Of a stretch of 64,000 bases of DNA, positions 1 through 64,000 are shown piece by piece. Location: NCBI RefSeq assembly GCF_039555335.1, contig NC_092631.1, positions 8,320,481 to 8,384,480 of the forward strand, written 5' to 3'. The translations under genes were made by a program, and so were the position numbers. The notes under the pieces are model-generated. The model saw only the letters and a list, made by a program, of their open reading frames with translations. It made no database searches and was not told where the DNA came from. This DNA is from Amphiura filiformis (Eukaryota; Echinodermata; Ophiuroidea; Amphilepidida; Amphiuridae). The first letter of the stretch is position 1, and every line of letters begins with the position of its first letter.

Positions 1-356
1 GTTTTTTCTGAAGTCGTTAACATTGCTATGCGTAGCCACCAATATCGTATTTTCTTATACTTAGCCTGAGTCCTTCGGCCATTCTCTCGAAAGTATTAAA
101 CATGACGGAACAAAATGGTCATGCGCGGTATTGAAGAACTAGTGGACTCGCCCTACTACCATGGAGATTTTTGCCATGAAGATATCGGGGTGATGTCGCT
201 ATGCGCTAGCCTGTTGTCAAGTTTTTGTAACCATATTTGGAATCAGCATAAAAATGCATTGAAGTGAGCACAAACAAGCCTATGCTGTTCAGTGGTGCTT
301 AAAGGGGGGGTAACCCTATCTATTTAGGATATGGATTGTCTTCCAACTTGCATACA
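1..356. other. Gene-free edge with a dispersed repeat fragment
   Basis: No coding exon is visible. Bases about 60-215 share words with about 36210-36360 (for example 'gccatgaagatatcgggg' and 'gtccttcggcc'), so both are fragments of one dispersed repeat family. Confidence 0.5.
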
Positions 357-981
357 ATTGAATATATGAATACAAAAGCCACCTAAGTCCATACTTTGGC
401 CAAATTGAGTTAAGCATGGGAAATTGTTGCTATACATAGGCCTGTCATATGCATGAAAGAACAACTCAAATTCATCCTCTGTGTCTATTGGGCATGTGAA
501 AAATAGCATGTATGAAAGAATCACCCAATTCCATGATTTGAGTCTTGTAACACATTGATTGAAATCCAGTATGTATAAAAGTCCACTTGTAACACATTCA
601 TTGCTAGAGAATGACTTTTGAACAAAAAATGGGTTTAATAAAGGAAAGTGTGTGGTTTATATTACATTGCAGAATGCTTATCAACATTATAAATACCTGT
701 GTGCTTTATTTTGTATTATCTTACTAGTGGTAATCTCATTCTAACATTGTTGTCTTTGTATATGATTCAAAAACCACCTAAGTCCAAAATTTAAAATGAA
801 CCCTACGAAGTCCCTGAAATGCTAATCGTCATACCTAATACAGGTTAATCCACTCATTTGCACGTAAAACTTACCATATTGACCAGGTAAATCTAACTGA
901 AGGAATTAAAATGATACAGGTTTTTCTCTCAAAATAACTTCGCATGGACTTAGGTGGCTTTTGTATTCATGTATTCAATTT
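357..981. repeat. Foldback element with about 37-bp terminal inverted repeats
   Basis: The left arm at 357-393 (containing 'gccacctaagtcca') returns in reverse complement at 945-981. A third, partial copy of the same word lies near 770. The interior has no convincing coding capacity. The structure fits a non-autonomous DNA transposon (MITE); the superfamily is unclear because no clean target duplication is visible. Confidence 0.6.
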
Positions 982-1890
982 CAAATATCGCTCCCTTTAT
1001 GCATCTATGTGAGAAAACGAGAACATTTTTAGCGTAAATGTGAATAATTAGCACAATTAGCAAGCCAATACGTTGGTACGCGTGAATTGCATTATGGTCC
1101 GGCCTCTAGACGCAACACTTTCATGACAGTGCTGTATGCCTGTTGAATGCTTTCCCATACCACTACGCCCATCATTCTGGGGACAAAATATCTCATTCTT
1201 TTTATTCTAATTCGACCCTGAAATATTTCCTTTTAATTTTGTGTATATTATTTGTGTACATTTCACATCGACAGCATCATCCCCCCGATCTTTTTCATTT
1301 TTGGTGAGTTTTGGTATTATTTAATACATTATATTTTTCTCATTACCATCCTGAAATTTGACGATCCAAATCAATGTATTTCCGGAGATATCAAGGAAAA
1401 ACAGGCTAATTATGGTATACCACTTTTTGATTCTGGGTAGGAAAGAATGAATCCGTGAATTTGGTCCATTTTACTCCCATACCGTTCGATTTCGATCAGT
1501 TTTACTCCGCATGAAATATAGGTCCAAAATAAAAGAGGGCGCTATAATAATATTACTCTTAAAACAAAAATAAAAAAATAGATAATGGGCGAAATAAATA
1601 AAATGCAAGACCTTATATTGTCAAGAATGATACGAGGAACATGAAAAAAAAAATGAAATGGCATGCCCCTACTACAAAATTAATTAATTAATTATTTAAT
1701 TAATTAATTAATTAATTAAGAATAAAATAAAGAAAAATATTTTATTTCATAAAAGAAAATACGGCCCTTTAAGATAGCTCTTGCTATTTTGAGAAAGTAT
1801 CTCAAAACTTGTATTTTTTACGCACGTGGATCCTGGGCTATGTTTCTCTACCGGAAGTAAGTTTGTACCTAAATTCCTGCCTTCCTTCAA
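982..1890. other. Gene-free stretch with (TTAA)n microsatellite
   Basis: No exon with plausible splice signals is seen. A simple (TTAA)n tract runs from about 1677 to 1720. Confidence 0.5.
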
Positions 1891-2060
1891 TGTAATATGC
1901 GTATTACAAAACAAGAGATACTAGAGAGATTGCGATTTCCAAACGTAGCATCGAACGAACGTGGAATCTATTCAAAATTCCGTCACAGAGGAGTGGTTTT
2001 GAATAGATTGGAAATCGCAATCTCTCTACTACTTCTTGTATATTATTGCAATACGCATAA
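1891..2060. repeat. Hairpin repeat, copy 1 (internally deleted)
   Basis: The words 'agagagattgcgatttcc' and 'atgcgtatta' on the left are mirrored in reverse complement on the right near 2020-2055. The same core occurs at 3771-3903, where both arms are fuller. It is a small MITE-like palindrome. Apparent open frames through it are by-products of the repeat. Confidence 0.6.
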
Positions 2061-2430
2061 TTTACTTCAGGAGGAAAAACTCAGGATCTCGTTAATATTA
2101 GATTTATTATTTACTAGCGGGACACCTAGCTGAGTAAATGGGAGCATTTGGTTACACTCAGAACACAAGTAGTTTTTGTTCTTACCCATCTTCTTTGTAA
2201 ACCTTGCACCTCATTTGGGATGTATCATGACCATGTATCTGCCCGACAAATCTGGGATGGTCACTTTCAAGATCTTCAGCAAATTTGGGGAAAGTGCAAC
2301 ACTTACTAATCTCTGGTTCAGCATAAGCACTACAGAATTAGAAAATAAACATTATAAATCAGAATTAGATAATAAATATTATAAATCATTACAAAATTTA
2401 CGAGTGGATCATACGTAGTAGTAGATAAAA

Positions 2431-2680
2431 TGAATTAGAGTTTTAACTTCAACACTACACTATTTTGCGCTCACCAGGAACGTTTTCACTAGTCCGACTA
2501 GCGTCTTCAGCAGATGGTGATGCTGTGATGATATCATATGACGTCATCAGTGAGAGATATCCCGATTATAGACAAGATATCATCACAGCATCACCATCTG
2601 CTGAAGACGCTAATCGGACTAGTGAAAACGTTCCAGGTGAACACAAAATAGTGTAGTGTTGAAGTTAAAACTTTAATTCA
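2431..2680. repeat. Long near-perfect inverted repeat (about 105-bp arms)
   Basis: The arm at 2431-2535 is mirrored at 2575-2680 with only about five differences by eye, leaving a loop of roughly 40 bp. It includes 'cttcagcagatggtgatgct' and its complement. Such high arm identity implies a recent foldback element or a hairpin whose transcript would be almost fully double-stranded. No coding function is proposed. Confidence 0.75.
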
Positions 2681-2689
2681 CTACAAAAT

Positions 2690-3770
2690 TAAGTGATAAT
2701 TTTTAATATTTAAATAATAATTATATTACATTTATATATAAATTGTTTAGTGGGTCACGTGACACATTTGACCCACTAAAATGAGTTAGTTGACTCACTT
2801 TATGTGTCATTTGACTCACAAAATAGTAAAGAGGGTCACTAGGCGGACAAAAATGAATACTAACGTAAGTGAGTCACATGACCCACATAAGTTTTCTTAT
2901 GTGGGTCAGCATTTCCGCCAAAATTTCCCATCTTTTCACATTACGTGATCCTCCGCTATTTTTGTTTTGTGTGTTTGGTCATCTTGAATGCAGTCGCGGT
3001 GATTGTAGACACCAGAATTTATATTTATTCAATCACTGGCATGTTTAATGACATCTGACCCTATTACCGCAGTAAACTATGCTGTATCTTTGTAAGCTTA
3101 CAGTAAGCTTAACTCGGTTTCCACTTGAGGAAGCGTACTGATATTAGTAGTTCAGCTGTATACTGAACATAAAGCTCTACCTTGCTGATCTATATTGAAC
3201 ACCCACAAGTGAGAACATTCTTGAAGAAAATGATGATATTGATGTCCGTAATCACACACACCCCCTGCAGCCAATTAAACACACCAAACACAATGGTGCC
3301 TGGTGGGAAATTTAGCCTCGCTTTCAAATTCGGACTGGACCCATTGCCATATATTTCATTCTAGCACCTATAATGCGTGTAGCTCGCCGATCGTATTATT
3401 ACCATGATTGGCGGAGCCTCACGCAGCTGGGATGTACAAACAAGACGTAAGACGAATAACGATATGCACACAGTTTATATGTCAAAACGTAAGACGAACA
3501 GCGATATGCACACAGTTATACGTCACTGATTCAATGATACGCGATGTGTTTAGCCATCACTCGATCACTTAAGGCTTAGACTTTCACGTGGTATTTTGGT
3601 ACACCACTGGGCATTACAATCATGCAAAAATTCGAGAAAAAAATGAGGGCGTCGCTGTGGAGCAAATCTCACATTATAGTTTTAAGTGTTATGTTGCGGT
3701 GAGTGATCTGATCTCGTCGCGTAAGCCGCAAGGTGAAACACTTATCTGGTTTTGGTAGTCTTATTCAAAG
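2690..3770. other. Gene-poor stretch with short repeats
   Basis: At 2740-2910 there are several 'gggtca' and 'tgactcac' words arranged as an imperfect palindrome. At about 3440-3530 a unit of roughly 45 bp ('cgtaagacgaa...cgatatgcacacag') is present twice in tandem. A candidate terminal coding exon of the upstream-starting gene at 3912-5507 could lie at 3275-3299, but this is weak. Confidence 0.4.
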
Positions 3771-3903
3771 TAGAGAGATTGCGATTTCCAAACGTAGCAT
3801 CGAATGTACGTGGGATCTATTCAAAATCCCGTCGCAGTAGAGCGGTTTTGAATAGATTCCACGTACGTTCGATACGTACGTTTGGAAATCGCAATCGATC
3901 TAT
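3771..3903. repeat. Hairpin repeat, copy 2
   Basis: This is the fuller copy of the palindrome at 1891-2060. Both arms contain 'gcgatttccaaacgta' and 'gaatagatt' or their complements. Its right edge lies within about 10 bp of the 5' splice site at 3910-3911 (minus strand), so it sits just inside an intron of the neighbouring secreted-protein gene. Confidence 0.65.
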
Positions 3904-3911
3904 TATCTTAC

Positions 3912-4034
3912 CTCATAAGCCGTATACACACCGTGCAGCCGGTATCACGGTGGTACTCACATACCAGGTTCCCTACCTCGGGAGTAGGAGGCTTGATATT
4001 AGTGCAGGTGTCTGCTCCGCAAGAACAAACATGC
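3912..4034 (-). CDS. Exon 2 (Cys-rich) of the GQK-rich secreted protein
   Basis: It has a pyrimidine-rich acceptor, length 123 bp (a multiple of three, phase 2 at both ends) and a frame encoding HVCSC, ADTCT, VCEYH and TGCTVC. The even spacing of six cysteines suggests a small disulfide-bonded module, somewhat like a VWC fragment, but too short to name. Confidence 0.55.
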
Positions 4035-5507
4035 CTGTGGAAAGAACAAAGGATTTGAACTTTTACGTTTAGAGTAGAATCTTAGAATAAGAAAATGTTA
4101 ATGATAATATTTCCTACTTTTCTTCCAAACCTTACGATTTAAAGGAATTGGCAATAATGCTCAATACGCAATCGAGAACAAATAATGCAATTTCAAAGCT
4201 ATAGGTAGGGCTGTTGTTGAGTAGAATTTTCATTGTCAACAATCATCAAATCTCAAGATCCGACGTCGACAAGTTGTCGACCCGTGTTGTCGACAAAGCA
4301 ATACCTCAATAAAATATTACTTATTGCTTATAAGCATCAGAATACTGGGATTGCGATGGAAAGATAATGCACTACTTCATGACTTACGAATGAAAATAGA
4401 AGACTGATGCAGTTAATTCATGGTAAATAATGGCGATGTTAAGCTTATCTGTAATATTCTTCAATGACTAGATTTTGTCCACACTTGGTCCATTCTTGTC
4501 GACAATCAGGAAACTTGCTTTGTAGAAAGCTAGCAGACGTTGAATTTACATCAATCACCTACCTCACTCAAGTGTAAATGTTTTCTCCATTGTCTTATGA
4601 TTTCACAATATACTTACGTGTCGTGTTGTATTGGCGGGAAACCATGTCCTCCTTGCGTTGGTACGTGACCTTGTCCACCGTGTCCGCCCTGACCTCTCCC
4701 TCCGTAACCTCCTTGCTTTGATTGTTGACCTTTGCGACCGTCTGCTTTCTGCTTCATTGGGTGACCCTTTATGAAATTTCCTCTCTGCCCCGGGTGAAAC
4801 CCATGTCCATCGTACACGAATTCATCCAGTACGGGTGGGTGACCTTGTCCGCGTTGTCCTGTCTGCATTTTCTGGTGAACTTGTGGGCCACTCCATGGTT
4901 TGTGCTCTCCTTGAGTCGGGTTTTTCTTGCCGCCTGCATGTCCGCCTTGGTAAGCTGGGCGAAGTTTTTTCAACTTCATTGGTTCTTTCATTAACTTAAG
5001 TTTGGCGTCCATTATACCTGCACCGATTCCTTTAATCTTTCCTGTGAGCGGTGAGTAAAGTTGTCCACCGTGTTTCCCGTCCATTGGTAGTTGACCATTC
5101 CCGTCATTCTTCTTTGGTGGATAACCTTGTCTACCGCGTCCTTTCTGCTTTGGTGGGTGACTTTGTCTGCCTTGTCCTCCCTGCTTAGGATACCCATATT
5201 CACCATACCCGTGTCCATCCTTTGCGAGTGGATGACCCTGTCCGCCTTGTCCTTTTTGCATTGGTGGATGAACTCGCACGCCGTCCCATGGTTTTTGTTG
5301 TCCTCCTTGCTGCGGTTTAACCTTGCCGGTTGCATACCCACTTGGACGTTCTCTTCTAAACTTCAATGGCTCTTTTGCGATCTTACGTTTGTCACCTTTC
5401 TGTTTTCCTTGTTTAGTCTTTTCTGCGAATGGTCCAGCAGAAACAAAGGCATCGAAGACACATAGCCCGATAACAGCAAGAAGGAGTAGCTTAACAGCCA
5501 ACTTCAT
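3912..5507 (-). CDS. Secreted Gly/Gln/Lys/His-rich protein with Cys-rich second exon (partial gene model)
   Basis: I do not recognise the family. Exon 1 (4618-5507) starts at the ATG at 5505-5507 and opens with a classical signal peptide: MKLAV, a Leu-rich core and an AGP-type cleavage region around residue 24. About 270 residues of low-complexity Gly, Gln, Lys, His and Pro follow. The frame meets a stop inside a strong donor (CAC|GTAAGTA), so the gene almost certainly splices on. Exon 2 (3912-4034) has acceptor 'ttctttccacag' and donor ATGAG|GTAAGA, is in the matching phase (2), and adds about 41 residues with six cysteines, including CSC and GCTVC. Exon 1 contains a twofold duplication: a K-EP-K block, KPW, VH and GQ-GQGHP recur in the same order. 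The composition resembles secreted matrix, adhesive or mucus proteins, but this is inference. The 3' end is unresolved; a short terminal exon at 3275-3299 is possible. Confidence 0.7.
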
Positions 5508-5531
5508 ATTGGTGGTAGCAGTTGTCCTCAA

Positions 5532-6792
5532 ATTACTTTAAGAATAATTTCTTGTTCAGTAACAAAAAGCTACTGGTGCACTGAAATGCTTGATGACGAC
5601 TAAAGTAATAATTGTTTTCACTATAAGTTTATGGACAAAACAAAGATCCACTAATGAGACAATTTGTATTTAAATAATTATCGAGAGCAAATGAACCAAA
5701 ATGATACGTCCAATAAACGTGGAGGTTTGGATACGTTTTAATAAACAAAATTTCGTCAGGTTTGTCAATGTAAAACAACGTGATACCAGTAAACAATGAT
5801 CATAATTGGCAATCTTGATCTGACAATCTTCCATAGTATAGTTTGAGTTAATGGTACATGTATAAGTGATTTGTTTTGAAACAATAATAATTATATATGA
5901 TAATTAATGAGTGTGTCGTATTATGAAGACTATATTTCATAACTGAAGGGAAAGATGATATTATGATTAAAATTTATTTGGCATGTTAAACATAAGAGTA
6001 TAAAAGAAGCAACAAACACAAAAAATAAACAAAAAACAACTAAACTCACTCTGCACCCCCACATGGGATGTGTAGGGGTGGGTGGGTGGAATGTAAAAGG
6101 CTGTGCTATCTGCACAATGTAATAGTCCAATACATTCCCATAACAATTGTGCAAATCATGTTAAATTCGCCATATTTGGCAGATATACAGTACTTATAGC
6201 GCTTATTATTATTAACTTTTACACAGAGGTCAAGTTCAAAATTGCTCGGTCTTGGTTTAAAACACAAGCAATGTGTTCCATTAGTCATAAGGATTCAGAA
6301 AAAATATAGTTTGACCCATCTACGACGAACGGTTATGGAGTTAATTTTGGCACCGCATGGAGCAAAATTGATAAAAATCGTTGAAAATAGTCCCAAATTA
6401 ATATTGGCCTTTCCATAATAACTCAGAAAGATAATAGTTTGTGCTATGTAGGATGTTTCGTTACCCCAGTAACACATCAAAATCGATACCTTATTGAGTC
6501 GCATTGAGGTCTATTGAATCAATTTGACCGTGACAAATTGTTGTGTTACCTGGATAAAAAACACCCAAGATAGTTAAAACTATCATTTTTCTGATTTCTT
6601 GCAACAAGACAAATAATTTGAGGCCAGTTTCATCAAAATCAGAGCAAATTTCATTTTCGCCTCCAGCGGGGGCAAAATTGGGCCTACGTCACACTGTTAC
6701 TCTTTTGCCCATAACTCCATAACCGTACATCATAGATAGATTTCTGACTCCTTATTACCAGAGGATTACGTACGACGGTGTGCGTTGTGAAC
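5532..6792. other. Promoter side and intergenic stretch, no gene seen
   Basis: This lies upstream of the secreted-protein gene. It is AT-rich sequence without exon-like frames or strong repeats. No TATA box or other core promoter element can be assigned with confidence. Confidence 0.4.
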
Positions 6793-7101
6793 CCGGCCCC
6801 CGCACTCCGTGCATCCGCGGGTATTCATGCTTGTCGGTGAACTTTAAAAACACCCCCATTTGCATCTCATTTCGACTATACCCCTATTTTCGCTTAAACG
6901 CGAACGATATTTCTAATATACCCTTTTCTGGCAGAAACGCGTAGGCTGCTCGATGAAAATACCATTTTTTTCAATTTCGCGAACACGTGGTTTGAAAAAA
7001 CACCCCTTTTTTGTGTGTTTCTTCGTCTGAAAACACCCCTTATTTCGCGAAATTTTCGACGAGCATGAATACCCGCGGATGCACGGAGTGCGGGGCCGGG
7101 G
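6793..7101. mobile_element. hAT-like MITE with 8-bp target duplication
   Basis: The terminal inverted repeats of about 35 bp contain 'cgcactccgtgcatccgcgg'. They are flanked by TTGTGAAC on the left (6785-6792) and TTTTGAAC on the right (7102-7109), an 8-bp duplication with one mismatch, as expected for hAT elements. The interior holds several 'aacacccct' words and no transposase. Confidence 0.75.
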
Positions 7102-7908
7102 TTTTGAACAGGTCTGAGTAGTTTTGAACTTGACCTTCTGTGCAAGTTCAAGGACCTTTTTCTACTAGAATGAGGGTACTGTTAAATTGTCTCCACAGCC
7201 TAGATTAATTAGCACTAAAGTACTATTCATCTGCCAAATATGACAACTTTAACATGATTTGCACGATTGTAGTGCATGTAAACTGAAATCAATTGCACTA
7301 TGTGAGTATAACGTTAATTGTGAGGTTATTTCATTTGTGACATCGACATGATAATGTCTATTTTCCTGATTCAGAAATGCCTTTTGAGGAAGAATTTGAG
7401 AATAGTGTTTGAACATGTGGAAATGTGAATGTGGACGTGGAAGTACACTTCAGGGTACACATCACATAAGTGCCGACACATTCCAACCGAGGACGTCATT
7501 GGTTGTCAGAACCACTACTATTTCCATGCCAGAACCAACCACTAGGCATAGCTATAGGCATAATAAGCACGTAACGTAACTGGGATTTTTTCCAGGGGGG
7601 GGGGGGCAAGCCTGTATGGGGCGGGGGCCTAAATCCACCAAAAAATGGGGATAGGTGCGGGTGGTGCGACGCACCCCCATCGAAAAGATAATAATCGTAT
7701 GGTATTGCATATCATAGATATGGATTCCCCATCTCTCTTCCCCTCCTCTCCTCCCAAATAGGCAATTTTTGCCATGGGGAAATTGCCCTGTCCCCCGGCA
7801 GCTACGCCACTGTTTGCCGTATATTATAGGAGTATGGTTCTTGCTTGGATAGTAAAAAGCCTGAGACGTTCACGGTTTGGTTAATAAAAATCAGTGCATG
7901 GACCCATA

Positions 7909-8190
7909 ACGAGGGCTTAGATCCAGAAGTATAATAGCTATGTCCATTTGTTTTCTCAATTACATGTTACTCATTCCGGTAACAAATGGACGGTTAATTC
8001 TGCCCTCCATAACAAAATGTCAGTGACTTTTTTGGTATCACTTGCGTCTAAATAACTGTTTAAGTGACCATGCAAAGTCACTTTGATCTATTATGGAGGG
8101 CATAATTAACCGCACATTTGTTGCCGAAATGAGTAACATGTAATTGAGAAAAAAATGGACATAGCTACTTCTGGCTCTAAGCCCTCGATA
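7909..8190. mobile_element. Palindromic MITE
   Basis: Left words 'cgagggcttag', 'atagctatgtcca' and 'attacatgttactcatt' return in reverse order and complement between 8080 and 8190. It has no coding capacity and no clear target duplication. Confidence 0.65.
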
Positions 8191-9000
8191 AGTAGAGGCG
8201 GGGGTGTCTGTGCAAGCAAATGAGACAACTTCCCTGGTCTATGTAAGTCAAAGTGTGGGGTGGATGGGGGTGCGTTAGCTCGCAAGTGTGCGAACGTGTT
8301 TGATATTTAAAATTCCTCTGCATGAAAAAAATCATATTAATATACTATTTTGTCTCTATACAAAACGTAATTTCAAGCATTTTAAATCAAACACATTTCT
8401 ATATTATGCACGCACCCTTAAGGCGAGAATTGTTGTGACGCAAATCAATTTGACCACGCTTAATTTGACGCAGGTAATGACGAGGCGCCCTGCGTGGCTT
8501 GGCGCATTGTTCTTTTACACTTGATTAATATCAAAATATACAGATTTTCAAACAAAACATCATTAATTTTGTCCTATTTACACGTGATTGAAAGTGCTGC
8601 AATCCATGAAATCACAAATGAAAAATAACTCATTTTTATGTTAAAATATTTTTGAAAATTTGTATTGTGAAAAGTTTATGAATTAGTTCAACAATATTTT
8701 AATTATGTGCATATGAGAAAGGTTTTGAAATATGTCATGTATACGCTCTAATTTCACATTCTTCATTTTTTGGACTTCGTTTTGATGAGATATATTGTTC
8801 ATTTTGACTAGGTATATTATCATGGACCCCGGAGGTCTTCTTCGTGTATTTATTAATTAAAGCCTTAATATACGATTTCGGTCAAATTTTAATTTGGCAC
8901 ATTCTTTGCGAAATATTAGATGGTATAAAGTCATGAAAACAAGTTTGGAATACTTTTTGCATGCATTTGGGGGAAAGACACTCCGATATTTTGACAGTGA
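8191..9000. other. AT-rich stretch, no gene seen
   Basis: No exon with supporting splice signals or recognisable domain was found. The open frame near 8288-8524 has no domain content and begins in AT-rich intergenic sequence. Confidence 0.4.
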
Positions 9001-9625
9001 TTAAGGGATCTTGAATGAGCGTTTTGAGCGTTTCGACAGTATTTTTGTGGGACATGAGAGCAAATCAGACCTATCGAATTGCATTCTGAATACGAAGAAA
9101 TTCACGATATAATACAAATTTTATGACAAATTATTAAAATTTTGATATTTTTCACATTTTTGATATATAACAGTCCTCAAAGTAAATTTTATAAATCTAA
9201 TGATATATTCTTAAAGTGTATGTAGCTAGGAGGAAAAGCCGACGATCAGTTGAAAATGTTGACCTTTCATATTGAAGATATGGATTTTTTTCCCAAAAAG
9301 ACCTATTTTTTTGAGTTTTGAAAAAAAAAATTCACATCTTCAATACGAAAGGTCAAAATTTTCAATTGATCGTCGGCTTTTCATCCCACACATACACTTT
9401 AAGTATAAATCATCAGATTTATAAAGTTTACTTCGAGTACTGTTAAATATCAAAATATCAATTTTTAATCATTTGCCATAAAATGTGTATTACATTGCGA
9501 ATTTCAAAAATCTAAATTATTTGATATCAGAAGGACATTCTTCGTATTCAGAATGCAATTCGATATGTCTGATGTGCTCTAATGTCCCACAATAAGTACT
9601 GTCCAAACGTTCATACCCCAGCCCA
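9001..9625. mobile_element. Foldback MITE, family F1 copy 1
   Basis: The whole element is a palindrome centred near 9310. Words such as 'tcgaattgcattctgaatac', 'gaaaagccgacgatca' and 'gacctttc' recur in complement on the other arm. Related copies are at 63071-63736 (full) and 41755-42150 (partial), plus a scrap near 13890-13935. Confidence 0.75.
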
Positions 9626-10334
9626 TGTACATTCATTGGTACATGGATATTTAAAAAATAAAGGGGTTTTTAGGTGACACGATCTAAAAAAAGGTAGGGG
9701 TCCTGCATAAGTGAAAGAAAAACATGAAAAATCTTTTATTCTTTTGTTCTGAAAACTTTGATGTTAAGCATAAGTGCGAATTTGGGAAAAAGTGGCCCAA
9801 CTCGTGCGATTAAGTAAAATCTGGCAAATCTAGGAAAGACACTATACAGTTAGCCAGGATTTTACTGATTCTGATGCATATCACATTTGCGCCATGGCCC
9901 CTTTTATTTTGTTCTGAAAATCAAAAATGCAATTGCTAATTATGAAAGTCGATTTTATGAAATGCAAGCTTGATATGCGCGAAAATGTCAAAACTGGCCC
10001 AACTTGTTTTCTGGACGATTTAGTTAATTGAGCATAGTGTCTGAGTCCGAACTAGTAAAGAAACCAAGTAAAGATGTTACTGATTCCACTGTATATAACA
10101 TTGTTGCCATGATCTCTTTTATTTTTTTCTGAGAAGCGAAATTACAATTGTATAATTGTTACTGTCCGTACAGTCCGTATAAATCACGTTATAACCAAGA
10201 TCATGTCATGAAGGTGACAAATATTCAAAACTTTTGTCCATGAAGTGCAAAATTTACTCAATATTATTGTTGGTTTCTCAAAAGGTGGTGAATCACGATC
10301 CATTTTTTAAGGAGTTGTAATAAACGGGGGAGTT
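9626..10334. other. Intergenic, no gene seen
   Basis: AT-rich sequence with a few repeated words ('ttctgaaaa', 'ggcccaact') but no supportable feature. Confidence 0.35.
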
Positions 10335-10406
10335 ACAAGTTTGTTCATAGTCAGTAGTCGATGTTTTTGAAGATATTGGCCGAAAAAAGCTTAAAATTAG
10401 CACCTT

Positions 10407-10945
10407 CACTGCAAAAAGCGTGTTTAGGAATTAAACACTTTTCTTGCACCACATTCTAAACATGCTTGATTCCTAAACCCTATAGTGGCAGCCAGCCCTG
10501 ATATATAGCTACTAACCGCTCCATCTCGGGGGCACTTGACGTGATGGGGGTGTGCAGACAGCGCACTGCAAAAAGTGTGTTTAGGAATAAACACTTTTCT
10601 AAACACTATCTTGCACCATGTTTTTAAACATGTTTAAATGCTACACATGTTTAGGAATTTGATGGGTATGTGTTTAGGAATTTTAACACATGATGTTTTG
10701 GAATTTGACATTGGTTTTTAGGAATAAAACACTTTTCTTGCACCACATTTCTAAACATGTTCGATTCCTAAACACCAATGTCTAAACACATTTCTAAACA
10801 TGTTTGATTCCTAAACACCAATGTCAAATTTCCTAACACAGCCCATCAAATTCCTAAACATGTGTAGCATTTAAACATGTTTAAAAACATGGTGCAAGAT
10901 AGTGTTTAGAAAAGTGTTTAATTCCTAAACACACTATTTGCAGTG
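10407..10945. mobile_element. CACTG-ended foldback MITE
   Basis: It begins CACTGCAAAAAG and ends with the complement, and most of the interior from 10564 on is palindromic, rich in 'tgtttaggaat' words. A second internal start (10564) suggests a nested or duplicated copy. A relative is at 18684-19006. The superfamily is uncertain. Confidence 0.7.
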
Positions 10946-11263
10946 TTGTGTCATTCATATTATGGTAATTTCGGAAACACGAGTAAATTTCAAGCTTGTC
11001 CACGAAATCGATATCCTGCACTGTTCATCTTGTTCATGATTGAATCACTTTTTTTTCTGCGAAAGTGCATCTTACAGAAACTTCGTAACTGGTGTTGATT
11101 TTAGCAATCGTGTTTATTCTGAAAATGAAGTTGGTTTGGGACTATGATAACCTATTCATTGCCAATGATCTAGGAAACCTCTATTTTGAACTTCATTTGA
11201 AATTCGAGCAGAAACTTTTATTTGCTTTTTTTCGCACCTAAATAAAATAAATCATCCCAGCAA

Positions 11264-11471
11264 CGTTTTACAGAAAAGGTTTAAATGTCGGGTTATATAA
11301 AGGCTATAAAAACATCTAAATAACATTCATAAAACATTTTTGAAAACGTGATGCAAAACATTCAACTGTTGACAAAATATTTTGCAAAAAAGTTTACCCA
11401 AAATATTTTACACTAATGTTTTAAAAACGTATTCATAATCTTTATATAACCCGACATTTTGTGTTTGCTGG
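11264..11471. mobile_element. CCCAGCAA-ended hairpin MITE, copy in unit A
   Basis: The ends CATCCCAGCAA and TTGCTGGGATG are inverted, and 'aatgtcgggttatata' is mirrored near the right end. The orthologous copy in unit B is 14988-15257. A further fragment begins at about 56327. Confidence 0.7.
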
Positions 11472-12204
11472 GATGTTGCTGAGCAGTCATTATACTGGTT
11501 TTTCCTACAAATTTACAACTAGTCAGTCGTGCTTGTTTTGCTCTGTGAGTTTATTGTGTCAGTTTTCCTGAGTCTAATATAATCATGAAAAAATTATGCT
11601 TTACACAGAATTTTGCTTTCAATTTCATTTTACAATATATTTTTAATCATTATTAGCATTTCGAAGTAAGACTAAACTCGTACTTGTTTCCTGGAAAGTG
11701 TACCACAGGCCACAGTTTAAGATGCCAGATGCAGTTAAATTACGTCATAATTTATATATAAATACGAAATGTCTCAAAATTTGGTTGAAAAGTATAGGTT
11801 TGAAGTGAAAATATTCCAATAATTGTTATTGATTTTTTTTAACGCATTTTGGGCATATTTTTTGTTCTAAATTGCTCAAATTAAGACCGAAATACGCTAA
11901 AATTGCTCCTATAAAATGCGTTTTATGTCCAGGAAACAAACTTTGTTTAGCCTTGCATCTTGTTTTAATATCACTCAAAAATTATGATGACATTTGATAA
12001 TAAATAAATACTAGTATCTTGTAATGTTTAAATGTCATTCATATTAAAATTTTTGAAATTTAAAAGTTTGGATCAGAGTCCGGGGATCAGAGTGCTTGAT
12101 ATCCTCTTCGTCTTGAACGACGACTTTCTGAAACACTCTGCGACTTCACTCTCTTAGTATTCAAAGCGGCCCAGATAGGCCTACTTTTCCTCCATCATCT
12201 ACTC

Positions 12205-13451
12205 TCATCGATGCAACAGGTCTTGTAGTATCTTTGTATCCAGGTAACTACTTAGAAAGAATTCCCAGTTAGCGTACGGGTCTTCCTTTGCTGGATATGC
12301 TGGCTTTGTACATCGAGATTTGCCAGAAAACAGGTTAAACAATCTCCAGAACCTGGTTTTCCTCTTTTGCTTTCTCTGAAAAGACAAAATTAATATTGAT
12401 TGATCGAGTTACAGATGGTGCGTAGCAAACGATTAAAAACACTGATGTGAAATGTAAGAACACAGTGTTCAAACACTTTGAGCCCATTTTCATTGAAATC
12501 GAGCACTTTTAGTTTTTGACACCCCTGTGTGGCCAAAAAAACCTGACCACCCCCCATTTTTACCTTTTGGCATATAACTCAAGAACGGTAAAGCCTATGT
12601 CACAGATAAGTCAAACTATACTATTTCTATACTTTCGCGAGGTTTTTTGACAAAACCTGAGCAAGTTTGAAACTTCAACTGTTGTATCAAATTTGACCCC
12701 TGTTGACCCTAGGGATACTTTTGAATTTTGTAACTTGCCGTAGCTTATCATTTTGTACGCATGTTTTCTAATATAGGAACGTTAGAAATTGATTTCCGAG
12801 AGCCCTTCTTCAAACTAAACAAATAATAATAGCGATTGTAGCGCCGTAAGAGGACCAAAAACATCAAATCGAACATTGAAAGCAAACTCACCTCATACTT
12901 TGTCCAACTCTCTAGATGGGCTTCGATGATGATGTTAAACTGTTTGACCTCTTCTACCTTTTCTTCTATCTTCTTTATAAGGCTACATAGAGCGGTGTTT
13001 CTCTCAATGAGAATGCTGCGATAGAAGTCATCTGCTACATTGCTGATCAGATGTTCGTTCAAATCCACAAGAAGCTTCAGGCTTTCGTGATTTATCATAT
13101 TTGATGAAGCAAGATTGGCTGTGCTGCAACATCTGCGGTACGCAGTATTGTTGTTGTTGCTACACCTAATTTTCGTGAAAAGAAGAAAATTGCTCCATAA
13201 ATATCGTCGACTTTTTCAAATTTTTTTACATGCTTAAATGAGTTAGACCTAGTATACGCACTTTTGATCAATTATTCTTCCATCAAATATGCGCACCATA
13301 TGGCTGAAATATATCATTATCAACATTTTCTTAACTAAAGTTTCGTTTTTAAATATTTAAAGAAAATAATATTTAAAACTTACGGTGCCATCGCTTGCTG
13401 ACTCCGATTCATCATACTATTGGCTAGGGCAGCCTTCAAAAGTGAATTCAT
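12205..13451 (-). CDS. Orphan three-exon gene, copy A (about 170 aa)
   Basis: I do not recognise this family. Exons are 13384-13451 (68 bp), 12892-13165 (274 bp) and 12205-12375 (171 bp). The joined frame is 513 bp, open from ATG to TGA. Splice sites are good: GCACC|GTAAGT, acceptor 'cttttcacgaaaattag', TATGAG|GTGAGT and acceptor 'gtcttttcag'. The N-terminus (MNSLLKAALANSMM) is amphipathic, the middle is Lys/Glu-rich and probably helical (KKIEEKVEEV), and the C-terminal exon starts with a basic patch (RKQKRK) and contains KPAYPAKEDPY and NWEFF. There is no signal peptide or membrane segment, so it is likely intracellular. The frame upstream of the ATG stays open but offers only a GTG. The paralogue at 15981-17217 preserves the frame throughout, which supports both as genes. 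Confidence 0.65.
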
Positions 13452-13976
13452 CTTTATATTTTCGTTAAAAATCGCCACGACTGAGTATGAAAACTTTGCA
13501 CAGGTGCAAAAATTATATGATTTTATGGTTTTTTGTTTGAGTTGGTGGTTATTAGCAACCAAAGCGCGCGAGAAACCGCAAAATTGTTGCACGCGCTAAC
13601 CGCGCTATGCGCATGACACGTGCGCGTACATAACGCAACGTATACGCAATATACTTTAAAGATCAGAGGGTGCATGGCGGACGATTTGCTGGCTTTTTAA
13701 AATATTGTTTTTTCTTTTTCCAACATTTTGCGGACGAATGTAGCCAAAACATTCTGTGATCGTGCTTTTAAAACAAAGCATAACGTAGGCCTACTAGGCC
13801 TATTATTACAAGAAATGCTCAGAAATACTTTAGGGTGTTTTTCACGTGCTGTGACTTATAAGTTTAATTTAAAAAAAATAGGTCTTTTGGGGAAAAATGT
13901 ATTATCTTCAATATGAAAGGTCAAAATTTTTCATACAGTGTCTCAATAAACGCCGACCAAAGTTTGTTCATAGTCA

Positions 13977-14562
13977 CACTGTAAATCCAAGTGTTTAGGG
14001 TTTCTGTAACACTCTTTAAACACTGCAAGGTGTTTATTTTTCATTTACACAGTAAAGGTATAGGAAACCTAAACAACAAAAGTAAACACAAAGTAAACGC
14101 ATAAACACAAAGAGTAAACACATGAGAGTATTTAGATTCTAAACATTTCAACATTGTTAAGAAAGTAAATGCACATGTGTTTACTTTGTAAACATTTGGT
14201 GTGTTTACTTTCTAAACATGAAAGTAAACATGTTGAAATGTTTAGAATCTAAATACTCTCATGTGTGTACTCTTTGTGTTTACTTTGTGTTTACTTTGGT
14301 GTTTAGGTACTTAGGTGTCCTATACTTTTACTGTGTAAATGAAAAATTAAATAAATCCAAGTATTGGGGAAGGTAAACATGTTGAAATGTTTAGAATCTA
14401 AATACTCTTATGTGTTTACTCTTTGTGCTTATGTGTTAACTTTGTGTTTACTTTGGTATGTAGGTGTTTAGGTGTCTTATACCTTTACTGTTTAAATGAA
14501 AAATTAAACACCTTAGTGTTTAAAACGTGTTACAGAAACCCTAAACACTTGGATTTACAGTG
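13977..14562. mobile_element. CACTGTAAA-ended foldback MITE
   Basis: It starts CACTGTAAATCCAAGTGT and ends with the exact complement at 14562. The interior is full of 'aaacac' and 'gtaaaca' words arranged as a palindrome, with a partial second right arm. Confidence 0.75.
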
Positions 14563-14987
14563 CAGATGTTTGACATCTAGCCTATTCTGAGATTGAATTG
14601 CTTTTGAAGATGTTGGCCGAAAAAATCTTGAAATTTGTGTCACGTCGTTCAGATATAGCAATTTCGGCAACACGAGTAAAAATCACCCCTGTCCACGAAA
14701 TCGATATTCTGCCCTGTTCCATCTTATGATTTAGTTCATGATTGAATTACTTTGTTCTGTGACAGCGCATCTTACAGAAACTTTGCGATTGACTTTGATT
14801 TAAGCAATTGTGTTTATCCTGTAAATGAAGCTTTTGGCCTATTTCAGTTGGTTTGGGACTATGATAACTTTGACTGCCAATATTGCTAATGATCTAGGAA
14901 AACTCTATTTTGAGCTTCATTTGAAATTCAAGCCAAAACTTTGATTTGCTTATTTTCGTACCTAAATAACATAAAACATCCCAGCAA

Positions 14988-15257
14988 ACACACAACGTTT
15001 TACAGAAGGTTTAAATGTCGGGTTATAAAGGGTATAAAACATTTAAATAACATTCATAAAACATTTTTAAAAACGTGATGCAAAACATTCTAAAAGCATG
15101 TTATTCAACTGTTGACAACATTTTTTGCAAAATGTTTACCCAAAATATTTTACACTAATGTTTTAAAAACGTATTCATAGTCTTTATATAACCCGACATT
15201 TAAATGTTATTAAAACGTTTTGAATAAACGTTTTAAGATTCTTTTGTGTTTGCTGAG
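14988..15257. mobile_element. CCCAGCAA-ended hairpin MITE, copy in unit B
   Basis: The counterpart of 11264-11471 at the same place in the duplicated unit, slightly longer at both ends ('cagcaaacacaacgtttt' and 'ttttgtgtttgctg'). It therefore predates the duplication. Confidence 0.7.
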
Positions 15258-15980
15258 CATGCATTACTTTATAGTACATAGTCAATACGGTTGTTTCCAC
15301 AAATCTCCTACAACTAGTCAGTCCTGATTTTTTAACACTGTTATATTTATTGTATCAGTTTGTCTGAGTCTCATAAAGTCAATAAAAATTCGTTAAACAA
15401 AATTATGCTTTCAATTTCATTTAATAATATATTTTTAATCATTATTAGCATTCGAGAAGTAAGACTAAACTCGTCATAATTTATATATAAATATGAATTG
15501 TCTCAAAATTTGGTTGAAAAGTATAGATTTGAAGTGAAAATATTCCAATAACTGGTATTGATTTTATCTCTCTTATAAACGAAATCAAGAAAAAAGACTT
15601 TGAAAGTTATTTTTTTAACGCATTTTGGGCATATTTTTTGTTCTAAATTGCTCAAATTAAGACCGAAATACGCTAAAATTGCTCCTATAAAATGCGTTTT
15701 ATCTCCGGGAAACAAACTTTGTTTAGCCTTGCATCTTGCTTTAATATCACTCAAAAATTAGGATAACATTTGATAATAAATAAATACTAGTATCTTGTAA
15801 TGTTTAAATGTCATTTATATTAAAATTTTTGAAATTTAAAAGTTTGGATCAGAGCCCGGAGATCAGAGTGCTTGATATCCTCTTTGTCTTGAACGATGAC
15901 TTTCTGAAACACTCTGCGACTTCACTCTCTTAGTATTCAAAGCGGCCCAGATAGGCCTACTTTTCCTCCAACATCTCCTC

Positions 15981-17217
15981 TCATCGATGTAACAGGTCTT
16001 GCAATATCTTTGTATTCAGGTAACTACTTAGAAAGAATTCCCAGTTAGCGTACGGGTCTTCCTTTGCTGGATATGCTGGCTTTGTACATCGAAATTTGCC
16101 AGAAAACAGGTTCAACAATCTCCAGAACTTCTTTCGCTTTTGCTTTCTCTGAAAAGACAAAATATTGATTGATCGAGTTACAGATGGTACGTAGCAAACG
16201 ATTTAAAAAAGCACCGATGCGAAAGTAAGAACACAGTCAAACAATTTGAGCCCATTTTCTTTGAAATCGGTGTAGGCCTACTTTTAGTCTTTGACCCCCT
16301 GTGTGGCCAAAAAAGCTGACCTTTCGGCATATAACTCAAGAACGGTAAGCCTATGTCACAGATAGGTCAAACTATACTTTTTCTGAATCGTTATGACCAG
16401 AAGAATACTTTCGCGTGGTTTTTGACAAAACCTGAGCAAGTTTGAAAGTTCAACTGTTGTATGAAATTTGACCCCTGTTGACCCTAGCCTAGTTAGGGAC
16501 AATTTTTGAATTTTGTAACTTACCGTAGCTTATCATTTTCTACGCATGTTTTCTAATCTAGAAACTTCTAACTAAACTAATAATAATAGCGATTGTAGCG
16601 CCGTAAGAAGACCAAAAGCATCAAATTGAACAATTGAAAGCAAACTCACCTCATACTTTGTCCAACTTTCCAGATGGGCTTCGATGATAATGTTAAACTG
16701 TTTGACCTCTTCTACCTTTTCTTCTATCTTTTTTATAAGGCTATATAGAGCTGTGTTCCTCTCTATGAGAATGCTTCGATAGAAGTCATCTGTTACATTG
16801 CTGATCAGATTTTCGTTTAAATCCACAAGAAGCTTCAGGCTTTCGTGATTTATCATATTTGATGACGCAAGATTGGCTGTGCTGCGACATCTGAGGTACG
16901 CAGTATTGTTGTTGTTGCTACACCTAATTTTCGTGAAAAGAAGAAAATTGCTCCATAAATATCGTCGACTTTTTCAAATTTTCTTACATGCTTAAATGAG
17001 TTAGGCCTAGTATAGGTACTTTTGATCAATTATTCTCCCATCAAATATGCGCACCATATGGCTGAAATATATCACTATCAACATTTTACATCAACATTAA
17101 CTAAAGTTTAGTTTTTAAATATTTAAAGAAAAGAATATTTAAAACTTACGGTGCCATCGCTTGCAGACTCCGATTCATCATACTATTGGCTAGAGCAGCC
17201 TTCAAAAGTGAATTCAT
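15981..17217 (-). CDS. Orphan three-exon gene, copy B (about 169 aa)
   Basis: Tandem paralogue of 12205-13451. Exons are 17150-17217 (68 bp), 16650-16923 (274 bp) and 15981-16148 (168 bp), joined length 510 bp. Every splice site of copy A is kept. Differences are mostly single substitutions (for example SQQ to SLQ in exon 1, NEHL to NENL in exon 2) plus one codon fewer in the basic patch of exon 3 (RKQKRKKFW). The loss of exactly one codon and the lack of stops suggest that coding potential is conserved. The function is unknown. Confidence 0.65.
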
Positions 17218-17880
17218 CTTGATATTTTCGCTAAAAATCGCCACGATTGAGTATGAAAACTTTGCACAGGTGCAAAATTTATATGATTTTATGGTTTTTT
17301 GTTTGAGACGGTGGTTATTAGCAACCAAAGCGCGCGAGAGACCGCACAATTGTTGCACGCGCTAACCGCGCCATGCGCATTACGCATTACACATATAACG
17401 CAACGTATACGCAATATACTTTAAAGATCAGAGGGTGCATGGCGGACGATTTGCTGGCTTTTTAAAATATTGGTTTTTCTGTTTCCAACCTTTTGCGGAC
17501 GTTATACAATGTAACCAAAACATTTCGTGTTTGCTGGTGATCGTGCTTTTGATCAAAAACACAACTTGTTGTTTTTAACAAGTGAACAAATTTAAGAAAA
17601 AACATTTCTACAATTATTATGTAAGTACAATTTTCTGGTCAATAAATTGCATCTTACCTTTTTATAACTTCTCATTATTCAAGTACGACCCCAAAAGTAT
17701 ACATTCCTCGAAAGGAAAAAGCTAAGAAATAATAGAAGCGCAGAATTAAATTGTAAAAACAGCCATTTTTTGTTTTAAAAAAAATTGTTATTTAAATTTT
17801 GCCTTTGGCCTATTTTGGTCAATAATTTAAAAAATGAGGACGATATTAAGATAAGAAAAAAACCCCGAAAGGTTTTTTAG

Positions 17881-18260
17881 TATTACATACATACATACAT
17901 ACAATAGGCTTTTATATAGCGCCATTTCAAATGATCACAGCGCTCAATACAACATAGCAAGAAAAATATAGCAAAAACATGACAGAATATAAGCAAATGC
18001 AATAAAAAGCAATTATATTTCTGAAAACAGAAATGTTTTCAGCCCTTTTTTGAACACTGGCAAAGAGTTGGAGGAGCGGACTGAAACAGGTAGCTGGTTC
18101 CACAACTATTAGGAGCTGTGAAAGCAAAAGCCTTATCAGCGGCTGACTTAAATGAACGGTAGTGGAGTTTGGGCACATGCAGGCGAGTGGCATCGGTGGC
18201 AGATCGAAGTCCTCGTCTTCCAGGGATATACTTATTGATACTTATAGCAGGTGTTTTGGC
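17881..18260 (-). pseudogene. 5'-truncated LINE (CR1/L2-like) with the end of reverse transcriptase
   Basis: Read on the minus strand from about 18230, the frame gives YIPGRRGLRSA, RLHVP and AFAFTAPNS. It continues only after a 1-base frame change as WNQLPVSVRSS, FKKGLKTFLF and a stop near 18017-18019. This is the typical C-terminus of non-LTR reverse transcriptases (family knowledge). The 3' end 'gcgctatataaaagcc' followed by (TATG)n at about 17883-17902 is the usual tail of CR1/L2 elements. It is truncated and frameshifted, so it is a dead copy. Confidence 0.75.
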
Positions 18261-18683
18261 AAAAACAAATCTATAAAATCAATATCATAATGTTCAATTT
18301 CGGACTTGTAAAATAATGTATTCACAATCGGTCATCAATGAAATGGGGGTTAAATTAAAAATTAAAAATAGAAATTTGATGCTGCTGTAGAAAATGTGAA
18401 AAAATTTTAGCTCCTACTCTTGATTCCCAAAAAATACAGCACTCATTTTTTTGGAATTAAAAAAAATATTATCATGTTTGCCAAATGAAACATAGATCTA
18501 GTCCAATCCTTTAGTTTGAATTAACTGACAAGAAAAAAATAAGTCAAATATTTATATCTGGGAAAAGGGGCAAAACGTGCAATTTTGCACGTTTTCTTTC
18601 ATGCAATTAAAGACTTGTACAAATGGCCAAGTATATAAATTTGACTTTAATTGCTAGTAAGTTCCAACTAAATATTACATGTA

Positions 18684-19006
18684 CACTGCAAAAAGCATGT
18701 TTAGGAATTAAACACTTTTCTAAACACTAACTTGCAACATGTTTAAATGCTACACAATGTTTAGGAACTGGATGGGAAGTGTGTAGGAATTTAACACATG
18801 ATGTCTTGGAATTTGAATTTCGTGTTTAGGAATCAAACATGTTCAGAAACGTGGTGGAAGAAAAGTGATTTTGACATCGGTTTTTAGGAATTAAAATTCC
18901 TAAAAACCGATGTCAAATTCCAAGACACGTGTTAAATTCCTACCCACAGCCCATCAAAATCCTAAACATGTATATCATTTAAACATGTTTAAAACATGGT
19001 GCAAGA
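18684..19006. mobile_element. CACTG-ended MITE, diverged relative of 10407-10945
   Basis: It starts CACTGCAAAAAGCATG and shares 'gtttaggaattaaacact' and 'ccgatgtcaaattcc' words with the copy in unit A. The right end is eroded. Confidence 0.6.
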
Positions 19007-21197
19007 TTACGTAACGTACATGTATATTGTTCCTTTGTGCCAATTAGAGTTTGCGCCAAGCTATTCATCGAGAGGTACCTTTTGTTCGGGACAAAGGGCT
19101 TCCGACATTAAATCGGTTACTGACCTGACAGCGCAGTAACGCTATAATAGGCAGGCTACTGTCAATAAGTGATCAAACGAAAGTCACGTGAAAGCGCCTA
19201 CACGGACGAGAGGTACCTTTTGTTATAATAACACCCAAGGGTGTGCTTGAGTTGTCGCATAAACACAAAAGCACACTTTACCGTCGATATAGAACTATTT
19301 ACCACCTATCTTAATTTCGGCGCCTCATTTAAATAAATTCAATAGAGTTGCTGATCGATTGTCCGTAACAACGTGTCATTGCTGCCAGGTATATTAGGTC
19401 TATCTGTGTCACTTTCTATAATTAACTACTTCGCAGCTATATATGTTGTTATCATGGTTATTAATAGGCCTGTTCAATGAAATCAAATGGATTTCTTAAT
19501 ATCACGAATATCAGCCAGGGCCTATTGAGGTAGTGAAGGAGGGGTTGAGAGGTGAAAAGAGGAGAAGCGGATGGGTGATCGAGATTTTAGGGGAGGGGAG
19601 GAAGACAAAAAAGAAAGGAAGAGGGGGAGAAGGAGAGGGAGAAGGAGAGTGATGGAGTCACAGGGCTCTAAATTACATAGGCGTAGATCGGGGGGGGGGG
19701 GGGGAAATCCCCCCAATATTTTGCCGGGGGGGTGGTCGATGTAATCACCCCCCCCCAATATTGACGCCTGTGTATTGTTTCTGTCGAAATTAACCTCATA
19801 TTTTGCTATTTTAGCCACAAAATGCCATTTTTAGCGCGAATTTATTCCACTTTTGTCCCATATTTCACCAGTTTAGTTTCAATAGGCCTATGCTAAAATT
19901 TCGCGCGCATTTGTACCATAAGTTTCACTGTACCGGGTACTTAAAAAAATATCCCCTCCATGCCAAAAAGAAATCTACGCCACTGCTCAGGGATATTAAG
20001 TGTGTGCATAAGAAAGAATAAGTGCAGAGAAAGGAAAATAAATGAATGAATAAAGAAAATAATACTTATTATTATAGAATCTAAGCATATAACAGCACTA
20101 GGCAGCCATTCAATGATGCCCAAACCTTGATGCGTTACGTAATTAGAGCACCCAGTCAGATATATTTAACACCTGCCAAACACAAATCACCCAATTTCGA
20201 TAACTGGACGTTGAATGTACACTCTCATGAATATTGATTGGTAACATTTTCCAATAATTATGTCAGCGCTCAAATCGGACACAATAGAACAATAGACCCT
20301 TCAGTGCGTTGGTCACAGCCACCGTACATTTGGCGGGGCATTTGAGTAAGCCCAACCATGCATAGCATGGCAGATGAACAGAAAAAAATGTCTATGTTGA
20401 TGCCAGGAGAATGAGGAGATACAGCCTGACGAAACGCCTTCATGACCATCTTCTTTTATTTGTTACCACCAAGAGTCAAAAAGCTCTGAAACTGATATAT
20501 TTTCGTATATAATTTTCAATTTTTTAATACGTTTCTTTTGTGCAACAAGTTAAACCATGAACAAAATAGGGAGAAAAATAAAAATTATTCTTAATAAACA
20601 CAAAATATGAAAACAAATGTGTGCTTGTGTTCAGCTTTCGTTGTGCAATATTTTGATGGTTAGCCATTCTTGTCACCACCTGTCATGCCTGTCGTCAAAG
20701 TTGCTTTTCAAAAGTGGAAATCTACAGTTACAAGAAGAATGAATAAGTAATATCTGTAAAAGTGACATTTTTTTGTAACTTTTTGTAACTTTTTATGGGA
20801 CACCTTGTATATTGGCTAATCCATTTAAACTATATACTACCCCTGTGTTAGATTTTGGAATTTCAAATCGAATAACACATTAACAAAATATTTCAAACAT
20901 CTTCTACAGGGTTAATGTGGATTGTAAATTAAAGAAACAACCAATTTGGAGTAACCTGTATTTTTTGTATAATTATGTGTATGATCAGAAAAGCGAAAAA
21001 TGGTCACAAAATTAGACAATCATTTACATGCTTTAAAATAATTTACACTGACAGAAATTTACTATCTTTAAATATCATATTAATATCTTAATTTAATACT
21101 AAATTAGTTTTTTTTTTACAAGAATGGCTTCCAATTTCCATATAGATCAGTCATTTGCAGGTTCCACCATGCTTCCATCGTTTGTATTTGTTGGTAT
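19007..21197. other. Intergenic between LINE region and the lectin gene
   Basis: Contains a purine-rich tract at about 19530-19665. A MITE-like pair of ends lies at about 19678-19987 ('ggcgtagatc' and its complement 'atctacgcc', with poly-G next to the left end). The part below 21198 would be the 3' untranslated region and downstream flank of the lectin gene. No other gene is seen. Confidence 0.4.
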
Positions 21198-21208
21198 TCA
21201 CCAGTTCT
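21198..21208 (-). CDS. Candidate terminal exon of the mosaic lectin gene
   Basis: The acceptor 'attttctgacag' is followed, in the phase left by the previous exon, by codons for E-N-W and then TGA. Ending just after the C-type lectin fold is sensible. With so few coding bases the call rests only on the acceptor and phase. Another exon further left cannot be excluded. Confidence 0.35.
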
Positions 21209-24200
21209 CTGTCAGAAAATAAAATCCATGAAAATATTCCATTTAATTATGATCACAAATATATACAATAATCATACAAATAAACAGAATTCACTTAGCT
21301 CATTTTGATCATGATGTAGATGGTTTTATTATAAATGAGGCAAGTTGCAGTACGGTATGTCTTCTATCTCATATGACGTATATTAGAGGGTTATTTCGTG
21401 ATTATATCATCTTAGGCCTTAAAACTGATTTGTATTGTCTTTTCGGCCGACCTTAAAATCTGAAAAAAAGGGTCGCATGTTTGCGTATAGTATTAAATCA
21501 CGTATACTCAAAATACGCTGACTCAAAGAACTGGCCACGCGCCGAATCAAAGATGGTACATGCGCGAAGTAAGGCAAAAAAACACCCCAAACCAAAACAA
21601 ACAAAAAACAAAAACGTTGTTTGCTTGTCCTCGTCCGCCCGACCGTAGAACTTTTATTTTGAAAAAAGTATTTTTTTTTAAATTTTCCCAAAAAAGTCAT
21701 TGACTTTATGTTCTGAAAAATTTAAGATATAATAATCATCCTCAGTGTCCACACAAGTAAACCATTGTGTATTTTGCCAGACATGCCAAATGTCAAATAA
21801 AGTAGGATTTACCTTGAATTTGTCTTTGGTGAACATTCTGTGGTCAGTGAGTTTTTTACATACATACAAGTACTTCACATTATACTTCTGTTACTTTTCC
21901 CGACCGACCGACCCAACTTCTGAAAGTGATCTATGGACAATCATATCCGGCAAAGTATTGACATCACTCCCTCCAGAAAGCCAAACGGACTATAATGAAA
22001 GACAAAGATAAAAAGACTAGTTTGCGTCTGACGTCACTGTCAATCAAATTCTCTACGATCCTTGATTGGCTAATAGCGCGTATAAGGAAGGTCGATTCAT
22101 CTGGTGCCGATCGGAGAAAAGGAATAGCAGCAAATGGCGAAAAATTACGTACTATTACAAGGCAAAAAGCAACTTTTCTAGGCATTGTTGACATGGTGCC
22201 TTCGCGAAAGAAAGTTTCCTACTATTGAGACCTAACTGTTGAGATGGTTTGTATGTTTAAAGGTGCAAAATTAACAATAAGGCGCCCGGTTTTACCGCCG
22301 TGTTCAGCAACTCATATCATCACGGCACTTGTAAACAAACCGTGCTCGAGTTTGATTGACAGATGACGTCAGACGCAAACTAGTCTTTTTATCTTTGTCT
22401 TTCATTATAATCATAGGGGTATGGTACTGGGAAACTTACCAACTGGATCAATGTGCTTGGCTTGCTTGCAGATGAGTGGTAATACACCTTGGCAAGGATA
22501 ATCATTCCACAACCAAATAGCGTCTTCGTCAAAATCAGCTAACTGCGTACAATCCTCCCCTTCGCCGTAATCATTAGGTTCTCCTGGAGACCAGGCAGTG
22601 AAGTTGACCTGAGAAATTATTAATGAAAGTGGGAAACCTATGCATCATACATCACACTCATGATACTCCTACAACCACCAACACAACGCATGTATCGACC
22701 GGGAAAAACAAACAAGCAAACAAACATACAGATAAAAAAAATAGTTTTGATAGGGATGAAATCAAAACTCGACCACCAGTTCCGGGCTTTTCCGTTCGGT
22801 TGGAGCAGGTTTCCATTGTTCTAAAAATGGAACGCGGTTCAACCCTCGGTAACCACCGGTCCCTTAACATATAAAAGAAATGTTGGACGAAGTTAATATA
22901 ATAGTTTAGCGTATTACCTCTGTGCCATCAGTCCAAAGGAAATAACTTTCATTTCTAATGTCGTTTAGTCCAATCCAAGAACCTGAAGATGGTATTATTC
23001 CTAAATTAAATAAATGATAAATATAAAAATATATATTTATAGGTATCCACAACTAAAAAGTTCCCCCTAATGCTTTTTGAGATAAATTGTACGTCATATA
23101 TCATTGTGGTAAGTCACAATGGCTCATTATGTAAAAAAGAGGCCGTTTTCAAAGTTGCACCTTAACAAACACATGATAGGTCTTTATATCTGGCCTACTA
23201 TATTGTTTGACGATGTGATGGGATCTGAGCATGTTATTTTTACCCTATTTCTATAGCTGCTGTCCTCCTACGCATCAGTGACGCAGTCGGGGGCAGCTTC
23301 CCCGTGTGAGAAGTCTTACCCCTGTTATTTACGATTTTAGCCTTTTTTTGTACTTTTTAGCCCATCAAAGTTTGCCCCCTTGAAAGTTGCCTTACCACTG
23401 GCATATTGGTACGAGTCAAGTGTTAACAAATTGTTTTCTCCAAATCTGCCACCCAATGACACCCGTTTTTCAAAAGTTTACACACAATGCCACTATAATG
23501 TATAGAAGCTACACCCAATGATTCCCTTATATTTCCCCCGGATATTTTCATTATTATCTCAGCATAGGTGTTCAATATTCCGGTTTAAAGGGAATTTTTA
23601 TTCAGTTTAGCCGACTTTAGCTTGCACCAGGACTAACAAACTAAATCTAAATTATTAGAAGTCTACAACTCACCTGTGACAAAGTCTTGTTCTGACTGAC
23701 TATGAATGCTGACCAAACTGCCGCCAAAATCCTCGCATGTTGTGAGAGAATCAGAGAAAGGTTTATCCACAGTACTCACAAAATAACAGGTGTCTCTAAA
23801 TTCACTCCAATCCTTGAGACAGGCCCTCTCTGTGTGAAAAAATAAGTTGACGATACAAAGTAGTTAATCAATACTGGTGTCATACATTTTGCTAGCTCAT
23901 TGAGTAATATGTCCAGAATGGGGTAACGTTGACAAGCAATAGGGTAAATTTGCAAAATTATTTCTTTCCAGAGAAAACCAGCATCCAATATTAACAGATA
24001 TGATAGAGTTGACCTGCAAAATGTTACTCCTTTTACGATACGCTAGGTACAGGGGCTATTTTAACGTGCCTCCTGGCACGTTTGTGCAGTAAGATTAAAA
24101 ATCCGTGCATCGAGAATTAAAAATCCGTGCTTAAAATATTTCTATGCCATTCAAGTTTCAACTCAGTCAAATGACCAGGAAATGAAGTTCTTCCGCGAGG

Positions 24201-27200
24201 TAAGATCGAATCGCAAATAATATTAAGAGTGATATTTAGTATAGTTTTCCTCTCAGTAAACAATATTTTTTTATTCAACCAAAAGTTATAACGCCTAAGT
24301 AGGTAAGAGTCTAGATGGTAAGAATCACTTCAGTGGTTGAGTCTGTGGGTGGTGTGTGTGTGGGGGGGGGGGGATAACCGGATTCATTACCTCCTAATTG
24401 ATACATGCTAATTCTCAATTCTCCACCACAAGTTTCATTCGAATTTCCACTACAAACCGAGCTGCATTCGGTATCTGATCTATTTTTACTGATTAAGTCA
24501 TCAGATGCCACCTCAGAAGCGCACCAGCAATCTGTTGAGTTTTCCATTCCAGCATAAATCATAGATTTTGACCAACAGAATTTGATACATGTATCTAGTG
24601 TGATGTCCTCCGTGGATGACGTGAATTCATCCGGCAAAATCCGACTGGTGGTATTGTCTTCGTAGCAACCAAGATACAATGGTACTGGAGAAAATAACAA
24701 ATACATCAATATACAGTATACTTCCGCAAGAGATTCACAAGACTATGATACTAATTTATTAATAAGTATTTACGTTTAAATGCTTACCAAGTACCAAGAA
24801 AATATACCTTAAAATATCAAATATTTTAGTCAAAATTGAAAAAGGTTTTCCTATGTTCTTAAAACGAAGAAAAAATTCAAAAAATTGAGAAAAAACTTTT
24901 TAGTATTATGTCTTTAGAACACAAATATGCAATTTTCGTCAATTTGGATATTTAGGGTAAGTTGCTATGACAGACCGAAAAAAGAAATTGGCATGGAATA
25001 TCAATTTTGGCGCTTTTCTGAAAAACTGCTAATTTTTGTAGAAATCTGCCGTGCTAGTTGGATTCCTTGCATCATTTCCTTTTTGAGAATGTAACTTTTA
25101 TATACTTATGGTCATTAATTTTAAAGATACAATACAAAACAATATCTAAAATTTCTCTCTTTGAGTGATCCTGCCTGCCCCCTTAAGTGCAGCAATCATT
25201 GTCGGTAAATGCCCGCTAATTGGACTAATGTATTTGTACGCAGAATCGCAGATAAAATTTTTAAATGACAACTACAATAGCAAATTAAAAAAGCAGGTCC
25301 TTAACACTATTTACCTCCGCAATTGGTACCATTTCCGATCATCTCATTTGGACAAGATCCGCATAGATATTCAACAGACGGAGGAGACTCATCGATACAT
25401 GTGACTCCTGGATAACAAGGATTACCAGCGCAAGAGTCATAGTCTTCTAAACAGTTGCCGCCACTATATCCTGGATTACACTTACAGCTAGCGACCTATG
25501 CATTTAGTGCAGAATATCGATATGGAATTATTATATACGTATTACATTAAAAAAGGATTCAACCATACTCTGGTAAACCAAATGGTTCCATGACATCTGT
25601 CTACTTTTAGCAAGCAATTGCCCATGGCGAAGGCTACTTTTTGGATCTTTTTGGAAAGCAGAGTTGAATAAGTTCATCTCATGTAACTAACTCAACATTT
25701 AAGTCACACACTCCGTATAGCTGTGTTACAAACTAAGTCATCTTAGGAACAGATACAGAATACATGGATAGCCCACCATCTTGCTATCTCAGCTCAGAGA
25801 TGCTTTTAACTCATATGTCTTCAAGTAGATCCATTTATATCGTTTTCAACTGTTTTAAAAAACATCTTTAAAATGAGTAGCACATAATAAGGAAATTTGC
25901 AAGCCACGTTTTTTTTATCATGAAAGGCAAGGAATAACTCATGCATGGGCTAAATTATATTTAAACTAAGTGTAAATAGTGCCCTCAATTTGCACACAAT
26001 ACAGTTCATAGAATAAACATTACCACAAAAAGGCAGAAAAAGATGAACAATTAGATAAAGAAAAGAAAATCTAAGTTAAAATAGCTAAAACTATATTAGT
26101 GTGATAGCTGTTGGTATTGCAAAGGTCTAGAAATGAAAATGATGTAATGTTTTGTTAGAAACATTGATAAATGATCACGTCAAACAACCATGGAAGTTGA
26201 CAGAAGAAAATTGGTTAGAATAAAGGGAATGTAATTTAATATGGTGATACGTAATGAATTATGACAAATTGAAATACTGCAGATCCGGGGGGTCACTCCC
26301 ATTGTGGCATGCATGTACACCATCCGCGATAATCAACTTTTGAAAAGCACCCTAAACAAGGATTTAACCCTTGGCTAAAACAATACCCTAAACAGGTGTT
26401 TTCACACCCTAAACAGGTATTTTATTCAAATTTCATACCCTAAATTTCATTTCCGCGTATTAGCAATTGCAATTTTGCTACCCTTTTTTCCAGTATTTCA
26501 TGTTTTTGACACCCTAAACGCGTTACGCGCGTATCGTGCCTACCCACGAAAAACTACCCTTTTTACGCGTTTTTATTATCGCGGATGGTGTACAGGCCAC
26601 AATGGGAGTGACCCCCGCGCTGCAGATATTCACTCTCATGAAAAGTACCTACCGAAAAAAGCTTATCACTGGATTCCGTACCATTTATGATTTCGGCAAA
26701 ATTACATGAAGAATTTTTGTTACAATTGCATATCCTGACTGGATACTGCCATATAGCGTCTGGTTCTTTCTCTCCGTCATATGTAATTGTTATTGATATG
26801 TCAACGTGTGCAGTACTTGTAGGTCTCCAAGTCATTAAGCCACCTGTGTTGGAGTCAATCGTGGACCAGATTATATCGTAAAAATTATGTGCCCATGAGT
26901 TGATAAAAAAAATACAAAGAATTATTCACGCTTTCAGCATTTTGATGTGGTATATGCACCAGTTAATGATATTTATGGTATCCAAAATATAAGGTAAAGT
27001 GATTATTTCTTTGGGGACATGTAACGTAAATTCCGGCACCTTGAAACTGTGGTTCTAGTACCCCAACATGGCTCCTATAACATGTTTAATTAAAGAATAA
27101 AATAGTCCAGGAGCAAGTGGTTTTGAAACTGGTCGGTCGTCATTCAACACCCATGTCAACCAATTTATGGTTGTCTCTTATTTATAGCAATGTATCGACA

Positions 27201-30200
27201 CCAAACATTCGTTAGAATATAAAAATCATTGAAACAGATTGAATAACGAATACTTGGAGAGTGCACAACATCGAATAAACCAACGTCTAAGCAAATATGT
27301 TTTTCTAAGCACTTTACAGCAGCCAAAATCAACATTCAACAACCCAAAAAGACATCATCATCCCCGTCATCATCTTCCGTGATATGGTGGGCACATGAAA
27401 ATAAAATCAATGCCTTATAAAATATAAGAGCCGTCTCCACACTATAAGCGTTCTTACCTGAGGTTAAATGAATGTCACTGTGAGATTTCATGGCCTCTCT
27501 CCAAAATGCATGCGTCAAAGTTCTATTATTTGCATCAATATTTGGATATTGTATGACATATTCGTTGCCTACTTCCACGGTGAAGATATCGGTTGCACCG
27601 CCTTTGTAGTCACTTGGTATCAAGACTTTTTTTCCAAATACAAGTTGGAAGTCTCTCTCTAAATTGAACAGGGAAATAAAATTTAATAGAACAATTTTAA
27701 TCTCCAAGAAAGGTTGTGCAAGATTTTTAACACCAAACAATCAAAGTGTTTCCTGAGACAACCGCATATAAAAATACAACAATCGTAGAATATTGAGCCT
27801 AAGCTTGGTCAGTTGGTAAATTAAACTTTGCTGAATTGTACCGAAACAATGTGTTGCATTGTGGGAACACGAGCTGACCACAGTTGCTGCCGTTCACTGC
27901 AAGCACAAACAAATTACTCATTTTGCGATTACATTTTCAAAAACTTGGCTGACAACATGTTTTTCACCTTTTCTTTATTTATGTTAGGCACCATAACCAA
28001 GTTTGTTCGATCTTTAGACCGACCGTCGATGCTGCTTCGATGCTCATTACTAATGAACTAACAACTAATTAATGAGAATTAATGTTATATTTATACTGGT
28101 AGGCCTATACATTTACATCAATACATACTAAGATTCATAATGTTATCATAAATTAACAATAGTCAATTGATTTCATAAATGATGAGGATCGACTAAGCAT
28201 CGATGGTCGATCGAAAGATCGAACTAATTGGTTTCTATTGCCTAATAAATAAGTAAATGACTACGGATATACCTCAAGTCAAATTCATGTGACTACTTTC
28301 ATCTTCATATAAAATCGGAATAAGAAAAAAAACCCAGTTGTATTTTTCCGGGTATTTTTCACATTTGTGAGCTGTTTTGTGTACAAATGAATATAAAATA
28401 TCGTGTGACGGCCGATCGAAGCCGGAAATTAGTAATCCTTATTATCTAAGTGTTGCAAGCCAACATGACAACAAATTCAGTCACTCACACTGTAAATCTA
28501 CTTTTAGAATTTAGAACTTTCCGTATATTACTGCGATCATACTCCTGAGCAGAGTCACCTAAAGGAAGAACAATGTCATTAAAAGAATTCTTGAATACCT
28601 TTGATTCCTACTGTATACTGGCACTGCACGGATTGTAAAGTTGTGAACGTTGCATCGCACGTAACATTTACGACATCGCCAACAAAATACACAGAACCAG
28701 GCTCAGGAGTACAGGAAAAAGACAACACCTCGTCATTTGCTGCTCGGAAGACGGGTTCTTGATCCGGGAGAAAGCCGACGAATTGTTTGTAAACAGAAGA
28801 CCAGAATCCATAGATGTTTATGTCAACTGGGCAGTAGAAGATGAGATCTTCTGCAACTGTGAGGAGATAAGGAAGAAATGAAACACTTACAACATAATGG
28901 TTCGTCATTCTCTCTGTCGCATGATATGAACTGGAATATGACGCAGTCACGTATCGCAAGACACACAAGACAATAACACTGCTCGCAGTGAAAGATGCAG
29001 CGGCCTATAGAGGTGCCCATCCTCAGCCCCATTGTTTCAAATACTGTCAGTAAGCAATCACCTGCCTATCCTGCCATACTGTTTTCGTACCTTTTTAAGA
29101 CCGAGAATTACAATAAATTATAATACACATAGGTTTTTTGCTATATGAATAATTCCCGGGGATTTGCCATTTGGTCTAATACCATTTGGTCTAATATCCA
29201 TTTCGTCTACATCCATTTCGTCTAAACCCATTAGGTCTATATCCACTACGTCTAATAATCATTTGGTCCTTTAACCATTTGGTCCGATAACCATTTGGTC
29301 CGATAACCATTTAGTCTAATAACCAATATGTCTAAAACCATTTAGTCTAAAACCATTTAGTATAATACTCATTTGGTCTATAACCAATAGGTCTAATAGC
29401 CATTTGGTCTAATAGCCATTTGGTCTACACACCATTTTGTCTTACAGGCATTTAGTTTATTAATAAATAGACGAAATGGTATTAGACTAACTGGTTATTA
29501 GACCTAACGGTTATTAGACCAAACGGTTATTAGACCAAACGGTTATTAGACCAAATGGTTATTAAAGAAATATTAGACCAAATGGTTATTAGACTATATG
29601 GTTAGTAGACATACCGGTTATTAGACCAAACAATATTAGACTAAATGGACATTAGACTATATGATTATTAGACTAAGTGGCAATTAGCCTTTCTGGTAAT
29701 AGACCATTTGAATATAGACTAAACAGGAATTAGACGAAAAAATGGTATTAGACCAAATGGCAATAGACCTAATTCCCGAACCAGTTTTTAAACGTTTCCT
29801 CTAAATCAATCATTTTTCAATAATAAATTAAATTATATGTAATAACATATTGTGATCAATAGTATCAACGGCTTTTGACAAGTCCAAGAATATTAGAGTT
29901 TTTTCCACCGACTTTCTTATTTGTCAATGTCATAATAAGTAGTATTATCAGATGGTAGGTCTGAACCAACTTCTGACCATGTGTAGTAACTTAAATTTGA
30001 GCAGATTTGTGCGAAAGCCTCCTTGGACGCACTCGCCGCCTAATCACATGATATATCAGCATGAGCAGCTTTCCTGGCAACGAAAAGTTAAATGTAGTAA
30101 AAATTCTCAAATCTGAGATGGAAAACATAAGTGCCCTGATACAATCGGGTCAAGAGTGGATTCCACAGCTGTTCAGCAAGACGTAAGAGTCTATTTGCCT

Positions 30201-33200
30201 GCTGTAAGCAGCTCAATCAGCAACCTAACAACATGCGATAAGCCTATCAACATGATCAATGAGTTCATACAACCAACAATGTCGAAATTGAGAATAACCA
30301 ACTACCACTCTGCAATAATTGTCTCTATAGAAAACATGTAACAGGATCTACGTATCAGGCAGGCTGTCATTTGGCGGCCCAGGTAAAATTAGCCATGAAC
30401 ATGCTAAATAGAAAATACTAGTTCAGTGAACAATGGTTAGAACAATGTATGACAAAGAGATCTTGAGGTCAGAATCACCAGGTCATCGTAGAATCTCTTT
30501 GTAGCATGTAAATGTCCAGTAATCTGCAAGATGGCCGATTGTGGCCGCTTATGGAGTTCCGAGCAAAATGTACAAGTCAAATAAGAATGTGATAACGACG
30601 ATCGAAGCAGGTGACAATGGCGACGAACCTGCAACAGGTTACGCGCGTTCGATTCCCGAATGGTATAGACGCTTGAATCTATCATAGTATCATAAATGAA
30701 TATCATATTTATTTCAACAAACTAGCATAATAGTCTGTGACATTGTTTTCTCAGCAGGTATTTTCCTGCAAAATATATTAGACTGGATAAATTACGATGA
30801 TTTCTACATTCGATGAAACAATAGTTGTCACACTTTGAAAATAACCCAATAGAGTCTACTAAATTGAAGGGAGGCCAACCGAATATGACGGGATAGGGAG
30901 GTCCGATTTTAGAGGCAGGTGGAACATAACTGCTTTGCTGAGAGGTTCAAACCTTTCCTGAATCCTTCACAATTCCCCCACAATTGAATTGAGGGAAAGG
31001 GTTGACGACTTTAATATGTCAGAGTAAGCAAACATTATTTCCTTACTGTAACTTACCTAATGTTGTCAATAATAGGTTTGTTGTAGGTATCGAAGTGGTC
31101 GTCATCTCGGTCCTCTCTGCAACAATATGGTAATTACATATGGGTAAATATTATCATAAATATAAAAATCAACCGCATGATGCACCCATCACAAAGAGTA
31201 CCAATTCACTCAATCATTACTAGTATTCTTCCTTCATCCTTTCTCATGGTATAAATTATAGTGAAAAGAAAACTTGCACGAAGAAATCTTTTACTCACAT
31301 TAAAATTAACTACGGAATATCAATATGTTATTAACTGGAACATTGCGTACTATAGGTCGATATGTTTGCGTTGCTTGCAATAGTAGTTGATTATTTTGAC
31401 AAAATGTGTATAAGATTTTTTTCTGTTCAGTTGCCTTTTTCTTGGAATTTATTGACTGGATGATGTTTTTATCGTCCGACTAAATACGTTGATTTCTAGC
31501 TTACCTAGGGTTGTCGGTGGTGACGCTGTGGTTGGTGGCGCAGTTGTCGTTACCTCTGCAACGATAATGTAAATATTATCCAATTTTGCTTTTATTGTGT
31601 GTCAATAAGATGATCATTACAAAAATTGTATAAATTATAGTAAAAACCTTACATGTTAACATTCATTCAAATTAAAAATTCGCTACGAAATGTCAGAATC
31701 TTAAACTGCAATATTACCGAATAGGTCGATATATTTGCGTTGCTTGCAAATGAAGGGTAGTCTACTATTGCAATTGTGATCATTCCATGTCCAAGTACCA
31801 TTGCCATCTAAATCAGTAATATACACGCAATCCTCCCTATTACCGGAACCATTGGGTTCTCCTGGAGACCAGGCAGTGAAACTGACCTGAAATGTAATAG
31901 AATTATAAATATTATACATGAAAATGGTTAAGTCGGTACCCTGCGCGCGTCACACACACCCACAATCCATACACTACCCCACCTCACCCACACAATATCA
32001 CGTCAACACGTCCCCACGCATACACACAACGATTTACATAATTCAGTGCCAGTGGATGTGTCTGAAACGAAATGAAAACAAAAAGACCACACAACACACC
32101 TACGACACAAACCCACCAAGAAACAAATTACGCAGTTAAGTTTGAAAAAAGTAGAGTGTTAACACCCTGAACTTCCAAATGTTCTGTAGCCGTTAGAGTA
32201 ACATTTATAACTTTTGTTGTGTAGCAAGCTTTTTTTGAGACGGGGGGGACAAAATTGCAAATGTACCGACAGCCTAAACACATCTTGAAAAGGTTAAAGG
32301 TGTCTTCTAAAATTTCCAGGACGTTCCGCTGACCCGCTCCTATAATTACTTTACCGAGAAAATTGCCCGCGAAGCGTGCGAAAATGAACCATTTTAATTC
32401 TTAAGTGAGCCAAACTTAAAGCCATATTATAACATTTTCAAACAAAATAGATTAGCATTTCTTTGCCATAAAATGTTAGCTTTTACTCTCAGATATATCC
32501 CTTTTATTTTTGAGCCGAACAACTACCGCAAAGCAAAGAAAATTGGAATTTACTACCAGCGGACATGTCGCCAATACGTACCACTCCTTCGGTCATGTTG
32601 TGGTACGACCCTTTGTTGTGTATATCACCGTCCCGCACGCCGTGTACGTACTGTGTGTTTTGAACCCGGTTTTGAACATCGTGTATGCGTTCGACTAATA
32701 ATTCCATCGTAATAATAAAGCGCCGAATCCGGCGTTTTATTCAAAATCTCGGATTTTGACAAAACTACAGCACCTAGAGTCTTGATTTTTGCAGGGTATA
32801 TTGGTTTAATAAAGTACAATTTAATCGTGTAAAAAGGAATTTTAAAAATCCAGTGAGGGCGTCTTCCTCAGCAAATGTTATAATATGGCTTTAAGTAAAC
32901 TCAATTTTAAACATCACATAATTATTTTTAGTTTTAGTGGCGTGTGGCAAAAGGTGCCGGCGGGTCGCAAAGTCTGTACTGTGAAGGGACGGGTCTCGGC
33001 TACTCTTTTGCTACGCCACTAACAAAAATGTGCTTTTCAAATACATCTTTGTAGAAAGCTTTGTGGAATCAAGTGTCATCCATTATGTTACCTCTGTGCC
33101 ATCCGTCCAAACAAAATAACTTTCATTTCTAATGTCGTTGAGCCCAATCCGAACAGATGTTGAGGATATCATCCCTGCAACAGCAAATAAAACAAGGTAG

Positions 33201-36200
33201 CTTATTTATTATAAGAAGATAATTATGTTCCATCATATCAAATACCGTTAACGATCATGACGATGTTCCATCATATCAAATACCGTTGACGATCATGACA
33301 ATGTTCCATCATATCAAATACCGTTAACGATCATGACGATGTTCCATCACATCAAATACCGTTAACGATCATGACGATGTTCCATCATATCAAATACCGT
33401 TAACGATCATGACGATATTCCATCATATCAAATACCGTTAACGATCATGACAATGTTCCATCATATCAAATACCGTTGACGATCACGACGATGTTCCATC
33501 ATATCAAATACCGTTAACGATCATGACGATGTTCCATCACATCAAATACCGTTAACGATCATGACGATGTTCCATCATATCAAATACCGTTAACGATCAT
33601 GACGATGTTCCATCATATCAAATACCGTTAACGATCATGACGATGTTCCATCATATCAAATACCGTTAACGATCATGACAATGTTCCATCATATCAAATA
33701 CCGTTAACGATCATGACGATGTTCCATCATATCAAATACCGTTGACGATCATGACGATGTTCCATCATATCAAATACCGTTGACGATCATGACGATGTTC
33801 CATCATATCAAATACCGTTGACGATCATGACGATGTTCCATCATATCAAATACCGTTGACGATCATGACGATGTTCCATCATATCAAATACCGTTAACGA
33901 TCATGACGATGTTCCATCATATCAAATGCCGTTAACGATCATGACGATGTTCCATCATATCAAATACCGTTAACGATCATGACGATGTTCCATCATATCA
34001 AATACCGTTAACGATCATGACAATGTTCCATCATATCAAATACCGTTAACGATCATGACGATGTTCCATCATATCAAATACCGTTAACGATCATGACGAT
34101 GTTCCATCATATCAAATACCGTTGACGATCATGACAATGTTCCATCATATCAAATACCGTTAACGATCATGACGATGTTCCATCACATCAAATACCGTTA
34201 ACGATCATGACGATGTTCCATCATATCAAATACCGTTGACGATCATGACGATTGGAATTTGCAACAAAAAAAAAGGATAATTCAGGGATTGCGATGACAT
34301 TAGAGAGTTTGCGATGTTTCATACGTCTTAAGGTCCGTTCATACTACCACCGCATTTGCGATGCGTTCTTTTGCGATGCGATGCGTTGCCGCACTGCACC
34401 GTACTACAAACTACTGCATTGCGATATCGCAATAAAGTTAAATACATTTTAACTTGGAAATGCGACGAGTTGCGTTGAGTTGTGGCAAAAGCAATCGATA
34501 TATCGGCATCGCAAAGCAACGCATCGCAAATGCGGTGGTAGTATGAACGAACCTTAAATTATGTTATTATCCAAATATTCTTTTTGTGGAGAAAAGTAGT
34601 CACGTTGCATGAACCATGTACAAAACGATCATTTCAACGTCGTGCGTGCGTTAAGGTTCGTTCATACTACCACCGCATTTGCGATGCGTTGCTTTGCGAT
34701 GCCGATATATCGATTACTTTTTGCCGCAGCTCAACGCAACTCGTCGCATTTCCAAGTTAAAATGTATTTAACTTCATTGCGATATCGCAATGCAGTAGTT
34801 TGCAGTACGATACAGTGCGACAATGCACCGCATCGCAAAGCAACGCATCGCAAATGCGGTGGTAGTATGAACGAACCTTTAGGCGGGGAAGTTTGTGTCA
34901 AAGGTGTGAATCGCAAACTCTTTTATTATACGGGGATATCTCACACACAAATTAAGGAACATTCTCGTCAAGCTCTTTGTGAGGTTTTTCCATGGTCCCT
35001 TCAGCTCCACATAACACCTTGTTTTATATGAATCGTATGAATGAAAAAAGTCGCTTCTTTGTTTTCCTTTCAATATATACAAACACATTTAACTGAAATA
35101 ATCATGCATGTTTACAAGAATTGAGTTGTCGTCTAACCTGTGACAAAGTCCTGTTCTGCCTGGCTATGAATGCTGACCATGCTACCGCCGAATTGTGCGC
35201 ATGTTCTGAGCGCATCATTGAACGTCGTCTCACTGGTATTCAAATAATAACAGGTGTTTTCAAATTTGCTCCAATCACTGAGACAGCTTCTCTCTGTAAA
35301 AGGGAATACAAATATAAAGGTGAGTGTACAGTGCAGGTGCAGGTGCACATGCACACGACCATGACGACACAAGGACCTCGGTATGACGAAGACCAAAACG
35401 CAAGGCCTCTGAATGCATCGTAAAATGGTGTCTATCATTCCGTCTGTAGTTAAAAAAAACGTCTGTGGCTTGACCTTATGAAGAATATTTCGGTATTCAT
35501 TGGTATTACCGATTATGTGGGGCCTAATTAACATGGTGACACACTGACAAAAGAGAGTCATTTTTAGGTCCTCGGAAATATGCATGGTTGTAACAAGTCA
35601 CAAAAATTCAGGTCGGATCAAGTCAGGACTTATTTTTAACTCGAGTCAAGTCACTAGAATCACTGTACAAATTCAATGGGGTCAAGTCATCGAATATCAA
35701 TCGAGTCGGAGACCCCACTTGACCTCGAGTCCCAAGTTATGACTCGTTACAACTCTGACTCGTTACAACGCTGCAAATGTGTGTAATGCACGGGGCACAC
35801 CGACATCGCCTGGCTAATAATTACTTTGTCAGCAGAGATACTAAAATAAATACCCGGGATCGATACACGTGAATTTGCTATGCACGAGTTTGATATGAGA
35901 AGAAAATCTTTGGATAGCGGTGTAGAAAATGATGAATATCTCCCGTAAATGATTTCGTATAAAGAAACCAGATGTGGTTCCTTGCACATGAATATATATT
36001 TTGAACAGATATGATAGTCGTTAGCTTGCGCTTTGAGACAGTAGCTTGCGTCTTGAGTCAAAAACTGACAATAATTCCGCAATAATTCTGATTTATATGT
36101 GCTGAATTATATAGCGCAGTGTATAGGCCAATCGTGAAGGGTGTCTAAAAATATGACCTATGGCATACCATGCTTGACTGACACACAGCGAGGTCAGTCA

Positions 36201-39200
36201 CCGAGGCAATCGGGGCTATTGTCAGTAGCCTTAGTCAGATGTCCTTCGGCCTATAAACTATTAAACAGGTCGATATGTATAATGGCCATGTGTGGCGGTG
36301 GATTCAATCTACCATGGCGATTTCTGCCATGAAGATATCGGGGCGATGTCACTGTGCGGGGGTGTTGTGGTGGAGGGTGTGTGGGGTGGGGTGATCTTGC
36401 GCTTGAGGACAATGCCTAGGTATTACCTCCTAATTTATACACGTTTATTCTCCATTCTCCACCGCATACATTCTCACGATTTCCTCTACAAACCGAGCTA
36501 CATTCCACATCTGGCCTTTTTTCATCTATATCAAATGCAGCTTTATAACCACACCAGCAATCTGTTGAGTTTTCAATTCCAGCATAGATCATATTTCGAA
36601 ACCAGCAGAATCTGAGGCATCTACTTAATGTCATGGTCTCTGTAGAAGACAAGAAATCATCCGGTAGAATCCGACTGGCGTCATTGTCTTCGTAGCAACC
36701 AAGATGCATTGGTACTGAGGAAGAATCAAATTTAATATACGTTTGTTTTATAAAGATTGAAAACATTGATACGTTATCAGACAATGTCCAGTGTTGAGAG
36801 CCAGAAAGCCTTAACTCACATTCACCTGCTTCTGCTCCTACTAAATGAGCATAAAATCGCCAGGACACTATAATAGAAGATATATATTGTACAATGAGCC
36901 TTTTAACAAGCCTAAAACATTCGTCAAATCCTCTCCCATTATCTTAAAAATAAAATAAACTGAGCTCAAAAAGAAACTTATAATTTTTTACAACTTGTGA
37001 ATCACAAGGTCATATTTTAAAATACTGTCAATCAAAATGAACCAAAATTACACACAGGATTACCTTAATACTCTACTCAAAACATATGTCAGTAACCAAG
37101 CAGTTGTCCGACACAACAGCAAATGCACTGTCATGGGATAGCTTCCTGGACTTCCTTCACTTTCACAGCCCAACATTTGGCACCCAGGACAAAAAATCTG
37201 TGAGAATGCACACAAGATCCTTGTACAGATGATAAAACGGTGCTGCTTTCTGCTTTTCATACACTTTTTTCATGAAACAGGGCTGGGCTGTGAATGTGGT
37301 CCAGGAAGCTGTCCCATGTCAGTTCATTTTGCTGTTGTGTCAGTTGGATAACTGCTTGGCATGTGTTAAGAGTAGAGTATTGAAGTAAATCTGTGTGTAA
37401 TTTTGGTTCAATTTGATGGACAGGATTTCAAGAAATGACCTTGTGAAAAATTATAAGTTTCTTTTTTGAGCTCAGTTTATGTGTATATTCTGATTTATAT
37501 ATGGTATTCACATGGTAAATACATAAAATACTCCATACCTCCGCATGTGGTTCCATTTCCGACCATTCCATTGGGGCAAGGCCCACAGATAGGCTTAACA
37601 GACGGAGCAAGCTCATCAGTACAGGTTACTCCTGGATAACAAGGATTACTAGCGCAAGAGTCGAAATCTTTCAGAAAAAGTAACCAAAATCAAAAATGTC
37701 AGATATTATGGAAGGATAACTCGATTCATTGTATACACTGACTTAAACTTACTTCAAAATTAGATGTCTAATATTGTCTAAAACTCTCAGGTTAAATGTT
37801 GGTGGAAAATTATCTGAAATAGCTATTCATCCAGGTCCCACCATGAAAAACAGACTCACGTGTAGTTTAGTATGATTCATTAAAATAAATTGTAAATTGC
37901 TTAGAATGAAAATTAAAAGGAAATAATAGGCCTACACCAATTTGTGCTTCTTATAATGTATATATGCAGGCATATAATCGTAGGATGAGCTTTGATGATA
38001 GGAATCAATCTAAATAGATTGAAAAATAGATTGAAATGTATTTTTTGTTTTCACTCTAACTCTCTTTGTAGACTGATTTCACTATCTAATCAAGTGATAC
38101 ACTAATGTACTGCCAAATGACACGTGTTGCATATGTTTGGAATGAGATTTTGAACTGTTTTAGAGTGAAGATTTTCAATCTTTTTTTCAACTGGAAAGGA
38201 TTTGTCCCTAATTTGGGACGGCAAAAGATTGAAAAACAATGAAAATCGATCCTTTTTACTGAAAATTCAATCGAAAAAGATTTGCCCCAAACTTCAATCG
38301 CTAAAAGATTGTAAAAGATTGAGAATCCCTCCTTTTGATTGAAAAAAAAGTTTGAAAAATTCAAATCACCCGACTGAATATACAGTCGAAAATGATTTGT
38401 CCCTAATTTGGGACAGTGAGATTGAAAATTCAATCTTTTTGATTGAATATTCAATCGGGCAATTTAAGATGTCAGGGAATGTGCTTTTCTCAAGTTGGCG
38501 AACCAAGGACGATAAAAACCTTCTCCAAGCTCAAGGTCGCTACCTGCGATCGTTCAATCGCGCAAGATTGTTCAGAGGGACGGTTTATACTATTCCGTTA
38601 TTCATCGCTATGCGGAAATTACAATAATAAAAGAAGCACGAGAAGTGTTTATACGTACCGCATTCATATTCTATATGTAAGTACTTATCAGTACCAGAGC
38701 ACGGATCACCAAAAACTTCACTGCTGGCGTTTATATTACAGCTTTGTTTACCATCACACACTTCTTGAACAATAGCCAGAGAATTATTAGCTGCGCAGCT
38801 CAACGTATTCATATTAGTCGTTGGACAGAGGGTGTACATTTGTCTTCCGTACATTGCAGAGGTTATTATGATACGTTCTTCGTTGTTACATGTTAAGCTA
38901 AATGTGTCACCCTCACAAACATACGGGATTTCTATGAAGAAAACAATATTGATAAATATGCAAACCAAATCATCTTGTTGAACTATACACGGCAAATTCC
39001 AAGAACACACTATTAAATATAAACGTAGTTTTACAGAGGCGGTATAACACGGGAAATTCACACATTCTGTAAATCTCTAGCACTTTACCTTCTTTTCCTT
39101 GTTGTAAAGCTACAGGTTAAAATCCTTATGAATTCTACGATCCCTTATCATCGGCCATTTTTGCAAATTTCCTAACAAATCTAGTGCCGGCTAAATAACC

Positions 39201-40628
39201 ACAAAAGTTAATTAGCTGGCAGTAGATTTTATAGGAAATTGCGAAAATGGCCGTTGATTAATAGGGAATCCGTAGAATTAAGGATTTTAGCCTGTACTTT
39301 ACAGAATTCTGTGTTATTTTCCCCGTTATTTTCCTTTACACATCTCTGTAAAACTACGACGTACATAGTTTTATAACATGTATCACCATGACATCGGACG
39401 CATCCACGCTAGCGTTCTGTACCATGCATCCGAAGTGTTCAAGATTATTCTGATTTCATGATTATACACCAAAGAATAATGACAAGTATTTTGGCAGATG
39501 ATAAAATACAATGAATATATGGATAATTTTTTCAAAAGAGCATGACACAAATTTCTGATGTATTCTAAATCTATTACATTTTAACGCATCACATTGTGTT
39601 GTCAGGTGTTGAATTTGATTTATTGTTCAAATTTAGGCCTATGTAAAAGTTTAAAATGTCTTCAACCCTCACTTTTTTGTTCACTATTTCGAAGAAACCC
39701 TTCTCCAATTAGGCCTACTACTTTTTTATGTAACAAAATAAAATCACATGGTTTTTTTTGTAATCTAGTAAAGACGTTCAATAGAATCTACTTACGTGCA
39801 TTTATATCCGGTGTGCAGTTTCCAATTACCTAAAGTAGAACAGGTTTGAAACGTTTTAGCTTAGTAGGCCTAGTAGTCAATTATTTGAGTGAGAGGGAGA
39901 GAAAGAGGAAGAGACAGGGAGCGAGAGGGAGAGAGATGGAAGAGGGGGGAGGTGAGAGGGGGTGAAATGGAGAGAGAAGAGAGAGACAGTTCATCAATCT
40001 TGTAGTCACTATGTACCGTAGAATTCCATGCCTTTGAATGAGTGGGGGATTTTTTGACGAAAGAGACGAGAGGCAGACACCCTCCACAAAAACATTAATT
40101 GGAATTTGAACAACTTTATTTCCTGATACAGGAGGCTGTACAAACATGTATCATTGTAAGACCAATCTATTGTAATGTTTTTTACTGTATCTGCCTTTCA
40201 TCTCCTTTGTCAAAAATACTCATTTAGAAGCATAAAGAATTAAAGATACAAAAATACCTTACCTCTCCGTTTCTGTGAACGTGTGCGTAATCGTCATCGT
40301 CATTACATCGATCGTCTGCTTCCAAACAAACTTCAGAATTCATCTCACACACTCCCAAATTACGCGCGAAATTAAACGACAGACACCTCGGATCATGAAG
40401 GCAACTCGTAGCGCACCGAGACTGCGTTTTGACGTTGTTGTAAGTGCGAGTTTCACTGGTTAACATTCTCTTACCATGAACAACATGAAAATTTGCAGAA
40501 CATTGATTGATTAAAGATGTTACCATGGGAATGAATGTGACAAAAAACACGAAATATGTGACACTGAAATTCATGAAATCTGTCATCCTCAGCTTTATTG
40601 CACCTGTTTTTGAAGACATCTTGTACAT
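21198..40628 (-). CDS. Secreted mosaic lectin: PAN, SUEL lectin, EGF, WSC and C-type lectin domains, with HYR (about 1048 aa)
   Basis: The gene model has 19 exons. Joined they give 3147 bp, an exact multiple of three, with phases matching at every junction. Approximate residue order: signal peptide and PAN/apple domain 1-133; SUEL (rhamnose-binding type) lectin 134-224; EGF-like 225-267; WSC 268-363; C-type lectin 364-499; Thr/Pro-rich linkers 500-536; HYR 537-620; Ig-like module 621-690; EGF pair 691-811; WSC 812-909; C-type lectin 910-1045. Both C-type lectin domains keep EPN and WND, the calcium and mannose-type sugar ligands. There is no transmembrane helix, so it should be secreted. Likely roles are glycan recognition in immunity or in matrix (inference). 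Alternatively this could be two tandem genes split between 31057 and 28850, but no stop, start or signal peptide is seen there and the phases join. The terminal exon at 21198 is the weakest part. Confidence 0.75.
21991..22409. mobile_element. MITE with about 50-bp TIRs and TA target
   Basis: The left end 'tataatgaaagacaaag...' through 'gcgtctgacgtca' is mirrored exactly at 22360-22409, with TA at both borders, suggesting a Tc1/mariner-type or similar element. Open frames inside are by-products. It lies about 30 bp from the splice donor at 22439. Confidence 0.75.
22440..22608 (-). CDS. Lectin gene exon: second C-type lectin, C-terminal part
   Basis: Acceptor 'atttctcag' and donor TTG|GTAAGT. 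It encodes SPGEPND (EPN), [11 protein letters not shown] (WND) and PLICKQ, the calcium site and last disulfide of a C-type lectin domain. Its length of 169 bp is identical to its paralogue at 31718-31886. Confidence 0.85.
22918..23000 (-). CDS. Lectin gene exon: second C-type lectin, middle part
   Basis: 83 bp, starting phase 1 and ending phase 0 at GAG|GTAATA. It encodes SWIGLND (the conserved WIGL core), NESYF and WTDGTE. Same length as the paralogue at 33092-33174. Confidence 0.85.
23674..23829 (-). CDS. Lectin gene exon: second C-type lectin, N-terminal part
   Basis: 156 bp, phase 1 at both ends. It encodes [24 protein letters not shown] and EQDFVT, the first two cysteines and helix 2 of a C-type lectin fold. 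Same length as the paralogue at 35138-35293. Confidence 0.85.
24391..24684 (-). CDS. Lectin gene exon: second WSC domain
   Basis: 294 bp, phase 1 at both ends. It encodes a complete WSC domain: [41 protein letters not shown] and [10 protein letters not shown], with the eight cysteines of the family. WSC domains bind carbohydrate in several proteins (family knowledge). Confidence 0.88.
25315..25495 (-). CDS. Lectin gene exon: end of one EGF domain plus a following EGF-like domain
   Basis: It starts phase 0 and finishes the EGF begun in the previous exon ([15 protein letters not shown]). A second EGF-like unit follows ([27 protein letters not shown]). The second unit aligns well with the EGF exon at 37539-37667. 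Confidence 0.85.
26285..26619. mobile_element. hAT-like MITE with perfect 8-bp target duplication
   Basis: It is flanked by CTGCAGAT at 26277-26284 and 26620-26627. Both ends carry 'ggggtcactcccattgtggc' in inverted orientation, and the interior has repeated 'accctaaac' words. The 8-bp duplication identifies hAT-type transposition. It lies about 35 bp inside the intron next to the donor at 26651-26652. Confidence 0.9.
26653..26843 (-). CDS. Lectin gene exon: end of Ig-like module and start of an EGF domain
   Basis: 191 bp, entering phase 1 and leaving phase 0 at TTTTTTCG|GTAGGT. It encodes [11 protein letters not shown], then [12 protein letters not shown], the first cysteines of an EGF domain that the next exon completes. 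A WxP module leading directly into a C-x-C EGF is also the arrangement in coral mucin-like proteins (recalled family knowledge). The acceptor 'caacacag' has a poor pyrimidine tract, so the left boundary is less certain. Confidence 0.7.
27458..27658 (-). CDS. Lectin gene exon: Ig-like/cadherin-like module of uncertain family
   Basis: 201 bp, phase 1 at both ends, acceptor 'gttcaatttag' and donor TCAG|GTAAGA. It encodes [25 protein letters not shown] and HLTSG. Together with the start of the next exon it reads as a beta-sandwich module preceding an EGF. No cysteines are present. Confidence 0.7.
27998..28228. repeat. Imperfect inverted repeat in lectin intron
   Basis: 'gttcgatctttagaccgacc' at about 27999 is mirrored as 'ggtcgatcgaaagatcgaac' near 28205-28224. 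Arms of roughly 50 bp; probably a decayed MITE. Confidence 0.5.
28599..28850 (-). CDS. Lectin gene exon: HYR domain
   Basis: 252 bp, phase 1 at both ends, encoding a single complete module: FYCPVDINI, then [21 protein letters not shown] and [10 protein letters not shown] in pieces. The CP...C-PGS-F-G...VTC...C-YTV pattern is the HYR (hyalin repeat) domain, an adhesion module first known from sea urchin hyalin. It is diverged, with no typical WT-PTA strand. Confidence 0.75.
29165..29775. repeat. Degenerate 'ccatttggtctaat' array that switches strand midway
   Basis: From about 29170 to 29460 units of roughly 14-17 bp read 'aaccatttggtctaat'. From about 29460 to 29775 the same unit is present in the opposite orientation ('attagaccaaatggtt'). 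The whole tract could fold into a very long imperfect hairpin. It lies in an intron of the lectin gene. Confidence 0.85.
29776..31056. other. Intron sequence, no extra exon seen
   Basis: I looked for further phase-compatible exons and found none I could support. A 'gttcgattcccg' word at about 30649 looks like a tRNA B box but lacks the rest of a tRNA. Confidence 0.4.
31057..31116 (-). CDS. Lectin gene exon: Thr-rich linker 2
   Basis: 60 bp, phase 1 at both ends, acceptor 'attgttgcag' and donor TTAG|GTAAGT. It encodes about 20 residues, including [10 protein letters not shown] and LTTL, a likely O-glycosylated spacer. It resembles linker 1 in position and ends. Confidence 0.65.
31505..31555 (-). 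CDS. Lectin gene exon: Thr/Pro linker 1
   Basis: 51 bp, phase 1 at both ends, acceptor 'cgttgcag' and donor CTAG|GTAAGC. It encodes [15 protein letters not shown], a mucin-like spacer between the first C-type lectin domain and the second half of the protein. Confidence 0.7.
31718..31886 (-). CDS. Lectin gene exon: first C-type lectin, C-terminal part
   Basis: 169 bp, encoding SPGEPNG (EPN), [11 protein letters not shown] (WND) and PFICKQ. The calcium and sugar-binding residues for mannose-type ligands are intact. Donor TTCG|GTAATA, phase 1. Confidence 0.85.
32420..32890. mobile_element. MITE with TTAA target (piggyBac-like)
   Basis: The inverted ends AGCCATATTATAACATTT and its complement are each bordered by TTAA (32416-32419 and 32891-32894). 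The interior is non-coding, although short frames cross it. Confidence 0.7.
33092..33174 (-). CDS. Lectin gene exon: first C-type lectin, middle part
   Basis: 83 bp, donor GAG|GTAACA. It encodes [13 protein letters not shown] and WTDGTE. The usual Trp of the WIGL core is Arg here (VRIGL), unlike the second domain, which keeps WIGL. Confidence 0.85.
33225..34252. repeat. 38-bp minisatellite, about 27 copies
   Basis: Units of 38 bp ('ttccatcatatcaaatacc' followed by 'gttaacgatcatgacgatg') repeat head to tail with very few variants: gttaac or gttgac, gacgat or gacaat, catat or cacat. 1028 bp divided by 38 gives 27 units. It lies inside the intron that splits the first C-type lectin domain, 50 bp from the exon at 33092-33174. 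Confidence 0.97.
34331..34554. mobile_element. Harbinger-like MITE, family H copy 1
   Basis: 224 bp palindrome with ends AGGTCCGTTCATACTACC and complement, flanked by TTA on the left. Rich in 'gcgatgcg' words. The 3-bp TTA-type target fits PIF/Harbinger. Three further copies are at 34654-34878, 59942-60156 and 60344-60556. Confidence 0.8.
34654..34878. mobile_element. Harbinger-like MITE, family H copy 2
   Basis: 225 bp, TTA on both sides (34651-34653 and 34879-34881), same ends as copy 1 and only 99 bp away from it. Confidence 0.85.
35138..35293 (-). CDS. Lectin gene exon: first C-type lectin, N-terminal part
   Basis: 156 bp, phase 1 at both ends. It encodes [28 protein letters not shown] and EQDFVT. 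Nearly every key residue matches the exon at 23674-23829. Confidence 0.87.
36210..36360. repeat. Dispersed repeat fragment matching 60-215
   Basis: Shares 'gccatgaagatatcgggg', 'gtccttcggcc' and neighbouring words with the left edge of the window. It lies in the intron just left of the WSC exon. Confidence 0.5.
36427..36714 (-). CDS. Lectin gene exon: first WSC domain
   Basis: 288 bp, phase 1 at both ends, acceptor 'attcttcctcag'. A complete WSC domain with eight cysteines: [41 protein letters not shown] and [10 protein letters not shown]. Closely related to the exon at 24391-24684. Confidence 0.88.
36956..37480. mobile_element. Foldback MITE in lectin intron
   Basis: Arms of more than 100 bp ('ataaactgagctcaaaaaga' and its complement) surround a short centre. 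It lies between the WSC and EGF exons, 58 bp from the latter. Confidence 0.75.
37539..37667 (-). CDS. Lectin gene exon: EGF-like domain
   Basis: 129 bp, phase 1 at both ends, donor GAG|GTATGG. It encodes [20 protein letters not shown] and GNGTTCG with six cysteines. It is the paralogue of the second EGF-like unit in 25315-25495. Confidence 0.83.
38040..38470. repeat. Degenerate palindromic repeat rich in 'gattgaaaa'
   Basis: Words 'cctaatttgggac', 'attgaaaa' and 'tcaatctttt' recur in both orientations. Probably an old foldback element in an intron of the lectin gene. Confidence 0.45.
38659..38931 (-). CDS. Lectin gene exon: SUEL (galactose/rhamnose-binding) lectin domain
   Basis: 273 bp, phase 1 at both ends, one complete domain. 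It shows [17 protein letters not shown] (the YGR motif), CDGKQSC, and [16 protein letters not shown] (the DPC and KYL-V-Y-C motifs), with eight cysteines. The family was defined from a sea urchin egg lectin and binds rhamnose or galactose. Confidence 0.9.
39105..39302. mobile_element. Small hairpin MITE in lectin intron
   Basis: 'gctacaggttaaaatcctta' is mirrored by 'aaggattttagcctgtac' at the right end. About 200 bp, non-coding. Confidence 0.65.
39796..39829 (-). CDS. Lectin gene mini-exon between PAN and SUEL domains
   Basis: 34 bp between 'ctactttag' and GCAC|GTAAGT. It encodes [11 protein letters not shown] and converts phase 0 of exon 1 into phase 1 used by the rest of the gene. The tiny size lowers certainty, but both splice sites and phase fit. 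Confidence 0.65.
39895..39990. repeat. GA-rich simple repeat
   Basis: A run of (GAGAGG)-like purine sequence in the first large intron of the lectin gene. Confidence 0.7.
40263..40628 (-). CDS. Lectin gene exon 1: signal peptide and PAN/apple domain
   Basis: 366 bp, ending phase 0 at GGAGAG|GTAAGG. The start at 40628 is the first of several in-frame ATGs; the hydrophobic segment [16 protein letters not shown] follows. Then come [27 protein letters not shown] and VCEMNSEVC, the cysteine pattern of a PAN/apple domain, which binds protein or carbohydrate ligands. Confidence 0.8.
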
Positions 40629-40639
40629 GTAGCACGAAT

Positions 40640-41150
40640 CATAGAATGAACCTAATAACCATATCCATACAGAGAAGCAGTCTATAGTGTCCCAATAAAA
40701 ACAAAATTAAGCGATCTCGTTGCTCTAACACCCGTTATGAAATCTTGAAACAAAGACAGATATAGATTTTATTACGTTCTATCCTGCCTATTTTATTAGA
40801 AACAATATTACGTCTATCCGACTCGTTTTAATTGTTCAGGTTTATTAAATATCTTCAACTCATGTTTATTCAATATCGGCACTTGCTAATACGAAACATA
40901 AATCAATATTAAATTCTCAGTCAACATGGTCAATCCGTTTTCATCGTTTTCCCTGTACAACAGATGATCGATCAATAAATTAAATCTTTAATAAATTCGT
41001 GTCTGCGCAAAAATTACTGACACATTTCGTTCATAATGTTCACGTAAAAAGTACACTGACTGCGCTCATAGAAAAATAGCGGGTTTTAATAGGGATCGGA
41101 TATAGCAATGTTTAATAATTTGCCATAAAATTTGTATCACGATTTTATTT
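40640..41150. other. Upstream flank of the lectin gene
   Basis: AT-rich. No core promoter motif or repeat can be assigned. Confidence 0.35.
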
Positions 41151-41154
41151 AAAA

Positions 41155-41525
41155 AAATGGGTTTCAATTGGGTTCTTTGTAGAACCAAAAATGGTTCTGT
41201 AGCCAAGACAAAGAACCTTAAGCTTGAAGAACCTTTAAGGAATCTTAAAGAAAGAACCCTCAAAGGGTTCTTAGTAGAACAGAAAAAAAGGTTTTTTATC
41301 CAAGAAAATGATTTTTTAGTACCAAAAAGGGTTAACACTGCGTTTTACTTTTCTTAACTTTGTGATGAGTCCCTGAATGAATCAATTAGAATGTCCCCAG
41401 GCCTATTTAAATCTTTAAGGTTCTTTATAGAACTTTTGAAGGTTCGTTTTAGAACCTTATTACTGCTTAGGGCTCTACATACAGGACAAAAAAAGGTTCT
41501 AAGTAGCACCTTTTTTTCTGAGAGT
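41155..41525. mobile_element. 'AAGAACC' hairpin MITE
   Basis: Many copies of 'ggttct' and 'agaacc' in inverted arrangement, for example 'ggttctttgtagaacc'. Open frames across it on both strands come from the repeat. Confidence 0.65.
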
Positions 41526-41754
41526 GTACATGTATTTGAATGGGGCTTCAACTTAGTCAATACTGTTGTTTTCTTCGTTTTTGCCCAATTTTGCATTTCA
41601 AAAATACCAAATTTCAATTTCAAACATATCCTTCAATTTTAAGCATTTTATAAACAATTTTTATTTTTTACACTTTCGCTGGGATCACTGAATTGGACTT
41701 TAAGTTGCTAATTATATAGACAGGGAAGTTTCTTGAAATTGCAGTAATTTTGTT

Positions 41755-42150
41755 GGACCTGAGAGCACATCAGACATATCGAATTGCATTCTGAATACCA
41801 GAAATGTCCTTCTGATATCAAATAATTTTGAATTTTTGAAATTCGCGATATATGCCTAATACAAATTTTATGGCAAATGATTAAAAATTGATATTTTTGA
41901 AATTTTACAGTCCGCGAAGTAAACTGTATAAATCTAATGACATGCTGTTAAAGTGTGGATAAAAAGCTGTCCATCGTATGAAAATTTTGATCTTTCGTAA
42001 AGAAACACCCAAAAAAATTAATATAAGTATTTTTTGGGAAAAATGTATATCTTCAATATGAAAAATCAAAATTTTCAATTGATGGTCAGCTTTTCATCCC
42101 AGCTACATACACTTTAAGTACATGTTATTGTACTGTTAAATATCAAAAAT
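41755..42150. mobile_element. Foldback MITE, family F1, truncated copy
   Basis: Shares 'atcgaattgcattctgaata', 'gtaaactgtataaatctaa' and 'tcaattgatggtcag' with the full copies at 9001-9625 and 63071-63736. The outer right arm is missing. Confidence 0.7.
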
Positions 42151-42165
42151 TTTAAGAGAACACAT

Positions 42166-42245
42166 TATCGCCCCTCTCCTCCCCTCCCATCTCCTCTCCT
42201 CTCCTCTTCTCCCCTCTACTCTCTTTTCCTTTCTCGTTTCGTTTC
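42166..42245. repeat. Polypyrimidine tract
   Basis: CT-rich simple sequence (cctctcctcccct and similar), passing into (gtttc)n. Confidence 0.75.
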
Positions 42246-42892
42246 GTTTCGTATCTTGAAACAACATGCAGAAGGCGTCCTGAAATGTGATGTCATAGGT
42301 CAACTCATCTATAATAGGCATACACCTAGTTTGAAAAGCACATGAAACTCCAGATTGGTTTATGATTTTTTGAACAAAAATATATTTGCAAACTTCTAAA
42401 AATAATGACGCAATCACAACATTAATTTTGTATTTGAACGGTTTTTTATTTTTATGTCAGTTGTCTTTTAAATTTTATTTTGTAAAATGTTCATAGTACT
42501 GATACTAAGAAAATATACATTATCGGTATAAAAAGAATTCACATCGATAAAACCACCAAAATATCAGGAAATATATTGCACCATTTAAGAGCCAGAATAC
42601 GCTATCCGGGCATGGTTAGTGTGGATTAAATGTCGAGTGTGCCACAATTCCTGCTATGTGATGTCTTAATAATATTGTAAAAAACTTCAGAATTTTGTTT
42701 TTGTCAGTTATTTAATGCACATACTCTACGGATCAATCCATTTAAATTAAATTCTTTCACTCAAACAAGGCTTTTAAAATGCCAACACTCTGCAATTATC
42801 TTCATTCATTCATTCATTCAATTATTTCATTGTCACAGCTCATTCATCCAATCATAAACCCATCACTTTTCTCGCTCGTTCATTCCTCCGCC

Positions 42893-43100
42893 AACTCACT
42901 CACTCACTCACTCACTCACTCACTCACTCACTCACTCACTCACTCACTCACTCACTCACACCCCCACTCACTCACTCACTCACTCACTCACTCACTCACG
43001 CAATCACGCAATCACTCAATCACTCACACAATCACTCACGCAATCACTCACTCACGCAATCACGCAATCACTCACTCACGCAATCACTCACTCACGCAAT
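42893..43100. repeat. (CTCA)n microsatellite with variants
   Basis: A near-perfect CTCA run of about 70 bp and further blocks mixed with 'cgcaat' units. The long open frame through it (His-Ser-Leu-Thr repeats) is a by-product of the 4-bp period. Confidence 0.95.
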
Positions 43101-43755
43101 CACCCCACGCGCCACACCCCACCCAACCCCCATTCATTCAAACAGGTATACGCATACTTACTTCGGACTGCGAATTTCAGTACAAGACGCACCTGGAAAT
43201 GGTAAAATCGTCTTCTACATTAAGCCCCGCATGGAGGGTGTCTGCTTGGATCAAGCAGAGAGTTATCATCCGTCAGGCAAAGATTCAACAATGTCAATAT
43301 CCATCTCATACACGCATCTCACTCATCCTTGTACACACAACATTCATAACTGCATACATTCTAAAGCTCACACACCTTACATACGCTCTTATTACTTTCA
43401 TTCTTTCACATTTTATTACTAATAATAGTTTATGACTTAGTTAAAATATATGGCTAGTGCATTTTGTTCGGATATCACTTAGCTTATTCATTATACTATA
43501 TAATTACTTGTATACCATCTTTTACAATGTCTTTCTGGGAATCCGAGTCAAAAATATAAATGTTAACTATTTCTTAAATAAGATTAATTAAATAAAATAG
43601 TATATTTGCACCACAAATATTCCATTTTTGTCCACCACAAGATGACAATAATTTGAAGACCCCAAAATATACCCTGTCCGATCCAGCAATTAAAGTATTC
43701 ATGATTATCAGTAAACCTGCTAATGCTACTGCATAGTCAATACCACTCTCTATTC

Positions 43756-46700
43756 CTAACTTTCTTGATCTCGTGTTCCTGGTCGCAAAGAATTAGATCG
43801 CATGGGTGGTCGACGGGGATTCGGAGGCCTTTCTGGAATCTGAACCTCCTCTTCGTCGTCGTCTTCGTCGTCTTCAACACCTTCGTCCTCGCCTGCTTCA
43901 TCTAGTTCGGCATCGGATTCCTCCTCCTCTATATCTGCAGCAGCTTCTTCGGCAGCCTTCGATTCAAATAAATGACAATAGTAAGTACAAGCGGTCACCC
44001 GGCTTTCGCGGTTCGTAAATGAATGCAATTTGCAAAATGCATCACCACCCTCCCGAGTTTTTATTAAGAACAATAATTTTACCAATTGCCAAATCTATTA
44101 ACGATTGATCAGTTGTTTCATTTAATTCATTTTAATCAGTTTCTTGTTCCTTGTCTCCCGTCTCCCCGCATCTCATGATTTCCTCTGTTCCTGCTGTAGC
44201 TCACATTCCTCTCTTAACCTCGGCCCTTTTTTTTTACCTGTCCCCCTCTGGCTCTAGTACTTCTTTCCCATCAACTGCTATAAATAAATATGTGAATGTG
44301 ATTTCAAACATAAAATATAGATTTATAACGGCTATGAATTTAAATTATGTTTCGAGGATTGTTAAGAGCCAGTCTCCCTTATTATGTACATAAATAGGGT
44401 TGTGATACAAAAAAGAAAAGAAAGAATTTTCTCTAAAAAATAATGTTGGTACATATTAACACCAACAACGCACATGTACAATATGAGCCCAGACAAACAA
44501 GTACCTAGACCTATGACTTTGGTTCGCGTAGTGAAGCCGACACTGCTTAGAAACGACTTTGACCCGGACGCATACCCGGACGCAAGCAAGCAAACATGTT
44601 CGCGTCTACGGAACATTATTGCATTTGACGCGAGCGATAATGGCGCAACAATCACGCAAACGAGCGCGTTCTCTCCAGACATGAACGCTTATTTCTCCGC
44701 GTCCGACCACCCGACCAAAATCACCTTGGATACGTGGCTTCACCTCCCGCTGTGGTAAGGGATGGGCAGTAATAGGTCTAGGTGGTATGTCTATGAACAG
44801 ACGATGGTGGACTACATTATTCAATGTGGCAATAGCCAAAAGCGTAAACAAAACAGACAATATGACGGCAACACTGCCTGCACGATGGACGCAATTATTT
44901 TTTCCCGGAGCCAAGATCCGTTTTGAGCTGTATTGGCCGGGTGGCCCCATTACAGAAAAAAAATGCACAAAATATATTTCCCAGTGCAATGTATACATTT
45001 TCACATGAAAATAAATAATTTTAAATTCAAAGAAAAAAGAAGAAGAAAATTTTTTAATCATCTCCGGGGATGGGAATCGATCTCGGGACCCTTTGCGTGG
45101 AAGGCGAGCTCAGTAACCACTACACCACGTAAACTTATTGATACACACAGCGGAAATTTTCAGTATATATCGTAACATATCGTGCGTTATTCATACAAAA
45201 AAAATAAAAAAAACAGTACTTACAATGAGGTTCACTGGCGAACCTCAACGGATTTAGACTGATAAAATAGTGCTTAATAACATACGTACAGTTTTGGAAT
45301 AATTTGAGACATTTTTGTGTTTACGTGTAAAACCAATAACGACGTCAAAATTCAGCCAATCTTGGCCGGCCCCCCCTGTCTATGAATATGAGCGTGCACA
45401 GCGCTCTCGTTCAGCTTAAAAAAGTTCCAAAAAAATTTCAGCCTCTCTGAGCCTTACTTGCAAAATGGTAAACTTTGGAGGTGCGTAACATCATGCGCCA
45501 TCATTATTTTTTTTGAAGCGCCAAATGGTTACATTACAAAAATTGGGATCCAATGATTTGATGACAAGCGTCCTCGTGCAAACTTCAAAGCATCATAACG
45601 GGCTGCGACATCAAGATCCCAAAATTATTTTAAAGAGAAAATTCTATTTTTTTTTTTTTTGCAAATCTGTACAAGAGAGACTGGCTCTTGAATTATATCG
45701 CCAACCCATGGCACCCACGCATTCTTCTTATTCATTTTGATATTCCCGATTTTATTCTACACGGTTTCTTTACTCAACATGTTCAATTTTGATTGACAAA
45801 TTTTCATTTTAATTTGGCACAATTAATGCGTAAATACGCGCGAAAACCAATGCAACACGCGGTCGTCGCAAACAGACACTCGATAGCTACTGTCGTTTTA
45901 TCTTTTCTGTTTCGGGAGCTCTATTGTTCAGAAACGAAAACGCAAGGGATTATGTGAGTTGATCTGTTCCTTGAATTCATTGTTAAGTTTGAAGTACCAA
46001 TCAGCTTAATTCAATAGAGGTGGATGCCTGTTGTTAATAAAGGCTGGATAAGACAAGATTATGGAACACCTACAGTGTGTGGAAGACCGGTGTTTTAGTG
46101 ATCTAGTGCCCCTTTCGCTGGTCAATGAATGACAAATAATATACGTTTAAAATAGATTTGAGTCTGGGAATTTGGCCTCAAGCAATTATCAGATTACCAA
46201 TTTAGAAACCCAATTAGTTTCACTTCAACGCACTTCTTTGTTTTTGCATATTACCAAGTTTTAAGGTGTATTTGGGACGAAAATAATTCCCCGTTTCATC
46301 TCTACAAAATTATATGACCGTTTTTTGCGCGATTGCACGAACAAGTATACGTGATTCTTGGCAACACTGATTACTAGTGATTAATGAATAGTTCTACGCT
46401 GGGCTATTTTCACAAGCCACTCCCACCTTTGCGGAAGTACCTATACACCCAACGCAAGTCAATTGAAGCCGTACAATTTATCGCGAATTTACGTAATATT
46501 TAGACACTTTTTTTGTCTAGATAAGCACTAACCCTCTCATCTCACATTTGCATGTCAAAAATTAACATAACTCCCGAAACCGAAAACTGAATTGATCTTC
46601 GTTCAACTTTTCTGTAGGCAACAAAAGACTAGTACCATGCTAATGCTAACACTTCAAAATAACAATGAGATCCGAAACCGAAAACTGAAACCGAAACCGA

Positions 46701-47735
46701 AACCGAAAAGATAAAACGACGGTCAGTAACCGTACAGTATAATTTGGAGCCTGGATAATGTATTTTAGTCTGTTTTTGCTCATTTTTGGACAATCGCTAA
46801 GATTTAAAAAAAAATTGAGGTGAATATGCAACGTAACTTGGTGTATGATTTGCTTTGCAAAAATGCAATTTGCAATTGCATCACCACTGTTTGAGTTTTT
46901 ATCACAAAAAGTGTTCCAACTAGGTAACATGCGGTACATCCACCTGGCTTGGTGTGAGAAGGGAGTGGCATGTAATCATGGTACATTGATTGGGACATGA
47001 ATCTGGTGCAAACATAATGGTGATCGAGACCTTCCTACAGTGTGATTAAGAAAGAATCATTCATGGCGAGATACGCTTTCAGAACATTTGAGTAAAACTT
47101 AACCCACATAATGAACAACCCTTTTGCTGAGCAAAACATTACCCTTTTGTTGAGGGTTCATGTCATAAATCCGCCAGTGCATCGGTTTATCACGTCTATA
47201 GTGCCAACTATGCATAAAAATTGTACAAAATCGGTAATAATGGAAAATTCATACAATACGTACACATAGCATAGCCTAAATATAACTCTTCTTGACTAGA
47301 ACGGGGGGTGGGGTATGTGTGTGGGTGGGGGTGTGTTTGCAGGGGAAGTGGGGTTGTATGGGCGTGTGAAAATAGAAGCATGTAGTGCTCAAGGCACCAC
47401 AAATCTGGGGATGGCTCCAGACCTTTGTAAACACTGCATGGATCTGTATACTTAGAACTCCAGTCGAGCAAAGAGGATTCCAAAGCTTTCTATCTCACAT
47501 GTCTACAGTCTCATAATGCATACGTCATGCGTCATCTGTGTTTACACATAATACATACCTGTTCCTGATGCTGCTGTTCTTCTGGAGCTGCTTGCTGTAC
47601 TTGAGCATCGCGCCGCTGCTGTGCGGCCACTTCCGCTGCTCTCCTAGCGTGTCTCTCCCGTGCCTCATCCGTCTGCCGCAATGCTTGCATGGCCTGTTCC
47701 AAGTTGTTTGGATTCGCGGATTGTTGTTGTGTCAT
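43756..47735 (-). CDS. Predicted two-exon Gln/Ala/Glu-rich acidic protein (about 125 aa)
   Basis: Not recognised. Exon 1 (47559-47735) starts MTQQQSANPNN and encodes a charged helix-like stretch (QTDEARERHARRAAEVAAQQ) before a strong donor, GAACAG|GTATGT, in phase 0. Exon 2 (43756-43956) continues in phase 0 with AAEEAAADIEEEE, a long Asp/Glu tract, then a basic tail (PPNPRRPPMRSN) and a stop. The compositions match across the junction. The acceptor 'tttgaatcgaag' is weak and the 3.6 kb intron may hide other exons. No signal peptide or membrane segment is seen; a nuclear or cytoplasmic disordered protein is likely. Confidence 0.5.
44606..44950 (-). CDS. Doubtful ORF with one membrane segment
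   Basis: From the ATG at 44948-44950 an open frame of about 115 residues has a short basic N-terminus (MGPPGQYSSKRILAPGK), one hydrophobic helix (SVAVILSVLFTLLAIATL) and a Pro-rich stem, the layout of a type II membrane protein N-terminus such as a glycosyltransferase. A possible donor CGGGAG|GTGAAG lies near 44753. No catalytic domain is seen, so this may be a first exon or chance. Confidence 0.25.
   Translation of the reverse strand: MGPPGQYSSKRILAPGKNNCVHRAGSVAVILSVLFTLLAIATLNNVVHHRLFIDIPPRPITAHPLPQREVKPRIQGDFGRVVGRGEISVHVWRERARLRDCCAIIARVKCNNVP
45062..45131 (-). repeat. tRNA-Gly-like sequence (probable SINE head or tRNA pseudogene)
   Basis: The minus strand shows an A-box-like 'tggtgtagtggtta', an anticodon-loop-like 'cttccac' (TCC) and a B-box-like 'gatcgattccc'. 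The acceptor ends do not pair and the T stem is mismatched, so it is not a functional tRNA. Confidence 0.5.
45140..47550. other. Intron of the acidic-protein model, no exon seen
   Basis: Contains an (ACCGAA)n tract at about 46672-46708 and otherwise AT-rich unremarkable sequence. Confidence 0.4.
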
Positions 47736-48470
47736 TGAGGCGGCAGACCGCGATCACGGGGCCAGCAGAAATCGGAGATATTGGGCACTCCCGCCATGAC
47801 CCCAATGCTCAGAGCACTGCGATAGACATTCATGTCGGCGGCATCGTACCTTTTCGCAAATAAAACAGACGATGTATTTTTTAAATATAAAAACGATTTA
47901 TGATTATTAAATCCATAAGCTCGTCAACATTACACATTCTGAATGTGAGCTTAATGAATACTTTCCATCAGAACGTAGGCATTTTGCCGAGATTCGACGA
48001 TAAGTCAGGGGTGCGTTAACGAACTCAAAAATAGTGCAAAAAGCGAGCGAACATAAAAGGAAGTGAGGCGCCAGGTCCGAACGCTGTACCGGCGTCAGCT
48101 GAATTCAAGCACACACAGAAAGTATAGGCACGGAACGTTCCAATCTATGTATTAAAGCTTCTATGGGTTGCCCTCCCAAATACATATCCTTTAGCAGGTA
48201 ATTGAGACATGTATTTTGAATCATGCAGCTCCCCAAGTAGAATGCAGAATCTGAAAGCAGATAGGGCCTACTGATGAGTACTGTGCTTTCGAGATGCTTT
48301 TGGAGATGCGCTGAATGAAAGGCACAATGATGTCAAAGAAAGTAAACCTGCATGATTGGAACACAAAAAGTTAACTGCTAAGACGATTTGGTTAATCGCC
48401 TTTTTACCTAAAAACTTTTTGTGCTCCAAACAATCGATAAAATGTGCTCTTTACTCCCGACGGAGCGAGT

Positions 48471-48741
48471 CTATTCAACATACCATTCTTCATTATCAGG
48501 ATCATAACACTCTACGTTGTAGATGGTCGTGATACCATTGAACCCCCCTATGACAAATATCATATCATCCAGTACGGCCACGCCAAAGTTGCTGCGATGA
48601 ATGTACATGCTAGGACACGGAGTCCAAGACAAGCTACTTGATGCCCATCGCTCCATAGTGTTGAGTCGGGTAAGACCGTTGAAGCCACCGACTGCGTAGA
48701 CGGAATCACGGAATCCCACACATCCGACACCACTACGACGG
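48471..48741 (-). CDS. KLHL10: KLHL10-like exon 5: Kelch repeats 5 and 6
   Basis: Acceptor 'cttctgtgcag', entering phase 2. It encodes RRSGVGCVGF, AVGGFNGLTRLNTMERW, NFGVAVLDDMIFVIGGFNG and YNVECYDPDNEEW, then stop TAG at 48471-48473. The stop may lie within an intron if the GTATGT after EEW is used as a donor. Confidence 0.85.
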
Positions 48742-51700
48742 CTGCACAGAAGTAAAAATTGTGAAGTAGTACAAAATTTTGTCTCACACAAAGTTAAAAT
48801 ATTGTTTAGGCTTAAATTCGAAAAGATAACTTGGGGTTTTGTCATTTGTAAGGCATATTATACCGCTTGCCGCTGCGACAAGTAGCATGACGTATCAGCC
48901 AATGACAAGCCTTGATTCTGTCGGGGTGTCACGCCGCTCAGCGGCAAGCGGCATGATGATGATAGTATGAAACCAGCATTATGTGGATGATTTCCTTTTT
49001 TGTGTCTGCTTGTCACAAATACGAATCTAGCTAAAACGATACATTGAAAGTGATGTATATCGTACCTGTTCATACGTGGCAGATCTCTCCACTCTCCCAC
49101 CTCCGGATCATACATCTCGCAGGTGCTGAGACATTCGTTACCGTTGAAGCCACCGACAATAACCAGACGCCCGTTGTTATTGCAAGCTGAAGCGTCACTA
49201 CGGTGATGATTCATCTGCCGAATCATTGTCCATTGGTTTTCATGAGGGTCATACCTGATGGATAGAAACAAGAATGGGGGGAAATGTCGATTTGAGACCA
49301 AATGTTGATTTCAGCAAAATATGAATAATGTATAAAGAGCAAATTACAGAATATGTGATAGGTGTGGAAGATAAAACTCACCAGAAGGTTGGTGATCCAC
49401 GGACCCTTCACAACATAACAACAACAATAAAAGAATAACCAATATTCAATATAAAAATAAAGCTTTCTAAACGAAATGTTATTTATATAAAACAGAACAA
49501 AAGACAAGACAAAACAACGGGACAAAGCCGGACTGGACAGGCAGGGAAGGACGGAGCCGGCAAGATCATTTCAAGCAGGAAAAAAAAGAAGAGACATGGC
49601 AATTGAAGTTCAAAATTTGAACTCGGGAATTTTGCCGCGGCGTAAGAACGATGGTGGAATATAGGGGAAAAGGTCTATGCTTACCTCTCAACTGTGCGCA
49701 ATCGAGTATGACCATCAAAGCCACCCATTGCGTAAATGCACCCTCCAAGTACCGCTACGCTTACGTAACATCGTCGAGAATGCATCGGCGCCACGTCATC
49801 CCATCTCTTCGTCTGCGGATCGAAACTTCTCACGCTGTTGAAGTACTGATTACTATCAAAACCTCCAATGCAATATAATCTACCATTTAGAACAGCAACT
49901 CCCATGTAGGCTCTAGGTCTGTTATTTTCCGTATCAATTATCGTCCACCTATCTGCCCGCGTGTCGTAGCACTCGAGAGCGCTAGTCGGACTGCCCCCGC
50001 TCCACCCTCCCACAGCAAAGAGGAGACGATAAGGTTCTCGTGGACGCGACACGACTTGACTTGGCCCGCAAAGAGAATCGACCGCTTCAAAGTTATACGT
50101 GTAGTTCAGCGTCTGCACAATAAGTGATCTACATTCTTCGTTGTCTTTGACGTACTCGTGACTCTTGATGTTGTTCATGAAGAAGTCTGTGTTGGTCATT
50201 CCAAGACGAATGCTCAGTAGGATCCGATAGATGTACTGTTTTCTGTCTTTTTCCTTGTGTTTGATCCATCTGGTGACGGCCTCAAATACAAATTCTTCCA
50301 TCTTGACGTTGAGACCATCCTCGCTGATTATCTCTATCAACTCATCAATGGTAAGAGATAAGAACTCATCCAGATCTGAAATTGGAAGACGGGTGACATT
50401 ATAATATTCAGGCCCGTAGCCGAAAATCGAAAATCTCTAGCCATCTTAGTATAAATAGGCTAATGTTGTGACTATGAATGAAAGTGAAAAGGCTCCGTCA
50501 GTTTCAAGCCAAATGTCGCCAAATTCATACGGGAGATCGGGGAATATACGGGAATGTCATGTTATTAATTTGGTTGAAAATGGTCAAGAATTGGCCTCAA
50601 AATCAGTGAAAATGTGGTCCGTTGCTATCCTAGGTAAACAAAAAAAAAGGAGTCAGTTACTAAGCTAGCCCTGCGCGTCGCACGGGCGTATCTAATGCCA
50701 AGCCGCTCGCGTAGCGCAGCGATACCGCGCGGGTAACGCAGCACTACGCCATGACACGCGTAAACGACGCAGAGTCACGTAATGAATGATATTACGGGTG
50801 AACGACCGTAGCGTAGGCCTAATAAATACGGGAAAAAGATGTGTGTTAAAAAGTACAAACAACATGAAGAGGTAGCCCTACTTTAAATAAAAAAGAAAAC
50901 AAAATGAGGAAAAACAGGCTGTACGAGTATGTGAAAAGAAAGAAACTCTTTAGGAAATGTAAGAAAAAAAATCTTTAATAAGATCAGGAAATTTAAATAA
51001 AAAAGCTATTAAAACTGAGGACAGAATTAAATAAAATGAAAACGGGAAATCACGTAGTTATGCAGCAAATAAAAAAAGAAGGTAAAAGGGAAATGTAAGA
51101 AAGGACAGATTTAGAAAAAAAAACCATGGTAACAGAAAATCGCAAGTTTAGCAGCAGAATTTTTTTTAAATGGAACAAAATTGGCCCATGTAGAAGAAAC
51201 TAAAAAAGAAAGAAAGAAGTTAAAATGGAAACGTAGGTTTAAGGAGTTCAGATAAATAAAATTTACCTTTTCAATGATCCACCTGTTCAGTAATTCCTCC
51301 TGTTTTAGTGAACGCTCCCGCAAGTTAATCACCTAGCGGGGACCCGCGCGTAGCGCGGGTGTCCCGCTAGTCTTACTATAAATAGGGGAATGTTGTATCT
51401 ATGTATGTATCTATGTGACTCTTATATTATTTATCATACCACTAAGGTCAACATCAAAGAACACCGCTAACCTGATATATTTTCGTATCTAGTCAGTGAG
51501 TGCGTATTTTACGCTTTATATCTAGTCAGTGAGAGCGTATTTCGCAAGGCCGATACGCGTGTACGGCGATGTACGCGTATAAAGGCGAATCGCGTAAACC
51601 GGGCGCGTAAAATGCACGCAACCTGTAATACGCGGAACAGTCATCTATTTTTTGTAATATTTTTCCTATTTAGCAGGAATTAAAATGTTTAAAAACGTAA

Positions 51701-54700
51701 TTATTTCAATATTTAGAATGACTTAGTGGTATGATAAATTCGTTATTAGGTTCAGCGTCGGTATGGTACGGGAAATTATCGTGCGCTCAGTGTCATACTG
51801 GGTTCAGCCTTCGGCTTCACCCAGTATGACACTTCGCGCACGATAATTTCCCGTACCATACCTTCGCTTCACCTAATAACTAATAGTATCTATGTATGTA
51901 TGTATCTATCTATGTATGCCTATAAAGGCTCCGTCAGTTTCAATCCAAATGTCGCCAAATTCATACGGGAGATCGATGAATATACGGGGACGTGTTTAAA
52001 CTTTATTTGGTTGAAAACGGTCAAGAATTGGCTGCAAAAACAGTGAAAATATGGGTAAAAACGGGTTTTTGTTATGAAAATCGGTTGTCAGCCTACGCGT
52101 CACTGCAGCTGGCCGGCAGCGCGTCGGCGCCTCGTGCGTAATGCGCACTACGCCAATGGGCGCGTAAACGGCACAGAGCCACGCGACTGCGAGCCAGAGA
52201 CCAGTGGACATGATATTGATAATACGGAAAGAAGGAAAAATAAAGGACAAAAAGGTACATGGACGGGTCACGGGATTATGATAACGGGTGAACACGTCCG
52301 CAGACACGCTATGAGAGGACGTAATAAATACGGGAAAAAGATGTTTGTTGTATAAACAACATGAAGCGGTACTATAAAGAAAAATAAAATTAAAATGAGG
52401 ACAAAAAAGTACGAGTAATAGGCCAACGGGTTAAAGTAACTAAATGAAACGGGAACGAAACAAAGAAGGAAAGAAACTAATCAGGAAATGTAAGAAAAAA
52501 AAAGCTAAAATAATGAGAACAGAATTAAATGAAAAACATGGAAACGGGAAATCACAAGCAGCAAATAAACAAAGAAGCTAAAGGGAAAGGACAGACTTAG
52601 AAAATAATGGGAACGAGGTTTAAATAAATAACATGGAAACGGAAAATCACAAGCTAAGCAAAAGAAACTAAAAAAGAAAGTGTAAGAAGAGACAGGTTTA
52701 GAAAAATAAAATGTACCTTTTCAATGATTCTACCTGTTCAGTAATTATTCCTGTTATGGTGAACGCTCCCATCTAGCGGGGACCCGCGCGAAGCGCGGGT
52801 ATCCCGCTAGTAAAACTAAAAAGTGGACCTTTCCCCGATTTAGGGAGTGAGTCGAACCTCCGCAACCCATGGCGTACTGGTATGGGCCTATCATAATACT
52901 ATTTACAGAGTGTCCGTCCGTCCGTCCGTCCGTCCGTCCGCGCGCTATCGCGTCGCGCATAGCGCTTTCGCTGAGTCCGCGCGCTATTGCGTCGAGCGGA
53001 TCGCTTGCGCTGAGTCCGCGCGCTATCGCGTGCACGCGGATCGCTTTCGCTGAGTAGCAACGGGTAGCAGTGTGTGCAACTGAAAGCATTAGGCCTAACA
53101 GTGTGACTACCAGGTGCATCTCATCGGACCAATAGGCCTATTTCAATACGGAACGAGTGCATAGGCCTATTTCAGTAGAACATGACTATTTCCGTGGTCC
53201 TCCAAAATGGTTAACATTAAAATAATCAGTTATGGTAAGGCATTATAACCCGTTATATTAGGCGTTATTGCGTTTACTAATTTCGGGGTATTTTCGGGAT
53301 CCTCCTTGGAAGACGTAGGCCTAGGCCTATATCATAGTAGTCAAAAAGGTCAGGGCAGGTATATTGGTATTAGAGATAGGCCTATTACAAGAACTGCCCG
53401 ATCCGAGAACCGCGAAATCTAGTTTATAATAATATCATCAGTAAATACAAATGATTATAATGAACTAGATTTCGCGGTTCTCGGGTTGGGCGGTTCTCGT
53501 GATAGGCCTATCTCTAATTACCCAACGCCCGTTACCTATAATACTTGTCCTGACCTTTCAAACTACTATACGATTATATCTCTCAATGATTAAGACACAA
53601 CTATCGACTCTGTTTTGTAGCTATGACGCTTACTTCGGAACCTATTTAATCTGAAAACCCATCGTTCGCCTCTTCCAAACCCTGTCCTGCAACCACATCG
53701 GAGGACCCAAAAATACCCCGAAATTTTAGTAGTGTCTGGATGTAGGCCGTCAATTCAATCGGGAGAAATGTGAACGCAAACGGGTATGTTAATCATGTCT
53801 TTAAAATAGGCCTATTGGTCCGATGAGATGCACCTGTTAGTCACTGTAATGCTTTCCGATGCTCGCATTGCGCCCGTCGGTACTCCGCAGCACTACGCGA
53901 TAGCGCACCGCGCACACGCGATACGCACCGCGCGCTCGCGTTATACGCACCGCGAGCACGCGTTAGCGAGCCACGCGCACGCGATAGCGCGCGGACAGAG
54001 GACGGACACGCCATAATTAGTATTAAGATAACGTATGAGATGTCACTCCGGTATGACTGACGAATTTGCCAAAAAACAAAGGCATTGTAAAAACAAACAA
54101 AAAATAGACTTTTGTTATAGTGATTAACTTTTGTGAACTTACATACGTCGATTACTAAAGAATTTGAATTTTTGTAACAAATTCTTGTATTTTTTTCACG
54201 CCCTTTTAAGGTGTAGGGATAACATAGTTTGAAGACAATAATAAAAAAAAAATTGTTATCAGCATTTGGATTTATAAAATACAGAGTAAATTGAGGGATA
54301 ATCATTTTAGATACAAGGTTACAACCAAAAAGATTATTGAGTGTCCAAACTCCGTCATGTTTGCGTTATGCATGCACAAAATAACACAATGGTGATATTT
54401 TCAGTATTGCTATCTTCAGTAGATAGCTTGATATTAAAATCGTAAGAAGTAAACAAAGCGATGTAAAATACATCAAAATGACAATTTTGTTCTTCAAAAC
54501 ATTTATACAAAAGTGCGAGGTATATATAATTATCCTATAATCAAAATTTGTTCAATTTTCTATAACACCTACAGCAATGGTAATATTATAGCGAAGCCTA
54601 TTATAGGTCTTAGGAAGTGTGTAAACGTGCTGCTTATGTTTGTTTATTTTTGCTGTTAATAACATGTTAGTAGCAAAATACTCTCGTCTTTTATAACACA

Positions 54701-56005
54701 TTGGGACCTTGCAAAGTGAAATGAAATGCAATTAGGTCCCAAATGCCTGACATACCATTGCCCGACGTTATACTCTCGAAGTGAATCAGAACAAATCGGA
54801 AGGCACTTTCTTGAAGACGGAAACAAAAGTAGGATCGGGCAAATCTCCAGATACCGATGGAATTATCTGATGTTAGGTGTTCCGTGAGAAACTGACAACA
54901 CATGTCAACCAAACCTGTAAACCAAAACGCGTGTAAATGATATTATTCAATAAGTGAATACTTTTCTTATTTATTCTCAACAGGACAAGTTTCAAAAATG
55001 TATGACACACCTGCAGCTGGTTTCTTTTTTTCCCCTTCTTCAAAATAGCCTGAATGGAAGCTAATAAAAATTCACATGAAATTAAAATTGAAATTTAATT
55101 TATAGGCCTACCACACAAATAGAGAGGCCTGCTCTGACAAGAAAAAAAGAAGAAGAAATAATGGCTAATAGTAATAGGCCTACGAGAAAAAGGAGAGGAG
55201 CTGACCCGACCATCTAAAGACTCGGTATCTTTCGCGTAATACGCTTGCGTTTTACAGTGCGTTTGGCCGCTATCATCTGCGTGACAGCGACGACACGCGC
55301 TTCATACTAATTCTGTACAATCCAAAATGGTGAATTTCCTAGAAAATGGGGCAATTTTTGGATGAAATTTTCGGCATTTCATGTTTTTCAAATTTATTCG
55401 AATAAGTTCGTTGTGGCGGAAGTAGGCTATGAGCTTAATTTATGAGGCTTGCTTTTCGGACAAAAAAATAACAAATTTCAGCGGAAAAGTGATATAAAAG
55501 TTGTTTTCCCCGAAAAGATGTCTTAACTTTACTTTTCCATGTTTAAAAAGTAGAATCCCCCTACCCATTATAGCATGATAGCTGTTCAATAAATCTGAAC
55601 TTTGTTCGTGAACTGATTAACTATTCCACAGAACGAAATAATTTAATTTCTTATCTTAATATATATTATTTTATCCTTACCAGGCACGTTAAACTGATCG
55701 GCCAGTGGCAGTATCTTCTCGACATTTTCACTCGTAACTTTGACTTCACGTGTGTAAGCATAGTCTAGCAAAAGGCTGAAAAGTTGTGGGTCTACTTCTG
55801 GTATTTGAACAGTCGCTTCTTTTGTCTCATTCATGCCATTTGTGAACAATGCTCGGAAGTAAGGACTGCATGCTGCAAGAATGTTTCTGTGTGCTGGAAA
55901 TTCTTGACCATCTGCCTTCAAAGTAACATCACAAAGTTGACGATTTTTTTGCAATTCATCAAAAACGTTGAATGCTTTTTGACTTCTCGTTGATCGTACA
56001 TCCAT
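48471..56005 (-). CDS. KLHL10: Kelch-like protein, KLHL10-like (BTB-BACK-six Kelch repeats, about 544 aa)
   Basis: Five exons: 55681-56005, 54756-54914, 49685-50375, 49066-49254 and 48471-48741. They join to 1635 bp in frame. Residues about 10-108 are a BTB domain (LCDVTLKADGQEFPAHR, YFRALFTNGMNET), about 109-280 a BACK domain, and about 281-544 six Kelch repeats, each with a GG doublet and a Trp (AVGGWSGGSP, CIGGFDSNQY, AMGGFDGHT, IVGGFNGNE, AVGGFNGLT, VIGGFNGIT). The order and wording of repeats, including MHSRRCYVSVAVLG and FDSNQYFNSV, fit KLHL10 rather than other KLHLs. KLHL10 is a CUL3 E3 ligase adaptor in male germ cells (established in other animals). The frame ends EEWYVE-stop, but EEW is followed by a donor-like TG|GTATGTTG. 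Vertebrate KLHL10 continues about 40-50 residues further, so a last exon may be missing. Confidence 0.88.
49066..49254 (-). CDS. KLHL10: KLHL10-like exon 4: end of Kelch 3 and Kelch 4
   Basis: 189 bp, phase 2 at both ends. It encodes YDPHENQWTMI, HHRSDASAC, IVGGFNGNECLSTCEMYDP and WRDLPRMN, with donor CAG|GTACGA. Confidence 0.87.
49685..50375 (-). CDS. KLHL10: KLHL10-like exon 3: second half of BACK domain and Kelch 1-3
   Basis: 691 bp, acceptor 'ccaatttcag', entering phase 1 and leaving phase 2 at GAG-AG|GTAAGC. BACK residues EEFVFEAVTRWIKH and MNNIKSHEYVKDNEEC come first, then Kelch repeats from LLFAVGGWSGG to GGFDGHTRLRTVE. Confidence 0.9.
50444..51370 (+). mobile_element. Non-autonomous Helitron, copy A
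   Basis: It begins TCTTAGTATAAATAGG just after an A (50443). It ends with a GC-rich hairpin (ACCCGCGCG-TA-GCGCGGGT) and terminal CTAG at 51367-51370, followed by T. The TC start, hairpin and CTRR end between A and T are Helitron hallmarks. No Rep/helicase coding is present. It lies in the large KLHL10-like intron. Confidence 0.75.
51371..52810 (+). mobile_element. Non-autonomous Helitron, copy B, head-to-tail with copy A
   Basis: It starts TCTTACTATAAATAGG at the very next base after copy A and ends with the same hairpin and CTAG at 52807-52810, followed by T. Both copies share 'ggctccgtcagtttca' and 'aaattcatacgggagatcg'. Copy B is about 513 bp longer because of an inserted segment near 51410-51895. 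Confidence 0.75.
51740..51890. repeat. Strong hairpin inside Helitron copy B
   Basis: Arms of about 65 bp, including 'ggtatggtacgggaaattat' and 'cagtgtcatactgggt', are mirrored around a TTCG loop near 51812. It is part of the segment absent from copy A. Confidence 0.75.
52885..54030. mobile_element. Foldback element of about 1.1 kb in KLHL10-like intron
   Basis: Nested inverted pairs: 'gtccgtccgtcc' near 52915 with 'ggacggacacgcc' near 54000; CpG-rich 'gcgctatcgcg' repeats on the left with 'cgcgatagcgc' on the right; 'ggtgcatctcatcggacc' at about 53112 with its complement at about 53817; and 'accgcgaaatctag' pairs around 53410-53490. One large diverged hairpin best explains them. Confidence 0.7.
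54756..54914 (-). CDS. KLHL10: KLHL10-like exon 2: first half of BACK domain
   Basis: 159 bp, phase 1 at both ends, acceptor 'ggtttacag' and donor AATG|GTATGT. It encodes LVDMCCQFLTEHLTSDN, IGIWRFARSYFC and FVLIHFESI, continuing directly from the BTB exon. Confidence 0.85.
55681..56005 (-). CDS. KLHL10: KLHL10-like exon 1: BTB domain
   Basis: Start at the ATG 56003-56005 (MDVRSTRSQKAFNVFDEL). The frame stays open upstream for about 80 codons, but KLHL family proteins usually have short N-termini, so this Met is preferred. It ends in phase 1 within FNVPG at a donor GTAAGG. Confidence 0.85.
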
Positions 56006-56099
56006 AATGTTCAGGTCGATAAGAGTAGGTAGTTCTTGTAAAATGAAAAAGCCATTGTAAATCACGATGTCTTGCTTGCATGAATTCTTGATACTTTGA

Positions 56100-56260
56100 A
56101 ACTGAAAATATTCTGCTTGCGATCCGGCGCATCGCTTTTGGTTTCCACGAGAGACGCTTAGCAACGCGCGGCGCATCGCGGCGTAACTTGCTGACGCTGT
56201 TGTGATCCGCGCACGGAGACGCACGCCACTTTGGAGACGCACGTATTGTCAACAAGGTCA
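56100..56260 (-). promoter_or_regulatory. Possible promoter or 5' UTR region of KLHL10-like gene
   Basis: A CpG-richer patch immediately upstream of the BTB exon (gcaacgcgcggcgcatcgcggcg) within AT-rich surroundings. It contains 'ttagcaac', a half of the RFX X-box. No direct evidence of a transcription start. Confidence 0.3.
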
Positions 56261-56772
56261 ATGAACCTGTGCAAAAGTGTCCTATTTTTATTTTATCTAA
56301 ACTTGGTATTATGAATCCCAGCAAACACAAAACGTTTTCGTACCATTTTCGAAAGAGCGTAGGCCTACAAAGTTGTCAGCAAACGTTTAAGATGTCGGAT
56401 GTAATGTCGGACTACATAAAGTTGACACACTGACATTTAATATAGCATATTATGTTTTTGTTTTGTTTTTACTGCAGGGACAAATTCCTGCACAAAATTG
56501 GCATCTCACAATCTAGATGATATTTTGAGGCAAATGTGTTTGATATTGCAGTATGAACGAAAAAGTCATTTTAATATGTAATTTTGATCAAAACTTGTAT
56601 TGTTTGAAATAAAAAGTAAATCTTACTATAAAGCCAATGCTATAGTTAAAAATATAAATCCCAAAATCTACCACAATTTTTGGCTGTCAAAAGAGATGCG
56701 TAATATAACATAACCAACGAGTTTATTTAAAAATACTAAATCTCCGTGCTTCTTAAAATGTAGCCTAAATAT

Positions 56773-57025
56773 CAGGGGCGGATTTAGGGGGGGGGGGGGC
56801 GCAGCCGGCGCGCGCCCCCTCTATTTTTTGACTAGCAAAAGGCGCCGGCCTAACTTAAAAATACAAAATATGAAAGAAATTCAAAAAAATGAACAAATTC
56901 GGCCATGAACAGCAAACAATGGGCCAAAACCGTTGAGTTTTCGAGGGGGTAACCCCCTTAACACCATTTTTTCGTCATCGACCAAAAGGCGCCCCCTCTA
57001 TCAAAAATTCCTGGATCCGCCCCTG
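56773..57025. mobile_element. MITE with CAGGGGCGGAT ends
   Basis: Left CAGGGGCGGATTTAGG and right GGATCCGCCCCTG are inverted, with a poly-G run inside the left end. The flanks share only 'aatat', so the target duplication is unclear. Confidence 0.7.
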
Positions 57026-57029
57026 AATA

Positions 57030-57980
57030 TTGTAGTTAACATAGCCAGACAAGGGTGAATATGGATATTACCTACATCCACGTGCTGTGTTATCTTATCT
57101 TGAAAGAAAGAGATAAAATTCTTCAAAAATAATTGTGTTCTGCATTCATTTGTGGATTTTTAAAGGTGGGTGACCCGATTGACAGCTTCGTCTCTCTACT
57201 TTACCCATAAAAATGCAGATTTTGATATCAAGTGAACGATCCTATTTTTTTCAACATATTGAAATTATGCGTTCCAAATCGGTATATTTCTGAAAATATC
57301 ATAAAAAACTGTCAAATTAGTCGCGACTATGGTATACCACATTTGAGATTAAATTAATTTCACAGTTTTTTGATGATGTCTTCGGAAATACACTAGTTTT
57401 GAATTCTTCATTTCAATTATGTTAATGAGAAAAATTGGATTTTTTATTTGATATGGTTACAGAGATTATAAAAACACTGTAGACTACCAGTGTTACGCTA
57501 TATAAATGTAGCGTGTAGTAATTCCGTAATGGAATTAGTCACAATTACAAGGAAAATGAATGCTTGAAAGGGAGGACATTTTATGTAATATACATAAGTT
57601 GTAAAGAATTCAATTTTTCCAATATATCGGGTCACCTTCCTTTACCTTTAACCACGGCACTGAGCATGATGTCACAGGCCTAATGATTTTATGATGAGAT
57701 ACTCTTGAGTGTGAATTTTGAATTCCATTAAAATATAACAAATTTGAACGTATTAATCTGGGCTTTAATCAAATCCATACATGTATATAAACAAAAATCA
57801 TACAGAACATTTGGCTGGTCAGTATAGAATACCGTAGTCAAACTCAACCCTTAAAGGCCAATTCAGTGATTTGCTCAACCGGAGGATCGTAAAATCATAA
57901 AAATTCAGACATAGATGTGCTAGTATAGCCTGCTAGTGATTCAGCCGAAAGTCGAGCCCTATTAAAGACAAAATATGATA
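57030..57980. other. Intergenic, no gene seen
   Basis: AT-rich. It contains 'gtgacccgattgacagc', which recurs in similar form near 60916 ('gtgacctgatcgacagc'), indicating another dispersed repeat. Confidence 0.4.
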
Positions 57981-57988
57981 ATTAAAAG

Positions 57989-58252
57989 CAGGCCCGTAGC
58001 CAGGATTTATTTTTGGGAGGGAGGGGGGGTGCTGATTAAGAAAAATTTGAACTTTTTTTCAAAATTTGGACATTTTTGGACTGGGGCGGATTTGGACATT
58101 TTTGGACCAAAAAGGCATAAAAAACCTCTTTTTTTTGCTCCCTACGCTCGCAAATGGGACTTTTTGGGCTAAAAAGGGGAATTGTTTGGCCTTTGGCATT
58201 TTGGAGGGGGGGGGAGTGCGTCGCACCCCACACCCCTCTGGCTACGGGCCTG
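57989..58252. mobile_element. hAT-like MITE with perfect 8-bp target duplication
   Basis: ATTAAAAG flanks both sides (57981-57988 and 58253-58260). The ends are CAGGCCCGTAGCCAG and the complement GGCTACGGGCCTG. 264 bp, non-coding. Confidence 0.9.
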
Positions 58253-58799
58253 ATTAAAAGGGCATTTCGTGATCCACAGCCTCATCCCCCACTTTTCTAA
58301 TTAATTCGTTTAGCAAAAATATCGTCAAATTAAATTTGAATTTCGTTCTGGTATACCAGAACGAAATTACAAAGGTGGCATAGGCCTATGGAGCAGTGTA
58401 ATGCACATAATCATGCATAACTCGCAAACGCAAAATCGGAATCAACTGAAATTTTGGGAATAAGCTTTTTTTCGTGGATCTACTGAAAAATGTTATAAAA
58501 AGAGAATGCTAGGATCACGAAGAAATTAACTACGTGTTTTTGAATGGGGCTTCAACTTTGTCAATACTACTGTACCTTTGTTTGTTTGTTTTTTGCCAAA
58601 TTTTTAATTTTCTATTTTCTATTTTAAGAAGAAATTAACAAATACTGCCAAATGGAATAATTGGTCTTTTCACTCCCAACAAGCTCCAATTTAATAATGT
58701 GATAAACGCCGTCGCGGACTACCCACCACCCAAATGATTACCGAGCCATGTAGGCTTATAGGCCTATAATTTTAGGCAGTGTGCCAAATACTATTAATA

Positions 58800-59170
58800 T
58801 TCGCTACTTGCACGGTTCCGCCATTATGCACTATGTGCGGGAGAGCCTCGAACTGGCAGCATACATGAATGGGAATTGAACTAGTCATAACGTTCTGTGT
58901 AAGGTTACATAATTCTTCCTTTCATGTATGCGGCCAGTTCGAGGCGCACATAGTGCATAATGGCGGAACCGTGCAAGTAGCGACATAGACTTGCCTTCCG
59001 CATTGTGACTATGTGCGGGGAGAGCCTCGAACTGGCAGCATAAATGAATGGGAATTGAACTAGTCATAACGTTCTGTGTAAGGTTACATAATTCTTCCTT
59101 TCATGTATGCTGCCAGTTCGAGGCTCTCCCGCACATAGTGCATAATGGCGGAACCGTGCAAGTAGCGAAT
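58800..59170. repeat. Double hairpin repeat (arm, reverse arm, arm, reverse arm)
   Basis: 'gcacggttccgccattatgc' and 'gagcctcgaactggcagc' occur with their complements twice in succession, with the same central 'tagtcataacgttctgtgta' in both halves. The right outer arm ends 'cgtgcaagtagcgaat'. Confidence 0.8.
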
Positions 59171-59179
59171 AGCTTATAA

Positions 59180-59935
59180 TAATGATCGGAACTGAGGTTA
59201 GAGAACTCAAGACCTTTCTACCGCACACCGGATGGGAGACTTACAGAGTTACAGGGTGTCTGAAAAGAAGTGGTGTCCAAAATCAGAAATGAATTCCTAT
59301 TTTCCCGCCATTTTTGCCACACGAAAGGGTTGGCTATCAGTATTTTCGTAGGCATCACTTTATAAGTTTTAAAACGATATTATCTAGGCCTATATATATA
59401 TTATTTTATTCACAAGAGGGAGCTTATATAAATAGCAGAGAACGGAACACGCACTCACTGTTTAATTGCTTGTTGGAAGTGGCTTTACTTCTTTTTTACA
59501 CCACATTTCGCCATACTGCATTTTAGAAACGCTTGCTGTTAGAATAAGAAAAATTTTAATTGTAATTATTGCACAGGTCACGGCGACCCTGTGACCTTTC
59601 CGGAAAAAGCCGAGTGGCAGGTTTTTCAAATAAATATTTTCTGTGTAAAAACTGTACCATCAGATAGGTAATGGAATATATGAATATTAACTGTACATCT
59701 ATCACAACAATTTTTGATAACAACTTGCGTCACAATTGATCTAGTATAGAAGGTAGAGAATTTATTTCAATCTTATATACGCCATTTTTTTTTTGGAATT
59801 AAGTGAAAATTAATTCTGTAAAAACTGTAATTTTTTTAATGTAATTTTCACATTAGACTCGACAAAAGATTACCGTTTTATTGTTATGATAATCTAATCT
59901 TTTGATTTCGTAAATAAAATTAGGGGTCTAATGTG
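59180..59935. other. Intergenic, no gene seen
   Basis: No supportable exon, RNA gene or transposon ends. Confidence 0.35.
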
Positions 59936-59941
59936 GATTTA

Positions 59942-60156
59942 AGGTCCGTTCATACTACCACCGCAGTTGCGATGCGTTGCTTTGCGATGCCGATATATCG
60001 ATTACTTTTTGCCGCAACTCAACGCAACTCGTCGCATTTCCAAGTTAAAATGTATTTAACTTCATTGCGATATCGCAATGCAGTAGTTTGTAGTGCGGCA
60101 ACGCACCGCATCGCAAAGCACCGCATCGCAAATGCGGTGGTAGTATGAACGAACCT
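59942..60156. mobile_element. Harbinger-like MITE, family H copy 3
   Basis: Same ends as 34331-34554, flanked by TTA on both sides. Confidence 0.85.
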
Positions 60157-60343
60157 TTAGGATGCAAACTGGAACAATCCAATGCCTTGTCAAAAGCATT
60201 TGCTTCAAAATGGAGTTCGGATGCACTTCGTAATACAACTTCCGCCACTGCGGGAAACCACATGCACAGCAGAGCACGTGGCCGATATCAAAATCGATTT
60301 TATGTATTGTGTTTGTAGGCCTATTCATAGGACCCTCGTATTA

Positions 60344-60556
60344 AGGTTCGTTCATACTACCACCGCATTTGCGATGCGTTGCTTTGCGATGCCGATATAT
60401 CGATTACTTTTGCCGCAACTCAACGCAACTCGTCGCATTTCCAGGTTAAAATGTATTTAACTTTATTGCGATATCGCAATGCAGTAGATGCGGTGCGACA
60501 ACGCACCGCATCGCAAAGCAACGCATCGCAAATGCGGTGGTAGTATGAACGAACCT
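60344..60556. mobile_element. Harbinger-like MITE, family H copy 4
   Basis: Same family, TTA target on both sides, 187 bp from copy 3. Confidence 0.85.
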
Positions 60557-60718
60557 TTATTGTCTCTATGCGCTTGAGACTTCAACAATATAAATAATGG
60601 TAGCTTTATTATAATACACATTAATGTTTTAAGCAGATAAAATTCCAAAATATGATGTAGTAATGAAGTTGCGATTTATTAATATTATATGTATAAATTT
60701 TCACGATGACACTATCAA

Positions 60719-60809
60719 GTCCTTTGTGGTCGAGCTGTCTAAGGCGCTGGTCATATGGTATACGTGATAGCGGCGCAGTGCAGCGTGGGTTCGAGCCCCG
60801 CCTCTGCCT
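60719..60809 (+). repeat. tRNA-Leu/Ser-like sequence (SINE head or pseudogene)
   Basis: A-box-like 'tggtcgagctgtctaagg', 'gcgctgg' and a perfect B box 'ggttcgagcccc', spaced as in tRNAs with a long variable arm. The acceptor arm does not pair and no clear anticodon loop is present. Confidence 0.5.
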
Positions 60810-60859
60810 AATTAAATTTCCTTCTTTTTTTTAATATCATATTATGTTAGGGAAATGTG

Positions 60860-61730
60860 GCTGGGAGAATGTATGTATGGCGAAGAGTGGTGTGCTTCTT
60901 TTTCTTCCTTAAAGATGGGTGACCTGATCGACAGCCTCATCCCCCACTTTTCAACCAAAAGGTCTTCGGAAAAATGTAACGTTTTTTTGCCTGGACAATT
61001 GGTTGATATTGTTACCTGAGTTGTAGGTTTACCGAGTAGGCCTAACATGTTGTTTTAAACATGACTTAAAAAAAAATGGCTGCCATGACTGAAGGTTTGA
61101 TCTAAATCTGCTCCTGGAAAAAATAGGGTCTAACCCCACTGCAAGCTTTGCATATCACTTCCAGAGGCTACCAAACCTAGTCTAACATCTTCAGCAGCAC
61201 TGTACATTTGGTTTTATATCTGTGACTTTTGATTTCACCACATTTTGATGTTATATCAGTATCTACCTGTGTGTGTTATGACTGTTGAATTCTGCTCTGC
61301 TTAAGCTTACTGACTGTCTACCATTGTAAGTGTGTATGAACCATGTGCTTCAGTAAACCAGTGGTAAAGCCGCTCATTGAACCAAGTAATGTCAACTGGA
61401 ATGCTATTGATACAGACTTGAAACAGACTATTTTCTCTACCCACACTCGGTTGTGTGCAGACGACATTGAACCTACATAATATTATTAGACAATAAATTA
61501 CATTGTAAGTAATACATTATTTTGATCACCCTTTATGTAGAATTGCATATTGCCGTCTTCAGTCAAGTTAAGGCAGGTCGGAGGGATCATGACCTAGCAG
61601 TGTTTGTACTCAAATATTAAGACAATAAAGCTGACACACAAGAGGAATGGGTATATAAACAAATAAGTGTCATTTTTTCTCAGTAGAGGGAAAACGCCCA
61701 AACCTTTCGTGTTGATGTAGGCCCATTATT
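60860..61730. other. Intergenic, no gene seen
   Basis: No exon with domain or splice support. The 60900-61000 part resembles 57170-57200. Confidence 0.35.
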
Positions 61731-61732
61731 AG

Positions 61733-62154
61733 CAGGGGCATAGCCAGCTTTCTTGGGTGGGGGGGGCAAAATAAAATTTTGGGGCACAGGCGAAAAAAAT
61801 TGCAGTTGCATCATACAATACATAGAGACTGTACGTCTTCGAGCTTCCCGAAAAGGGCCTTATTGGGATGATGTGCGCGCGTAGCGCGAAAAATTGGTAT
61901 TTTACACTATTTTCGCCCATTATCCGGCTAATAAAGGGCTTTATTTTTACAATGTGCGCGCGTAGCGCGGAAAATTTGTGTATTTTACACTATTTTGGCC
62001 CTGAATTTTGCTAGAAAAGGGCTCCTTGCCCTTTTCTTTTCCTTTGCCCTCCTAATTTTCTCTTTCATTTTTTGTCAGAGGGAGTCTTTTTCTTTCATTT
62101 TTTTTTTGTCAGGGGCACTCTGCCCCTGCCCCCCCCCCGCTGGCTACGCTACTG
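61733..62154. mobile_element. hAT-like MITE with perfect 8-bp target duplication
   Basis: ATTATTAG flanks both sides (61725-61732 and 62155-62162). The ends CAGGGGCATAGCCAG and GCTGGCTACGCTACTG are imperfect inverted repeats. The interior has two 'gtgcgcgcgtagcgcg' words. Confidence 0.85.
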
Positions 62155-62920
62155 ATTATTAGCCTTAACTCGATCACCACAATATAATGTGATTATTGGC
62201 TTCTTTGACGCATTTCCAGTGATAAGATCAGTATATCAATATTAAACATAAGCCTACACTACAGTGTGAGTGTTTTAATTAAATGGCGAAGATTAGAAAA
62301 ATGTGGCTCCTGCCATCCCACTCGCCTTAAGCTAGCCAAGTCAAGAGTTATCGGTAAAATCAAACGAATCTTTCAACAAGAAGTTGTGAATTGAATAATA
62401 TTCTAGATAACAACACAAAGAAGTTAACATACATTAATTTCGACTGAATTTGTATCACCGGCTTTTTTAAAGAGTATTTCCGACTCAAGATATTGGTAAG
62501 TATATCACTGAAGTATACTTAATGTTTTTATTTGACTTATATTAAACTTCATGTTAATCATAAAGTGATATTATATCGTTGCCAGGAAACAAGTACAGAT
62601 AAAGGTCTATAATTTTAATGTGGTCAAATTAACTTTCATGTAAAATCTAAATCTAGTGCATGTATTCGATCAGGGAAATGCCCTGATCCGATATAACTGA
62701 GGGACAGGTCTTAAGTTAAAACTTAAACCCTTATAGCTCCTTATATTTTGTAAATCTTTCAAAATCATGTCATGGAACCCGTCATATTTGTTATATTTTG
62801 TGTCGTTAATATATTTTCGCTATAATTATACATGTATAAACATCTTTGTTATTTTTAATAGCATATCCGGGACTTATTAACTTTAAATTAAAAATATGCA
62901 TGTTTTTAGATTCGATCATC

Positions 62921-63002
62921 ATGACACATACTGCAGTTTTTTGGGCGTTGGTCGTACTTAATTTCGTACCAGCTCTGTATAATTGTCAGCAAATTCCTTC
63001 AG
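62921..63002 (+). CDS. Signal-peptide exon of a plus-strand gene (partial)
   Basis: MTHTAVFWALVVLNFVPALYN followed by CQQIPS, ending in phase 1 at TTCAG|GTAAGC. The hydrophobic core and small residues before Cys fit a cleaved signal peptide. An earlier in-frame ATG at 62900 would add seven residues. An acceptor-like 'tatttttaatag' at 62850-62861 suggests a non-coding exon further upstream. A phase 1 first exon is typical of secreted or receptor proteins. The rest of the gene is beyond the window. Confidence 0.55.
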
Positions 63003-63070
63003 GTAAGCGGCGATATGACATTCATAACCCTATCCTATCCATCTCAAATTTCTCAACAAGGAAGCTACAG

Positions 63071-63736
63071 TTAAGGGATCTAAAATGAGCGTTTATTGCG
63101 TTTCGACAGTATTTTTTGTGGGACATGAGAGCACCTCAGACCTATCGAATTGCATTCTGAATACGAAGCATGTCTTTCTGATATCAAATAATTTACATTT
63201 TTTGAAAATTACAATATAATACAAATTTTATGACAAATTATAAAAATTTGATATTTTTCAAATTTTTGATATATAACAGTCCTCGAAGTAAATTATATAA
63301 ATCTAATGATATATTCTTAAAGTATATGTAGCAGGGAGGAAAAGCCGACGGTCAATTGAAAATTTTGACCTTTCGTATTGAAGATATGGATTTTTCCCAA
63401 AAAGACCTAATTTTGTTGGTGTTTTGGGAAAAAAAATCCATATCTTCAATACGAAAGGTCAAAATTTTCAATTGATCGTCGGGTTGTCATCCCACCTACA
63501 TACACTTTAAGTATAAATCATCAGATTTATAAAGTTTACTTCAAGTACTGTTAAATATCAAAAATATCAATTTTAATGATTTGCCATAAAATGTGTATTA
63601 AATTGCGAATTTCAAAAAATCAAAATTATTTGATATCAGAATGACATTCTTTGTATTCATAATGCAATTCGATATGTCTGATTTGCTCTAATGTCCCAAA
63701 ATAAATACTGTCCGAACGTTCATACCCAGCCCTTAA
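63071..63736. mobile_element. Foldback MITE, family F1 copy 2 (complete)
   Basis: The ends TTAAGGG and CCCTTAA and the palindromic body match 9001-9625. It lies within the first intron of the signal-peptide gene, 68 bp from the donor. Confidence 0.8.
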
Positions 63737-64000
63737 TGAGTTGATCTTATATCAACTCATTATGTTACACGTGCTTTTATAATGGACATGGTCAGATTTT
63801 TGTTTACGCCAGTGAACGTTAATACCACTTGCACCCACATCTCATATGCACAGTTTATCCCTTACATACCCTGCGTCTCGAATAGCTATTGTACCCACCA
63901 ACTCTGTGGTTAAGAGGCTAGGAAATGATTCCTAATATCTCATACCCTCGTTTGTGTGCCTTTATCTAATCCTGCTACCCATGTCAATTACTATTTAGAA
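63737..64000. other. Right edge, no exon seen
   Basis: Intron or intergenic sequence without visible features. Confidence 0.35.

Follow-up and report, generated by a model that had tools for sequence, protein, structure and literature searches.

What does the minus strand between about 21 and 41 kb of this window (the whole stretch of DNA analysed, 64,000 nucleotides) encode: one secreted chain that combines several kinds of lectin domain, two neighboring genes, or part of a larger membrane receptor? The window is eukaryotic in character, with domains split by introns, and a preliminary description had joined phase-matched exons into one 3147-bp frame. We rebuilt the gene independently from domain matches and splice sites and obtained exactly this frame. 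Read from the ATG at 40628 and including a 34-nt exon and an 11-nt last exon, it spans 3147 nt and contains a single stop, at its end. The resulting model has 19 exons, most of them phase-1 (Table 1). Two in-frame ATGs lie in the first exon, that at 40628, which the preliminary description had used, and that at 40586, which gives the 1034-amino acid model analyzed here. Splice sites were scored with generic matrices, whose scores are meaningful relative to each other only, and the chance rates for exons and acceptors come from a 71.4-kb control drawn from the same window.

Table 1. Exons of the proposed lectin gene, listed from its 5' end (positions within the window; E-values and splice scores as evidence).
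Feature	Position	Strand	Evidence
Exon 1: start codon, signal-like stretch, PAN	40263..40586 (start at 40628 in the preliminary description)	-	PAN_1 9.6e-7; donor 7.1; ends in phase 0
34-nt bridging exon, phase 0 to phase 1 (tentative)	39796..39829	-	best of five candidates; about 0.09 expected by chance
SUEL lectin	38659..38931	-	SUEL_Lectin 3.1e-23; splice sites
EGF1, thrombospondin-like	37539..37667	-	71% identical to EGF2
WSC1	36427..36714	-	WSC 1.1e-17
CTLD1, N-terminal part	35138..35293	-	joined CTLD1 Lectin_C 8.4e-25; copy of 23829-23674
CTLD1, middle, RIGL instead of WIGL	33092..33174	-	tblastn 4.6e-12 to CTLD2 middle exon; codons
CTLD1, C-terminal, with EPN and WND	31718..31886	-	splice sites, duplication, motifs; donor weak, -0.6
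Thr/Pro linker 1	31505..31555	-	splice sites 3.2 and 5.4; 0.014 such exons per kb of control
Thr-rich linker 2	31057..31116	-	splice sites 1.7 and 6.4; 0.042 such exons per kb of control
HYR-like (weak label)	28599..28850	-	own HYR profile 7.3 bits; donor weak, -0.2
Possible cadherin-like, first part	27458..27658	-	open frame; splice sites 2.6 and 7.5; label tentative
Possible cadherin-like, second part, into CxC segment	26653..26843	-	phases 1-0 suit neighbors; label tentative
End of EGF-like segment and EGF2	25315..25495	-	PDB thrombospondin-2 1.1e-4; acceptor weak, -0.1
WSC2	24391..24684	-	WSC 5.1e-20
CTLD2, N-terminal part	23674..23829	-	joined CTLD2 Lectin_C 5.9e-23; splice sites
CTLD2, middle, with WIGL	22918..23000	-	part of joined CTLD2; splice sites
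CTLD2, C-terminal, with EPN and WND	22440..22608	-	splice sites, motifs
11-nt terminal exon of the preliminary description, with stop	21198..21208	-	acceptor 3.7; no better than chance

The preliminary description had proposed a Pfam search of the joined translation. With the 1034-amino acid model, this search recovered two Lectin_C domains (4.6e-46), two WSC domains (2.3e-32), SUEL_Lectin (1.3e-21), and PAN_1 (1.4e-5; 25.2 bits, where the cut-off is 21.4), but neither HYR nor EGF. PAN_1, SUEL_Lectin, and both WSC domains were also matched by their single exons, while each C-type lectin domain (CTLD) is spread over three exons of phases 1-1, 1-0, and 0-1, which match Lectin_C when joined; the middle exon of CTLD1 was located by using that of CTLD2 as the query. 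The presence of PAN, SUEL, two WSC, and two C-type lectin domains in the one frame is borne out by these matches, all above the Pfam cut-offs, and by the copied block described below. The claim to EGF domains fared less evenly: EGF2 resembles thrombospondin-2 and EGF1 resembles EGF2, which makes both thrombospondin-like, but neither received a Pfam EGF call in the exons or the joined model, the exon scan giving one match of 0.29. The model contains 66 cysteines and 21 N-glycosylation sequons.

The block EGF1-WSC1-CTLD1 recurs as EGF2-WSC2-CTLD2, with 64% amino acid identity over 271 aligned codons from five exon pairs. Between the halves, dN is 0.235 and dS 0.596, and 67, 49, and 83 differences fall at the first, second, and third codon positions, respectively. 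When the halves were compared by BLASTN, five matches were found, one per exon pair (EGF, WSC, and the three CTLD exons) plus short flanks, and they mostly overshoot the exon edges by 3 to 5 bases. The exceptions are the WSC match, which extends 26 and 30 bases upstream, and two matches that start within exons: that of the CTLD middle exons, 24 bases in, and that of the EGF exons, 49 bases into the longer EGF2 exon. Because the DNA similarity between the halves largely stops near exon edges, 10 of the 19 predicted exons are supported by the duplication independently of any domain library, and for these chance is excluded. Judged by the codon differences, both halves have been retained as coding sequence under purifying selection. 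The CTLD middle exons (33088-33150 and 22914-22976) are 92% identical over 63 nt, as compared with 71-79% for the other duplicated exons, which may reflect constraint or gene conversion. The CTLD1 intron at 33225-34252 holds a minisatellite with a 38-bp unit repeated 27 times (96% matches).

Searching the window by tblastn with 10 query segments, at E-values up to 0.1, returned nothing beyond the two halves except three weak matches (E 0.005 to 0.042). One of the latter, to the PAN exon, lies at 6768-6863 on the plus strand (36% identity over 33 residues, E 0.005). The window also contains a tandem duplication of about 3.7 kb at 11051-17501, the aligned blocks of which are 81-97% identical; it carries a 155-amino acid open frame (12748-13215), for which Pfam gave no match, and a 133-amino acid copy (16572-16973). 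Upstream of the lectin gene, also on the minus strand, a Kelch-like gene at 48471-56248 encodes BTB (9e-32), BACK, and Kelch repeats, and is presumably KLHL10-like. Rfam, applied at gathering scores, returned nothing within the window.

Between the phase-0 end of the PAN exon and the phase-1 start of the SUEL exon, the model needs the 34-nt exon (39829-39796) to restore the phase. It is the best of five candidates; equally good ones occur at 0.07 per kb of control, giving the chance expectation for the gap listed in Table 1. A competing phase-1 donor lies within the PAN exon, ending at 40475 (score 4.5), and would join directly to SUEL at the cost of most of PAN. Alternative splicing at this site could thus yield a PAN-less form, or that form could be the main product and the 34-nt exon absent; in favor of this, the small exon is otherwise required just for phase repair. 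However, 40475 falls inside the PAN match and its donor is weaker than that at 40263, and we consider a PAN-less product of either kind unlikely, if credible, and retain PAN at the N-terminus.

Whether the two halves belong to one gene depends on the stretch that joins them. The two linker exons have summed splice scores of 8.6 and 8.1. Phase-1 exons scoring at least 8.5 and at least 8.0 are correspondingly rare in the 71.4 kb control (Table 1), the second kind having a chance expectation of about 0.11 in its gap. The end of linker 2 and the start of the HYR-like exon are both in phase 1. Weak splice sites are found inside the model, at the donors of the CTLD1 C-terminal and HYR-like exons and at the EGF2 acceptor. 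The alternative is a pair of tandem genes, the first running from PAN through SUEL, EGF, WSC, and CTLD and ending after the Thr/Pro linkers, the second running from the HYR-like exon to the last CTLD, each secreting a protein with a single CTLD. Tandem gene duplication is common, which fits this view, as do the facts that the halves are duplicates and that a short last exon of the upstream gene, like the tiny terminal exon of the model, could escape notice. The preliminary description had named a start between 31057 and 28850 as the sign of two genes, and candidate first exons with a signal peptide do exist there, but they amount to two nested starts, at 29032 and 29020, that share a weak donor (1.5); in control sequence, start sites numbered 2 over 22.2 kb and 2 over 18 kb. 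Moreover, the strong phase-1 donor of linker 2 needs a phase-1 partner, which the HYR-like exon provides. We therefore regard two genes as improbable, and on these splice signals one gene, with a predicted single transcript, is favored. The intron between linker 2 and the HYR-like exon also holds, at 29167-29687, two adjacent arrays of 16-bp units in opposite orientation.

The three exons that follow the linkers carry tentative labels. The first of them had been called HYR in the preliminary description, and Pfam (exons and joined model) and NCBIfam both gave no HYR match. We built our own HYR profile from 80 bacterial loci found with an HYR consensus (652 aligned segments); all three members tested are HYR in Pfam. 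The exon's score against this profile was exceeded by 6 of 2000 shuffles, which is in favor of the label, but hhalign against the same profile gave a probability of 3.7%, which is against it. The HYR label is thus suggestive at best, and marginal. An AlphaFold prediction of the exon alone was uninformative (mean pLDDT 42.1). The next two exons may encode a cadherin-like domain followed by an EGF-like segment with a CxC pattern, an arrangement known from some mucin-like proteins. Neither this region nor the HYR-like one retrieved a meaningful PDB sequence match, and Pfam and NCBIfam had no match to the cadherin-like region. The preliminary domain list had not included this possible region, which would lie between the HYR-like exon and EGF2.

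Secretion was part of the same proposal. The N-terminus of the model is signal-like, with a hydropathy of 1.90, as compared with 1.25 for the next best stretch beyond residue 40. By hydropathy, then, the model has no other strongly hydrophobic stretch and would plausibly be secreted, with a tentative 3' end. The weak point is the last exon: acceptors as good as that of the 11-nt terminal exon occur about once per kb in the control, so this exon is not supported beyond chance and a membrane anchor may lie further on. The final CTLD2 exon has a good phase-1 donor (4.3). Furthermore, SUEL, WSC, CTLD, and EGF are all found among SpREJ/PKD1 proteins (PMC1934368, excerpt), and the gene could accordingly encode a membrane protein or a larger receptor, for instance of the PKD1/REJ type, with unrecognized C-terminal exons. 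However, Pfam found no REJ, GPS, or PLAT in the 1034-amino acid model, and below 22.4 kb there is no further Thr/Pro exon or well-scored phase-1 exon resembling a continuation; the two best candidates there fall in the open frame at 4.6-5.5 kb. A membrane-bound or larger product seems to us quite improbable, and we continue with the secreted form. Three open frames in the region below 21 kb were scanned by Pfam. That at 4614-5537, on the minus strand, encodes 307 amino acids with a signal-like start and Gly/Gln/His/Lys-rich repeats, has no Pfam match, and is a possible secreted matrix protein. The last intron contains an inverted repeat, spotted by eye, that spans about 425 bases (21988-22412) and is small-transposon-like.

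The preliminary description had credited the chain with three kinds of sugar-binding domain and with two CTLDs whose calcium sites are intact. Both CTLDs keep EPN and WND, with six cysteines each, so the calcium-site motifs stand; however, at the position of the WIGL tryptophan CTLD1 has arginine (CGG; RIGL), whereas CTLD2 has tryptophan (TGG; WIGL). EPN usually accompanies mannose binding. CEL-IV of a sea cucumber has EPN, yet binds galactose (PMC10377782, excerpt). The SUEL domain has eight cysteines, and its closest PDB sequences are SUL-I (5h4s, 5.7e-61) and CSL3 (6.7e-30). YGR and KYL, the motifs of SUEL or rhamnose-binding lectins, are both present. In SUL-I domain 1, rhamnose is contacted by Glu7, Asn71, and Asp76 (PMC10377782, excerpt). 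An ungapped alignment shows the equivalents of Glu7 and Asp76 to be kept and that of Asn71 to be serine, the residue being asparagine in five aligned SUL-I/CSL3 domains. Each WSC domain has eight cysteines, and the closest solved WSC (3.1e-13) is that of Kremen-1, a Wnt-pathway receptor; in the fungal lectin SiWsc3, individual WSC domains lack an obvious glycan pocket and seem to build the site jointly (PMC9024836, excerpt). Among animals, WSC is not established as a lectin domain. The chain has three recognizable sugar-binding modules, one SUEL and two CTLDs, but to speak of three kinds is too strong, given that the closest solved WSC is that of a receptor and that one of three SUEL contacts is changed. 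Going by the residues retained, sugar binding is partly supported.

Taken together, we assign a probability of roughly 0.6 to a single secreted, hinged, multivalent glycan binder with an internally duplicated block. One minus-strand gene would encode a glycoprotein about 1000 residues long, arranged as PAN, SUEL, EGF, WSC, CTLD, two Thr/Pro-rich hinge exons, HYR-like, possible cadherin-like, EGFs, WSC, and CTLD. Its exons are largely phase-1, and the sequence shows that the EGF-WSC-CTLD block was copied within it. The two EPN-type CTLDs would flank a hinge that could carry O-glycans, with SUEL near the N-terminus, and the lectin domains could bridge glycan-bearing surfaces, for example microbe to cell or matrix to matrix. 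For such a predicted glycan binder, candidate roles are recognition, as an opsonin, or a part in egg, matrix, or adhesive glue. A distinct possibility, to which we give appreciable but less than even weight, is that the product is a structural, egg-coat, or adhesive glue protein, not an immune lectin, whose domains mainly make protein-protein or homotypic contacts. Matrix and adhesive proteins often carry PAN, EGF, WSC, and HYR-like modules, temporary adhesives repeatedly combine EGF, SUEL, vWD, and discoidin domains (PMC10057474, excerpt), and positions in CTLD1 and SUEL are altered or damaged; against this stands the retention of EPN and WND in both CTLDs. The glycan binder could also be cast more specifically, as a block-duplicated, dual-specificity soluble lectin in which two mannose-type CTLDs flank a mucin-like hinge and are joined by a galactose/rhamnose-type SUEL, with CTLD1, its WIGL tryptophan lost, drifting toward a new ligand or a structural role. 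That this would be a bridging opsonin of undescribed build is, in full, a long shot.

The locus offers a clean example of how a mosaic lectin forms, from phase-1 exons and a copied EGF-WSC-CTLD block, and the sequence alone suffices to read the edges of that block. If the gene is expressed as one chain, its separate domains would allow one to test sugar binding by an animal WSC domain and the bridging of different glycans by two lectin classes. The preliminary description knew of no named protein with this exact order, and our full-text literature searches, which covered open-licence papers, agree, having found no paper with it. In the excerpted text of a Fugu C-type lectin survey (PMC514892), a whole-word search found no mention of WSC or PAN.

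Several known systems share parts of this architecture. In the PKD1/REJ family, CTLD occurs in SpREJ1-3, hPKD1, and hPKD1L2, SUEL in SpREJ3 and hPKD1L2, WSC in SpREJ6, 7, 10, and hPKD1, and EGF in SpREJ1, together with REJ, GPS, PLAT, and membrane segments; across SpREJ1-10, human PKD1, and PKD1L2 the shared domains stand in other combinations (PMC1934368, excerpt). We considered a PKD1/REJ identity for the shared SUEL, WSC, and CTLD, and dropped it: the model has no REJ, GPS, PLAT, or membrane segment, and adds PAN and the duplicated EGF-WSC-CTLD block. Members of the mannose receptor family (macrophage mannose receptor 1, C-type mannose receptor 2, and lymphocyte antigen 75) are among the best PDB matches of CTLD2. 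These proteins are membrane receptors with arrays of CTLDs, whereas the CTLDs of the model alternate with EGF and WSC. SUL-I and CSL3 have three and two SUEL domains, respectively; the model has one, set inside a mosaic and with Ser for Asn. The likeness to Kremen-1 lies in WSC; Kremen-1 is a Kringle-WSC-CUB receptor of the Wnt pathway (PMC5014086, PMC9024836, excerpts). Among echinoderms, WSC occurs with scavenger-receptor domains in sea urchin (PMC10855680, excerpt) and sea star (PMC5460417, excerpt), and a sea urchin adhesive unites SUEL, EGF, and vWD (PMC10057474, excerpt). Bivalve mosaic CTLD proteins are reported to combine CTLD, WSC, and other domains, as the model does (PMC10140915, excerpt). 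Mosaic lectins are familiar in animals and the known scheme is not overturned; with a domain order that seems undescribed, the model would be a new architecture of a known kind.
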